Below, piece by piece: positions 1 to 47,327 of a stretch of 47,327 bases of DNA (position 1 is its first letter; each line of letters opens with the position of its first letter). Made by a program: the position numbers and the translations under genes. Location of the stretch: assembly GCA_029167225.1 (NCBI GenBank), contig JARFNK010000034.1, forward strand, positions 1-47,327, read 5' to 3'. The notes below the pieces were generated by a model, which worked only from the letters and a program-made list of their open reading frames with translations, ran no database searches and was not told the origin of the DNA. Source of the DNA: Sphingobium arseniciresistens (GTDB taxonomy: Bacteria > Pseudomonadota > Alphaproteobacteria > Sphingomonadales > Sphingomonadaceae).

Positions 1-74
1 AGGTGGACGACTTTTACGCCGCCCGCAGCAGGACTATCCCGCCGCTACCGTGGTCGAATATTGCTCCGCCGTTC

Positions 75-704
75 TCAGCCATTGACCATGTTCGCGAGCA
101 ACGGCGCGTCAATCTGCTCGCCGATTATCTGAAGCTCCTCTTCGCTCTCAGGCGATTCGATGAAGATGACGTCGGCGCCCGCCTTGGCATAGGCCTGACC
201 GCGACGGATTGCTTCATCGATGCCGTAGCCCGTTCGCGCATCGGTCCGGGCAACGATCAGGAAGTCCGCGCTCGAACGGCTGTCGGACGCAACGCGGATC
301 TTCTGCACCATTTCTTCGATAGGGACCACTTCACGAAAGGGCGTGTGCCCGCATTTCTTCGGCGCGACCTGATCTTCGAGTTGGATTGCCGTGACGCCCG
401 CCGACTCATATCCACGGACCGTATGGCGAACGTTCAGGAGGCCGCCATAACCAGTGTCGGCATCGGCGATAATCGGCGTTTTCGTCATCTTCGCCATCTG
501 GCCGATACGCTCGATCATGTCGCTGTACGTTGCCAGGCCAGCGTCGGGAATGCCGAGATGCGATGCGACGGTTCCGTAACCGGTAACATAGAGGGCCTTA
601 AACCCCATGCGGTCGGCGATCAGGGCGGAGATCATGTCGAACACACCTGGCGCGACGACAAGTTCGTTATTCCGCAACGCGGCCTTTAATGATCCATCGG
701 CCAT
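75..704 (-). CDS. Isocitrate lyase / PEP mutase superfamily C-C lyase, C-terminally truncated
   Basis: Resembles 2-methylisocitrate lyase and 2,3-dimethylmalate lyase, which split a substituted malate or isocitrate into a keto acid plus a carboxylic acid in the cytoplasm. From the chosen start, DADTGYGG (residues 81-88) is the Mg-binding loop and KKCGH (116-120) is the catalytic-cysteine loop. That loop marks true lyases rather than phosphonopyruvate enzymes. The start at 704 is preferred because GGAGA lies six bases before it; ATGs at 710 and 725 are also possible. The frame stops after 209 residues, while the family normally has about 285-300. Past the TGA, the same frame meets a second stop and then reads SPAAGGVKVVH, which resembles the family's next beta strand. 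The gene is therefore probably broken or mis-sequenced here. It lies 63 bases downstream of the dehydrogenase gene, likely in one operon. Confidence 0.75.
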   Translation of the reverse strand: MADGSLKAALRNNELVVAPGVFDMISALIADRMGFKALYVTGYGTVASHLGIPDAGLATYSDMIERIGQMAKMTKTPIIADADTGYGGLLNVRHTVRGYESAGVTAIQLEDQVAPKKCGHTPFREVVPIEEMVQKIRVASDSRSSADFLIVARTDARTGYGIDEAIRRGQAYAKAGADVIFIESPESEEELQIIGEQIDAPLLANMVNG

Positions 705-767
705 AGTCATTCTCCATTCCATCAAGCAAAAGCGCGCACCTTTTCGCGCCTTGCGCTGCTTCTTGTC

Positions 768-1712
768 CTAACGTGCCAGAATGCCCTTCATGGCCTTCCT
801 TTGTTCGATAAGACTGATCATGAATTCGTCGCGCTGCGCGGAAAGCGCCTCGATCGAGGCCTCACCCGCCTCCTGAGCGACTCCATCGGCGATCCGTTGA
901 CGCAATGCAGGCGTCAGCATGGGCACATTATTATCGGCCCAGATCTCTTCCAAAGAGCCACCCAAATGGGCGAAGAAATGCGCGATCCCGCCTTCGCCCC
1001 CACCCAGATGATAAAGGAGGTTAGGCCCCATACCGCCCCAGCGCAGGCCAGGGCCCCACGAAACGGCGCGGTCGACATCACCGACATCGACATAGCCCTG
1101 TTCGACCAGCCAAGTGCATTCCCTATACAGCGCCCAGGCGATCCGGTTGGCCACATGGCCGCGGATTTCCCTTTTGAGGCGGATGCATTTCTTGCCCAAT
1201 CCTTCAAAGAACGACTGTGCCTGATCGATGGTCGCCATGCTGGTACGACCGCCACCGACGATTTCGACCAGCGGCAGGACGTGCGGAGGATTGAAGGGAT
1301 GCGCAATGACACAGCGCTCGGGAAAACGGTCACAGCCAAGCTGTATATCGCTCATCATAAGCCCGGACGAACTGGAGGCGATGATCACCGATGGCGCAAG
1401 CAGCGCGTCCATCTGCCGGTACAACTCTTGCTTGAACTCCAGGCGTTCAGGCCCGCTTTCCTGCACGAAATCGGCAAAGGCGAGCGCTTCCGCCAACGCG
1501 GGATGAAAGGTCAGACGATCGATTGACGCCCCGTTCGCCAAGCCAATCCGGCCGAGCGCGGGCCACGCCCGCTTCACAAAGCCGCGCAAATGTGACTCCG
1601 CTTCCGGCGCGGGGTCAAACGCGGTGACATCGAAACCGTTGGCAAGAAAAAATGCTGCCCAGCTCGCACCGATCAGGCCGGTTCCAACAATGGCAACTGT
1701 CCTGATTGTCAC
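768..1712 (-). CDS. 3-hydroxyacyl-CoA dehydrogenase family NAD-dependent oxidoreductase
   Basis: This 314-residue protein has the two-domain 3-hydroxyacyl-CoA dehydrogenase layout. The N-terminal Rossmann fold carries GTGLIGASWAAFF (residues about 10-22) followed by an acidic residue in FDP. The catalytic stretch is HPFNPPHVLPLVEIVGG, with the conserved His-Pro-Phe-Asn, and a helical C-terminal domain follows. Length and motifs fit the L-carnitine dehydrogenase / lambda-crystallin-like branch as well as 3-hydroxybutyryl-CoA dehydrogenase, so the substrate (a 3-hydroxy acid or its CoA ester) is not fixed. The start codon is GTG, with a purine-rich GAGG about seven bases upstream. A GTATAC-centred operator-like site lies about 100 bases upstream. 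The truncated lyase follows on the same strand. The NAD-dependent dehydrogenase role is well supported; the pathway position is inferred. Confidence 0.85.
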   Translation of the reverse strand: MTIRTVAIVGTGLIGASWAAFFLANGFDVTAFDPAPEAESHLRGFVKRAWPALGRIGLANGASIDRLTFHPALAEALAFADFVQESGPERLEFKQELYRQMDALLAPSVIIASSSSGLMMSDIQLGCDRFPERCVIAHPFNPPHVLPLVEIVGGGRTSMATIDQAQSFFEGLGKKCIRLKREIRGHVANRIAWALYRECTWLVEQGYVDVGDVDRAVSWGPGLRWGGMGPNLLYHLGGGEGGIAHFFAHLGGSLEEIWADNNVPMLTPALRQRIADGVAQEAGEASIEALSAQRDEFMISLIEQRKAMKGILAR

Positions 1713-1810
1713 GATGAGGCCTCGCTCCTTCTACGGCAGAAAAGGCTTCAACTCGCGCTCGACCGCGAGATCCCCCGTTTCGATCCACCCTTGCCAGTCA
1801 CATCAGTATT

Positions 1811-1828
1811 ATAGTGTATACACCATAT
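1811..1828. promoter_or_regulatory. Putative operator, site 1 of a shared dyad
   Basis: GTGTATACAC at 1814-1823 is a perfect 10-base palindrome inside ATAGTGTATACACCATAT. It lies between the molybdenum hydroxylase stop and the dehydrogenase start, about 100 bases upstream of the latter. The ten bases TGTATACACC recur exactly at 4304-4313. The repetition and placement are seen directly; the operator role is inference. Confidence 0.6.
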
Positions 1829-1869
1829 TGCAAGCTCTGTCTTAACCCTGCACAGACTCGATGCACCGT

Positions 1870-4224
1870 CTATGGATGGATCAGGTCGAGCAACATGTCC
1901 GGCATGATGGGAATGTGGGTAAAGTCTGGATTGAAGCTTTTCAGGGCGTCTGTCAGCGCCAGTGCAAGTACCGGAACCGCACCCACCACGCCGCCCTCGC
2001 CTGCCCCCTTCATTCCGCCAGGATTGGTGCTCGAAGGCGATTCCATATGTGTAAGCTGTATATTGGGGACATCCAGAAAGGTCGGAATGACGTAGTCAAG
2101 CATCGTCGTCGTCACCGGCTGCCCTTCGTCGCTGAAGCGCAATTGCTCCATCAGCATGTTACCGATTCCTTGCGCTGTCGCGCCGACCACCTGACCGCTG
2201 ACGATCATCGGATTCAGCACGGTGCCGCAATCGTGGGCCACGACATATTTTTCGATCGTCACCTGGGCGGTAGCAGCGTCGACGGCGACGCAAACCGCAT
2301 GGGTGGCGTTGGAATAGGAGGATGTCGGCGGATCAAAATATTCTAAAGCCTCGATGCCGATCGTCTCGCCAGCAGGCATATCCGCCGGCCCGATCATATA
2401 AGCGGTCTCCGCGATCCGTGCGATATCGATATGCTGAAGTGCAGTACCGGCGACCATCGCCTTGCCATCCCGCAGGACGATATCATCGACCGAAACTTGA
2501 AGGAGATGCGCTGCAATACGACGCAATTTGTCGGCCACGCGCTCACTTGCCTTGATGACCGCACCGCCGCCAGCAACCGCACCACGACTTGCACCCGCGC
2601 CTGTCCCAAATGGCATCGTTGCCGTGTCACCCTGCTCCACCGTGATGTCGCTAATGGACATGCCCAGACGGTCCGCAATGATCTGCGCAAATACCGTTTC
2701 ATGACCCTGGCCTTGACTGGCCAAGCTGACATAGGCGATCACCTTGCCATCTGGCTCCATGCGAAGAGATGCACCGTCATAGCCGGGCCAACGTGACGCC
2801 TGACCGCGGGCCCGCGCAATCGAGGTGCCCTGCCCCGTATGATCGGTGACACAAACCACCCCGATACCGCGATATTTGCCGTCGCTTTCGAGGCTTCCGT
2901 CATGCGCGGCCTTGAATGCGTCATAGCCGATCATATCAAGCGCACGATCCAAGCAGGCGCCGTGACTGGCACTGTCATGCACCACCCCAACCGCATTTTT
3001 AAATGGCAGGTCCACCGGCTTGATAAGGTTACGCCGGCGAAGCGCGATCGGGTCTATCCCCAGCTTCTGCCCGATTTTAGCAAGCAGCATTTCTGTCGAA
3101 AAGACGCACATCGGTGCAGCGACGCCGCGGATCGACGATGTCGGCGCCTTGTTGGTAACGACAGAAGAGGCGTCATAGCTGTAATAATCGACCTTGTAAG
3201 GCCCCATCATATGATGACCGGCACCGCCAGCCTCGATGCCGCAGGTGGTCACCCAAAGCGGATAGGCGCCAATATCCACAATGATATTGTTTTTCACGGC
3301 AAGGATGATGCCGTCGTCGTCATAGGCCATCTCAACGTCGAAGTGAAAGTCACGACCTTGCATCATCGTCAGGTCGTCCATCCGATCCTGCAACCATTTG
3401 ATCGGCCGGTTCAGTTCCCGAGAAACGAAGGCGCCAACCACATCCTCGGTATAGGTGACTGTTTTCATGCCAAAGCTGCCACCAACCTGTGGCGCTACAA
3501 CGCGCACATTCTTTTCAGGCAGCCCCAGGCATTCCGCGACTTCCCAACGCATTTTATGCGGCAGATGGGCTGTGGAGATATGGTCGAGCTTGTTGGTTCC
3601 GCGATCGAAATTCGTGAGGAAACCGCGTGTCTCCATCGCGACTGCCGACACGCGTCCACTGTGGAAACTTCCAGAAACCACGTGCGGCGCGGTTTTGAAG
3701 ACTTCATCTGTACCCGGCACTTCATACTTCATGTTGAAGACTTGGTTTCCAGGCAGGTAGTCATGCACTTTTCCGGCTGCAGGATCGAGCGCATCCGCAA
3801 CGGTGACAATGGGATCGATCTGTTCGAAGTCGATGTCGATCAATTCGAGCGCATCTTCCGCCAAATAGGCATTTTCCGCGACTACAACGGCGATGGGTTC
3901 GCCGACATATCGTACCATGTCCACGGCCAGATGGGGCCGAACCAACGGCACCGTGACGCCGGAAACCGGAGAGGAGAAGGGCTTGGTTTTTGCCGCGATA
4001 TCCGCGCCGGTGTATACTTTGACTACACCTTTTGCAGCGAGCGCTTCGGTTACATCAATAGAAAGAATGCGGGCATGTGGATAGGGGCTGCGCAGGAAGG
4101 CAAGGGATAGCGTGCCAAATGGCTCCGGCACGTCGTCGATGAACAATGCCTGCCCACGCAGCAGACGTTCATCCTCCCGCCTGGGAACAGCCGATCCTAC
4201 ATAATTGCTCTTCGCAGCGTTCAT
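1870..4224 (-). CDS. Molybdopterin-binding large subunit of a xanthine dehydrogenase / aldehyde oxidase-type hydroxylase
   Basis: The 784-residue protein is the catalytic, molybdenum-cofactor-binding subunit of a hydroxylase that inserts water-derived oxygen into a heteroaromatic ring or aldehyde. The N-terminus (VGSAVPRREDERLLRG) is typical of the CoxL/CutL/NdhL-like group. GVAAPM (about residue 370) and the C-terminal GAGEGGVVGAVP fit the cofactor-binding segments, and the Glu of GEGG is the expected catalytic base. The carbon monoxide dehydrogenase active-site loop with Cys (AYRCSFR) is absent, so it is not a CO dehydrogenase. The start at 4224 is chosen for the GGGGGAAG ribosome-binding site five bases upstream. 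The FAD-binding and 2Fe-2S subunits that normally accompany it are not in the window. It is divergent from the binding-protein gene, with an operator-like site between them. Confidence 0.9.
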   Translation of the reverse strand: MNAAKSNYVGSAVPRREDERLLRGQALFIDDVPEPFGTLSLAFLRSPYPHARILSIDVTEALAAKGVVKVYTGADIAAKTKPFSSPVSGVTVPLVRPHLAVDMVRYVGEPIAVVVAENAYLAEDALELIDIDFEQIDPIVTVADALDPAAGKVHDYLPGNQVFNMKYEVPGTDEVFKTAPHVVSGSFHSGRVSAVAMETRGFLTNFDRGTNKLDHISTAHLPHKMRWEVAECLGLPEKNVRVVAPQVGGSFGMKTVTYTEDVVGAFVSRELNRPIKWLQDRMDDLTMMQGRDFHFDVEMAYDDDGIILAVKNNIIVDIGAYPLWVTTCGIEAGGAGHHMMGPYKVDYYSYDASSVVTNKAPTSSIRGVAAPMCVFSTEMLLAKIGQKLGIDPIALRRRNLIKPVDLPFKNAVGVVHDSASHGACLDRALDMIGYDAFKAAHDGSLESDGKYRGIGVVCVTDHTGQGTSIARARGQASRWPGYDGASLRMEPDGKVIAYVSLASQGQGHETVFAQIIADRLGMSISDITVEQGDTATMPFGTGAGASRGAVAGGGAVIKASERVADKLRRIAAHLLQVSVDDIVLRDGKAMVAGTALQHIDIARIAETAYMIGPADMPAGETIGIEALEYFDPPTSSYSNATHAVCVAVDAATAQVTIEKYVVAHDCGTVLNPMIVSGQVVGATAQGIGNMLMEQLRFSDEGQPVTTTMLDYVIPTFLDVPNIQLTHMESPSSTNPGGMKGAGEGGVVGAVPVLALALTDALKSFNPDFTHIPIMPDMLLDLIHP

Positions 4225-4299
4225 GCCACTTCCCCCGAACACAGATCATTTCGCAATTTTTTCGAAGTCCACCTAAATCTTGGTGCGTCCGTCGATATT

Positions 4300-4318
4300 A
4301 TGATGTATACACCTAAAT
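4300..4318. promoter_or_regulatory. Putative operator, site 2
   Basis: ATGATGTATACACCTAAAT lies between the divergent molybdenum hydroxylase gene and the ABC binding-protein gene, where one regulator could control both. It shares TGTATACACC exactly with site 1. It overlaps the upstream in-frame start candidates at 4320-4323, one reason to place the binding-protein start further in. Confidence 0.6.
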
Positions 4319-4361
4319 ATTGATGGTGCAACATGGCAATCACGGAAGAGGCTGCGCAGGC

Positions 4362-5252
4362 ATGCAAGCGATTTCCCCGACGATTTCGATTATCTGGAGT
4401 CGCCTCATGTGTGCGGCGGTTGGCCTTGCGATCACGGCGTCAAGCGCCGCCCAAGCGCAGTCGATCGTGCCCGAGGCGAAGGCCGCGCTCCCCGAATCCA
4501 TGCGACGCTCAGGCAAGCTGAAAGTCGCAGGTGCAATGATCTGGCCGCCGTTCAACTGGATGGACAAGGGACGGATCAACGGCATGGAGATCGACCTGAT
4601 CACCCTGCTCGCACGCAAGATGGGTTTGCAGGCGGAGTTTACCGATATCAAGTTCGCGACGCTCATACCGTCGATCCGCAACGGACGTTATGATGTAGCG
4701 ATCGGGCAGATTGGTATCAACGCGAAGCGGGAGAAAGTCGTCAGCTTCGTTCCTAATTTCGTCGGTAGCTATTCCTTGCTCGTACAAAAGGGACGGACGA
4801 ACATCGACATCAATAATCTGTGCGGTCGAAAATTAGCAGCGACTGTAGGTAGCGCACAATTGAAAGATATCATTCTTCTCTCTCATGAATGTGTAGAAGC
4901 CGGTCGGAAGCCCATAAGCTATGAAGTCTATGGAGACCCTCTCAACACCTATCTAGCGATCGCCAACGGGCGCGGAGAAGGTTACATGGTATCTCACGCA
5001 CCAGGTCTTTATATCGCAAAGCGGATACCAAGGCTCGAAGTTGCGCCAGGCATATTGCGGGATAAAGTCCTAAAATCGGGCTTCGTGATAGGCAAGAACA
5101 AGCCGCAACTTGGTCGGGCGCTTTCGCTCGCGCTGCAAAGTGCCGGTAAGGATGGCAGCTATCTTGCGATATTGCGCAAATATGGAATCGAAGAAGGCGC
5201 TCTGGAAGAATTCCGGCCGCGCGCTTCGCGGCCGCGTGTCGCCGCGCGATAA
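4362..5252 (+). CDS. Amino-acid-type ABC transporter periplasmic substrate-binding protein
   Basis: A family 3 extracellular solute-binding protein (HisJ/GlnH fold) of about 296 residues. The N-terminus has a signal peptide: an Arg, a hydrophobic core around MCAAVGLAITASS and an AQA-like cleavage site near residue 33. The mature part shows the family pattern LKVAG...PPFNWMDKG..NGMEIDLITLLARKMG, then FATLIPSIRNGRYDVAIG and a second-lobe segment near the C-terminus. It should bind a small, probably polar or carboxylated substrate in the periplasm. The matching permease and ATPase are likely those at 8460-10171, about 3 kb away on the other strand, since no others of this type are present. Longer frames begin at 4320-4323 but overlap the operator-like site, so 4362 was chosen; the start is uncertain. 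Confidence 0.85.
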   Translation: MQAISPTISIIWSRLMCAAVGLAITASSAAQAQSIVPEAKAALPESMRRSGKLKVAGAMIWPPFNWMDKGRINGMEIDLITLLARKMGLQAEFTDIKFATLIPSIRNGRYDVAIGQIGINAKREKVVSFVPNFVGSYSLLVQKGRTNIDINNLCGRKLAATVGSAQLKDIILLSHECVEAGRKPISYEVYGDPLNTYLAIANGRGEGYMVSHAPGLYIAKRIPRLEVAPGILRDKVLKSGFVIGKNKPQLGRALSLALQSAGKDGSYLAILRKYGIEEGALEEFRPRASRPRVAAR

Positions 5253-5290
5253 GATTTTCATCCTTTCGCGCCATTGACGAGTTTACGATC

Positions 5291-6679
5291 ATGCATTCTG
5301 ATGCACGCACAGGGGAGCCGACGAACCACGGCGTTACGCTCGAAAAATCTGCGGATGCCTTGGCTAAAAACCACGTCACAAGTGTCGAGCTGGTGCGTGC
5401 CTCTTTCGATCACGCCGCGAACCTCGGGAACGAAGCGGCCAATATCTTTCCTTATGGCTTTAGCGAAACGGCGATGGCCGAGGCATCGAGGTGGGACGAG
5501 GATCGCGCGCAGGGCAAGGCGCCACGCTTGGCCGGGATCCCCATTTCCATCAAGGACAATATCGCACGGGCCCGCGAACCGCTCAGGGCCGGATCACGCT
5601 TTTTGGAAGCTGATCAGCCGGCCTCACGGGACGCACCGCTGGTGGATCGCCTGAACAGTGCCGGCTTCGTGACGATCGGCCGTACCAACATGACGGAACT
5701 GGCCTTTTCGGGCCTTGGGCTCAATCCTCATTTTGGGACACCGGCCAATCCAGCCGCCCCCGGCCGCGCACCGGGCGGGTCTTCAGCCGGTGCGGCAACA
5801 TCGGTCGCTGCTGGACTGGTTCATGCCGCCATCGGAACGGATACGAGTGGCTCCTGCCGCATCCCGGCTGCATTTTGCGGTCTTGTCGGTTTCAAGCCGA
5901 CGGCACATCGCATTCCATTGCCGGGTGTTTATCCGCTCTCACCATCGCTCGACAGCGTGGGGGTGATCGCCAATTCTGTCGATTGCTGCGCCAAGATCGA
6001 CGCCATCATCGCTGGCGGCAGCCCCGCTCCCCTCGACGCAACAGACCGCAGCAGGATCAGGATTGCGGATCTTTCTGGCGCACTTCTGGAAGACACGCAG
6101 CCGGCTGTCATATCCGCCTATGGGCAAGCCGTAGTCCGACTAAGGGCCGCGGGCATTGGTATAGAAACGGTCACTCTCGATATTCTCTCGCCGATCGCGG
6201 CAATCAATTGCGATGGTGGATTCGGCGCGGTGGAACTCTACCGGCACCTGGCTGACCGATTGGAGACAGTGGCGGAGCGCATCGACCCTCGCGTGCTCAG
6301 ACGCATCAGGCGCGGCGAGGCCATATCCGATGCGCGCTATCGGCAGATGGTGAACGCCCGCACCGCATTGATCGCCTGGGCTAATGACGCACTGGACGCA
6401 TATGATGCCGTCATCATGCCGACGGTGGCGATCGTCCCGCCGCCGCTCGACGAATTGCGCGACGATCTCGCCTTCGATCGTTTCAATATGCTCGCCCTTC
6501 GCAACGCGGGCATCGCCAACATACTCGACCGTTGCGCCATCTCGATCCCTTGTCACAGCGCCTCTGCGCTTCCGGTCGGTTTGACCCTGATGGGACCGCA
6601 CAATGCCGATCGGGCGCTACTCAGTCTCGCGACCGATCTCGAATCCATCATTCGGTTCGGTCACATGAATAAGCAGTGA
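5291..6679 (+). CDS. Amidase signature family hydrolase
   Basis: This 462-residue protein hydrolyses an amide C-N bond to a carboxylate and ammonia or an amine. The Lys-cisSer-Ser triad is visible: K88 in AGIPISIKDN, the cis-Ser in PGGSSAGA (S164/S165) and the nucleophile S188 in GTDTSGSCRIP. FCGLVGFKPT follows as usual. Length is normal, with no signal peptide, so it acts in the cytoplasm. It starts 38 bases after the binding-protein gene on the same strand and is probably co-transcribed, which suggests that it acts on the imported compound or on an amide made after ring opening. GatA-like aminoacyl-tRNA amidotransferase was considered but there are no GatB/GatC partners. Confidence 0.9.
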   Translation: MHSDARTGEPTNHGVTLEKSADALAKNHVTSVELVRASFDHAANLGNEAANIFPYGFSETAMAEASRWDEDRAQGKAPRLAGIPISIKDNIARAREPLRAGSRFLEADQPASRDAPLVDRLNSAGFVTIGRTNMTELAFSGLGLNPHFGTPANPAAPGRAPGGSSAGAATSVAAGLVHAAIGTDTSGSCRIPAAFCGLVGFKPTAHRIPLPGVYPLSPSLDSVGVIANSVDCCAKIDAIIAGGSPAPLDATDRSRIRIADLSGALLEDTQPAVISAYGQAVVRLRAAGIGIETVTLDILSPIAAINCDGGFGAVELYRHLADRLETVAERIDPRVLRRIRRGEAISDARYRQMVNARTALIAWANDALDAYDAVIMPTVAIVPPPLDELRDDLAFDRFNMLALRNAGIANILDRCAISIPCHSASALPVGLTLMGPHNADRALLSLATDLESIIRFGHMNKQ

Positions 6680-7051
6680 CGGGATCACGGCCAATGAAAC
6701 GATCGGTGAAGGTTTCACGCAGGCGATACGCCGGCTGGCGCTTCCCCAGATATTGATCACGTTACGCGCGCGCCAGAGCAAACCAATCCACAGTTTGGCA
6801 TGGACTGATTTGGCGGCGAAAGCGCTGATATTCGGCCCGGAATTTGAATAGGCCGCTGCCGGAATGCAAACCAGGACGCGCCTGTGATGTCCGACCCGCA
6901 GATGACGGAATAGAGGCGGGCACCTTTCATCGCTTATTGTAGCAGTCTACACACTTGATCATGAGCGATCAGACAGCGCGCATAATCGCGAGGGTCGATG
7001 CACATTGCCAACCAGGCGGTTGCACAACATCACCCGGTCGCAGTGATCCAT
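6680..7051. other. Intergenic stretch between convergent genes, no gene recognised
   Basis: About 370 bases between the amidase stop and the terminator of the LLM oxygenase gene. No reading frame here looks like a known protein. A weak GTCTACAC-containing match to the shared operator occurs near 6945, but it faces no gene start and is not called. Confidence 0.5.
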
Positions 7052-7079
7052 GAAAGAGGCGCCAGCCGGCGCCCCTTTC
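7052..7079 (-). terminator. Rho-independent terminator downstream of the LLM monooxygenase
   Basis: GAAAGAGGCGCC and GGCGCCCCTTTC pair with one mismatch around a four-base loop (AGCC). The hairpin sits three bases past the LLM stop codon, where it would end the permease-ATPase-LLM transcript. The flanking A/T runs are within the stem base, so it may act in both directions. Confidence 0.7.
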
Positions 7080-7082
7080 TTA

Positions 7083-8411
7083 CTAAGCAGCAGCCACCGT
7101 CTTCTTCAGGACTGCCGGATGATCGGGCCGTGCGAGTCCAAGGTGATCGCGTAGGGTCACCCCTTCATACTCGGCGCGGAACAGGCCGCGTTCCACCAGT
7201 ATTGGAATGACCTGGCTGGTAAATTTCTCAAAGGGTGCCGGCAGATAGGGAGACATGATCGCGAAACCATCGGTCGCTCCGCTTTTGAACCATGCTTCAA
7301 AATCATCTGCTATCTCGACCGGCGATCCCAGGACAAGCCGATGCCCGGAACTGGCGGCTGCATAATCACGCAATTGACGCAACGTCATCTTTTCGCGTCG
7401 CGCGATCGAAAAAAGCTGTTTTGCATGCCCCTGCGTCCCTGCTCCTGACGGGGGAAGATCGGGGACCGGTTCATCCAACGGATATTGGTTCATGTCGTAA
7501 CCCATACGGTCCGACAATACGCGCATGGCAGAAACCGGATTGATCAGCGCGCCGAGCTCGGCGACAATTTTTTGCGCCTCTTCCTTGCTCTCGGCCACGA
7601 TCGGGCAGACGCCGCACATGATCTTGATTGCGTCGGGCGAACGGCCGGCAGCCACCGCTGCAGCGCGAACCTTGTCGCCATAGGCAAGCGCCTCTTCAGG
7701 GATCTGCTGGGCTGTGAAGATGACCTCTGCCGTCGCCCCGGCAAAGGCGATACCACGATCCGAAGCGCCGGCCTGAAAGATCACCGGATATCCCTGGGGA
7801 GCACGGGAAATATTGAGCGGCCCTCTGACCGAATAATTTTCTCCCTGATGATGCAGCACGTGCAACTTGCCGGAATCAACATACTGCCCGCTGGCTTTGT
7901 CACCGATCAGGACACCGTCCTCCCAGCTATCCCAAAGCCCCTTGGCGACCTCCACATATTCTTCTGCCATGTCGTAGCGCTTGCCCGACGGAGGCAACCC
8001 TTCCGATCCGAAATTGGCCGCCGCATCTTCGCTGGAGGTCGTCACGACGTTCCAGCCCACCCGGCCATTGCTCATATGATCGATCGTGGAAAGCGCGCGC
8101 GCCAGATTATAGGGTTGCGAAAAGCTGGTCGATACGGTCGCGACCAGGCCGATATGCGAAGTGGTTACCGCAAGGGCGCCAAGAAGAGAAAGCGGCTCGA
8201 AACGCAGCATGAAACCCGCATGGGCATCCAGGCCGGTGTTGAGACCGTCGGCAAAAAACACAAAGTCCAGCTTGGCTTTCTCTGCCAGATCAACCATGTG
8301 GCGGATCAGCCCGAGATTCTCCGAACCGAACTGCGCGTCCGGCATGCGCCATCCCCCAACATGGCTCCCAGTGCCCGACATGAGTTGGCCGATGTGCATC
8401 ATCTTGGTCAT
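7083..8411 (-). CDS. LLM class flavin-dependent monooxygenase, NtaA/SnaA/DszA branch
   Basis: A 442-residue FMNH2-dependent monooxygenase of the luciferase-like superfamily, in the branch that includes nitrilotriacetate monooxygenase, DszA and pyridine-ring-opening enzymes. Seen motifs: KLDFVFFADGL near residue 50, VATVSTSFSQPYNLARALSTIDHMSNGRVGWNVVTT (conserved in pieces, about 115-150), and YPVIFQAGAS in the middle. No flavin reductase gene lies nearby, so a housekeeping reductase must supply FMNH2. AAGGACC precedes the start. It lies 48 bases after the ABC ATPase on the same strand and ends at a strong terminator, so the unit reads permease, ATPase, monooxygenase. The context suggests that it attacks an imported N-containing compound; the substrate is unknown. 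Confidence 0.9.
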   Translation of the reverse strand: MTKMMHIGQLMSGTGSHVGGWRMPDAQFGSENLGLIRHMVDLAEKAKLDFVFFADGLNTGLDAHAGFMLRFEPLSLLGALAVTTSHIGLVATVSTSFSQPYNLARALSTIDHMSNGRVGWNVVTTSSEDAAANFGSEGLPPSGKRYDMAEEYVEVAKGLWDSWEDGVLIGDKASGQYVDSGKLHVLHHQGENYSVRGPLNISRAPQGYPVIFQAGASDRGIAFAGATAEVIFTAQQIPEEALAYGDKVRAAAVAAGRSPDAIKIMCGVCPIVAESKEEAQKIVAELGALINPVSAMRVLSDRMGYDMNQYPLDEPVPDLPPSGAGTQGHAKQLFSIARREKMTLRQLRDYAAASSGHRLVLGSPVEIADDFEAWFKSGATDGFAIMSPYLPAPFEKFTSQVIPILVERGLFRAEYEGVTLRDHLGLARPDHPAVLKKTVAAA

Positions 8412-8459
8412 TTCACAGGTCCTTCTCTTGATATTGCCATGCCTGCGCCCACGGCGCGC

Positions 8460-9281
8460 TCAAAGGGAACGCGCCAGAAAATTGCGCGTGCGGGGGTCCC
8501 TCGGACTGACCAGAACTTCGGCGGCAGGCCCATGTTCGGCAATCACGCCATCCGCCATCACCGCAACGCTTCCGCCCAAATCGCGCGCAAACTGAATCTC
8601 GTGCGTGACAATGATCATCGTGATGCCGGTCTCTCGCAGCCCCTTGATGACATCCAGAACTTCATGGGTCAGATGGGGGTCGAGTGCCGACGTCGGCTCG
8701 TCAAACAGCATGAGCCTTGGCTGCATGGCGAGAGCGCGCGCAATGGCGACACGCTGTTGCTGCCCGCCCGACAGGTGGCGGGGATAGTGAGATGCCTTGT
8801 CGGAGAGCCCGACCCGCTTGAGCAGGGCATGTGCACGTTCGATGGCGTCTGCCTTGCGCTCACCACGAACACGCATCGGCGCGTCGATTATATTGCGCAA
8901 CACGGACAGGTGCGGGAACAGATTGAAATTCTGGAACACCATGCCGAAATTGCTGCGCTGCAGGGCGGTCTCCCGCTCACTGAGCCGCACGAAATGATCT
9001 CCCTTCGCGCGGCATGCGATCGGCACGTCATCAACGTAGACAACGCCACGGTCGGCCATTTCGATTGCATTGATGCACCGAAGCAAGGTGCTCTTCCCGG
9101 CGCCCGAGGGCCCCAGAAGGCAAACCGCTTCGCCTTCATGCACCTGCATGTCGACACCCTTGAGCACGATATTGTCGCCGCGGACCTTCCAGACATCTTC
9201 GATGCGGACCAACGGTCTTGCTTGGGATTTCGGCATATCCGCAGATCCTGCCCCATCCTTGATCGTGGCAGATATGGTCAT
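8460..9281 (-). CDS. Polar amino acid-type ABC transporter ATP-binding protein
   Basis: This 273-residue GlnQ/HisP-like ATPase has Walker [13 protein letters not shown]-loop [11 protein letters not shown], signature [15 protein letters not shown], Walker [14 protein letters not shown] and a switch His in IIVTHE. The family-typical FNLFPH after the Q-loop points to amino acid or opine uptake systems. The start at 9281 overlaps the permease stop by ATGA, indicating translational coupling; the longer open frame to 9380 runs inside the permease gene and is not the true start. It powers uptake with the permease at 9278-10171 and probably the binding protein at 4362. Confidence 0.93.
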
Positions 9282-10171
9282 GCCACGCCCCCTGCAGTCT
9301 GCTTGCGCCAACCCTTTGAATAATGTCGTTCGATATAAAATTGCGCGATGGACAAAATGCTGACCAGAAACACATACCATAGCGCCGCGACCATCAGCAG
9401 GGGCACAATCTGGAAGTTGTCGCTGTAGATCAGCTCGACGGAGTGCATCAGCTCACCCAGTGCCACCACGCTCGCCAACGAAGTGAATTTCAGTGCGCCA
9501 ATCACCTGATTGCCGGTCGGCGGCACGATGCTCTTCATGGCTTGCGGCAGAATGACGACACGAAAAGTCTGCCATGGCGTATGGCCGAGTGCCTTGGACG
9601 CTTCGGTCTGGCCTGGATCGATCGACAGAAGGCCCCCGCGGACCACCTCGGCCATATAGGCACCTTCGACCAGGCCAAGCGCCAGCATTGCCGCTGTGAA
9701 GGAGGAAATGGCTTCCGTAGCCGAGATCGAGAAGTATTTCGGTCCACCAAATGGTAATCCAAGCGATAATTCAGGAAACAGGCTTGCTAGATTGTACCAG
9801 AAGACCAACTGGACAAGCGGCGGAACACCGCGGAAGAACCAGACATAGCCGCGGGCACAAAAACCCAGCACCGGATCGCCCGAAACATTCATCACCGCGA
9901 TGACCACGCCGATGACAGCTCCGATCAGCATGACGAGTACCGTCAACTCAATCGTCATCGCCACGCCCCACAGAACCGTCGAGTCGAGCAGATATTGGGT
10001 GACGACGCCCCACTCAAAGCCCGGATTGACCAGCATCTGATATGCTATCCAGGTGATGATGAAGCCGACGAAAGCCAGTCCGGCCCACCGCCACGCGCTC
10101 GCGGCCTGGACGATACGCGGGGCCTTTGCCGCCGCTTCGTTCCTGTCCAACACTAGATTTTTCGCGGTCAT
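9278..10171 (-). CDS. Polar amino acid-type ABC transporter permease
   Basis: A HisM/GlnP-type inner-membrane permease of 297 residues with several hydrophobic segments: one near residues 30-50, then TIELTVLVMLIGAVIGVVIA and further helices. The EAA loop reads EASKALGHTPWQTFRVVILPQAMKSIVPPTGNQ (in pieces, about 195-225), the contact site for the ATPase. ATG at 10171 is chosen for GGGGA five bases upstream rather than the longer frame from 10243. It is the first gene of the permease-ATPase-LLM unit. An operator-like dyad lies about 100 bases upstream. Only one permease is present, so a homodimer is likely. Confidence 0.92.
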   Translation of the reverse strand: MTAKNLVLDRNEAAAKAPRIVQAASAWRWAGLAFVGFIITWIAYQMLVNPGFEWGVVTQYLLDSTVLWGVAMTIELTVLVMLIGAVIGVVIAVMNVSGDPVLGFCARGYVWFFRGVPPLVQLVFWYNLASLFPELSLGLPFGGPKYFSISATEAISSFTAAMLALGLVEGAYMAEVVRGGLLSIDPGQTEASKALGHTPWQTFRVVILPQAMKSIVPPTGNQVIGALKFTSLASVVALGELMHSVELIYSDNFQIVPLLMVAALWYVFLVSILSIAQFYIERHYSKGWRKQTAGGVA

Positions 10172-10266
10172 AGTTCCCCGTTCAATACAGCTTGAAACTT
10201 CCCGACCACGCCCGCATGCCAGCCTTGTTCCTGGCCCATGCAAACACGGCTACCATCTTTGATATT

Positions 10267-10284
10267 ACAATGCGTACGCCATAT
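10267..10284. promoter_or_regulatory. Putative operator, site 3
   Basis: ACAATGCGTACGCCATAT matches the frame of site 1 (ATAGTGTATACACCATAT) with the right half CATAT kept and the centre GCGTACGC still palindromic. It is about 85-100 bases upstream of the permease start and probably controls that unit. Confidence 0.55.
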
Positions 10285-10395
10285 TATTTCAGCCGGCAAG
10301 TTCTATCAACTGATGCTTGGCGAATGATCCGTCGTTCGACGTGCCGCAGATACAGTTGAGCATGGGTCGACATCCGGCCCATGGCGCACATCTCA

Positions 10396-10421
10396 GATAT
10401 ACAATGCATACGTTGCATATC
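10396..10421. promoter_or_regulatory. Putative operator, site 4, extended dyad
   Basis: GATATACAATG and CGTTGCATATC form an imperfect inverted repeat around CATA, the longest dyad of the set. It lies about 170 bases upstream of the chosen LeuC-like start, and about 115 bases from site 3 in the divergent region, so the two sites could serve opposite promoters. Confidence 0.55.
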
Positions 10422-10588
10422 TTTGCCCGATTCTTATTATAACGCACACACTGATTCGAATGACTGGGGCTCGAGTGGCTGGATCCAACCAATCCCCCCT
10501 CCTGCCGTCAAGAATGAAGGTGCCCGATGAACTTGCCGAGCCTGCATATCACCACAATGTGCCGTTCCCGTACGATGGATCGATCAGC

Positions 10589-12025
10589 ATGACCCCATCC
10601 CCGCGTACCGACGGCGACCCACGTCCCCGCACGCTTTATGACAAATTATGGGATGCGCATATCGTACACGCGAACGGCCAGGGCGAGGGCCTTCTCTATA
10701 TAGACCTTCATCTGGTGCATGAGGTGAGTTCGCCACAGGCGTTTGACGGGCTCCGGCTTGCCGGGCGCCACGTCCGCGCGCCTCATCGCACCATCGCGGT
10801 GCCGGACCACAACGTCCCGACCACACCCGACCGGCTGGATATCATCCGCGATCCTGAAGGCCGGTTACAGCTCGAAACACTGAACGACAATTGTCGACAG
10901 TTCGGCATCCCACTCATCCCAATGGCGGACATCCGGCAGGGCATCGTCCACGTCATCGGCCCGGAACTTGGCCTTACTCTCCCCGGCATGACCATAGTGT
11001 GCGGCGACTCGCACAGTTCCACGCACGGCGCGTTGGGAGCGCTCGCATTCGGCATCGGGACTTCCGACGTCGAGCATGTGCTGGCCACCCAGACGGTTGC
11101 CATGAAAAAGGATCGCAACATGTGCGTCGTTGCCGATGAAGCGCTGCCCAAAGGACTGAGTGCGAAAGATCTGATCCTCGCGGTGATCGGCAAACTCGGC
11201 ACGGCGGGCGGAACCGGCCATGTCATCGAATATCGCGGGCGGGCCTTCACTGATCTTTCTGTGGAAGGGCGGATGACGCTCTGCAACATGACGATCGAGG
11301 CGGGCGCACGCGCCGGCTTGATAGCACCTGACGAAAAGACGATCGAATATGTCCGGGGACGTGACTTCGCGCCAATAGGCGCCGCATTCGATCAGGCGGC
11401 GCAATATTGGCGTACCCTCAAGACGGATGACGATGCGCATTTTGACAAGGTCGTGCGGATCGAGACCGCTGATCTGGAGCCTCAGGTGACTTGGGGAACA
11501 AGCCCGGAGGATGCCGTGCCGATTACCGGCAGGGTTCCCGATCCGGCCGACTATGCGGATGGAGCCAAGCGCGCAGAGGTTGAAAAATCGCTCGCCTATA
11601 TGGGGCTGATGGCAGGCATGCCGCTTGAGGGGATCCGGATCGACAAGGTCTTCATCGGCTCCTGCACCAACAGCCGGATCGAAGATATGCGCGCCGCCGC
11701 CGCGGTATTCCAGAACCGGAAAATCGCGCCGGGAGTGAGCGTTTTGATTGTTCCTGGTTCCGGACTGGTCAAACGCCAGGCAGAAGCCGAAGGGCTCGAT
11801 CGCGTCTTTCTGGCAGCGGGCGCCGAATGGCGGGAACCGGGCTGTTCACTATGCCTGGGCATGAACCCGGACATTCTGGAACCAGGCGAACGATGCGCAT
11901 CCACATCAAACCGCAATTTCGCCGGGCGTCAGGGACCGGGGGGGCGCACACACCTGCTGAGCCCTGCAATGGCCGCAGCCGCAGCCGTGACCGGCCATCT
12001 TACCGATGTTCGCAAGCTGGCCTGA
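10589..12025 (+). CDS. LeuC-like hydro-lyase large subunit (aconitase family)
   Basis: The large [4Fe-4S] subunit of an isopropylmalate/citraconate/dimethylmaleate-type hydro-lyase, 478 residues from the chosen start. The opening [42 protein letters not shown] (in pieces), [15 protein letters not shown] (Cys near 357) and [10 protein letters not shown] (Cys near 418 and 421) give the three cluster ligands. The open frame runs back to 10460, but family proteins begin close to 10589. Sites for hydration and dehydration of a substituted malate or maleate are intact. It is paired with a LeuD subunit 11 bases downstream. No leuA or leuB is nearby, and the neighbours are catabolic, so a degradative paralog of LeuC is more likely than leucine biosynthesis. 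Confidence 0.88.
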
Positions 12026-12036
12026 GGACGAGACAG

Positions 12037-12660
12037 ATGGAAAAATTCACGTCCTTGACCGCGATCGCCGCGCCGCTTCCGCAGGTCAACATCAACACCG
12101 ACGCCATTCTGCCCGCCCGCTATCTCAAGACCGTCAAGCGCAGCGGCTTGGGGGGAGCCGCGTTCTACACGATGCGTTTCGACGAAAACGGAGCGGAAAG
12201 ACCCGATTTCGTGCTCAACCAAGGCGCCTACCGCAATGCCCAGATCCTGATCACGGGCGCTAATTTCGGGTGTGGATCGTCGCGTGAACACGCGCCCTGG
12301 GCGTTGGCGGATTTCGGCATCCGTTGCATCATTGCACCGAGCTTCGCAGATATATTCTACCATAATTGCTTCAAGAACGGGATGCTGTGCATCACCCTTC
12401 CTCAGGCCGAGATCGATCTTTTGATCCATCTTGCGGAATCCGGCAAATCGCCCTTCGTCGTGGATTTGGAGGCGACCAGCGTTACTGCGTCTGACGGATC
12501 GGTTTTCAGGTTCGAAATTGATCCCACCAAGCGCGACAATCTTCTCAAGGGGCTGGATGAGATAGAAAAAACCCGAACATATTTACGAGAGATTGCAGAC
12601 TTCGAGGATGATAGGAGCCGACGTCAACCGTGGGCAATAAGGAAGATCGAGATTTTCTAA
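12037..12660 (+). CDS. LeuD-like hydro-lyase small subunit
   Basis: A 207-residue swivelling-domain subunit that completes the active site of the LeuC-like partner. Typical LeuD features are VNINTDAILPARYLKTV near the N-terminus, GANFGCGSSREHAPWAL (the substrate-binding Ser-Arg loop, about residues 70-86) and FADIFYHNCFKNGML. GAGGA begins at the upstream stop codon, about nine bases before ATG. It lies 11 bases after the large subunit, so the two are co-translated. Full length, no damage seen. As with the large subunit, the C4/C5-diacid substrate cannot be read from sequence; dimethylmaleate, citraconate and isopropylmaleate are the known options. Confidence 0.88.
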   Translation: MEKFTSLTAIAAPLPQVNINTDAILPARYLKTVKRSGLGGAAFYTMRFDENGAERPDFVLNQGAYRNAQILITGANFGCGSSREHAPWALADFGIRCIIAPSFADIFYHNCFKNGMLCITLPQAEIDLLIHLAESGKSPFVVDLEATSVTASDGSVFRFEIDPTKRDNLLKGLDEIEKTRTYLREIADFEDDRSRRQPWAIRKIEIF

Positions 12661-12747
12661 GTCCGACTGCAAGCGCTCGACATCCCAAATTACGCTGTTC
12701 GATCAAGCCAGTAGAATCAGAAATTTTTTATTCGTGCATGGCCGCGG

Positions 12748-15054
12748 ATGAAAATCACAATGGAACTGGCCGAAGCTCTCATCGAGCTCCGCCATGACAC
12801 ATCGCAGGAAGGTCAATTGATGCTGCTCGCCGCTCTTGCTCTGTCCGCCAATGCTCCGTTAGCCTGCACGTTGGATGGCTACCGAGGACAGGATGGACTG
12901 GTTGCCGTAAATGCCTCCGATGGCCCGACGCTGGAATGGAATGGCGACCAGGATCAACGCGTGCGTCTGCGGTTCGGGATTGAAAACGGTGTTCCGATTA
13001 TTTCCAGCCTGGACGTGCAAGGGCGTGAGGGCGGCTGGGTCAATATTTTGCGAGACGCCCACCCCGAATATCATGTGGACACCGGTGTACGGCGCATCAG
13101 CAAACAGCAACTCACGCCGCTCACCGACCTTGGCCAACCGATAACCCAGGCCGTCTTGGACCAATATCGGTGGGACTCCTTCTGGGATGCACCACTCGAC
13201 CTGTCCACCAGCAGTGGTCGCGGACGTTACGCCACCATGGTTCCGCCGAGCCAGGCCATCCCTGGCACGAACCATCCTCCCCTACCCCGCAGTTCGTCTG
13301 AAATCAGCCACGCCGATGCGAAATTCGCGGCAAAGGGTTGTAGCATCCTCACTGATGGCGCGCGGATCGTCGTCACCTTTCCTGGCGTGACGATCGGCAG
13401 TTTCGTCGGCAAGCTCCAATATACGGTGTTTCGCGGGACCAACCTGATCCGCCAGGAAGTAATCGCCCGTACCTCAGAACCTTGGGTGGCTTACAAATTC
13501 TCCACTGGGCTCAACGGCCTGCGACGCGATGATGCTACGCAATTACGCTGGCGCGACGTCGCGAACCAGTTGCAGGCTGATCGCGTGGAAGGGCTGCAGA
13601 GCAAGCAACAAACCCCGTTAGCCACCGCCAACCGCATTCTTGCCGTCCAGACCGGAGCGGGTGCACTGTCGGTTTTTCCCGAACCGCACAAATTCTTCTG
13701 GGCACGCGAAACTGCGATCAACATGCGCTATAGCTGGTATCGCAAGGACGCTGATGACAGGCTCGCGATCGGCATTCGTCAGAACGACCGTGAGGATGAC
13801 AGCGAGGATCCTGCCAACTGGGCGCTATATAGTGCCCGTCCCGGCACTGATCAGCGCATGGCGATGTTTCTCTATCCCAGCATCGGGTCGGGTGAGAACA
13901 ATATCGATGCCGCACTGAATTTCACTCATGGCGATCGCTACAAGCCGCTGACTGGCTATCAGGTGATGGCCAGCCATTATCATACCGAATTTGGCCGACG
14001 CCTTATCGCCGCGGGTGGGCCGCAGGAGAAGCTGCCCGACTTGATCGCATTGCGGGCGCTGGGAATCAACATCGTTACTCCTATCGACGCTCTCATTCTC
14101 CAGGGCTTCGGAACGAAAGTGCAGCCCCTGCCCGGCCCCGACCAGTTGAGCATCATTGCCGCGTCGGCAGCCGCAGCCCGAATCCATTCAGACAGCGATT
14201 TCCTTATCATGCCTAGCCAGGAAATCTTCGGTGGGCCGCTTGGCGGACACAGTGACCTGCTATTCAGCCATCCGACCTACTGGGACCAGCGTCAACCAGG
14301 CCAACCTTTCCAGGAACCGAGCGCTGAGCACGGCACAATCTACCATATCGGCGGCGCGGATGACCTGATGCTCATGCTTTCGCGCGAAAACGGTCTTGTA
14401 TCCATGCCGCATCCGCGGACGAAGGGATCGACTGGTTATCCAGAAGCGGTCAAGGACAAGGATTTTTTCCTCAACTCCCGGTTCGACGGTGTGGGGATGC
14501 GTTGGGGCATGGGGCTGGACGGTTCCGAGCGCCGCCTGTGCGAATATCGCTGTTGGCCTCTGCTGGACGAAATGAGCAACTGGCTGGCAGACAAGCCCGT
14601 GCCCCTGAAGCATATCATGGCCATATCTGAAGTAATGCTCGTTCGTCCCGGTGACGATATTTATGGCAGTCAACCAGTTACTTACGTAAAGCTTGCCCAG
14701 CTTCCAAAGCCGGATGACACTTCCCCCGTGATCGCCGCATTGCAGTCAGGCGACAGTTTCTGGACCACTGGCGAGGTTCTGCTTTCGGAGGTCACCGTGG
14801 TAGGAACCGGTCGACGTCGATCGGCGAGCGTCGACCTTTCGTGGACCTTTCCCCTGGACTTCATCGAACTGATCTGGGGCGATGGCAAAACCGTGGGGCG
14901 GTCGGTTATCTCCACTACGGACCTGCCACCCAATGGCTCCAAGCATTTGGAAATCCCACTCCCCCGTCACGGTGCCAAATGGTTTCGCCTCGCGGCCTGG
15001 GACGTTGCCGCCAATGGGGCCGTTTCACAGCCAATAAGGCTATCCGCCCCATGA
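12748..15054 (+). CDS. Large metallohydrolase-like protein, possible CehA/McbA (PHP-type) relative
   Basis: A 768-residue protein that I do not recognise with certainty. The N-terminal half looks beta-rich. The C-terminal half has ordered metal-ligand candidates in the style of PHP hydrolases: SHYHTEFGRRL (about residue 408), MPSQEIFGGPLGGHSD (about 490) and SMPHPRTKG (about 550). CehA-type carbaryl hydrolases have a similar length and such His-X-His, Glu and His order, so amide, ester or carbamate hydrolysis is a reasonable guess. A hydrophobic stretch at residues 25-40 followed by Cys (NAPLACTLDG) could be part of a signal if translation starts inside. It lies 87 bases after the LeuD-like gene on the same strand. 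The assignment rests on motif order only. Confidence 0.55.
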   Translation: MKITMELAEALIELRHDTSQEGQLMLLAALALSANAPLACTLDGYRGQDGLVAVNASDGPTLEWNGDQDQRVRLRFGIENGVPIISSLDVQGREGGWVNILRDAHPEYHVDTGVRRISKQQLTPLTDLGQPITQAVLDQYRWDSFWDAPLDLSTSSGRGRYATMVPPSQAIPGTNHPPLPRSSSEISHADAKFAAKGCSILTDGARIVVTFPGVTIGSFVGKLQYTVFRGTNLIRQEVIARTSEPWVAYKFSTGLNGLRRDDATQLRWRDVANQLQADRVEGLQSKQQTPLATANRILAVQTGAGALSVFPEPHKFFWARETAINMRYSWYRKDADDRLAIGIRQNDREDDSEDPANWALYSARPGTDQRMAMFLYPSIGSGENNIDAALNFTHGDRYKPLTGYQVMASHYHTEFGRRLIAAGGPQEKLPDLIALRALGINIVTPIDALILQGFGTKVQPLPGPDQLSIIAASAAAARIHSDSDFLIMPSQEIFGGPLGGHSDLLFSHPTYWDQRQPGQPFQEPSAEHGTIYHIGGADDLMLMLSRENGLVSMPHPRTKGSTGYPEAVKDKDFFLNSRFDGVGMRWGMGLDGSERRLCEYRCWPLLDEMSNWLADKPVPLKHIMAISEVMLVRPGDDIYGSQPVTYVKLAQLPKPDDTSPVIAALQSGDSFWTTGEVLLSEVTVVGTGRRRSASVDLSWTFPLDFIELIWGDGKTVGRSVISTTDLPPNGSKHLEIPLPRHGAKWFRLAAWDVAANGAVSQPIRLSAP

Positions 15055-15103
15055 GCCTTGGCAATATCACGGGGCATGGCCGCCTCCCAACGGGCGCGGT
15101 CAA

Positions 15104-16021
15104 TTGATATTTCCCGTTTGGCTTCCTGCAACCCTGCTCGCGGGGGCACTACAGGCGTGGCGAACCGCTTTACAAAAGCGTGCGCGCAATAGCCTGTCGG
15201 TCAATACGGCAGGATTGGTACGCTACTTTTACGGCATTCCCTTCGCGCTGGCATTGGTGATGCTCTATCGCCTATTCATTGCCGCTCCCTCTCTGGAAAT
15301 CGGTCAACGATTTCTGCCGCTCTGTGTCGCGGCGGGCTTCGCTCAGATCCTCGCGACCAATCTGCTTCTCATGGCGTTCTCCCATCGAAACTTCGTGGTC
15401 GGGATCGCCTATTCCAAGACAGAAGCAGTCCAGGGTGCCTTGCTTTCCTTCCTGTTACTGGGCGAACGCATGACGCCCTTGGCATGGGTCGGCATCGGAT
15501 TCGGGGTAGCTGGCGTGATGCTTCTATCGACCGGCGGAAAGCGGATGGGACCGCTCGATTTCGTCAAGGCACTGGGTCAGCCAGCCGCGATCTATGGCAT
15601 CGCATCAGGCTTTCTATTCGCGTTGACAGCGATTGGCGTCCGCAGGGCGACGCAGGAAGTAGGCGGCGGCGATCCCATCCACGCCGCGCTGATCGTGCTC
15701 GCTACGGTCGTGATCCTGCAAACGATGTTGCAAGGAAGCTATGTCCTGCTGCGTGAACCGGGGCAGATACGCGTCCTGCTTGAAAGCTGGCGGATTTCCG
15801 GACAGGTCGGGATGCTGTCTGCCCTCGGCTCGGCCTGCTGGTTTACCGGCTTTGCAACGGCACCTGTCGCGCTGGTCCGTATTGTCGGACAGGTCGAAAT
15901 CATGTTCACCATGGCGCTGGGTCATTATTATCTCAAGGAACGAATGGTCCGTAGCGAATTCATCGGTCTCCTGCTCATTGCAACGGGCGTAATCCTCGCT
16001 CTCGCAGGCTCTCTCTCCTAA
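15104..16021 (+). CDS. EamA/DMT family membrane transporter
   Basis: A 305-residue inner-membrane protein with about ten hydrophobic segments in two repeats, typical of drug/metabolite transporters of the EamA type. Visible features are ALLSFLLLGERMTPLAWVGIGFGVAGVMLLS in the first repeat (in pieces, about 108-140) and LGHYYLKERMVRSEFIGLLLIATGVILAL at the C-terminus. The frame opens with TTG at 15104; no strong ribosome-binding site precedes it, so the start is uncertain. It follows the metallohydrolase-like gene by about 50 bases and is followed by two hairpins. It probably moves a pathway substrate or toxic intermediate; direction and cargo cannot be read. Confidence 0.85.
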   Translation: MIFPVWLPATLLAGALQAWRTALQKRARNSLSVNTAGLVRYFYGIPFALALVMLYRLFIAAPSLEIGQRFLPLCVAAGFAQILATNLLLMAFSHRNFVVGIAYSKTEAVQGALLSFLLLGERMTPLAWVGIGFGVAGVMLLSTGGKRMGPLDFVKALGQPAAIYGIASGFLFALTAIGVRRATQEVGGGDPIHAALIVLATVVILQTMLQGSYVLLREPGQIRVLLESWRISGQVGMLSALGSACWFTGFATAPVALVRIVGQVEIMFTMALGHYYLKERMVRSEFIGLLLIATGVILALAGSLS

Positions 16022-16045
16022 CGGCTCCGGCAAAAGAGCATCCAT

Positions 16046-16111
16046 CCATCGCGCCTACCAAAGCGCGATGGCGCCTGCGTTCAATCCGCCCTCATGCGGC
16101 GGCGATTGAAC
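16046..16111. terminator. Two consecutive hairpins ending the LeuC-LeuD-hydrolase-EamA unit
   Basis: CCATCGCGC (16046-16054) pairs perfectly with GCGCGATGG (16063-16071) across an eight-base loop. Immediately after, GTTCAATCCGCC (16079-16090) pairs with GGCGGCGATTGAAC (16098-16111) with a two-base bulge. There is no U tract, so termination may be Rho-assisted, or the stems may protect the mRNA end. Confidence 0.5.
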
Positions 16112-16203
16112 CGACATCCCGCCGGGGAGATCACATTTTCAATTCGCCAGAAAATTATTTCCCGTCACCGACACGATTTTACGTGACTGGCCGAGTCAAT
16201 TAT

Positions 16204-16222
16204 ATAACGTATACATCATTAT
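16204..16222. promoter_or_regulatory. Putative operator, site 5
   Basis: ATAACGTATACATCATTAT keeps the GTATAC centre and the CAT right arm of the shared dyad. It is about 140 bases upstream of the first carboxymuconolactone-decarboxylase-like gene, making that gene pair a likely member of the regulon. Confidence 0.55.
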
Positions 16223-16359
16223 ACGCTCCTTCCGCGTTGCCGCAAAACATGGCAGGCGAACCGTCAAGACCGAGGGGACTGAAGTCATGACCATCGGACC
16301 TGCCCTCTTAATGCAAGCTCCGCTCGACATCATTTTTGACTCCGAGAAGGTGACATTCC

Positions 16360-17073
16360 ATGAACATTTCAAGACGGGACGCCATCATCGCTTCTGGTCT
16401 GTCATTCGCGGCTCTGAGCGCGACGAGAGCGGATGCAGCACCCCAGAAAAATGTTAAAAACAATATAGATGGGCCAGAACGATATCCGCCACTTGCTCTC
16501 GAAGACATGTATTTCGAGCAGCGCCGCGTGGTGGAACTGGTGACCAAGCGCAGGGACGGCGGGCTTGCCGGGCCGTTCATTCCTCTCGCTTATGCTCCAG
16601 CCATTCTCGATCACGAGCAAATGCTCGGAGAATATTGCCGCTTCCACACCGCCATTCCGCCGACGCTCCGGGAATGGGCAATCGTGCTTGCAGCGCGCAA
16701 CGTCAATTCCTGGGTAGTCTTCACATCTCATTCCGGGCTGGCACAACGTGCTGGAGCTGTTCGAGACGAAAAACGATGGGGGCCGCGAGGCCCGGGGATA
16801 TCCAAGGAAAAAATCGACGCGGTCGCCGCGAAGCAGCGCCCGGCGAATCTCAGCGATGACGAAACCCTGATCTATGATTTCTGTATGGGGCTTGATGCCA
16901 CTGGGGGATGCTCCGACGAAATATTTGCCCGCGCGGAATCGCGTTTCGGGAAGGCGGGCGTCCTCGATCTGGTGGCAATCTACGGTTATTACTCGACGCT
17001 GGGCTTGGTCCTCAACATGACCCACACCGTATTGCCAAATGTTGTTCCGCCTTTCTCCACGCCGCTCGACTGA
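16360..17073 (+). CDS. Exported carboxymuconolactone decarboxylase-like (AhpD-fold) protein
   Basis: A 237-residue protein with a Tat-like leader (MNISRRDAIIASG, hydrophobic stretch, ADA cleavage region near residue 26). The mature part has the all-helical carboxymuconolactone decarboxylase pattern: LREWAIVLAARNVNSWVVFTSHSGLAQRAG (in pieces) and FGKAGVLDLVAIYGYYSTLGLVLN. The Cys-X-X-Cys of peroxidase-type AhpD is absent; the position reads SWVVFTSH, keeping only the His. A redox role is therefore unlikely, and a decarboxylase or lactone-binding role is more plausible. It is followed after ten bases by a related gene, and the pair is probably controlled from site 5. The exact reaction is unknown. 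Confidence 0.75.
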   Translation: MNISRRDAIIASGLSFAALSATRADAAPQKNVKNNIDGPERYPPLALEDMYFEQRRVVELVTKRRDGGLAGPFIPLAYAPAILDHEQMLGEYCRFHTAIPPTLREWAIVLAARNVNSWVVFTSHSGLAQRAGAVRDEKRWGPRGPGISKEKIDAVAAKQRPANLSDDETLIYDFCMGLDATGGCSDEIFARAESRFGKAGVLDLVAIYGYYSTLGLVLNMTHTVLPNVVPPFSTPLD

Positions 17074-17083
17074 AGGAGTACTC

Positions 17084-17620
17084 ATGCGCTATCCGCCTCT
17101 CACCGCTGTGCAGATGACGCCCCGCCAGCATGAGGTCGCTCAGGCGATTGAGGCGCGCCGGGAAGGTGGCCTTAGCGATCCCTATGCTGCCTTGCTCTAC
17201 TCCCCGGACGTCGCCAATCTTCTGCAACCGCTTTTGGAATATCTCCGTTTCAAGCTGCGCGTGCCGGAAAAGCTGCGGTTCATGGCCGTATTGATGACTG
17301 CAGCCAAATATAATTGCGCTGACTATTTTCGCCACGCCACGGACACGCGTGCGACCGGCTTATCTGCGGACAAGGTCGAGGCCGTTTCCGTAGGCCGCCG
17401 TCCTACAGGGATGACCGACGATGAGGATATGGTACATGCGTTCTGCCACGAACTCATCTCCACCAGCAGGGTATCCAACGTGACCTTCGACAAGATGGTG
17501 AACCGCTTTGATCGTGAAATATGCCTGGAATTGACGACGATCATCAGCAACACGACATTGTTGACAATGATGCTTAACGTAACCGGCACGCGGTTCGCGG
17601 AAGGCGCACCAGCCCACTGA
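17084..17620 (+). CDS. Carboxymuconolactone decarboxylase-like protein, cytoplasmic paralog
   Basis: A 178-residue protein related to its upstream neighbour: both share an N-terminal PPL...Q..V..AIE/KRR.GG layout, a central LRFMAVLMTAAKYNCADYFRHAT segment and a C-terminal LELTTIISNTTLLTMMLNVTG helix. The start is fixed by AAGGAG about five bases before ATG at 17084; the longer frame from 17039 overlaps the previous gene. It has no signal peptide. A Cys is present in the YNCADYFRH segment but not as a CXXC pair. The two proteins may form a hetero-oligomer, or may act on the same ring-derived acid in different compartments; both are inference. Confidence 0.75.
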   Translation: MRYPPLTAVQMTPRQHEVAQAIEARREGGLSDPYAALLYSPDVANLLQPLLEYLRFKLRVPEKLRFMAVLMTAAKYNCADYFRHATDTRATGLSADKVEAVSVGRRPTGMTDDEDMVHAFCHELISTSRVSNVTFDKMVNRFDREICLELTTIISNTTLLTMMLNVTGTRFAEGAPAH

Positions 17621-17904
17621 CAGAGCAGAAACGCATAGCCGAATAAAGGCAATCGGAACTTTGTGCAGGGGAAGATCATCCGCAAGGCGAGTCTGGACTT
17701 AGCTGGACCTAGCCGCGTCTCCCTACGGAACCGGACAGACCCGATCCGACAGCCGGGTTGAGGGTGGCCACCAAAACCGGTCATCGCAATCTACGCGGCA
17801 GTATAAAACTACGACATCTTGGCAAGACGAGGACTCACTGGTCGGAGCCAGAAGATGACGGTGGCAACGGGAGCGAATGCTCGCCATACCCTTCTGCCCG
17901 GCCA

Positions 17905-18030
17905 GGCAACCTGCACAGCCCTCACGTCATGGGCTGGGCAGTCAGAGACAGGATGGAAAAGGATCTGGCGATCCGGGTGCTGGATATGGCGGTGCGGTTT
18001 CGTCAGCCGCGCGGGGACTGCATCTTCCCT
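17905..18030 (+). pseudogene. IS3-family transposase (OrfB, DDE) fragment
   Basis: In the frame opening at 17758, residues reading LHSPHVMGWAVRDRMEKDL and then AIRVLDMAVRFRQPRGDCI match the catalytic core of IS3-type OrfB, between the second Asp region and the HSDRGSQY motif. The match stops at about 18027-18033, just before that motif, where the opposite-strand integrase fragment begins. The preceding 280 bases (17621-17904) show no clear gene. No terminal inverted repeats were found, so the element is a remnant unable to move. Confidence 0.7.
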
Positions 18031-18260
18031 TCTGCGATAGCCCTGCGCGCGCCGTGGTGCGCCTCGCGGGCAGCGACAAGGCCCATCTCAGGATAGCGAC
18101 CAAGTGTGAGCGACTTCTCTTTCAGGCCAACGCGAAATTTGAAGCGCCAGATTTTACCTCCGGCTTTCGTAACATGCAGGAACAGCCCCTGAGAATCAGC
18201 GAGCTTGTAATCGCTGCCACGGGGCTTGGCATTTTTAACTTCGGTGACGGTAAGCGGCAT
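18003..18260 (-). pseudogene. Tyrosine integrase, N-terminal arm-binding domain only
   Basis: This 85-residue frame is the start of a P4-type site-specific recombinase: MPLTVTEVKNAKP, then LADSQGLFLHVTKAGGKIWRFKF (in pieces) and LTLGRYPEMGLVAAREAHH, ending near AIAEG. Whole proteins have about 390-420 residues; the core-binding and catalytic domains (R-H-R-Y) are missing. The frame loses similarity at about 18025, exactly where the transposase remnant ends on the other strand, so the break was made by an IS-associated rearrangement. It shows that an integrative element once sat here. Confidence 0.85.
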
Positions 18261-18266
18261 TGGAAT

Positions 18267-18299
18267 ATACCCCCAAATCGGGCCGCCATACCCCCAAAT
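18267..18299. repeat. Two 12-base direct repeats in front of the integrase fragment
   Basis: ATACCCCCAAAT occurs at 18267-18278 and again at 18288-18299, 21 bases apart (two helical turns), directly upstream of the integrase start at 18260. The spacing fits a dimeric protein-binding site, such as integrase arm sites or an autoregulatory operator; that role is inference. Confidence 0.6.
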
Positions 18300-18767
18300 T
18301 CGCTGATTTGCCCTGGTCTCCCATGAACTGTCGTGATCAAAAATTTTCCAATAACCCTTTGTTTAACAAAGATTTATTGATACCATCAGCGCTACTTTGG
18401 AAGCAATATCTGGTGGGCCCGGCAGCAACCGAAATGTTTGTTCTTGGGGTTTAAGACAAAGGATTTTTTCTGCGCGCGCCGCGACCTTGCCCGCAATTAT
18501 GCCCGCAGAAGAAACCGGCTAAGCAATTAGCACTTTCCTCCTTATTTATCAGTGTTTTACTTTATATCCCACTCTCTTTCCCTCCTTCTAATCAAGGGAG
18601 AACAGCTTGGTTGCAAATTCGGTAGGTAAACACCCAAATGTTCCAATTCTGTTCACCCTCTTCCAGAATATGAAAGCCGACGTCTCAAGTCCATCCCGAC
18701 CGCTCGTTCAATGCCAGAGACAAGCTCTTCCCGCATTGCACACGTGAAGCTCATCCCCTCGCCCAGA
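18300..18767. other. AT-richer intergenic stretch, no gene recognised
   Basis: About 470 bases between the integrase fragment and the small ORF next to the TraA remnant. The part around 18320-18620 is clearly richer in A and T than its surroundings and has no recognisable coding content. No tRNA gene or its 3' end, the usual P4-integrase target, was found. Confidence 0.5.
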
Positions 18768-19127
18768 CTACAGTCGGTTGCTACAACGCTCTTCGTCGGT
18801 TGGCAGGAAATAGCTTGCGTTTATTGCCGCATTCGGCGTGAATCGCGTTGTACGGAACCATATCTGTCCCACGCATCTATGGCACACAGGGTACTTTACA
18901 TCACTGCCCGGCGTCGCAAGGCCCACCAAATGTGCATGGGGCTCGCCCTCAAAGCCGATGAGGCGAAAGACCTCCCGGGCAAGAGACTCCACATTGATCT
19001 GGAAATGCTGCGCTACTATCCCACTGCGACTAATGAATCCTTTGCGCCGGCGCGCGTAACCGGGCTGGCGCGCACTTCGGAATCGAAGCACAGCGCCACC
19101 AGAGCGATAATTAGGGATCGGCGACAA
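18768..19127 (-). CDS. Hypothetical 119-residue protein next to the TraA remnant
   Basis: An open frame 29 bases downstream of the TraA stop on the same strand. The N-terminal half is Arg-rich and low in similarity to anything I know. The middle (VFRLIGFEGEPHAHLVGLA) is more protein-like, and a Cys-X-X-Cys (VCHRC) lies near residue 85. It could be a small accessory gene of the lost conjugation region or a chance frame. No function is assigned. Confidence 0.25.
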   Translation of the reverse strand: MSPIPNYRSGGAVLRFRSARQPGYARRRKGFISRSGIVAQHFQINVESLAREVFRLIGFEGEPHAHLVGLATPGSDVKYPVCHRCVGQIWFRTTRFTPNAAINASYFLPTDEERCSNRL

Positions 19128-19156
19128 GCGAAATTATTTGATCAAGCGCCCATATC

Positions 19157-21349
19157 TCAGCGCTCCCGGATGCCGCTTCGGTCGTCCCGTTCGACCGTTC
19201 GCCTCTGCTCGATATCTTCCCGACTTTTGATCTTCGCGCGGTCCAGAGCCGCCTGCGCCCGTACAAGAAGAGTAGCGATCATCTCCATGGCTGTGCGCGT
19301 GGATTGGGCAATGTGTGTCCCGAATACCCGACTTTGCGCTTCCCGGCGGCTCATCTGCCGGGTCAGCGTCCCATCGATACGCGCCTGCGCGTTTGCTGCA
19401 CGAGCCTCCTCGATCTTCCCGCCGTAGTCCCTGACGCGACCTTCGCCACCATATTGCTCGAGGCGCCCCAGGCCCTCCAGTGCGGAGGTCTTTTCGCCCG
19501 AGCGACGCGACAGTTTCTCGGCCAGCTGTTTGGCATCCTCCGTCCACAACTTCACGCCAAAGCGTGCTCGCGTGATGGCGGTATAAAAATTCTGACCATT
19601 CACGAGAGGTGAGTTCACCGGCGCCAAGACATAGGCACGCGCATAAGTCTTTGACTGCGAAGAATATACGGTCTCCGCGAACCCGTGGTCCCAGGTTTTG
19701 AACTGGCCCAGATCGATGGATTGCAACTCACGCGTTCGGTCCCACTTGATGACAACGCGTGTGCCATCCACGGTCGTGACAGTCCCTCTCTCGGCATTTT
19801 TGAGGTCAAGCGCCTTGGTCGCCAGCCGCCATTGAATACGATCACCTACGGCCAATGCCCGATCTTCAGCATTGAAGACATTGATCTGTGATGGCCTGGT
19901 GAGCCGTGGATCCCATCGAACGACAAGGCCTTGCTCATCCACCAGGCGAACGATCTGCCGCCCATTGGACTCACGTCCCAAGCCGAGCACGCGATATTCG
20001 CTCTGGCTCAAGATTCCCAAGCGCGCATCGCTGCGATTGAACATTACCACCTGACCGCCCGCGTAGAAGCGTGCCATCCGCCTTTCTTCCAGACTTGTTG
20101 GCGCAGGGCTGAGAACTTGGAAATGCGTATCCTGCGCGGCGAGGACGCCCTCTCGCTTCAGCGCCTCACGGATCTGCTCATTCACAAGTCGGCGCGTTGC
20201 ATTATCCAGCACGAGTATATTCGTCGTCTCGCGAGTTTCCGGCTTGAGGCGGGTCCATTCGGCCACCAACTCGCGCGCCAAGACGTCGGCACTGTTTGCG
20301 CTTACGACTTTATCCAGATTGTCGATCGAGCCGGCATAATCACCAAGACGCGCGAGCGCGACAGCGTGCTTCATCTGCCGCGTCTGCTGACGCATCGACT
20401 CGGTCAGCTCCGCTTTGGGGAGTCCGAGACGCTGCAGGAGCCAGAAGGCCTTGCCTTGTTCGATGGCACCCGTTTGGAGATTGTCGCCTAGCAGAAGCAG
20501 TCTAGCCCCGGTGTCCCGGCTTATTTCCAGAAGACGCAACGCCTGCCTGTTACTGAGCTGACCGGCCTCGTCGACAACGAGAACATAACGATGATCGACA
20601 GTGCGGGCGCCTGTAGCGATCAAGCTGGCGACCGTACGCGATTCGATATTGGCCATTGCGCCGAGATTTGCCGCCGCGGACGATGTTGGAGCGAGGGCCA
20701 TGACATGGATATCCTGATCGACAGCGGCGACCATCGCTTTGACGAGTGTCGACTTGCCGGCGCCCGCGACGCCGTGAATACCTATCACCCGATCGCGGGA
20801 CACCGAGAGCGTGGCGAGCGCCTGTTCCTGCGAAGGAGACAACCCTGCTCCTTCCAGCACCGCCAGCAGTTTGTCGCTCGATGCCAGGCGCGAGACATCC
20901 TTCATTGCCAGCGCCAGATGGTTCGCCAGTGCGATCTCGAGTCGCGCCGTGCGCCGCGTGGTGCGGCCTCTCGTCAGCACGCCATCTCCCGTTTGTTCAC
21001 GCGTTTCCAGCAGCTTCGCGCGTCTTTCCTGTTCATCGATTAGGGGCCGCAGGTCGGAGAGACGGACCTCTCCGAGATGAGAGGCAAGCCCGGCGCGGAT
21101 CAATTGCCCCTGATTGTTGACGGCCTCGCGGTCTTCGGAATGGCGGATGCCGAACAAGGCAGCGCGGCGCACAACCATCGGATCAACGGCGAGACGCGCG
21201 ACAGTAGCGCGTTCTGCCTGGTGAAGTAGCTGGGTGAGATCGGGAAGATGCTGCCTTGCCCTCGCCGACCATTGCTCGTTCAGCGCGTCAAGGCCGATCT
21301 TCTCCTTAGGGCCCCGCGTCTGATATGGTGCCCGACTGGCGCGCGGCAA
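19157..21349 (-). pseudogene. traA: TraA/MobF conjugative relaxase-helicase, relaxase half missing
   Basis: The 730-residue frame is the C-terminal helicase portion of a Ti/Sym-plasmid-type TraA. Walker A is GVAGAGKSTLV (about residues 193-203), DEAGQLSNRQALRLLEI is the Walker B region, and YTAITRAR near residue 640 is helicase motif VI. Complete TraA proteins also have an N-terminal nicking domain of roughly 300 residues with catalytic Tyr and a His triad, which is absent. Similarity begins at about GPKEKIGLDALN (near 21315); upstream, the DNA is the 5' part of an SDR gene in another frame. The Met at 21349 lies in SDR sequence, so any product would be a hybrid start. The gene cannot support transfer and marks past plasmid or ICE DNA. 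Confidence 0.85.
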
Positions 21350-21794
21350 GCCCGCTGATGTTGATAATCCGGCCCCAGCCGTTGGCGACGAGATGCGGCG
21401 CGGCGGCGCGGGCGACGCGCAGATAGCCGACCAGCTTGGTATTGAGTTCGTCCAGCAAATAGTCGGATGTCACGCCGGCGACGCCGGGTACAGCAGGCTG
21501 CGCGCCGGGGCGGGCGGCATTGTTGACGACGATGTCGAGGCCGCCCATCAGTTTGACCGCATGCGCGACCAACGCATCGACCTGATCATCCTCGCGCGTA
21601 TCAGCTACGAAGGCATGGACTTCGCCGCCTGTTTCCAGGGAGATTTCCTCGACCGCAGCCGTCGCCGTCGCAATATCGCGCGAGGACAGGAGGACACGGA
21701 CGCCCTCTTGTGCAAGCGCGCGGACGATTGCCTTGCCGATACCGCGACTGCCACCGGTCACAAGAGCGCGCTTGCCCGTCAGTTGCAGGTCCAT
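21306..21794 (-). pseudogene. Short-chain dehydrogenase, cut at two thirds of its length
   Basis: 162 residues of a classical SDR: the cofactor motif TGGSRGIGKAI (about 13-23), NNAARP in place of NNAG, and a catalytic-Ser region IINISGLAARQSG (about 142-155). The frame then reaches ISDAGP and stops, where the TraA-derived sequence begins. The catalytic YxxxK and the last 90 or so residues are lost, so it should be inactive. It starts 15 bases after the metallo-beta-lactamase-like gene and was the last gene of the receptor-hydrolase-SDR operon. Arg after Ser-Arg in the glycine motif suggests NADP(H) use in the ancestor. Confidence 0.85.
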
Positions 21795-21809
21795 AGCCTG
21801 TCCTTTCGC

Positions 21810-22808
21810 TTATTTGGGGAGCCAGATGTTTTCCGCCTGCGGTCGCAATTGCGCGGCGAGCAGGCAGTGATGGAGAATCCGGTAATAGCGGCCCACGGTG
21901 CCTGTCCCCTGGAGGAAGGGATTGGGAGAACCCTGTCCGGCGGCGATCGCGTCGATCCGTTCGCGGGTGCCATCGGCGAAGATATGGGTGTTGATGACGC
22001 CCTGCGCTGACGCAGCCTTGCTGATCCGGGCGAAACGCAGGATGGAAGCGTCATAGGCTTTTAGCCCGCCCACCTTGTCGGTCGGTTCGATCGAAGCGGG
22101 GAAGGCGGTGCTGCCGAACAGGGAGAGATTATGCGTCTTTCCATCCAGCCGCACCGGCACGATCGCCGACACCGCGCCGGGCGTATGGCCGGGCGTCACG
22201 TACAGCGTGACCTTGGTGTCGCCCAGCGTGATCGTCTCGCCATCGGTGACGACCAGGTCGCGTCGGGGCAATAGAGTGCCGCTACGTTCGATCGCATCGG
22301 CCGGGGTGTTTTCGATGAGGGTCCAGTCCGCCGCGCTCAGCGCCACCCGCGCGCCATAGCTTTTCTGCAACCAGGCGGCGCCGCCGAAATGGTCATAATG
22401 GCCGTGGGTGACGACGACATAGCGGATCGTCGCGGGATCGAGGCCCAGCTTCTGGAGGCCGGGCACCAGATGATCGCGCGCCTCCGCCTCGCTCTGCGAC
22501 GCGTCGAACAGGATCAGGCCCTCGCTCGTCCTGAGGACGAAGACGCCGACGAATCCGTTGCCGACATAGAAGAGATTGTCGAACAGTTTTGCAGGCTCCA
22601 GCCATTGCTTGCTGCCCGTTTCCAGCGCCTGCTGCACGATGCCACCGCCATGGGGCTCGCACAGGAACAGCGGCGCCTTCAGGTCGTCGCTGGCAATGGC
22701 TCCCGCCTTGGCCGCTTCGGCAAGGGCTGCGGGCGTGTCTGATGCCGGCTGCGCCGCTGCAGAGGCGGGCAGAATGGAAAGGGCGATGGGGATGATGGAA
22801 CGATACAT
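21810..22808 (-). CDS. Secreted metallo-beta-lactamase-fold hydrolase, B3-like
   Basis: A 332-residue protein with a signal peptide (MYRSIIPIALSILPASAAAQP). The zinc site is complete: THGHYDHFGG gives HxHxDH, TPGHTPGAVS supplies the third His, and INTHIF near the C-terminus the last one. The length and pattern resemble subclass B3 beta-lactamases and related periplasmic hydrolases. GGAGG lies seven bases before the ATG at 22808, and the longer frame to 22994 overlaps the receptor gene, so 22808 is the start. It sits 13 bases after the TonB receptor gene. Next to sulfur-uptake genes, it may release a group from the receptor's ligand in the periplasm; beta-lactam hydrolysis is an alternative that cannot be excluded. 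Confidence 0.85.
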   Translation of the reverse strand: MYRSIIPIALSILPASAAAQPASDTPAALAEAAKAGAIASDDLKAPLFLCEPHGGGIVQQALETGSKQWLEPAKLFDNLFYVGNGFVGVFVLRTSEGLILFDASQSEAEARDHLVPGLQKLGLDPATIRYVVVTHGHYDHFGGAAWLQKSYGARVALSAADWTLIENTPADAIERSGTLLPRRDLVVTDGETITLGDTKVTLYVTPGHTPGAVSAIVPVRLDGKTHNLSLFGSTAFPASIEPTDKVGGLKAYDASILRFARISKAASAQGVINTHIFADGTRERIDAIAAGQGSPNPFLQGTGTVGRYYRILHHCLLAAQLRPQAENIWLPK

Positions 22809-22821
22809 GGCTTTTCCTCCG

Positions 22822-25146
22822 TCAAAATGTCTTGTTGATGAAGATGTTGACGGTGCGCGGTTCGTTGTAGGCACGATAATAATTGATCTGAGAGCCTGCG
22901 TTGTTGGGCGAATAGCCACCGGCTTGGCCACGGCGCAGGTCGAAGACGTTCTTGACGTTGACGCCCGCATTCCAGCTGCCGTCCTCGCCCGCATAGTTTA
23001 TCGTCCCGTTCACGAAGGTCTGGGCGCGGACCTTGGTCTGCTCGGTATTGTAAATGTCGATGAAGCGGCGTGATTCATATTGGGCATCCGCGCCGATCCG
23101 CCATTTGCCCGGCGTGTCGAACGGCAGCGTGTAGTTGATCGCGACGGAAGACTGCCATTTGGGCGCCAGCGGAAACTCAAGGCCTAGCAGGGTCGTTCTG
23201 CCCGGTACATTTGCCGGCAGGGCCGCGGTAAAGGTCTTGTATCGCGTCTTTGTATAAGATCCGCTCGTATCGATACGCAGGCCGTCGATGGGCACCATGG
23301 ACAGTTCCAGCTCTACACCCTTGGAAACGCCGTCCCCAGCATTGAGCACGCCGTTGAAGGCGGGCTGCGTCGGGGTGGCGGGCGATGTGGAGCGAACCTG
23401 AAAGTCGCTGATGTCGTTATAATAGACAGCGATATTGGCAATCAGTCGGTCGTTCAGGAAACGGGTTTTAAGGCCGGTTTCATAGGTGGTGATGACCTGC
23501 GGCTCGAAAGGAACGGTCGATCCCAGCACGCTGGCGCTGCGCAGGTCGAAGCTGCCACTTTTGAAGCCCTTGGAGTAAGAAGCATATTGGAAGATGTCAG
23601 GCGCCCACTGATATTGCAGGCCCAGCTTGGGCGTGAAGTTGGAGAAACTCTTGGGGTCTGGGCGCGCCGTGAAGCTGGTCTGATAGGAGCCATATTGGGC
23701 TTCATAGACGTCTGGATCGAAATTCCATTCGACCGGATTGTGCAACTGTACGCCCACGCTGTTGCCGACGAAGGAGACATATTTGCGCCGGTCGACGGTG
23801 TAACGGGCGCCCACCGTCGCGGTCAGCGTATCCGTCACCTTGTAGTTGAGCTGCCCGAAAGCGGCATAGCTCCAGGTGCGCAGCGTATTGCGGATGCGCG
23901 AAACAGAACCGATGTCATCGACCTTCGACGCAGTCGCCTGATTAAGGCGGTTATTGAAGAATTTCTCGTAGAAGAAATAGAGGCCTGCGACGAAGTTGAA
24001 CCGGTCATATTCGCCGTTCAGATTGAACTCCTGCGTCAGCTGCCGCTGGCTAAAGCCTGCATAGCTATCACCCTTGATCGCGGTGACACCGTCATTGTCA
24101 TAATAGATCGGTCCTTCCAGCCCGCGCCAGGCGGTGACGGACTTGAGCGACAGATGATTGTCCAACTCATAGGCGGCCGTCAGCGACGCGCCGAAGGATT
24201 CGGTGGAATTATAGGGCGGCGTATCGGCCCAGGTCAGGTCGGGGTCGGTCTTCTTGCCCGATGGCACGCCATTGGGCTGGTTGACCGGGGTGTAATAGCT
24301 CTGGGTCGAGCGATCGAACATGCTGTCGGCCGACAGGGTCACGGTCAGCCGGTCGGACAGTTGCGACTTCAGCTTGCCGCGTAATACCAGCAGGTCGATG
24401 TCGTTCACTTGGCGGTTGAGCGGCACGCTATATTGCCAGCCGTTGCGCTTGCGCCGGATGATCGAGAAAGCGCCGTTCAGCTTGTCGTCGGGCAGGATCG
24501 CGCCGTTGACGCGCAGGCGTAGATCCAGATTGTCGAAGCTTCCATAGGCGGCGCCGACGAAGATTTCCCGGTCGGCCGTCGGATCCTTGGTAATGAAGCG
24601 GATGGCCCCGGCGCTGCTATTGCGGCCATAGAGCGTGCCCTGCGGTCCGCGCAGCACCTCGACCCGTTCCAGGTCGGGCGTGTCGTATAACGAACCCACC
24701 GTGCGGGCGAGATAGACGTCGTCGACATAGACGGCAACGGTGGGTTCGGGATAGGTGTCAATCTCGCCGATGCCGCGGATCGAATAGGTCTGGGTCGTAT
24801 AGGCGGTGGAGCGGCGCGGCGCGAGCAGGCTAGGTACGCGGCCCGCCAGATCGCGGAAGTCCGAGATTTTCAACTGGTTGATCCCGTCAGCGCCTATGGC
24901 GGTGACGGCGATCGGCGTCTTCTGGATATTTTCCGACCGCTTGGATGCGGTGACGATGATTTCGCCCAATCCCTGTTCGGGCGCATTTTCCTCCGCGGCG
25001 GCTGGAGCGGCGGTCGGCGCGTTGGTCACGGGCTGCGCCTGCGCCATGCCGGCGAACAGGCAGGCCAGGGCTAGAGCGGTGGTCGAAGTCGTCATCAATC
25101 CTGAATGGCGCGCAATGCGACGTCCGGTGTCATTATCCGGTATCAT
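22822..25146 (-). CDS. TonB-dependent outer-membrane receptor
   Basis: A 774-residue receptor with signal peptide (hydrophobic TALALACLFAGMAQAQP), a TonB-box-like GLGEIIVTASKR, and a plug domain with PTVAVYVDDVYLAR and VEVLRGPQGTLYGRNSSAGAIRFITKDP (in pieces), followed by a beta-barrel ending in Phe (INKTF). It imports a specific ligand across the outer membrane using TonB energy. The start at 25146 is favoured by GGGGGAC upstream. It heads the operon with the B3-like hydrolase and truncated SDR, and is divergent from an SsuA-like binding-protein gene across an AT-rich spacer. The ligand is likely an organosulfur compound, judging by neighbours only. Confidence 0.92.
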   Translation of the reverse strand: MIPDNDTGRRIARHSGLMTTSTTALALACLFAGMAQAQPVTNAPTAAPAAAEENAPEQGLGEIIVTASKRSENIQKTPIAVTAIGADGINQLKISDFRDLAGRVPSLLAPRRSTAYTTQTYSIRGIGEIDTYPEPTVAVYVDDVYLARTVGSLYDTPDLERVEVLRGPQGTLYGRNSSAGAIRFITKDPTADREIFVGAAYGSFDNLDLRLRVNGAILPDDKLNGAFSIIRRKRNGWQYSVPLNRQVNDIDLLVLRGKLKSQLSDRLTVTLSADSMFDRSTQSYYTPVNQPNGVPSGKKTDPDLTWADTPPYNSTESFGASLTAAYELDNHLSLKSVTAWRGLEGPIYYDNDGVTAIKGDSYAGFSQRQLTQEFNLNGEYDRFNFVAGLYFFYEKFFNNRLNQATASKVDDIGSVSRIRNTLRTWSYAAFGQLNYKVTDTLTATVGARYTVDRRKYVSFVGNSVGVQLHNPVEWNFDPDVYEAQYGSYQTSFTARPDPKSFSNFTPKLGLQYQWAPDIFQYASYSKGFKSGSFDLRSASVLGSTVPFEPQVITTYETGLKTRFLNDRLIANIAVYYNDISDFQVRSTSPATPTQPAFNGVLNAGDGVSKGVELELSMVPIDGLRIDTSGSYTKTRYKTFTAALPANVPGRTTLLGLEFPLAPKWQSSVAINYTLPFDTPGKWRIGADAQYESRRFIDIYNTEQTKVRAQTFVNGTINYAGEDGSWNAGVNVKNVFDLRRGQAGGYSPNNAGSQINYYRAYNEPRTVNIFINKTF

Positions 25147-25417
25147 CGTCAGTCCCCCGATATGGTGTGAGGACGACGGGCTAGGGTTCAATCCTGTCGA
25201 TCGGCAACAAAGTTTAACTGGCCAATGAAGAAATTATTATACTTATCATTACTTCAAATATAACGAAAATTTCATTTATATATTGCAAATATATCAAGCA
25301 TATTGTTGTTTTTATTATAGGTTGAGTTTTTGCCGGGATCTATAAGAAGAATGAATGACTGCGTGGTTGGATTGACGGTTAGGTCAAGGTTCCTCTTCAT
25401 CAATTCTGGCGCGCCGA
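25147..25417. promoter_or_regulatory. AT-rich divergent promoter region
   Basis: The 270 bases between the receptor and the SsuA-like gene contain a strongly AT-rich core (about 25210-25320), unlike the GC-rich genes on either side. This is the place for the two divergent promoters. No clear palindromic operator was identified. Confidence 0.45.
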
Positions 25418-26488
25418 ATGACCGAAAAGCCCGAACTGGACGATATAGCAGAACCGGAACCTACGCAGCGGTCCTCGCCGATCAGCCGCCGTAACCTATT
25501 GATCGGGGGCGTGGCGGCGGCAGGGCTGGCCGGGGCTGGCGGCTACGCGGCGCTGCGACCAAGAGAGCTGCTGCGCAATGCAAAGGGCCAACGCAAGCTG
25601 ACGCTGGCCTGGAACGCCAACGCCATATGTCTGGCGCCCGCCTTGCTGGCCAAGGAATATGGCATTTACGACCGGTTTGGTCTGGACGTCGAGTTGCTGA
25701 ATTTCTCTGGTTCGACCGACCAGTTGCTGGAAGCGATCTCCACTGGCAAGGCTGACGCTGGCGTGGGCATGATCCTGCGCTGGATCAAGCCGCTGGAACA
25801 GGGCTTCGACGTCAAGCTGATCGCGGGCACCCATGGCGGGTGCATCCGCGTGCTGGGATCGCGGCGGCAGGGCATCACCGATGATATTGCGAGCCTCAAG
25901 GGCAAGGCGATCGGCCTGTCGGACATTTCGGGCGCCGGACGTAATGCGCTGGCCGTGCTGCTGAAGCATAATGGCCTCGATCCCAATCGCGACGTCGAAT
26001 GGAAGGCTTTTCCCGCGCCGCTTCTGGCGCAGGCTGTCAAGAAGGGCGAAATCCACGCCTTCGTCGATTCCGATCCCATCGCCTATGTCCTTCAGAAGGA
26101 ATCGGGCGGCGATCTGGTGGAAGTCCTGTCCAACCTGTCCAAACCCTGGGACGACCGCGTGTGCTGTGTGCTGGGGGCCAGCGGTTCGCTGATCCGGGAC
26201 GATCGGGAGTCGGCTGTCGCCCTGTCCAAATCGCTGGTGGCGGCAGCCTCGCTCTGTTCGGTCCAGCCGGAGTCCGTGGCGAAAGTCTTCGCGCCCTATG
26301 CCAAGGCCAGCGTCGAGGACCTGGTCGCAGTGTTGCACACTCAGACCCATAATCATCATCCGGTCGGCCGCGACCTGCATCGCGAAGTCGCGCTTTATGC
26401 AGGCGAACTGCGCGATGTGGGCGTGATGAAACCCAATATTGTGCCTGACGTCTTCGCGTCGCAGGTCGTCGACACGCTGGATGCCTGA
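25418..26488 (+). CDS. SsuA/NMT1-like ABC transporter substrate-binding protein
   Basis: A 356-residue periplasmic binding protein with a twin-arginine-like leader (ISRRNLLIGGVAAAGLAG, about residues 22-39). The mature part has the nitrate/sulfonate/taurine binding fold: LAWNANAICLAPALLAKEYG, GLDVELLNFSGSTDQLLEAI and KADAGVGMILRWIKPLEQG. It should deliver a small organic ligand, most likely a sulfonate or sulfate ester, to the permease 9 bases downstream. His-rich TQTHNHHPVG near residue 308 is unusual and may affect ligand or metal binding. The ribosome-binding site before 25418 is weak. Confidence 0.87.
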   Translation: MTEKPELDDIAEPEPTQRSSPISRRNLLIGGVAAAGLAGAGGYAALRPRELLRNAKGQRKLTLAWNANAICLAPALLAKEYGIYDRFGLDVELLNFSGSTDQLLEAISTGKADAGVGMILRWIKPLEQGFDVKLIAGTHGGCIRVLGSRRQGITDDIASLKGKAIGLSDISGAGRNALAVLLKHNGLDPNRDVEWKAFPAPLLAQAVKKGEIHAFVDSDPIAYVLQKESGGDLVEVLSNLSKPWDDRVCCVLGASGSLIRDDRESAVALSKSLVAAASLCSVQPESVAKVFAPYAKASVEDLVAVLHTQTHNHHPVGRDLHREVALYAGELRDVGVMKPNIVPDVFASQVVDTLDA

Positions 26489-26497
26489 GGAGGTGAT

Positions 26498-27508
26498 ATG
26501 AACAGCATAGCGCAAACAGATCGCTTCGCGTCGTTGAGTGCGGCCTCGGGAGACAGGCCAGGATCGGCGCTGCCGATACCATGGAGAGGCGGGCTGGCGG
26601 CAGCCGCGACGTGGGCGCTCACGGCGGCGCTGACTTGGGCATGGCCGGATCTGACGCCATGGGCGCGCACGGGGTTGCTGGCCTGGTTAGAGATCGGCGT
26701 TGCGCTGTTGCTGGCAGGCACGGCGCTGCTGGGCGGAACCAGGCTTGCCGTGATCCATCCTTATGATCGCTGGTTCGGCGCACTGGCTGCGATCCTGTCG
26801 CTATGGCAGGTGTTGACGGCCAAGACGGGCCTGCTCCCATTGCCTTTCTTCCCGCCGCCGCAGTCGATATTGGAAGTCTACACCGACGACGCGGCGCGCC
26901 TGTTCGAAAGCGTCTGGCGATCACTCGTCCTGTTGATCCCCGGTTATGCGATCGGCGGTGGGCTTGGGTTTCTGGCGGGCGCATCCATCGGCTGGTCAAA
27001 GGCGGCCAATTATTGGGGCCATCCGGTGCTACGCTTCGTCGGGCCGCTCCCCGCCACGGCGTGGCTGCCCATCGCCTTTTTCTTCTTCCCCGGTTCGCAC
27101 AGTGCAAGCACCTTCCTGGTCGGACTGGCGACATTCTTTCCCGTAGCCGTGCTGACGGCGTCGGGCGTGAAGGGCGTCAATTCCGCCTATTATGACATCG
27201 CGCGCACCCTGGGCGGGTCGGAACGGTTTTTGATCCTGAAGGTTGCCCTGCCTGCAGCCTTGCCCAATGTGTTTGTCGGCCTATTCATGGGCCTTGGCTC
27301 TTCCTTCGCCGTCCTGATCATCGCCGAGATGATGGGGGTGAAGGCGGGCCTCGGCTGGTATCTGCAATGGGCGCAGGGGTGGGCTGCTTATGCCAATCTC
27401 TACGGCGCGCTGATCGTGATGGCGCTGCTCTTTTCGGGCCTTATTAGCCTGCTCTTCCATGTTCGTGACCGGGTGCTGGCCTGGCAGAAAGGCATCGTGC
27501 GATGGTAA
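26498..27508 (+). CDS. SsuC/TauC-like ABC transporter permease
   Basis: A 336-residue inner-membrane permease. After a longer than usual N-terminus with two hydrophobic segments (about 28-75), it shows the family core: LPLPFFPPPQSILEVY, then GWSKAANYWGHPVLRFVGPLPATAWLPIAFFFF (in pieces) and DIARTLGGSERFLILKVALPAALPNVFVG, the ATPase-contact loop. GAGGAGGTGAT precedes the start. It overlaps the ATPase gene by seven bases. The extra N-terminal membrane segments are somewhat unlike E. coli SsuC, which is about 260 residues. Role: uptake of a sulfonate-like compound, by family and context. Confidence 0.88.
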   Translation: MNSIAQTDRFASLSAASGDRPGSALPIPWRGGLAAAATWALTAALTWAWPDLTPWARTGLLAWLEIGVALLLAGTALLGGTRLAVIHPYDRWFGALAAILSLWQVLTAKTGLLPLPFFPPPQSILEVYTDDAARLFESVWRSLVLLIPGYAIGGGLGFLAGASIGWSKAANYWGHPVLRFVGPLPATAWLPIAFFFFPGSHSASTFLVGLATFFPVAVLTASGVKGVNSAYYDIARTLGGSERFLILKVALPAALPNVFVGLFMGLGSSFAVLIIAEMMGVKAGLGWYLQWAQGWAAYANLYGALIVMALLFSGLISLLFHVRDRVLAWQKGIVRW

Positions 27509-28287
27509 CGACATTGGACGCTCCGGGTGACCAAGGCCTGTCAATCCAGACCCGCAGTGTAGGCCACTGGTTCGAGACCAAGGACGGTCGATTGGATGTG
27601 CTGGACGATGTGACGCTTGACGTCGCGCCCGGCGAGTTCGTCGCATTGCTCGGCCCCAGCGGTTGCGGCAAATCGACTCTGTTGCGGCTGATCGCCGGCC
27701 TGGAGCTACCGTGCACGGGGAAGGTCGGCGCGGACAAGGTGCGGATCGTCGGCCCCGACCCGTCGCGCCTGCTCGTCTTTCAGGATCCCACCCTCTATCC
27801 GTGGCGCACCGTGCGGCAGAATGTCGCGCTGGGGTTGGAAGCGACCGGGCAGGCCAAGGGTTCGGAGAAGCGGATCGACCGGGTGCTCGATCTGGTCGGC
27901 CTGGGCGATTTCGCAGGTGCCCTTCCGAACGAACTGTCGGGCGGCATGGCCCAGCGTGCGGCCCTGGCCCGGGTATTGGTCAACAATCCTCGGCTGCTGT
28001 TGCTCGATGAGCCGTTGGGCAAGCTCGACTCGCTAACCAGAATGACGTTGCAGGCGGAATTGGTGCGCCTGTGGCAGGATTCCCGTTTCACGGCGTTGCT
28101 TGTGACCCATGATGTCGAAGAGGCGCTTCTGCTCGCGCAGCGCATCATCATCTTCAGCCCGCGTCCTGCGCACGTCGTCCGCGAAATTCATGTCGATGCT
28201 GCCTATCCTCGACATCGAGATGCACCGGAACTGCAGGCGCTTCGCCGGGAAATTCTGGTCTCGCTCGGCCACGACCATGAGCTTTGA
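27502..28287 (+). CDS. SsuB/TauB-like ABC transporter ATP-binding protein
   Basis: A 261-residue ATPase: Walker A GPSGCGKSTLLRLI, Q-loop FQDPTLYPWRTVRQN (the PWRTV after the Q-loop is typical of nitrate/sulfonate transporters), signature LSGGMAQRAALARVL, Walker B LLLLDEPLGKLD and switch LVTHDVEEAL. The C-terminal part ends in the usual ILVSLG helix. It overlaps the permease gene and completes an SBP-permease-ATPase operon. No monooxygenase follows on this strand; the LLM gene of the region is on the opposite strand 3 kb away. Confidence 0.92.
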   Translation: MVTTLDAPGDQGLSIQTRSVGHWFETKDGRLDVLDDVTLDVAPGEFVALLGPSGCGKSTLLRLIAGLELPCTGKVGADKVRIVGPDPSRLLVFQDPTLYPWRTVRQNVALGLEATGQAKGSEKRIDRVLDLVGLGDFAGALPNELSGGMAQRAALARVLVNNPRLLLLDEPLGKLDSLTRMTLQAELVRLWQDSRFTALLVTHDVEEALLLAQRIIIFSPRPAHVVREIHVDAAYPRHRDAPELQALRREILVSLGHDHEL

Positions 28288-28451
28288 ATAACAATCAGCG
28301 CTATCGCAGAAATCTTTGCCATGAGAACAACATGTGGGTTCGAATGGGCGTTTGATGAGTGATTTTATCTAAGGCGAGTTGCAACGACAGAATCCCAGAA
28401 GCGGTCGATCTGTACTTGGGTCGAAAAATCTGAAGCTGAATGACCGACTAG

Positions 28452-28627
28452 GGCCGATTGTGTTGAAAAACTCTTCGGCAGTCGATGACATTGCTCGGAG
28501 CTGAAACATCGCTGCCGTAAAAGGCTTCTCCTGCGGTTTTATAACTCGTCCGACATCCTATGCGAACTCATATTACCCAGCTTGGCTGTCGATCGACCAC
28601 TTGCAGGGTTTTTCAACACAATCGGCC
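28452..28627. mobile_element. MITE-like element with perfect 20-base inverted ends
   Basis: GGCCGATTGTGTTGAAAAAC at 28452-28471 is the exact reverse complement of 28608-28627, enclosing 136 bases with no gene. The ends resemble the TGTTGAAAAAC-type termini of some insertion sequences. Length and structure fit a non-autonomous miniature element or the collapsed ends of an IS. No flanking target duplication was evident, and no other copy was seen in the window. Confidence 0.65.
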
Positions 28628-29123
28628 AGGTGCAGACCTTCCGCTTTCCCGGAAGGTTGCGACCCAGACCCGGTCGTTCCGACGTGCCACCCCAAATGTT
28701 TGCTCCTGGCAGGAACTGCCGATGCCACGGTTCCAACCAGACCGTCAGGAAGGCTCCCTAATTTGGGTCGATCGGCGGTAAAGAGATCAGCTCCAAGAGC
28801 TGCCATTCGCTTCAAAGTCATAAGTTTCTTTGTAGGGACGGAGAAGTGATGGATGCGCTGCGAGCAATGTTTGAATTACGGCTTTGGGCGCTGCATCAGC
28901 ATCTAAAGCGGCCTGCGCGGGCCATTTCTCTAGCGCCGCATTATCTTCGGCCGGGAGCATCAGGCTAAAGCTGCGATGCCATGGGCGAGCACCATCTGCG
29001 CCATATTGAAGCTTTGAAGAGACAGATTCATGAGCATGGCTCACCATTTTTAGAAGATGCGGCATCAATCAGGCGCCGTAGCGCCTGAGGCATGACGATC
29101 CCCAATAAGACCGGAAAACTCTC
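28628..29123. other. Intergenic stretch with one weak ORF
   Basis: About 500 bases between the MITE-like element and the ferredoxin stop. A 93-residue minus-strand frame (28787-29068) has some protein-like content (LPAEDNAALEKWPAQAALDA) but matches nothing I know. It may be a remnant. Nothing else is supported. Confidence 0.35.
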
Positions 29124-29516
29124 TCAATCGGCGGTGTCCGCGCCACCTGCAGTCAGGGCGTGATAGTGCCGCGCGGCGGTTTCCCCGCCTTCCTGCAACA
29201 GGGGACCGAGCAGCCGGTATCGATCCAGATGTCCTGCTTCGTCGGGCCGGTCCCAGCCATGGTCGCGGCGGACACGGCCCAGGTGCCCCGACGCGCGGAT
29301 CGCTTGGGGATCGACTCTTTCGGCGACGTGCGAGTCCGGCCCGACATAAATGGCGTCGGCCTCGCAATAAAGTTCGCACATGTAACAAGTCTGACACTGG
29401 TCCACTCGGGCGATCACCGGCGCGCCGCCTAAGTCCAAGTCCAACACATGGGTCGGACAGATGGCGACGCAGCGATTGCAGCCGTCGCACAGATCTTCGA
29501 AAATATGCGCGATCAT
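29124..29516 (-). CDS. AprB-like 4Fe-4S dicluster ferredoxin
   Basis: A 130-residue protein with two cluster motifs at its N-terminus: CDGCNRCVAICP (about residues 11-22) and CQTCYMCELYCEADAIYVG (about 41-59). The remaining 70 residues are a charged tail without Cys. The start is the ATG at 29516, which overlaps the flavoprotein stop as ATGA; a longer frame to 29816 lies inside the flavoprotein gene. It should pass electrons to or from the flavoprotein, like AprB with AprA in adenylylsulfate reductases, though AprB's second-cluster spacing and tail may differ. It is the last gene of the LLM-flavoprotein-ferredoxin operon. Confidence 0.85.
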   Translation of the reverse strand: MIAHIFEDLCDGCNRCVAICPTHVLDLDLGGAPVIARVDQCQTCYMCELYCEADAIYVGPDSHVAERVDPQAIRASGHLGRVRRDHGWDRPDEAGHLDRYRLLGPLLQEGGETAARHYHALTAGGADTAD

Positions 29517-31093
29517 TCTGCCGCCTCCGCATAGATCTGGCCTTCCGGCCGAGTCCAGACCCGGTCCAACCCGCCGGTCAGCAGCCGCACTCCGCCCGCC
29601 GGATCGAGCGCGGGCGCATCGATCCGGACATGGATGCCGCGGCTCTCGTTTCGGGCGAGCGCCGCTGCAGTACACCAACGCGCGGTCGCCGTCATGGCGG
29701 CCGTTTCGCGTAGCGCGACCAGCGCCAACCCCTGCGCGCGACCATGATTGCCGATCGTGCGCCAGTGCGTGTCTAGCTGTGCGAGGGTGTCGCTGAGCTG
29801 GGGACGGCTGCGCCACAGTGAATGTTGATAGCCGTTCATATGATGATCAACATCCTTTTCGATCGCCTTGCGGTCGATGCTTTGCTCACTGGACGTGGGC
29901 GCGATCCCCGCCGATCCCACGCCCCGCGCCGCGCCCGCCGCTCTATTCCGCAAGGTCATCCCCCGCCGCGCCGCCGCCGCGCCGGCAATCTGGCCGGATG
30001 TCAGCGCCCAGGCGCTGTTGACCGCGCCCCCGCCGCTGATCGCTCCCGTCGCCAGTTCGCGCGTGGCTGCGTCGCCGGCAGCGTAGAGGCCCGCGACATT
30101 GGTTCCGCAATCGTCATCCACGATGCGCAGCCCACCATTGCCTCGGATCGTGCCTTCGCTGAACAACTTGATCGGCCAGCGCTCCTTGAACAGGTCAACG
30201 CCCTTGCGTACGAAGGGCGGCGGAGTGAAGGGCTGGATGTCCTTCAGGATCGGCGGCAGCGCAGCGGGTGCGTCGATCAGGTCGGCATAGACCGGTCCTT
30301 TCAGTAGCGCCGCACCCAGCGCCTGATAATGGGCATGGCCGCGCGGCGGCACGACGATCTCGGACCCCGCCGCATCATAATAACGGGCTGCGCCGTAGGG
30401 CAAAGTCCGTGTTGAAGCCCAGGCGGGCGATACCGTATATTGGATGGAGAACTCCATGCCGGAAAGCTCCGCGCCCGCCTCCGCCGCCATTAGATAGCCG
30501 TCGCCCGTATTGCCGTGGCTGCCAATCAGTCCGGATCTAAACGCACAGCCGCCGGTCGCCATGACCACAGCGCCAGCCTGTATCTCCCAGTCCGCGCCAA
30601 CCAGTCGGGCATGGCCCCTTGCCCCAGCGACCGCGCCGGATTCGTTGGTCAGCAGCTGGATTGCAGGATGATGGTCAAGGATGCGCGCGCCCGCCGCGGT
30701 CGCATAGGCGCGCAGCGCGCGCATATATTCCGACCCGCGCACGCCGCTATAGTAAATGCCGCCGTTGCCATCCGATCCGAAGCGGTAATAGGGTGCAAGG
30801 TCGGGCAGGGTTTGCCAAGTGGTGTCGATTACACGCTCCATCCACGCCGGATCGCCCAGACCAAGGCCCGCAGCGTGCCGTTGCTCGATCGCCTCGCGCC
30901 GCCGCGCCGGATCGGGCGGTATCCACCAGTGATTGGGCCCACCGGTCGCGGTCACGCCACTGGTGCCGACATATCCCTTGTCGACAAGGATGACGGCCGC
31001 GCCCGCCTTCGCAGCGGCGATCGCCGCCCAGGCGGCCGCCATCCCTCCGCCGATGACCAGCACATCGCAACGTTCAGTCAGAATATCGCTCAC
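29513..31093 (-). CDS. FAD-dependent oxidoreductase, fumarate reductase / AprA-like flavoprotein
   Basis: A 526-residue flavoprotein of the fumarate reductase/succinate dehydrogenase superfamily. The FAD-binding N-terminus is DVLVIGGGMAAAWAAIAAAKAG with an acidic residue in VDKGYVG, then SGVTATGGPNHWW. MATGGCAFRSG lies in the middle. The C-terminal FAD segment is GTNVAGLYAAGDAATRELA, followed by GGGAVNSAW. There is no signal peptide, so it is cytoplasmic. It overlaps the LLM gene (ATGA) upstream and the ferredoxin (ATGA) downstream, so all three are made together. The flavoprotein-dicluster ferredoxin pair mirrors AprA-AprB, but with no sat gene and in a monooxygenase operon; its substrate is unknown and sulfur oxyanion or sulfonate chemistry is inferred. 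Confidence 0.85.
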   Translation of the reverse strand: MSDILTERCDVLVIGGGMAAAWAAIAAAKAGAAVILVDKGYVGTSGVTATGGPNHWWIPPDPARRREAIEQRHAAGLGLGDPAWMERVIDTTWQTLPDLAPYYRFGSDGNGGIYYSGVRGSEYMRALRAYATAAGARILDHHPAIQLLTNESGAVAGARGHARLVGADWEIQAGAVVMATGGCAFRSGLIGSHGNTGDGYLMAAEAGAELSGMEFSIQYTVSPAWASTRTLPYGAARYYDAAGSEIVVPPRGHAHYQALGAALLKGPVYADLIDAPAALPPILKDIQPFTPPPFVRKGVDLFKERWPIKLFSEGTIRGNGGLRIVDDDCGTNVAGLYAAGDAATRELATGAISGGGAVNSAWALTSGQIAGAAAARRGMTLRNRAAGAARGVGSAGIAPTSSEQSIDRKAIEKDVDHHMNGYQHSLWRSRPQLSDTLAQLDTHWRTIGNHGRAQGLALVALRETAAMTATARWCTAAALARNESRGIHVRIDAPALDPAGGVRLLTGGLDRVWTRPEGQIYAEAAE

Positions 31094-32433
31094 TCCGCGG
31101 CGAGGGCAACCGTTGCCCGCGCGTGCCGATGCTCGGGGACAGGCAGGCCCAGATGCCCGCGCAGCGTGTCATGGGCATAGTCGGCGCGGAACAGGCCGCG
31201 CGCCTGGAGGATCGGTACCACGTTCTCACGGAAAAGGGCGAAGTCGCCCGGCCGCGTCACGCGCAGGATGAAGCCGTCCGCCGCGCGCCCGGTGAACCAG
31301 CGCTCGATCTCGTTGGCAATCGTCTCAGGCGATCCCACGAAATCGGACCGCCACTGGCCGAAGCGATAGGCCGCCTGTCGCAGCGTCAGCTTTTTGTCCC
31401 TCGCCACGCGGATGACACGTTCAGCCCCTCCTTTGTAGCTGTTGAGCGTCACACCCGACAGGTCAGGGAATGGGGCATCCAGATCATATTTCGAGAAGTC
31501 ATGATAGTTGAAAAGCCGCCCGACCTGGGTCAGCAGCTTCTCGATGCTGAGCTTGCCTTGCTGCGCCGCTGCGATAGCCTGCGCTTCCTCGTCGGTCTTC
31601 GCAATGGTGGGGACGAGGCCCGGCATCACCTTGATGAGGTCGGGGTTGCGCCCCAGCGCCGCCGCCCGCGCCTTGAGGTCGGCATAATAAGAGCGCCCGC
31701 TTTCGAAATCCTGCGAGGCGGCGAAGGTGCCCTCGGCAATCGCCGCGCCAAGCGCCCGCCCCTCGCCGCTTTCGCCGGCCTGGAAGATCACCGGCTGGCC
31801 CTGCCGCGACCGGCTGAGCGCCAGCGGCCCGGCGACCGAGAAATGCGTGCCCTGGTGATCGAGGCGATGCTGCTTACTCTTGTCGAGGAACACGCCCGCC
31901 ACGCTGTCGCGCGGGAAGGCGTCGTCCTCATAACTGTCCCACAGGCCCTTGACCACTTCGACGAACTCGCGCGCGCGCGCATAGCGCACGCCATGCTCGA
32001 AATGGGCGTCGCGCCCGTAATTCTGCGCCGCGCCTTCGAGGCCGGTGGTGACGACATTCCAACCCGCCCGGCCCCGGCTGATATGGTCGAGCGACCCGAA
32101 CTGCCGCGCGACATTATAGGGCTCCCAATAAGAAGTGGTGAGCGTGCCGACGAGGCCGATGCGCGACGTGCTCGCCGCCACCGCCGACAACAGGGTCAGC
32201 GGCTCCAGCCGATTGAGGAAATGCGGCGCGGTATCGGGCGTGATGTAGGGGGAATCGACGATGAAGACGAAATCGAACTTCGCAGCCTCGGCGAGGCGGG
32301 CATTCTCGATGTACCAGCCAATGTCGATGCTGGCGTCGCCGGGCAGGTCCGGGTCAAGCCAGCTATGATGGTCGGCGCCGACGCCTTCCAATATCGCGCC
32401 CAGATGCAATTGCCGTTCGGCCCAGTGGCCCAT
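31090..32433 (-). CDS. LLM class flavin-dependent monooxygenase, NtaA/SnaA/DszA branch (second copy)
   Basis: A 447-residue FMNH2-dependent monooxygenase. It shares with the enzyme at 7083-8411 the layout KFDFVFIVDSPYI, LVGTLTTSYWEPYNVARQFGSLDHISRGRAGWNVVTT (in pieces) and QPVIFQAGESGEGRALG, so the two are distant paralogs. GCAGGAGGATCGAGC before the ATG is a strong ribosome-binding site. It heads the operon with the AprA-like flavoprotein and ferredoxin. In sulfur-acquisition clusters, this branch oxygenates C-S or C-N bonds (DszA on sulfones). No NAD(P)H:FMN reductase is nearby; the downstream redox pair could in principle supply reduced flavin, which would be new. Confidence 0.9.
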   Translation of the reverse strand: MGHWAERQLHLGAILEGVGADHHSWLDPDLPGDASIDIGWYIENARLAEAAKFDFVFIVDSPYITPDTAPHFLNRLEPLTLLSAVAASTSRIGLVGTLTTSYWEPYNVARQFGSLDHISRGRAGWNVVTTGLEGAAQNYGRDAHFEHGVRYARAREFVEVVKGLWDSYEDDAFPRDSVAGVFLDKSKQHRLDHQGTHFSVAGPLALSRSRQGQPVIFQAGESGEGRALGAAIAEGTFAASQDFESGRSYYADLKARAAALGRNPDLIKVMPGLVPTIAKTDEEAQAIAAAQQGKLSIEKLLTQVGRLFNYHDFSKYDLDAPFPDLSGVTLNSYKGGAERVIRVARDKKLTLRQAAYRFGQWRSDFVGSPETIANEIERWFTGRAADGFILRVTRPGDFALFRENVVPILQARGLFRADYAHDTLRGHLGLPVPEHRHARATVALAAE

Positions 32434-32745
32434 GCTCGATCCTCCTGCCAGAAGCAGCCGCGACGGTAGAGCGGAGGCGCACGAGGGACCAACGAGAGCT
32501 GCTCAACCACTGCTGATTTTGTTCAAAGGGAAGCGTGGGTTTCAGCCCCTCAAACTATTGAAACTTCTCGATCCTGCGCCGACGCCGCCAACAGGTCTGC
32601 GCGAAAATGGCGAAAAAGCGTGACGCGCGCGCCGTGATCATATGCGTCCGAGGATTACTCATGGGAGATGTCCGCCTGGCTGACTTACCCATTGATGCAT
32701 TGCTCCCGCCAAATCGGAGTCACCTCGTAGGAAAGGAGCCGTCCC
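32434..32745. promoter_or_regulatory. Divergent intergenic region
   Basis: About 310 bases between the LLM gene and the TauD-like pseudogene, which point away from each other, so both promoters should lie here. GGAAAGGAG precedes the TauD start. No palindrome or known regulator site was recognised. Confidence 0.4.
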
Positions 32746-33667
32746 ATGGCTACCGTCGCACCCGACAGCGTCACCGACATCCTTGACATCCGCCCGCTCC
32801 AGCCGACCATCGGCGCGGAGATCCACGGGCTTGATATCTCCCAGCCGATCAGCCAGCAGGTGCGCGATGCGATCCGCGACGCCGTGCTTCGCTACAACGT
32901 CGTCTTCTTCCGCGACCAGCAACTCGACAACGACAGCCACGCCGCCTTCGCCCGGGAATTCGGCGGCCCGCTCTACACCCATCCCAGCACGCGGCACGAT
33001 CCCAAGATCACGCCCATCCACAATATCGCGGCGGTCGACAACGCACGCTTCGACAAACAGTATTCGCGGGCGAAGATCAGGCCAGGCGAAGCCGTTCGCA
33101 CCGACACCAGCTGGCGGCTGGTGCCGACATGGGGCGCGGTGCTGCGCGCGGTCGATCTGCCGCCGGTCGGCAGCGACACCATCTGGGTGGATGCCAACCT
33201 CGCCTACAAAGGTCTGTCCGACGATCTCAAGGCGCGGCTTGAAGGGCTGCACGTCACGCATGATTTTCGCCCCTCGCTGCTGGCCGAAGGTCATGACTAT
33301 CCGATCGTCGCGCATCCCGTGATCCGCACACACCGGGAGACCGGAAAGAAGGTCCTCTGGGTCAACCTGACCCAGAACCCGCAGATACTGGGCGTCGAAC
33401 TTACCGAAAACCGTGCGCTGATCGACGAAATCCTGCTCCAGTACAAGCGCCCCGAATTTCAGGTGCGCTTGGGAGCCGGGCTCGGTCGCCTTCTGGGACA
33501 ATCGCGCCGCGTTCCATTATGCGGTGCGCAACTATGGCGACTATCCGCGCCTGCTGCACCGCGTGCTGATCGCCGACGAACCTCTGCGGGGCAACCCTGA
33601 GAGCGCCTCTGCCATGGCGCTCTCTTGCGGACGCCGACGATCGATCAGTATCGGAAGGCGGCCTTGA
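32746..33667 (+). pseudogene. TauD/TfdA-type 2-oxoglutarate dioxygenase with frameshift and lost metal ligand
   Basis: A Fe(II)/2-oxoglutarate dioxygenase of the AtsK/TauD kind, which releases sulfite or sulfate from organosulfur compounds. The N-terminus (IGAEIHGLDIS, then VVFFRDQQL) is normal. Two lesions are visible. The iron-binding HxD motif reads VRTDTSW, with Arg118 (CGC, 33097-33099) in place of His. At about 33468-33471 the frame shifts: VRLGAGLGRLL should read VRxxWEPGSVAFWDN, consistent with a five-base deletion. In the +1 frame the C-terminus resumes with AFHYAVRNYGDYPRLLHRVLIADEP, including the distal His and 2-oxoglutarate Arg, and would stop at 33667, overlapping the receptor gene's end. 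The intact frame would give a wrong 284-residue tail. The product should be inactive. Confidence 0.88.
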
Positions 33668-36053
33668 AGAAGATCGTCCGGGGCGCATTCTGCGCGCCCT
33701 GAACGAGCTGGGTTCCTGCAAATGGTCCGGCCCGAAGCGGCGTGCCGACGGGCGTCAGCGTCGAGAAGTAGAAGCTGTTGCCGATATTGCGAGCGGTCAG
33801 CGTGAAGTCCCAGCGTCCGTCCGCAGTCGTGAAGCCGACATAGCCGTTCACGAAATGCTTGTCGCCGATGCGATATTGTGGGCTGTTGAGCAGGTCGGAG
33901 AAGTAGGATGTCTGCCAGTTGACACTACCGCCAAGCTTGATCGTCCCAATGCCGCCCACCGGAATGCCATAATCGGCAGAGGCGAAATATTGCCATTCGG
34001 GCTGCCCAGAGAATGCCTTTCCGGTGTAATTGTAGGCGGGAACAGTGCCAAGCGCCGGTGCGGAATAGTCGTCGAATCGCGTCTTGAGATAGGTGACATT
34101 GAACACCAGCGACAGATTGTCGATAGGCTGGGCCGATGTTTCCAGTTCGAAGCCCTGGGTATGCGCCGACGGCGCATTGCCGCGCGTGCTGACATAGGTG
34201 CCGGAAATCGGGCTGAAAGCCGATACCGATGTCTGGAGATTCTTGTAGTCGTTGTAGAAGCCCGTCAAGTTGATGCGCAGATGGCGATCGAACCAGTCGC
34301 TCTTGAACCCGCCTTCATAGGTGTTCACTGTTTCGGGGGCATAGGGCAGCGCCGTCGCTAGATTGAGGGCGCGGTTGTTGAACCCGCCCGCGTCGAAGCC
34401 CCTGGCATAGCTGGCAAACAGGAAAATGGCGGGCGTCACCTGATAGGAAAGGCCAGCCTTGGGCGTGAAGGCATGCCAGGCCTTCTTGTTAAGCACGCCG
34501 GCATTGGTGAAATTGACCTGGGAGGCGGCAACGTTGATGCCCAAAGCCGGGATCGCGCCCCCTGTGCGGACCTGCGGATAGCGGGAGGGATCGATCGGGT
34601 TGCCGTCCAGATCATAGTTGATGCCCTGGAAATCGAAGGCCCGGCGGATGGTGATGTATCGCCCACCCGCGGTCAGCGTCAGCCGGTCGGTCAGGCGATA
34701 ATTGGCCTGAAGATAGGCCGAATAGTTGCGGGTGAGCGTCTTGCCGATCTGGTCGAAGGGGGCGGCGGGCAGCGCCGTGTCCGACCCGGGCAGGCCGGTC
34801 ACATAGCCGATGCGGTCGCTGCGAAAATTTTCGAAAAGATAGTAGAGGCCGCCCGTGAAATCGAAGCGGTTCCAGTTACCCTGCAACTGCAGTTCCTGCG
34901 TGAAGCTCTTCTGCTTGTAGACGATATAATTGTCGGAAATGTCTATCCGGCGTGGCTGCGCGCTATTGTAGGGAAGCCGGTTCTGACCGTCATTATTATA
35001 GTTTACCGGGTCCTGATCGAAACCCCGCAAGGCCGTGATCGAATGGACGGAAAGATGAATGCCCAGATCATAATCGATCCGGCCGGTTATGCCTCCGGAA
35101 TGAGAACGGTTGATCCCGAAACGCCCAGCATAGCTGACATTGTCCTTGAAGGCAGAGAATTGCGTCGGACTGAACAGAGTGCCGCCGGTGATCGCACCTA
35201 GGCTGTTCAGAACGGGATTGGTCGCATTGTATGTGGTGGCGACATATTGTGCCGCCTGCGAATGATCGATCGTGCCGTCGACCGACAGGGTGAGCTTCAA
35301 ACTGCTGGACGGCGTGAAGACGAGCTTGATGCGCCCGCCATCCGTATTCTGGTTGTTGACGCGGCGCTGGAGCGACGGATTCCAGGTATAGCCGTCCTGC
35401 TCGTCATGCGCGAAGGCGATGCTGGCTGCCAGCAGGCCCGGCACCAGCTGCCCGGCAACATAGGCGTGGGCGTTGAAGGTCCGGTAGTTGCCATAGCCCG
35501 CATCGAGCCGCAAATCGAGACTGTCGCCCGGGGTGCGCGTGATGTAGCGGATCGCGCCGCCGGCCGAATTCGCGCCGAACAACGTCCCTTGCGGTCCCCG
35601 CAGCACTTCGACCCGCTCGATGTCCGTCAGGTCGGACATGCCGTTGATCGCGCGGGGCAGATAAACGTCGTCGATATAGACGCCGACCGTCGGATCGAAG
35701 ATCGGGTCGCTGTTCCCGATGCCCCGGATGAAGAAGGTGTTGGTGAGCGGCGTGATGCCGGTCGGCGGCGTGTAAAGGCCCGGGATCTGCCCCGCGAGAT
35801 CGCGGGTCGTCAGCACATTCTGGTTGCTGCGGAAGGTCTCGTCGATCACGCTCACCGCGACAGGCGTGGACTGCAGCCTCGTTTCCTTGCGCGTGGCGGT
35901 GACGACGATGTCGCCAAGGCCGCTGCCCGCGTCGGGCAGATCCGCAGGCGCTGCCAGCTCGGTGGCCGACGCGGGTTGGATCGACAGCAGGGCGAGCGAA
36001 ACGGCAGGCAGAGCGGTGGCCGCGCTCAGCCACGCCCGGTTGATCACCGGCAT
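33645..36053 (-). CDS. TonB-dependent outer-membrane receptor (second)
   Basis: An 802-residue receptor with signal peptide (hydrophobic stretch at about 9-28, SATE), TonB-box-like GLGDIVVTATRKETRL, plug motifs FFIRGIGNSDPIFDPTVG, VYIDDVYLPRA and VEVLRGPQGTLFGANSAGGA, and a barrel ending in Tyr (AAFRY). AAGGA lies nine bases before the ATG. It shares overall plan with the receptor at 22822 but is clearly diverged, so a different ligand is likely. It is downstream of a broken arylsulfatase and convergent with the TauD pseudogene, so it likely served uptake of a sulfate ester or sulfonate. The gene itself looks intact. Confidence 0.92.
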   Translation of the reverse strand: MPVINRAWLSAATALPAVSLALLSIQPASATELAAPADLPDAGSGLGDIVVTATRKETRLQSTPVAVSVIDETFRSNQNVLTTRDLAGQIPGLYTPPTGITPLTNTFFIRGIGNSDPIFDPTVGVYIDDVYLPRAINGMSDLTDIERVEVLRGPQGTLFGANSAGGAIRYITRTPGDSLDLRLDAGYGNYRTFNAHAYVAGQLVPGLLAASIAFAHDEQDGYTWNPSLQRRVNNQNTDGGRIKLVFTPSSSLKLTLSVDGTIDHSQAAQYVATTYNATNPVLNSLGAITGGTLFSPTQFSAFKDNVSYAGRFGINRSHSGGITGRIDYDLGIHLSVHSITALRGFDQDPVNYNNDGQNRLPYNSAQPRRIDISDNYIVYKQKSFTQELQLQGNWNRFDFTGGLYYLFENFRSDRIGYVTGLPGSDTALPAAPFDQIGKTLTRNYSAYLQANYRLTDRLTLTAGGRYITIRRAFDFQGINYDLDGNPIDPSRYPQVRTGGAIPALGINVAASQVNFTNAGVLNKKAWHAFTPKAGLSYQVTPAIFLFASYARGFDAGGFNNRALNLATALPYAPETVNTYEGGFKSDWFDRHLRINLTGFYNDYKNLQTSVSAFSPISGTYVSTRGNAPSAHTQGFELETSAQPIDNLSLVFNVTYLKTRFDDYSAPALGTVPAYNYTGKAFSGQPEWQYFASADYGIPVGGIGTIKLGGSVNWQTSYFSDLLNSPQYRIGDKHFVNGYVGFTTADGRWDFTLTARNIGNSFYFSTLTPVGTPLRAGPFAGTQLVQGAQNAPRTIFFKAAFRY

Positions 36054-36203
36054 ATTATATCCTTCTTGGCTAAAGTTTGGGCTTGGGGCGATAAGGGCGG
36101 CTCACGCCGTCGGGCGCGCAGACAAGACCTGCTGGATGAGGATTGCGCCTCGAAATCGCCTCATTTGAACAATCCCCCACGGCTTGCGCCTTCCAGATAA
36201 CTA

Positions 36204-36686
36204 CTACCAAATCAGTAGAGAATGTATAATGAACTTTGCTGGAGATGAATGAAGCCTGCTCAATCGTTGAGCGTTGCTGATCGGGTCGAAATTGCTACTC
36301 ATCGGCATACGCACGACGCGGCTGATGACTGGCACGCCGCTGCAGGCAGCGCCTGAGGCTGGGCCGTCAGCGTCACGCCGTGCCAACGAAGGCGAGCCTG
36401 GCATTGCTGCCTGCTCTGGCCGCCGGCGCGCGGATGGAGAGATTTTCCTTGTGCAAGGGCGAAGATCCGCTGCGTCCCGATCTGCTAGCGTTGCTTTCCG
36501 GGATATCGGCAATGGTCCGTCGGGATCGAAGCCCGATACGTCAAAGTTCAGTATGGCGGGCACCCGCCCGTCCCGACTATCACATCGCACACCGGGTGCG
36601 GAAGCGTCAGTCAAGGATGCACCAAGCAAGGTTGAAGCGGCGGCGACCAGAAACGCCGCTTGACCCATGCGCCGCATCAGGATCAT
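36204..36686 (-). pseudogene. Degraded secreted protein gene following the arylsulfatase remnant
   Basis: The frame starts with a convincing signal peptide (MILMRRMGQAAFLVAAASTLLGASLTDASA, in pieces) and CDSRDGRVPAILNFDVSGFD, overlapping the arylsulfatase stop by ATGA as in an intact operon. After about residue 65 the content becomes Arg- and Pro-rich and unlike a protein, while other frames of the same strand look better (SIRAP, SNARLAFVGTA). This suggests one or more frameshifts. I cannot name the family; a sulfatase-associated periplasmic protein is a guess from position only. Confidence 0.45.
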
Positions 36687-36979
36687 TTCTTCGCACCGTC
36701 CTCGGCGGGCACGACGACGCCCTTGTCCTTGGCATAGCTGTTCCAGTCAGCAACCAGTTCCTGGAGCTTTGTCGGTTCGCTGGCGGCCAGATCATTGGCT
36801 TCAGCCGGATCACGCGCGACATTGAACAGCTGCCAGCTTCCCGTTCCAAAGCCACCGCGCGGATAGTCACTGCCGGACTTGGGGAGGTAAACCGCCTTCC
36901 AGTCGCCCTTGCGCAAGGCCCGGCGGTAGAAGAGCTCCGTGCCCTCTGCTTCATCGGGCTGACGCCGGTCTGGTCGCAC
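36683..36979 (-). pseudogene. Arylsulfatase, C-terminal remnant
   Basis: About 95 residues matching the end of bacterial arylsulfatases: ELFYRRALRKGDWKAVYLP, then GTGSWQLFNVARDPAEANDLA and a final helix. The N-terminal 400 or more residues, with the formylglycine Cys/Ser site (C/S-X-P-X-R) and metal ligands, are absent. Similarity is lost at about 36960-36980. The intact ancestor would have hydrolysed sulfate esters, consistent with the surrounding receptor and sulfonate-transport genes. Confidence 0.8.
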
Positions 36980-37612
36980 GAAGACGCAGTTTGCTCAACG
37001 TCCGCTTACCATCAGACTTTGTCATTTAGGGACTTATGGGCCATCCGAATGAATGGCCGGTTTCAAGAACGAAGATAATCTGGCGGAGTGACCAAGATTG
37101 GTCGCCTGCCGATCGGCAGCTTTCCGCCGTACGGTAGCCAGCGTCAATCTGAGCGAACGACCGCTTCCGGGAGCTCCAAATGAGGCGGCGAACGGCGAAA
37201 AGTGGCGCAAGGTCGCCGGGCCGATTGCGGAATGGGCCGGCAGGATACCGTTCGGTTTACGATGACCGACAGCCGAAAGCTGTCAATCAACTGACCGATA
37301 AGCTGGTGGCTAGTCGCGCTATTTGATCGACCAATGTAGGCAGGGAGAACGAAAATCTCGTCCATTACGACAGCAGGGTTCTTTCGTTGTCCGATTGTAT
37401 TCTTCTCAGCCCTCGCTCTCGCAGCTACCGTGCTCTTCTGGCTCTGATCAACGAGTCCTGAGCATAGCACCATCCCGTCAGTTGTGCGCCGTGCAGTGTG
37501 TTCAGCAGCCGTCGACCGGCAAACGCCTCAGGTACCCAAAGAGGGAGCGGGGTCGCTCGCGCCGGTGGGAAGCTCCTCGCGGATGAGATATGGCGATCGA
37601 GCACTGGTTCGT
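36980..37612. other. Non-coding boundary between the sulfur and peptide modules
   Basis: About 630 bases with several short frames, none convincing. Sequence identity is lost abruptly at the arylsulfatase end, so a recombination joint is probable near 36980. No transposase, inverted repeat or RNA gene was recognised. Confidence 0.4.
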
Positions 37613-39052
37613 TCACAGGAGGCCGTCGGAGGAGCCACCAGCCAGTATATCCAATGCTGCGGGACTGGTTGTCGTGACGTTCAGACGCGTAAACGCGCTG
37701 TAGTCCGGGCTGGACGTAAATATGCGGGCCGGCGCGGCCAAAAAGTCCTGCTCGGCCATCCGGTGATGGATCATATCCGCCCGCTCAGAGGTTCCTAGCG
37801 ACAGCCAGACGAACGGACCTGTCCCGGGGATATCGACTCGATACCCAGCCTCGCAAAGCTGAGAGATGACGCGTCTTCGCTCAACGGCAATATGCTTGGA
37901 TAACGATCGCTGGCGCCGCTCAAACTGGCCATCCTCGAGCAACTGGTACATGGCGCGCTCGGGGATCAGATTGAGCCCCAGCCCATGAATCTCTCGAAAA
38001 AGCCTGAACCGGTTCAGCTGAACCCCTCCTGCCGCCAGATAACCGACACCCAGGCTCGGGGTCATGACGCGGGAGAAGCTGCCGATATGAACTACCCTCC
38101 GCAGCCCCCCCAACATGGCCAGCGGGGTCCAGATCGTATGGGCATCAGCGGGGCGCAGATCGGCGTAGCTCGCATCATCTACGATAACGATATTGAACTC
38201 GTCGGCTAACAGCAGCATCTGATGCGCGTTGGCCGCAGTGATGGCAGATCCGGTCGGGTTATGGCCCATCGAACTGCAAAAGAGGATACGCGGCCGATGT
38301 GCCTCGCAGAGTTTGCGCAACACCTCGATATAAGGCCCCTCCCGTTTACGCGGAACCGTCACGATTTCGGCACCCTGCGACAGGAGTAAGATTTGGTGGA
38401 GGAAAGGGCCGGGATCTTCCACAACCGCAACATCGCCTGGGCGAACCAAGCCGCGCACGACGATGTTCATGATCCCGGTCGCCCCGGTTGCGGTGATGAT
38501 CGAAGCGGGTTCGCAGCTTATGCCTTCGCTGGCCAGTTTACGCTGCAACTGCCGACGCAGAGGAAGATAGCCCTGCGGATCGCCATAGCCCGGATTTAAG
38601 TTTGGGCGGGTACGCAAGGCCGAGCGAAGCGCATTTCGCGCACGGTCGCTTGTCTCATTGGGCGCTTGGATGAGACCAGTGCCGGGCATGCGATCGATCG
38701 GACGATCCATCCGTAGAAGCGTTTCCCAGCCGTTCGCAGCGCTTGCTTTCATGATCGCCGCGGGCGCCAATTGAAGCGATGATGGGTCGTCGGCCCGGAC
38801 GTAGTATCCAGATCCACGCAGTGCCTCGACATCGGCGGCATGCACCAGCCTCTGATAGGCCCGGACGACCGTATCGGGAGAAATCCCGAAGCGCTTTGCC
38901 ATGTTCCTGACCGACGGAAGCCGCGTGCCGGGCGGCAGAGCGCCGGACCGGATATGTTCGAGCACAAGACGGAACAGCCGATCGGATACCTGCCCCCCGG
39001 CTTCTTCCTGCCTGTCGAGCGCGGTTCGAGAAAAAATTTCCTCGGATTCCAT
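37613..39052 (-). CDS. MocR-family (GntR-HTH plus aminotransferase-like) regulator lacking the PLP lysine
   Basis: A 479-residue protein. The N-terminal winged helix (LPPGTRLPSVRNMAKRFGIS followed by TVVRAYQRL and a GSGYYV wing, about 35-80) binds DNA. The rest is a fold-type I aminotransferase domain, which in MocR proteins senses a ligand through PLP. Active-site-like parts are visible: SSMGHNPTGSAI (substrate-binding Asn) and VDDASYADLR (the Asp-X-X-Tyr pair). The Schiff-base Lys, normally in SFSK, is Arg328 here (GSFSRVMTPS; codon 38069-38071). It may bind PLP weakly, another ligand, or none. It is divergent from the TonB receptor gene, which it probably controls. Confidence 0.88.
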   Translation of the reverse strand: MESEEIFSRTALDRQEEAGGQVSDRLFRLVLEHIRSGALPPGTRLPSVRNMAKRFGISPDTVVRAYQRLVHAADVEALRGSGYYVRADDPSSLQLAPAAIMKASAANGWETLLRMDRPIDRMPGTGLIQAPNETSDRARNALRSALRTRPNLNPGYGDPQGYLPLRRQLQRKLASEGISCEPASIITATGATGIMNIVVRGLVRPGDVAVVEDPGPFLHQILLLSQGAEIVTVPRKREGPYIEVLRKLCEAHRPRILFCSSMGHNPTGSAITAANAHQMLLLADEFNIVIVDDASYADLRPADAHTIWTPLAMLGGLRRVVHIGSFSRVMTPSLGVGYLAAGGVQLNRFRLFREIHGLGLNLIPERAMYQLLEDGQFERRQRSLSKHIAVERRRVISQLCEAGYRVDIPGTGPFVWLSLGTSERADMIHHRMAEQDFLAAPARIFTSSPDYSAFTRLNVTTTSPAALDILAGGSSDGLL

Positions 39053-39326
39053 AGCATGGCTTCCTTGATAGAATTGTACTGCTCGTCACGTACATACACA
39101 TGGCCCAAGAAAGTGCCAATTGTATGGATCGTGGCGGCACATAGGTCTTGTCGCACGATCTTTGTGTCAGTTATGTTTCAAGCGCACCCAATGACAGAAG
39201 AGTGGAGTTAAACGCCTTATCGCGTGCAATCCGTTGCCAATCTATACAATTCAACAAAACAAATAATAATAATATTTCGGTTCCAGGAGCTACAGGAGTT
39301 TTCATCGTCACAATATAGGGGGAATT
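39053..39326. promoter_or_regulatory. Divergent promoter region with a TGTAC inverted repeat
   Basis: The region between the MocR gene and the receptor gene. TGTAC (39075-39079) and GTACA (39090-39094) are inverted repeats with a ten-base spacer, just upstream of the MocR start, and are a candidate autoregulatory site. From about 39224 the sequence is AT-rich (promoter-like), and a GGGGG ribosome-binding site precedes the receptor ATG. Confidence 0.45.
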
Positions 39327-41639
39327 ATGCTGAGAATGCTATCTCGCCAAACTTCGGTCCTTTCTATTATTTTAGCAACAACTTCATTGTGCAGTACATC
39401 TCCGGTCTTTGCGCAGGGGCAGGCGACTGTCATCCAGCATAGGGCGGATACACTGTCGGTAACTCTGCGCGCCATCGCGACACAAACGGGCATCACGATC
39501 CGGTTCGATCCCAAGAAGCTCGCCGAGATCAAGGGCCGGCCTGTCGACGCGACGAGCGCGCGCGAGGCGATCGCCCAAGCCATCGAGGGCACCTCGCTCA
39601 ACCTTTCGGGGAATGACGAGGTCGGCTATCATGTCGGCAAGGATAACGTCGCTATGGGAAGCGACGGAGACATCGTCGTCACGGCCCAACGCGACGAGGC
39701 TGAAAAGCGCTATCTGGTCCGAACCACGGCGTCTTCGACACGCGATGGCAAGATGCTGCGGGATCAGCCACAGTCCGCAACCGTTGTCAGCAGCAAATTA
39801 CTTGCCGATCAGCAGATCCAGACAGTCGCCGAGGCGCTGCGCAACGCTGCAGGTGCGACGGTCAATCTTGGTAACGGCCAAGGCAATGCAAGCTACACCG
39901 TGCGCGGCTTTTTCGCACAGCCGCTGACCGGCGGCCTGCGCGACCCCAGTGCGCTTACCCAGCCGGTTATCAACGTGGAACGCGTGGAGGTGCTCAAGGG
40001 TCCGGCCGCCCTCCTTGCTGGCGCTGATAACCTGGGCGGGTCGGTCAACATCGTCACCAAGAAGCCGATCGCGCAACCCCTCCTCAATGCCACACTGGAA
40101 TATGGTTCCTTCGAGGATGTGCGAGCCGCCCTGGATGCATCGACCGCGCTCGATCCCGACAAGCATTTCAGCACACGATTCGTGGGCCAATATGCGCGAG
40201 CCGATCGCAACGCGGGTCATTATGACGGGCGCTTTGAGAACCTGATCGCGCCTTCGCTGCGATACAAGGATGCCAAGTTCGATCTGACCGTCGGCGTGGA
40301 ATATTCCGACGTCCGCGCGCCCTCGCCTCCCTTCGGCGCTTTCAACTTTGCCGGCCAATTGATCGACCTCACCGACAAGGGGATCGGCCCGAAGGACTCT
40401 GGCATCCGCGTCGAAACCCGACGCACCTTCTATGATGCTCAATGGGCACCAACCAACTGGCTAACCCTCGTCAGCCGCTCCCAGATTTCCTGGACCGACA
40501 CTGCCCTCAAGCTCTACGGACTTCAGGTAAACACGAGCCCCACCAATTCCATACTTGTCAAAAATGATGAGACACAGCGGGTACGCACCGGCGCGACCGA
40601 CAACTATGCCCGCCTGAACTTCAACACCGGTCTCATCAAGCACACAGTCTCGGTAGGCATAAATTACACCAATTATCGTAATCAGGACTATGTGCCGCAG
40701 TCGACCGCCGACACGACGCTCATGGGAAATCTGTTCGGTGCAGCTCCGCTACCTTATGCGGCTTTCCGGCCAGATGTGAGCTGGAACTATACCGCGGTCG
40801 TACGGCAGACCGGCTATTACGGGCAGGATCTGATGGAATGGGGCCCCGTGCATGTGCTCGGTGCGCTTCGACACAGCAAGTTCACGAGCAGGACCACCAC
40901 TGCGGCTGGCCCCAGTCAAAATGGCGACAGCAGCTTAACGCCGCAGGTCGGGGCTATGCTCGATCTGACCCGCCGCCTGTCGATCTACGCCAACTATATT
41001 CAGGGCTTCTTGCCGCAATTCCTCATCGATGGCGACGGCAATCCACTACCGCCGCAAAAGTCTCGTAACATCGAGGCCGGGTTGAAATGGGACATTGTTC
41101 CGGATCGGCTGGCATTCAATGCCTCCGTCTTCCGCCTGCGCCAGTCCAACCTCCCCGTTGCCATTCCTGGAAGGCGTGGCCGTTACAACATCATCGACGG
41201 TCAGGAATCGCGGGGCATCGAAGCGGATCTCACTGGCGAGATCCTGCGCGGATGGGACATCGCTGCAAGCTACAGCTACGGCACATACAAGCTGCTGAAC
41301 CCGACGGCCGCCAGGGCGGTGGTGGCGGGCCAGCCCGAGCATCGTTATAGTCTGTTCACGCGATATACCGTGCAGGACGGTTCTCTCAAATCGCTCGGCG
41401 GGGCTATCGGTCTTTATGGCTTTTCCAAGAGCAACGTCGACCAGATCGGCAGGTTTGTGCTGCCCGCCCAGAAATCGGTCAACGCCAATATCTATTATGA
41501 CTTCAAGAGGTTTTCGTTGAATGTTGGCGTTGATAACCTGCTCGACGACAAGGTGTACGGAGTGTCGACAGCGAGCACGACCATTCCGGTCGATCCGGTT
41601 CGGACCTACCGTGTCACGCTGATCTATCACGCCTTCTGA
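39327..41639 (+). CDS. TonB-dependent receptor with STN domain, siderophore-receptor type
   Basis: A 770-residue outer-membrane receptor. A signal peptide ends near residue 31 (SPVFAQG). Next is an STN (secretin/TonB N-terminal) domain, about 38-105 (ADTLSVTLRAIATQTGITI, then DATSAREAIAQAIEGTSL). The TonB box region is DGDIVVTAQR. The plug follows with VRGFFAQPLTGGLRD and VERVEVLKGPAALLAG, and the barrel ends in Phe (IYHAF). STN domains signal to an anti-sigma factor (FecR) in ferric-siderophore systems; no FecI/FecR pair is in the window, so the signal may instead be lost or go elsewhere. Next on the strand come an SbmA-like ABC transporter and a peptidase, so the ligand may be a peptide or peptide siderophore. 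Confidence 0.92.
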   Translation: MLRMLSRQTSVLSIILATTSLCSTSPVFAQGQATVIQHRADTLSVTLRAIATQTGITIRFDPKKLAEIKGRPVDATSAREAIAQAIEGTSLNLSGNDEVGYHVGKDNVAMGSDGDIVVTAQRDEAEKRYLVRTTASSTRDGKMLRDQPQSATVVSSKLLADQQIQTVAEALRNAAGATVNLGNGQGNASYTVRGFFAQPLTGGLRDPSALTQPVINVERVEVLKGPAALLAGADNLGGSVNIVTKKPIAQPLLNATLEYGSFEDVRAALDASTALDPDKHFSTRFVGQYARADRNAGHYDGRFENLIAPSLRYKDAKFDLTVGVEYSDVRAPSPPFGAFNFAGQLIDLTDKGIGPKDSGIRVETRRTFYDAQWAPTNWLTLVSRSQISWTDTALKLYGLQVNTSPTNSILVKNDETQRVRTGATDNYARLNFNTGLIKHTVSVGINYTNYRNQDYVPQSTADTTLMGNLFGAAPLPYAAFRPDVSWNYTAVVRQTGYYGQDLMEWGPVHVLGALRHSKFTSRTTTAAGPSQNGDSSLTPQVGAMLDLTRRLSIYANYIQGFLPQFLIDGDGNPLPPQKSRNIEAGLKWDIVPDRLAFNASVFRLRQSNLPVAIPGRRGRYNIIDGQESRGIEADLTGEILRGWDIAASYSYGTYKLLNPTAARAVVAGQPEHRYSLFTRYTVQDGSLKSLGGAIGLYGFSKSNVDQIGRFVLPAQKSVNANIYYDFKRFSLNVGVDNLLDDKVYGVSTASTTIPVDPVRTYRVTLIYHAF

Positions 41640-41661
41640 GCATCCAGTTGGGCAATGACGT

Positions 41662-41690
41662 GTGGGCCATGCCATTGCGGCATGGCCCAC
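41662..41690 (+). terminator. Perfect 12-base hairpin between receptor and ABC transporter
   Basis: GTGGGCCATGCC (41662-41673) pairs perfectly with GGCATGGCCCAC (41679-41690) around ATTGC. There is no U tract. It lies 23 bases after the receptor stop and could be a partial terminator or an mRNA-stabilising stem that lowers expression of the downstream genes. It argues against translation of the transporter starting inside it. Confidence 0.6.
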
Positions 41691-41718
41691 CGATGCAAAA
41701 TATTATGGAGATAATGGT

Positions 41719-43470
41719 GTGAGAGCCCGACATTCGCACGGCAAATGGCGTCAAGTGCTACGCATCGCGCGCATCTACTGGCTGTCGCGCGACTGGAAAT
41801 TCGCCTGGTTTGGGTTGATCGTCCTAACCGCACTCCAATTTGGCACCGCCTCGATCTTTTTCTACAGCAATCGTTGGCAACAGGCCTTCTTCGATAGTAT
41901 TGGCGAGCGCGACGTCGCGCGATTCTATCCGCTGATTGGCGTATTCATTATCCTTATCGCGCTGCAGGTCGGCGTTCAAATTGCCAACAGCTGGCTCGAC
42001 ATGAAGGTCAGCATCGGCTGGAGGTCAGCGCTGACCGACCATTATCTCGGCCGGTGGATGAAGGACAACCGCTTTGCCGAAATCGAGCGACTTCGACTGA
42101 TCGATAATCCCGACCAGCGCATCGCCGAAGACATCGCGATAGTGACCGGAAACGCCCTAAATTCGGGCGGCCTTCTTCAGATTTTCCTGGTCATGCTTGC
42201 AGCGATCGCGTCCGCCGTCGGCTACGGGATCATCCTGATGGAGACAGCCGAACCCATCCGCTTCCCACTACTGGGATATCCGATTAGCATTCCGGGAAGC
42301 ACGATCTGGTACGCGGCCCTTTACGCCATTATCGGCAGTGTCGTGATCACCAAAGTCGGACGGCCGTTGATCCGTGCGACGATGGAGTGGCAACATAGAG
42401 AAGCAAACTTCCGCGCAAATCTGATACACGTTCGCCGGAATGCCCCTCAGATCGGCCTGGTCGGCGCCGTGAGCACGGAAGACTCTGCGCTTCGTCTATC
42501 GTTCGAGCATGTGCGGCATATCTACAAGCGGGTGATATACACGACGCTTGGCGTTCGCGCGGTTCAGGATGTCTATCAGGTGATCCGACCTGTCATTCCC
42601 CTGTTCGTGCTCGTGCCGCGCTATTTCGCCGGGACGATCAGCCTCGGCCAGGTCATGGCCGGCCGTGACGCGTTCCAGCAGTTTGCCAACCAACTTTCCT
42701 TCTTCGTGCAAATCTATCCGTCGCTGACGGGGCAGCTTGCCTGCCTCAACCGTCTCGCAGCGCTCGACGATGCTCTCGATCTGCGCCGTGCGCACGGCAT
42801 CGAGATGCTTTCCCGGTCGAACCAAGATGGCGTCGTAATGCAGACGCAAGATCTTGCCCTTTTCCGGCCGAATGGCGCGCCATTGCTCGAGGTGGGCGAC
42901 TGGACGGTACGGAGCGGCGAGCGCTGGCTGATCCGCGGCGCGTCTGGCGTGGGCAAGACGACCTTGCTGCGTGCGATCGCCGGCTTGTGGCCGGAAGGGC
43001 GTGGCAACGTCGCCATGGAGCGCGACGGCTTGATGATGTTCGTGCCGCAGCGGCTTTACCTGCCGCTCGGCACCCTGAAGGCTGCGATCTGCTTCCCCGA
43101 TACGACCGAAGCACATTCCGACGCCGAGATCCTGGACCTACTCAATCGGGTCGGGCTCTCGAGCCACGCGGAACATCTCGATGTCGCTCGCATGTGGCAG
43201 GAGGAGCTTTCGCCGGGTGAACAGCAGCGCGTCGCGCTTGCGCGCATTCTGCTGCATCGACCAAGCGTTGTTGTCATGGACGAGGCTACGAGTGCGCTGG
43301 ATCCCGAAAATGTCCGCCGCTTCCACGAGGAAATCCTCGCGCTCTCGTCCGCTACAACGCTGATCAGCGTCGGGCATGACGAGGCTTTGGCGCAGTTTCA
43401 TACCCACCAATTGACGGTACGCGAGGGCCAGGTCTCGACTGGACCCATCGCCGAGCCGGCCAATCACTAA
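41719..43470 (+). CDS. SbmA/BacA-like membrane domain fused to ABC ATPase (ABCD/YddA type)
   Basis: A 583-residue half-transporter. The N-terminal membrane domain (about 1-330, several helices) has the SbmA/ABCD features NRWQQAFFDSI and RLIDNPDQRIAEDI. The C-terminal ATPase has Walker A GASGVGKTTLL (about 411-421), signature LSPGEQQRVALARIL and Walker B VVVMDEATSALD. Relatives import peptides (microcins, bleomycin) or cobalamin. The start is taken as GTG 41719, with GGAG about ten bases upstream, because the earlier ATG at 41662 lies in a hairpin. It is downstream of the TonB receptor and upstream of a thioredoxin and a peptidase, which fits uptake of a peptide-like ligand across the inner membrane. 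Confidence 0.88.
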   Translation: MRARHSHGKWRQVLRIARIYWLSRDWKFAWFGLIVLTALQFGTASIFFYSNRWQQAFFDSIGERDVARFYPLIGVFIILIALQVGVQIANSWLDMKVSIGWRSALTDHYLGRWMKDNRFAEIERLRLIDNPDQRIAEDIAIVTGNALNSGGLLQIFLVMLAAIASAVGYGIILMETAEPIRFPLLGYPISIPGSTIWYAALYAIIGSVVITKVGRPLIRATMEWQHREANFRANLIHVRRNAPQIGLVGAVSTEDSALRLSFEHVRHIYKRVIYTTLGVRAVQDVYQVIRPVIPLFVLVPRYFAGTISLGQVMAGRDAFQQFANQLSFFVQIYPSLTGQLACLNRLAALDDALDLRRAHGIEMLSRSNQDGVVMQTQDLALFRPNGAPLLEVGDWTVRSGERWLIRGASGVGKTTLLRAIAGLWPEGRGNVAMERDGLMMFVPQRLYLPLGTLKAAICFPDTTEAHSDAEILDLLNRVGLSSHAEHLDVARMWQEELSPGEQQRVALARILLHRPSVVVMDEATSALDPENVRRFHEEILALSSATTLISVGHDEALAQFHTHQLTVREGQVSTGPIAEPANH

Positions 43471-43508
43471 ACAGCGAATTCAACCAATCGCATGAGAAGG
43501 AAGTTAAT

Positions 43509-43850
43509 GTGAGCATGATCACCCCCATCGGAGAGGGAGAACTCCCGACTTTCGTTGAAGCCAACGAAGGCAAAGCGCAACTCCTCGTTTTTAGCGCACC
43601 GTGGTGCGGCCCCTGCAAGGCGATGGCGCCAACGGTGGACGATGTTGCGGAGGATTACAAAGGCACCCTTGCGGTGGGTAAGATCGACATCGACGAGGCG
43701 CCTGCGCTCGCTGCCCAGTACGCCGTGCGCTCGGTGCCCACTCTCATCGTCCTGCGCGACGGCGCTGAGGTCCAGCGCTCGCTCGGTGGCCTCAGCCGTA
43801 CGCGGCTGACCATGTTGCTCGATAAGGCAATTGCGGGAGAGACGGCATGA
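43509..43850 (+). CDS. Thioredoxin
   Basis: A 113-residue thioredoxin with the active site FSAPWCGPCKAM (Cys33 and Cys36) and the cis-Pro loop VRSVPTLIV. There is no signal peptide, so it is cytoplasmic, unlike most cargo-specific redox proteins. It starts with GTG (or ATG at 43515) after AAGGAAG. It lies 38 bases after the ABC transporter and overlaps the next gene by ATGA. A dedicated thioredoxin in an uptake operon suggests reduction of disulfides in the imported molecule or of a Cys in a partner enzyme. It is compact and intact. Confidence 0.93.
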   Translation: MSMITPIGEGELPTFVEANEGKAQLLVFSAPWCGPCKAMAPTVDDVAEDYKGTLAVGKIDIDEAPALAAQYAVRSVPTLIVLRDGAEVQRSLGGLSRTRLTMLLDKAIAGETA

Positions 43851-44458
43851 ACCCTGCCGTAGAGGTGTTGCTTCAGCGCCTGAAAGCATCGGACGACGTG
43901 GTGCAGAGCCTCGCCGATACCGGTACCGATCTTGCGCACGGGATGGTGCTCTGGATGATCGAGGAAGGCGGCCCCGCTCCCGGGCAGGCGGCCGTGGTGC
44001 TCGATGAACTCACGACCTTGCATCGTCGAGAGGCGGCGGGTGAAACTGTCGAGCCGGCGCAATGGCGTGCGGTGCGGCAAAAGGCTGTCGATCTGAGCGA
44101 GATGCCGGATGTGAGCACCCAGCGCGCCGGCGGCATCGCCGAGGCTGCGGCATGGTCTGTGACTCAGTCGAAATCGATCCTGTCGGACCTCCTCAATGCG
44201 CTGACGAACAACGCCTGGAAGGCAGGGTCGGAATCGACCGGATGGACGCCGGCAGACGAAACGAATGCCCATAAAGTCCTAAGTGGCTTCCACGCCGAGG
44301 GTCTTGTGCGCGAGCAGATTCCAGGACGGTTTGCCGAGGTCGATCCCGAGCTTTCGGGACGCTTTGTCGCACAGCTCGATGCCGCCAACACCGCAGCGCT
44401 CGCGATGCCGGCCAAGGTGCTGAATACTTTGCAGCGCCTGGCTCATCAGGACGCCTGA
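43847..44458 (+). CDS. Protein of unknown family, 203 residues
   Basis: I do not recognise this protein. It is soluble, acidic, rich in Ala and predicted mostly helical, with no signal peptide, Cys or obvious metal motif. Segments include LADTGTDLAHGMVLWMIEEGG (in pieces, near the N-terminus), WRAVRQKAVDLSE, AAAWSVTQSKSILSDLLNAL and a C-terminal ALAMPAKVLNTLQRL. Its first codon overlaps the thioredoxin stop (ATGA), so the two are coupled. Gene order puts it between the thioredoxin and the peptidase. It could be a binding or adaptor protein for the imported ligand, or an immunity-like protein; neither is shown by sequence. Confidence 0.7.
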   Translation: MNPAVEVLLQRLKASDDVVQSLADTGTDLAHGMVLWMIEEGGPAPGQAAVVLDELTTLHRREAAGETVEPAQWRAVRQKAVDLSEMPDVSTQRAGGIAEAAAWSVTQSKSILSDLLNALTNNAWKAGSESTGWTPADETNAHKVLSGFHAEGLVREQIPGRFAEVDPELSGRFVAQLDAANTAALAMPAKVLNTLQRLAHQDA

Positions 44459-44475
44459 GCCCAGGCTCGCACTGA

Positions 44476-44493
44476 CGGCGACCACCGTCGCCG
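44476..44493. other. Small GC-rich hairpin before the S9 peptidase gene
   Basis: CGGCGAC and GTCGCCG pair perfectly with the loop CACC, 17 bases after the unknown gene's stop. With no U tract it is more likely an mRNA stem that affects expression of the peptidase gene than a full terminator. Confidence 0.35.
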
Positions 44494-44516
44494 ACACCTA
44501 TCCCAGGACATTTGCC

Positions 44517-46496
44517 TTGCTGAAATCCGTACCGCTAATCTCCCGCTCGTTGCTGTTTCGGCCGCCGGATTTCAGTAGCGTGAAGATCAGTCCTGATGGG
44601 GCCTGGCTTGCCTGGTGCGCGCCTTCAAAGGGCGTGGCCAATATCTGGCTGGCGCCGCGGGAGCATCCTGAGCAGGCCCGACTGCTGACGAACGACCAAC
44701 ATCGCGGCATCACCACGTTCATGTGGGCCGAGGATGCAGCGCATATCCTTTACAGCCAGGACCGCGATGGCGACGAGATCGTCCATCTTCATGCGATCCG
44801 GGTGTCGGATGGCGAGACGCGTGACCTGACCCCTATCGCCGGTGCTCGGGGCTTCGTTGTCGCGACCAGCCCGCGCCACCCTGGTGCTGTCGTCGCAGCG
44901 ATCAACGACCGGGTTGCGGGATGGCCCGATCTCTGGCGGATCGACATCGCCACTGGCGAGCGGCAGCTGCTCTGTCGGAACGACGGCATGGGCTCCTTTT
45001 TGCTCGATGATGACTTCACCGTTCGCATCGCGTCACGGCAGGAGCGGGAGGGCGGATTCACCCTGATGCGGCCGAGCGGCCAGGACGGCTGGACAGAATG
45101 GCTGGCGTTTGACCCCGAGGAGGCGCGGACTTCGGCGCTGCTCGGCCTCGACGCTCAAGGGCAGTCAGTCTTTCTCAAGGATAGCCGTGGCCGCGATACG
45201 GCAGCCTTGGTGGAGATCGATGTTGCCAGCGGCCGGGAAGCAGTCTTGGTCGAAAGCCCGCTCGCAGACGTAGGGGGGATGATCACCGATCGCCGCAGCT
45301 ATCGGCCGGTCGCCTGCTATGTGACCGTCGAGCGTCCCGTTCTGACGGTGATCGATCCCGCGATACAATCCGACATCGACCGCTTGGGTGCGATCGAGGG
45401 CCTGGGCGAGTGGAGCATAACGGCCCGCAGTCGCGAGGATCGCTGGTGGACCATCGTCTCCGGCTCGGACCAGCATCCGGCCATCTACTGGCTGTACGAC
45501 CGGGAGGCAGGGACGCTGCTTCGCTTGTTCGACGGACGTCTGGGCCTCAGAGACGCGCCCCTCGCTCCGATGAGAGCATTGACCATCACAGCCCGGGATG
45601 GGCAGCGGCTTGTCAGCTATCTGACGCTGCCCCTGCGGGATGAAGCTGAAAGCCGGCCCGAACGACCGCTGCCGCTAATCCTGCTCGTGCACGGTGGTCC
45701 ATGGACCCGCGATGGTTTCGGCTACAACAGCGAGCATCAATGGCTCGCCAACCGCGGCTACGCTGTCCTTTCGGTGAATTTCCGGGGGTCGAGCGGGTTC
45801 GGCAAGGCTTTCATGCTGGCGGGCGACCGCCAATGGGGTCGTCGGATGGATGACGATCTCGAGGACGCAGTGGCCTGGGCCATTGATGAAAGTATCGCCG
45901 ATCCGATGCGCTTGGCGATCATGGGCACAAGCTATGGTGGCTACGCCGTGTTGTCCGCGCTTACCCGTCAGCCTGACCGCTACGCGTGCGGCGTCGACAT
46001 TGTCGGCCCCTCCAACCTCGAGACATTGCTTCTCGCGACGCCACCCCAATGGGAGGCGCTGCGTGCCACCCTTCATCGGGCGGTGGGCGACCATCTCAGC
46101 GAGGAAGGACGTGCCGATCTCCACGAGCGTTCGCCGCTACACCGTGCGGGAGAGATCAAGGCGCCCCTCCTGATCGGCCAGGGGGGGAATGACCCTCGCG
46201 TGCCTTTGGCGGAGGCCGAGCAGATGGTCACCGCGATGCGCGCCAGCGCTGTCCCGGTCGACTACGCGTTCTTCCCCGATGAAGGGCACGGCTTCGCGCG
46301 TCCTGCCAACGCCATCGCTTTCCGGATCCTGGTCGAGCAATTCTTTGCCAGGCATCTTGGCGGTCGCGCCGAACCGGTCGTGCCTGGGGAATGTGCGGAA
46401 ACGTCCCTGCGTTTCGAGGGGGAGGCCGAGCTTAGCGCCAGTCTCGAAGCCGGAAAGGCGTCCGAACAATCTCCCGCAACGGCCCTCGATGCGTAA
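44517..46496 (+). CDS. S9 prolyl-oligopeptidase family serine peptidase
   Basis: A 659-residue protein with a beta-propeller N-terminal half (residues about 15-370; FSSVKISPDGAWLAWCAP, NIWLAPREHPEQARLL) and an alpha/beta-hydrolase C-terminal half. The latter has LLVHGGPWTRDGFGYNSEHQW, then VNFRGSSGFGKAF, nucleophile Ser in GTSYGGY (about 471), Asp in GGNDPRVP (about 557) and His in DEGHGFARP (about 590). No signal peptide is evident, so it acts in the cytoplasm. The frame opens with TTG at 44517; the exact start is unsure. The family includes acylaminoacyl peptidases and the isopeptidases that open lasso peptides. Position at the end of the receptor-transporter operon suggests digestion of the imported peptide. 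Confidence 0.9.
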   Translation: MLKSVPLISRSLLFRPPDFSSVKISPDGAWLAWCAPSKGVANIWLAPREHPEQARLLTNDQHRGITTFMWAEDAAHILYSQDRDGDEIVHLHAIRVSDGETRDLTPIAGARGFVVATSPRHPGAVVAAINDRVAGWPDLWRIDIATGERQLLCRNDGMGSFLLDDDFTVRIASRQEREGGFTLMRPSGQDGWTEWLAFDPEEARTSALLGLDAQGQSVFLKDSRGRDTAALVEIDVASGREAVLVESPLADVGGMITDRRSYRPVACYVTVERPVLTVIDPAIQSDIDRLGAIEGLGEWSITARSREDRWWTIVSGSDQHPAIYWLYDREAGTLLRLFDGRLGLRDAPLAPMRALTITARDGQRLVSYLTLPLRDEAESRPERPLPLILLVHGGPWTRDGFGYNSEHQWLANRGYAVLSVNFRGSSGFGKAFMLAGDRQWGRRMDDDLEDAVAWAIDESIADPMRLAIMGTSYGGYAVLSALTRQPDRYACGVDIVGPSNLETLLLATPPQWEALRATLHRAVGDHLSEEGRADLHERSPLHRAGEIKAPLLIGQGGNDPRVPLAEAEQMVTAMRASAVPVDYAFFPDEGHGFARPANAIAFRILVEQFFARHLGGRAEPVVPGECAETSLRFEGEAELSASLEAGKASEQSPATALDA

Positions 46497-46648
46497 TCTG
46501 CGATCGCCCTACATTTGATTTCGGTCGGGCGAAACCGGAGGGATGACTGAGTCCATGCCAGGTGTGCCTACCCCCTGTCGATCGGGCGCGCGCAGCATGG
46601 CTGACCGGCGCAAATCCGTTACAAGTCCATTCTTTTTGCACGCCGATC

Positions 46649-47008
46649 CACATTTCCGAAGTGATGCGCGCGGAAATGGCACCCTTTGGCGTCCACGTCA
46701 CGGCCCTTTTCCTTGGCTCCTTCCGTCCAGATTGGGCGGGACGATCGATGGTCCGAAGCTCCCGCGGGATCGCCGACTTCGACGCCCAGTCCGATCCGAT
46801 TCGGGCTGCGCGCAAGGAGAAGAGCGGTAAACAGGCTGGCGATCCCGCTAAGCTCGCTCAGGCTGTCCTCGCCCTGGTCGATGCCGACGCGCCGCCACCG
46901 CAGTTGCTGCTGGGTAGCGACGCCCTGCGCCTGGTACGCGAACGATACAAGCACATGGAACGTGGGATCGATGAATGGGAGGGCCTGACCTTGTCGACGG
47001 ATGGCTGA
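46649..47008 (+). pseudogene. Short-chain dehydrogenase, C-terminal remnant
   Basis: About 120 residues match the end of an SDR: ISEVMRAEMAPFGVHVTAL, GSFRPDWAGRSMVRS, GDPAKLAQAVLALVDAD and LLLGSDALRLVRERY. The Rossmann motif and catalytic YxxxK are missing. Just upstream, AWLTGAN in the same frame resembles an SDR N-terminus (about 46594-46618), hinting that the gene lost its middle by deletion; that part is uncertain. Not functional. Confidence 0.7.
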
Positions 47009-47327
47009 ACCAAACGCCGAGCAAGGACGGCCTTAGGATTAGCGGAACGTCCGCATCTGGGGATTAGAACTCGGCAGTTGAACGGCTTGGAAGGGTCGGC
47101 AGATGCCTCGGTCTCGAGCGCCGGATCGTGGGACATTAGCGCCGTTCGCCGCTGCTTCTAGGAGCGTCCGGCTATCCCAAAACCGGTCAATTATCGGACC
47201 GCGAAAGCCTTCCCCGCTATGTCAGAGAGTGCGGACGATCCGAACAGTCGTCTGTGGATGGCTCCCGCGTTGCAAGTACAAATTGATGCTTTGACGTTCG
47301 GTCGGTTGCAGTCGTCTGTCCGGCCTA
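47009..47327. other. Right-end stretch with no recognised gene
   Basis: Three short open frames cross this region but none has protein-like content or a ribosome-binding site. No RNA gene or repeat was recognised before the window ends. Confidence 0.4.

What the first reader, a model, noticed from the sequence alone, without database searches (positions are those of the whole stretch)
37613..46496. Candidate undescribed system: receptor, SbmA-like importer, thioredoxin, unknown protein and S9 peptidase
The order is MocR / TonB-STN receptor / SbmA-ABC fusion / thioredoxin / 203-residue protein / prolyl oligopeptidase, with ATGA coupling inside. SbmA relatives import microcins, and S9 enzymes of sphingomonads open lasso peptides after import. 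A thioredoxin could open disulfides first. Together the set describes capture, inner-membrane import, reduction and cleavage of a peptide ligand, for iron, food or defence. No peptide precursor or biosynthesis gene is present, so it would be a scavenger or detoxifier, not a producer. The whole combination is not one I know.
Basis: partly seen in the sequence, partly recalled or inferred. Interest (0 to 1): 0.75.

Follow-up and report, generated by a model that had tools for sequence, protein, structure and literature searches.

The report
Peptide import and reductive shredding operon
The genes form a recurring bacterial unit that probably pulls a peptide into the cell, opens its sulfur bridges with a thioredoxin and an unknown helper protein, and chops it up, perhaps to feed on it or to disarm it.

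Summary
In detail: MocR / TonB receptor / SbmA-like ABC fusion / thioredoxin / 203-residue protein "U" / S9 peptidase, Trx and U overlapping by ATGA. It is no chance neighbourhood. Starting from the ABC, 15 of 15 close loci not cut by a contig end carry Trx then U. Starting from U, 8 of 12 hit genomes of the family carry ABC and Trx beside it. All 24 tabulated loci have a peptidase, but its kind varies: TldE/TldD 18, M3 13, M16 4, this S9 only the window; 12 add a Cds1-like cysteine desulfhydrase. Decisive: a natural U::S9 fusion in another family's genome, in the same gene order, and Trx::U fusions in two more genomes; that S9 and the window S9 group together, 98/98. U matches no Pfam or NCBIfam family and is predicted all-helical. 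The lasso-isopeptidase idea fails: 91 bits, against 391-814 for six such enzymes elsewhere in this genome. Best reading: import, thioredoxin-driven opening and cytosolic degradation of a disulfide-containing peptide. Ligand and purpose are untested; seven full-text searches found no description.

The parts
37613..39052 (-). MocR-type regulator (GntR HTH + aminotransferase-like domain), divergent from the operon; arginine (R328) where the aminotransferase fold has its PLP lysine
   Evidence: Pfam PF00392, PF00155; alignment to 2egy K->R; the same R in L015, L072, L063, L109
39053..39326 (.). divergent intergenic region, presumed control region of MocR and the operon
   Evidence: gene coordinates; no binding site tested
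39327..41639 (+). TonB-dependent receptor of the siderophore-receptor subfamily
   Evidence: TIGR01783 249 bits over cut-off 223.5; best PDB 3qlb enantio-pyochelin receptor E 9e-36
41662..43470 (+). ABC transporter: SbmA/BacA-like membrane domain fused to an ATPase domain (Rv1819c type)
   Evidence: PF06472, PF05992, PF00005; best PDB 6tqe E 2.3e-67 over residues 29-596; motifs
43509..43850 (+). thioredoxin, WCGPC, no signal peptide apparent by eye (taken as cytosolic)
   Evidence: PF00085 82.7 bits; motif
43847..44458 (+). protein U, 203 aa (short form), overlaps Trx by ATGA; all-helical model
   Evidence: no Pfam/NCBIfam/PADLOC family; relatives; AlphaFold2 pLDDT 96.2
44517..46496 (+). S9 serine peptidase, triad motifs intact, no signal peptide apparent by eye
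   Evidence: PF00326 150.6 bits; motifs; clade with the S9 part of the U::S9 fusion of L109, 98/98

Best explanation
An operon for taking up a peptide and breaking it down inside the cell. The TonB receptor captures the peptide outside (inferred). The SbmA/Rv1819c-like ABC protein brings it through the inner membrane with ATP (inferred from family; direction not shown). In the cytosol thioredoxin, working with protein U as its dedicated partner (supported by overlap and by gene fusion), reduces its disulfides and so opens it. The S9 peptidase cuts it here; relatives use TldE/TldD, M3, M17 or M24 enzymes for the same step, and some add a periplasmic-looking M16 peptidase. In half of the tabulated relatives a Cds1-like enzyme would then release sulfide from the freed cysteine, which points to a cysteine-containing, probably disulfide-bridged ligand. 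The most likely use is scavenging of sulfur and nitrogen; disposal of a toxic peptide is the close second. In the window no Cds1 or TldE/TldD is linked; the genome holds TldE/TldD copies elsewhere.
For: Reciprocal linkage: 15 of 15 uncut ABC-selected close loci have Trx then U; 8 of 12 U-hit genomes in the family have ABC and Trx beside U; 5 of 5 distant Burkholderiaceae ABC loci have none of the partners. Trx-U overlap by 4 bases in 16 and by 1 base in 2 of 18 loci examined. Fusions: U::S9 (935 aa) in L109 within MocR-TBDR-ABC-Trx-U::S9-Cds1-TonB-ExbB-ExbD-M17-M24; Trx::U (421 and 442 aa) in L110 and L111 with TldD, TldE, TonB, ExbB, ExbD, FecI, FecR, TBDR, ABC. S9 of window and L109 are sisters, 98/98, against 17 Sphingomonadaceae S9s. 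A second copy in the same genome: TldE, TldD, S9A, TonB, ExbBD, FecI/R, ABC, Trx, U. TrxB in 4 and Cds1 in 12 of 24. TldD/E admits only unfolded peptides (PMC5810440, passages), which fits a preceding reduction step.
Against: No ligand, transport or cleavage is shown. Receptor relatives are siderophore receptors, so a non-peptide or metal-bound ligand is possible. Cds1 is absent from 12 of 24 tabulated loci, the window among them. ABC_membrane_2 proteins also carry other cargo: Rv1819c imports B12 (PMC3603451, passages). A cytosolic thioredoxin could protect the enzymes rather than open the cargo. The S9 tree has a bootstrap that had not settled, and window_S9 and L109_US9 both have unusual composition.
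Confidence: 0.6

Rival explanations
1. Detoxification: the operon destroys an antimicrobial peptide (plant defensin-like, microcin, lasso or other) that already enters through this receptor and ABC, or is drawn in to be destroyed.
For: SbmA/BacA proteins import antimicrobial peptides (PMC3603451 passages); the M16 peptidase HrrP degrades plant cysteine-rich peptides (PMC8175422 abstract) and M16 is in 4 of 24 loci; two carriers come from plant samples (plasmids from Chinese cabbage and mango).
Against: A receptor and an importer in the same operon raise uptake, which is odd for defence; Cds1, M17 and M24 enzymes point to full use of the amino acids.
Confidence: 0.2
2. Metal acquisition: a peptidic or thiazoline-type metal chelator is imported whole, reduced by Trx and hydrolysed to release the metal.
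For: Receptor is in TIGR01783; best solved relatives are pyochelin, FhuE, FoxA, CntO and FpvA receptors; FecI/FecR and TonB/ExbBD are linked in some relatives.
Against: No siderophore interaction protein or ferric reductase was labelled in the loci read; broad peptidases and Cds1 are not needed for that; the regulators in 18 of 24 loci are LysR or MocR. Metal control was not tested.
Confidence: 0.15
3. Lasso peptide uptake and opening by an AtxE2-like isopeptidase.
For: Same genome has five PF13471 lasso-type loci; the S9 shares about 25% identity over part of its length with lasso isopeptidases.
Against: NF033523 91 bits against a cut-off of 400; six TBDR-linked S9s of the same genome score 391-814. 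No PF13471 hit lies on the window contig. The S9 is replaced by TldE/TldD, M3 or M16 in relatives.
Confidence: 0.04

Closest known systems
Lasso peptide isopeptidase loci (AtxE2 type: TBDR, FecI/FecR, S9 isopeptidase)
   Same: TonB receptor next to an S9 enzyme in sphingomonads; no export role
   Different: window S9 is outside NF033523; here an inner-membrane ABC importer, thioredoxin and U are present and no lasso biosynthesis gene lies on the contig
Rv1819c-type ABC importer (vitamin B12, bleomycin) and SbmA/BacA
   Same: SbmA/BacA-like membrane domain; with an ATPase in one chain as in Rv1819c (PMC3603451 passages)
   Different: sits in an operon with receptor, Trx and peptidases; cargo unknown
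TldD/TldE protease
   Same: linked in 18 of 24 loci with the HExxxH motif in the six operon-type TldD copies looked at; feeds on unfolded peptides (PMC5810440 passages)
   Different: known for microcin B17 maturation; here in uptake operons, and absent from the window operon itself
HrrP/SapA M16 peptidases that degrade legume NCR peptides
   Same: accessory peptidase acting on cysteine-rich peptides (PMC8175422 abstract); M16 in 4 of 24 loci
   Different: that the operon's ligand is an NCR-like peptide is only an analogy
CnoX chaperedoxin
   Same: thioredoxin joined to a helical partner domain (search listing only; as Trx::U in L110/L111)
   Different: U matches no Pfam family, so no TPR domain was detected, and lies in import operons
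TBDR-pTFP pair of Stenotrophomonas
   Same: receptor linked to a thioredoxin-fold protein (PMC13217887 passages)
   Different: that protein is periplasmic and manganese-regulated; no ABC, U or peptidase in the two-gene locus described

Membership tests
AtxE2 lasso peptide isopeptidase | score over NF033523 cut-off (400 bits) | tested here: not met
   91.3 bits; six controls in the same genome 391.3-814.0, five of them over the cut-off. The eighth row of that call (L074) was read on the wrong strand and is no control.
AtxE2 lasso peptide isopeptidase | linked lasso biosynthesis genes | tested here: not met
   five PF13471 hits in the genome, on C1, C12, C32, C35, C40; none on the window contig C49. 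PF13471 alone was searched; a precursor gene was not.
SbmA/BacA peptide importers (SLiPT) | SbmA_BacA membrane domain | tested here: met
   PF05992 80.9 bits, cut-off 24; PRK11098 SbmA equivalog 75.9 bits, cut-off 492, not reached
SbmA/BacA peptide importers (SLiPT) | no fused ATPase domain | tested here: not met
   PF00005 71.9 bits at 413-544 with Walker motifs
Rv1819c-type ABC importer | SbmA-like membrane domain and ATPase in one chain | tested here: met
   best solved relative 6tqe, E 2.3e-67, residues 29-596; import itself not testable
TonB-dependent siderophore receptor (TIGR01783) | score over cut-off | tested here: met
   249 bits, cut-off 223.5; a subfamily label, no proof of ligand
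Thioredoxin | fold and CxxC | tested here: met
   PF00085 82.7 bits, WCGPC; equivalog TIGR01068 89.7 bits, cut-off 96.8, just missed
MocR regulators | GntR HTH + aminotransferase domain | tested here: met
   PF00392, PF00155
MocR regulators | PLP-binding lysine | tested here: not met
   R328 opposite K in 2egy; R also in L015, L072, L063, L109
Prolyl oligopeptidase S9 | S9 catalytic domain with Ser-Asp-His motifs | tested here: met
   PF00326 150.6 bits; GTSYGG, NDPRVP, DEGHG
DUF416-like helical proteins (for U) | shared fold | tested here: inconclusive

The most novel reading that the evidence does not exclude
A previously undescribed pathway, spread by plasmids and horizontal transfer across several families of Pseudomonadota, that harvests disulfide-bridged peptides from plants or microbes: receptor, ATP-driven import, then a Trx-U machine in which U is a new kind of thioredoxin partner that hands the reduced, opened chain directly to a peptidase (S9, TldD/E), with cysteine sulfur recovered by Cds1.
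Probability: 0.35. Interest if true: 0.85.

Novelty: new variant of a known kind. Interest (0 to 1): 0.68.

Why it matters
If true, it is a complete uptake-and-degradation route for disulfide peptides, a class usually seen as weapons or signals, and it assigns a task to an unnamed protein family. U, always tied to thioredoxin in these loci and naturally fused to Trx or to a peptidase, would be a new way to couple disulfide reduction to proteolysis. The set is small, present in type strains, and testable by growth and mass spectrometry.
Full report
What is there. The window is a whole contig (C49, 47,327 bases) of a 6.6 Mb draft genome in 120 contigs with 6.02% contamination by the tool's estimate.

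Is it a unit? A search with U in 397 genomes of the family first gave 4 genomes. Their neighbourhoods showed the same receptor and ABC, with other peptidases. I aligned the four ABC proteins (49-52% identity to the window's) and scanned 84,980 species genomes: 25 loci, of which 16 are close (48-58% identity; Niveispirillum, Caulobacter, Erythrobacter, Sphingobium, Sphingomonas, Novosphingobium, Sphingosinicella, Parasphingorhabdus and an unassigned alphaproteobacterial MAG), five are Burkholderiaceae at 36-38%, and four are distant partial hits. One close locus (L018) is cut by the contig end just after the ABC. The other 15 of 15 carry Trx and then U, and all 16 a receptor before the ABC. The five Burkholderiaceae loci carry none of the partner genes.

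The reverse test. An 18-member U profile hit 12 of 397 family genomes at E <= 0.01. In 8 of the 12 the system is present (own genome with two loci, G029, G036, G242, G281, G318, G361, G395); in 4 it is not (G343 at a contig edge, G368 lone, G207 and G227 at E about 0.003). In a class sample 1 of 385 genomes, the own one, had a hit. In a phylum sample 6 of 398 had one: own, G973, G1069, G971 with the system, G922 and G1113 without. So it is rare, scattered and accessory. Three plasmid records also hold U with the operon; in Sphingomonas sp. NY01 the unit MocR-M16-TBDR-ABC-Trx-U lies between two copies of the same small protein, as if in a mobile element (inference).

Composition. In 24 distinct loci (15 chosen by ABC, 9 by U, so the Trx and U counts are partly by selection) within 11 kb of the ABC: Trx 24, U 24, receptor 20 by similarity, TldE 18, TldD 18, M3 13, Cds1 12, M16 4, TrxB 4, S9 of the window kind 1, S9A 1, LysR 14, MocR 4, FecI 3, DUF2891 7, GNAT 2. 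Of the four without a counted receptor, L046, L064 and L065 do have one by Pfam and L070 begins inside the ABC at the record's start. All 24 have at least one peptidase. L015 has a short Cds1 match below the count's threshold, and its FecI is about 9.5 kb away and probably not part. Labels: the M3 is oligopeptidase A-like (673.6 bits, cut-off 927), the PLP enzyme is nearest to L-cysteine desulfhydrase Cds1 (546 bits, cut-off 600), TldD and TldE are nearest to NF008006 (488, cut-off 513) and PmbA (256, cut-off 438); TrxB passes TIGR01292 (384.4 over 343.45). So all but TrxB fall short of their equivalog cut-offs and the names are by nearest family.

Coupling and fusion. In 18 loci examined the Trx stop and the U start overlap, by 4 bases in 16 and 1 base in 2 (starts chosen). 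The strongest finding came from the phylum sample. L109, in a genome of another family, has MocR / TBDR / ABC / Trx / one 935-aa protein that is U followed by an S9 peptidase / Cds1 / TonB / ExbB / ExbD / M17 leucyl aminopeptidase / M24 aminopeptidase. L110 and L111, two genomes of one genus of a further family, have Trx and U fused in one protein (421 and 442 aa), with TldD, TldE, ExbD, ExbB, TonB, FecR, FecI and, divergent, TBDR and ABC (L114, L115). The S9 of L109 is 53.7% identical to the window S9; 17 Sphingomonadaceae S9 proteins are 45.3-48.9%. In an IQ-TREE tree window and L109 S9 group at 98/98. Caveats: the bootstrap had not settled, both rows have unusual composition and the window branch is long; L109's own best bit score is a tie between L084 (633) and the window (632). 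The S9 family as such is common: 150 of 397 family genomes have a match at E <= 1e-120.

Second copy at home. The same genome has TldE, TldD, an S9A peptidase, TonB, ExbD, ExbB, FecI, FecR, ABC, Trx, U and a DUF2891 gene within about 15 kb on contig C77, with a receptor at the edge. TldE/TldD copies for the window system could thus act from elsewhere; two further PmbA/TldD genes lie on C1 and C88.

S9 and lasso peptides. The genome has five loci with the lasso-type protease domain PF13471, each with an S9 nearby. Six TBDR-linked S9s score 391-814 bits against NF033523, the window S9 91. The isopeptidase comparison is therefore answered in the negative.

Regulator. MocR proteins normally hold PLP on a lysine (recalled). 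The window MocR has arginine there by alignment to 2egy, as have the four others looked at: L015, L072, L063, L109. It probably does not sense its signal through a PLP Schiff base.

How it works. Shown: gene content, order, overlap, fusions, recurrence, intact motifs. Inferred from families: receptor uptake; ABC import, as SbmA-like proteins act as importers and Rv1819c imports B12 (PMC3603451, passages); cytosolic location of Trx, U and peptidases (no signal peptide seen by eye, not predicted by a program; the M16 of L015 has a hydrophobic leader by eye). Inferred from logic: TldD/E cuts only unfolded chains (PMC5810440, passages), so a reductase that opens disulfides would have to act first; Cds1 would recover sulfur from cysteine. 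U as a physical bridge from Trx to peptidase is the inference from Trx::U and U::S9 together.

In print. Full-text searches of the held library gave no paper that describes this set. Passages of PMC7688217 and PMC13217887 describe other arrangements: a TldD/MoxR operon and a TBDR with a periplasmic thioredoxin-fold protein. A sphingomonad TBDT survey (PMC7142613, term search of its text) names no peptidase, thioredoxin or SbmA. Only open-licence papers are held, so absence is not proof.

Verdict. Ligand and purpose remain open.

Noticed in passing
G000 contigs C1, C12, C32, C35, C40 (L098-L102) and C76 (L103): This genome holds five lasso-type loci (PF13471) each with a TBDR-linked S9, plus a sixth such S9 on C76; an unusually rich lasso set.
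   Followed up: partly
window 37613-39052; L015, L063, L072, L109: MocR regulators of this operon type have arginine in place of the PLP lysine in 5 of 5 looked at.
   Followed up: partly
window 7083-8411, 25418-28287, 29124-33600: Two luciferase-like monooxygenases, an NMT1-type ABC importer, a TauD-family dioxygenase and a FAD + 4Fe-4S pair: perhaps an organosulfur or xenobiotic island. A 7 kb part matches a Sphingobium yanoikuyae plasmid at 82.7%.
   Followed up: partly
window 19157-21349: TraI-like helicase remnant or gene, and the last 83 bases of the contig match repeats on other plasmids: the contig may be plasmid or island DNA ending in a repeat.
   Followed up: no
L022, L024, L025, L027, L028, L029, L046: DUF2891, of unknown function, lies near the ABC in 7 of 24 loci.
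   Followed up: no
L065 (G281): One cluster holds three U copies, three thioredoxin matches, TrxB, TldD/E and Cds1.
   Followed up: no
L030 (Sphingomonas montana): Two tandem ABC fusion genes in the operon, possibly a heterodimer.
   Followed up: no
L029:2694-6275: A hydantoinase/5-oxoprolinase-type gene lies directly before the operon's LysR gene.
   Followed up: no
L113:9620-10282 (G1113) and L069 (G343): Prophage-like proteins share the N-terminal part of U; one continues into Ala/Asp/Tyr repeats.
   Followed up: partly
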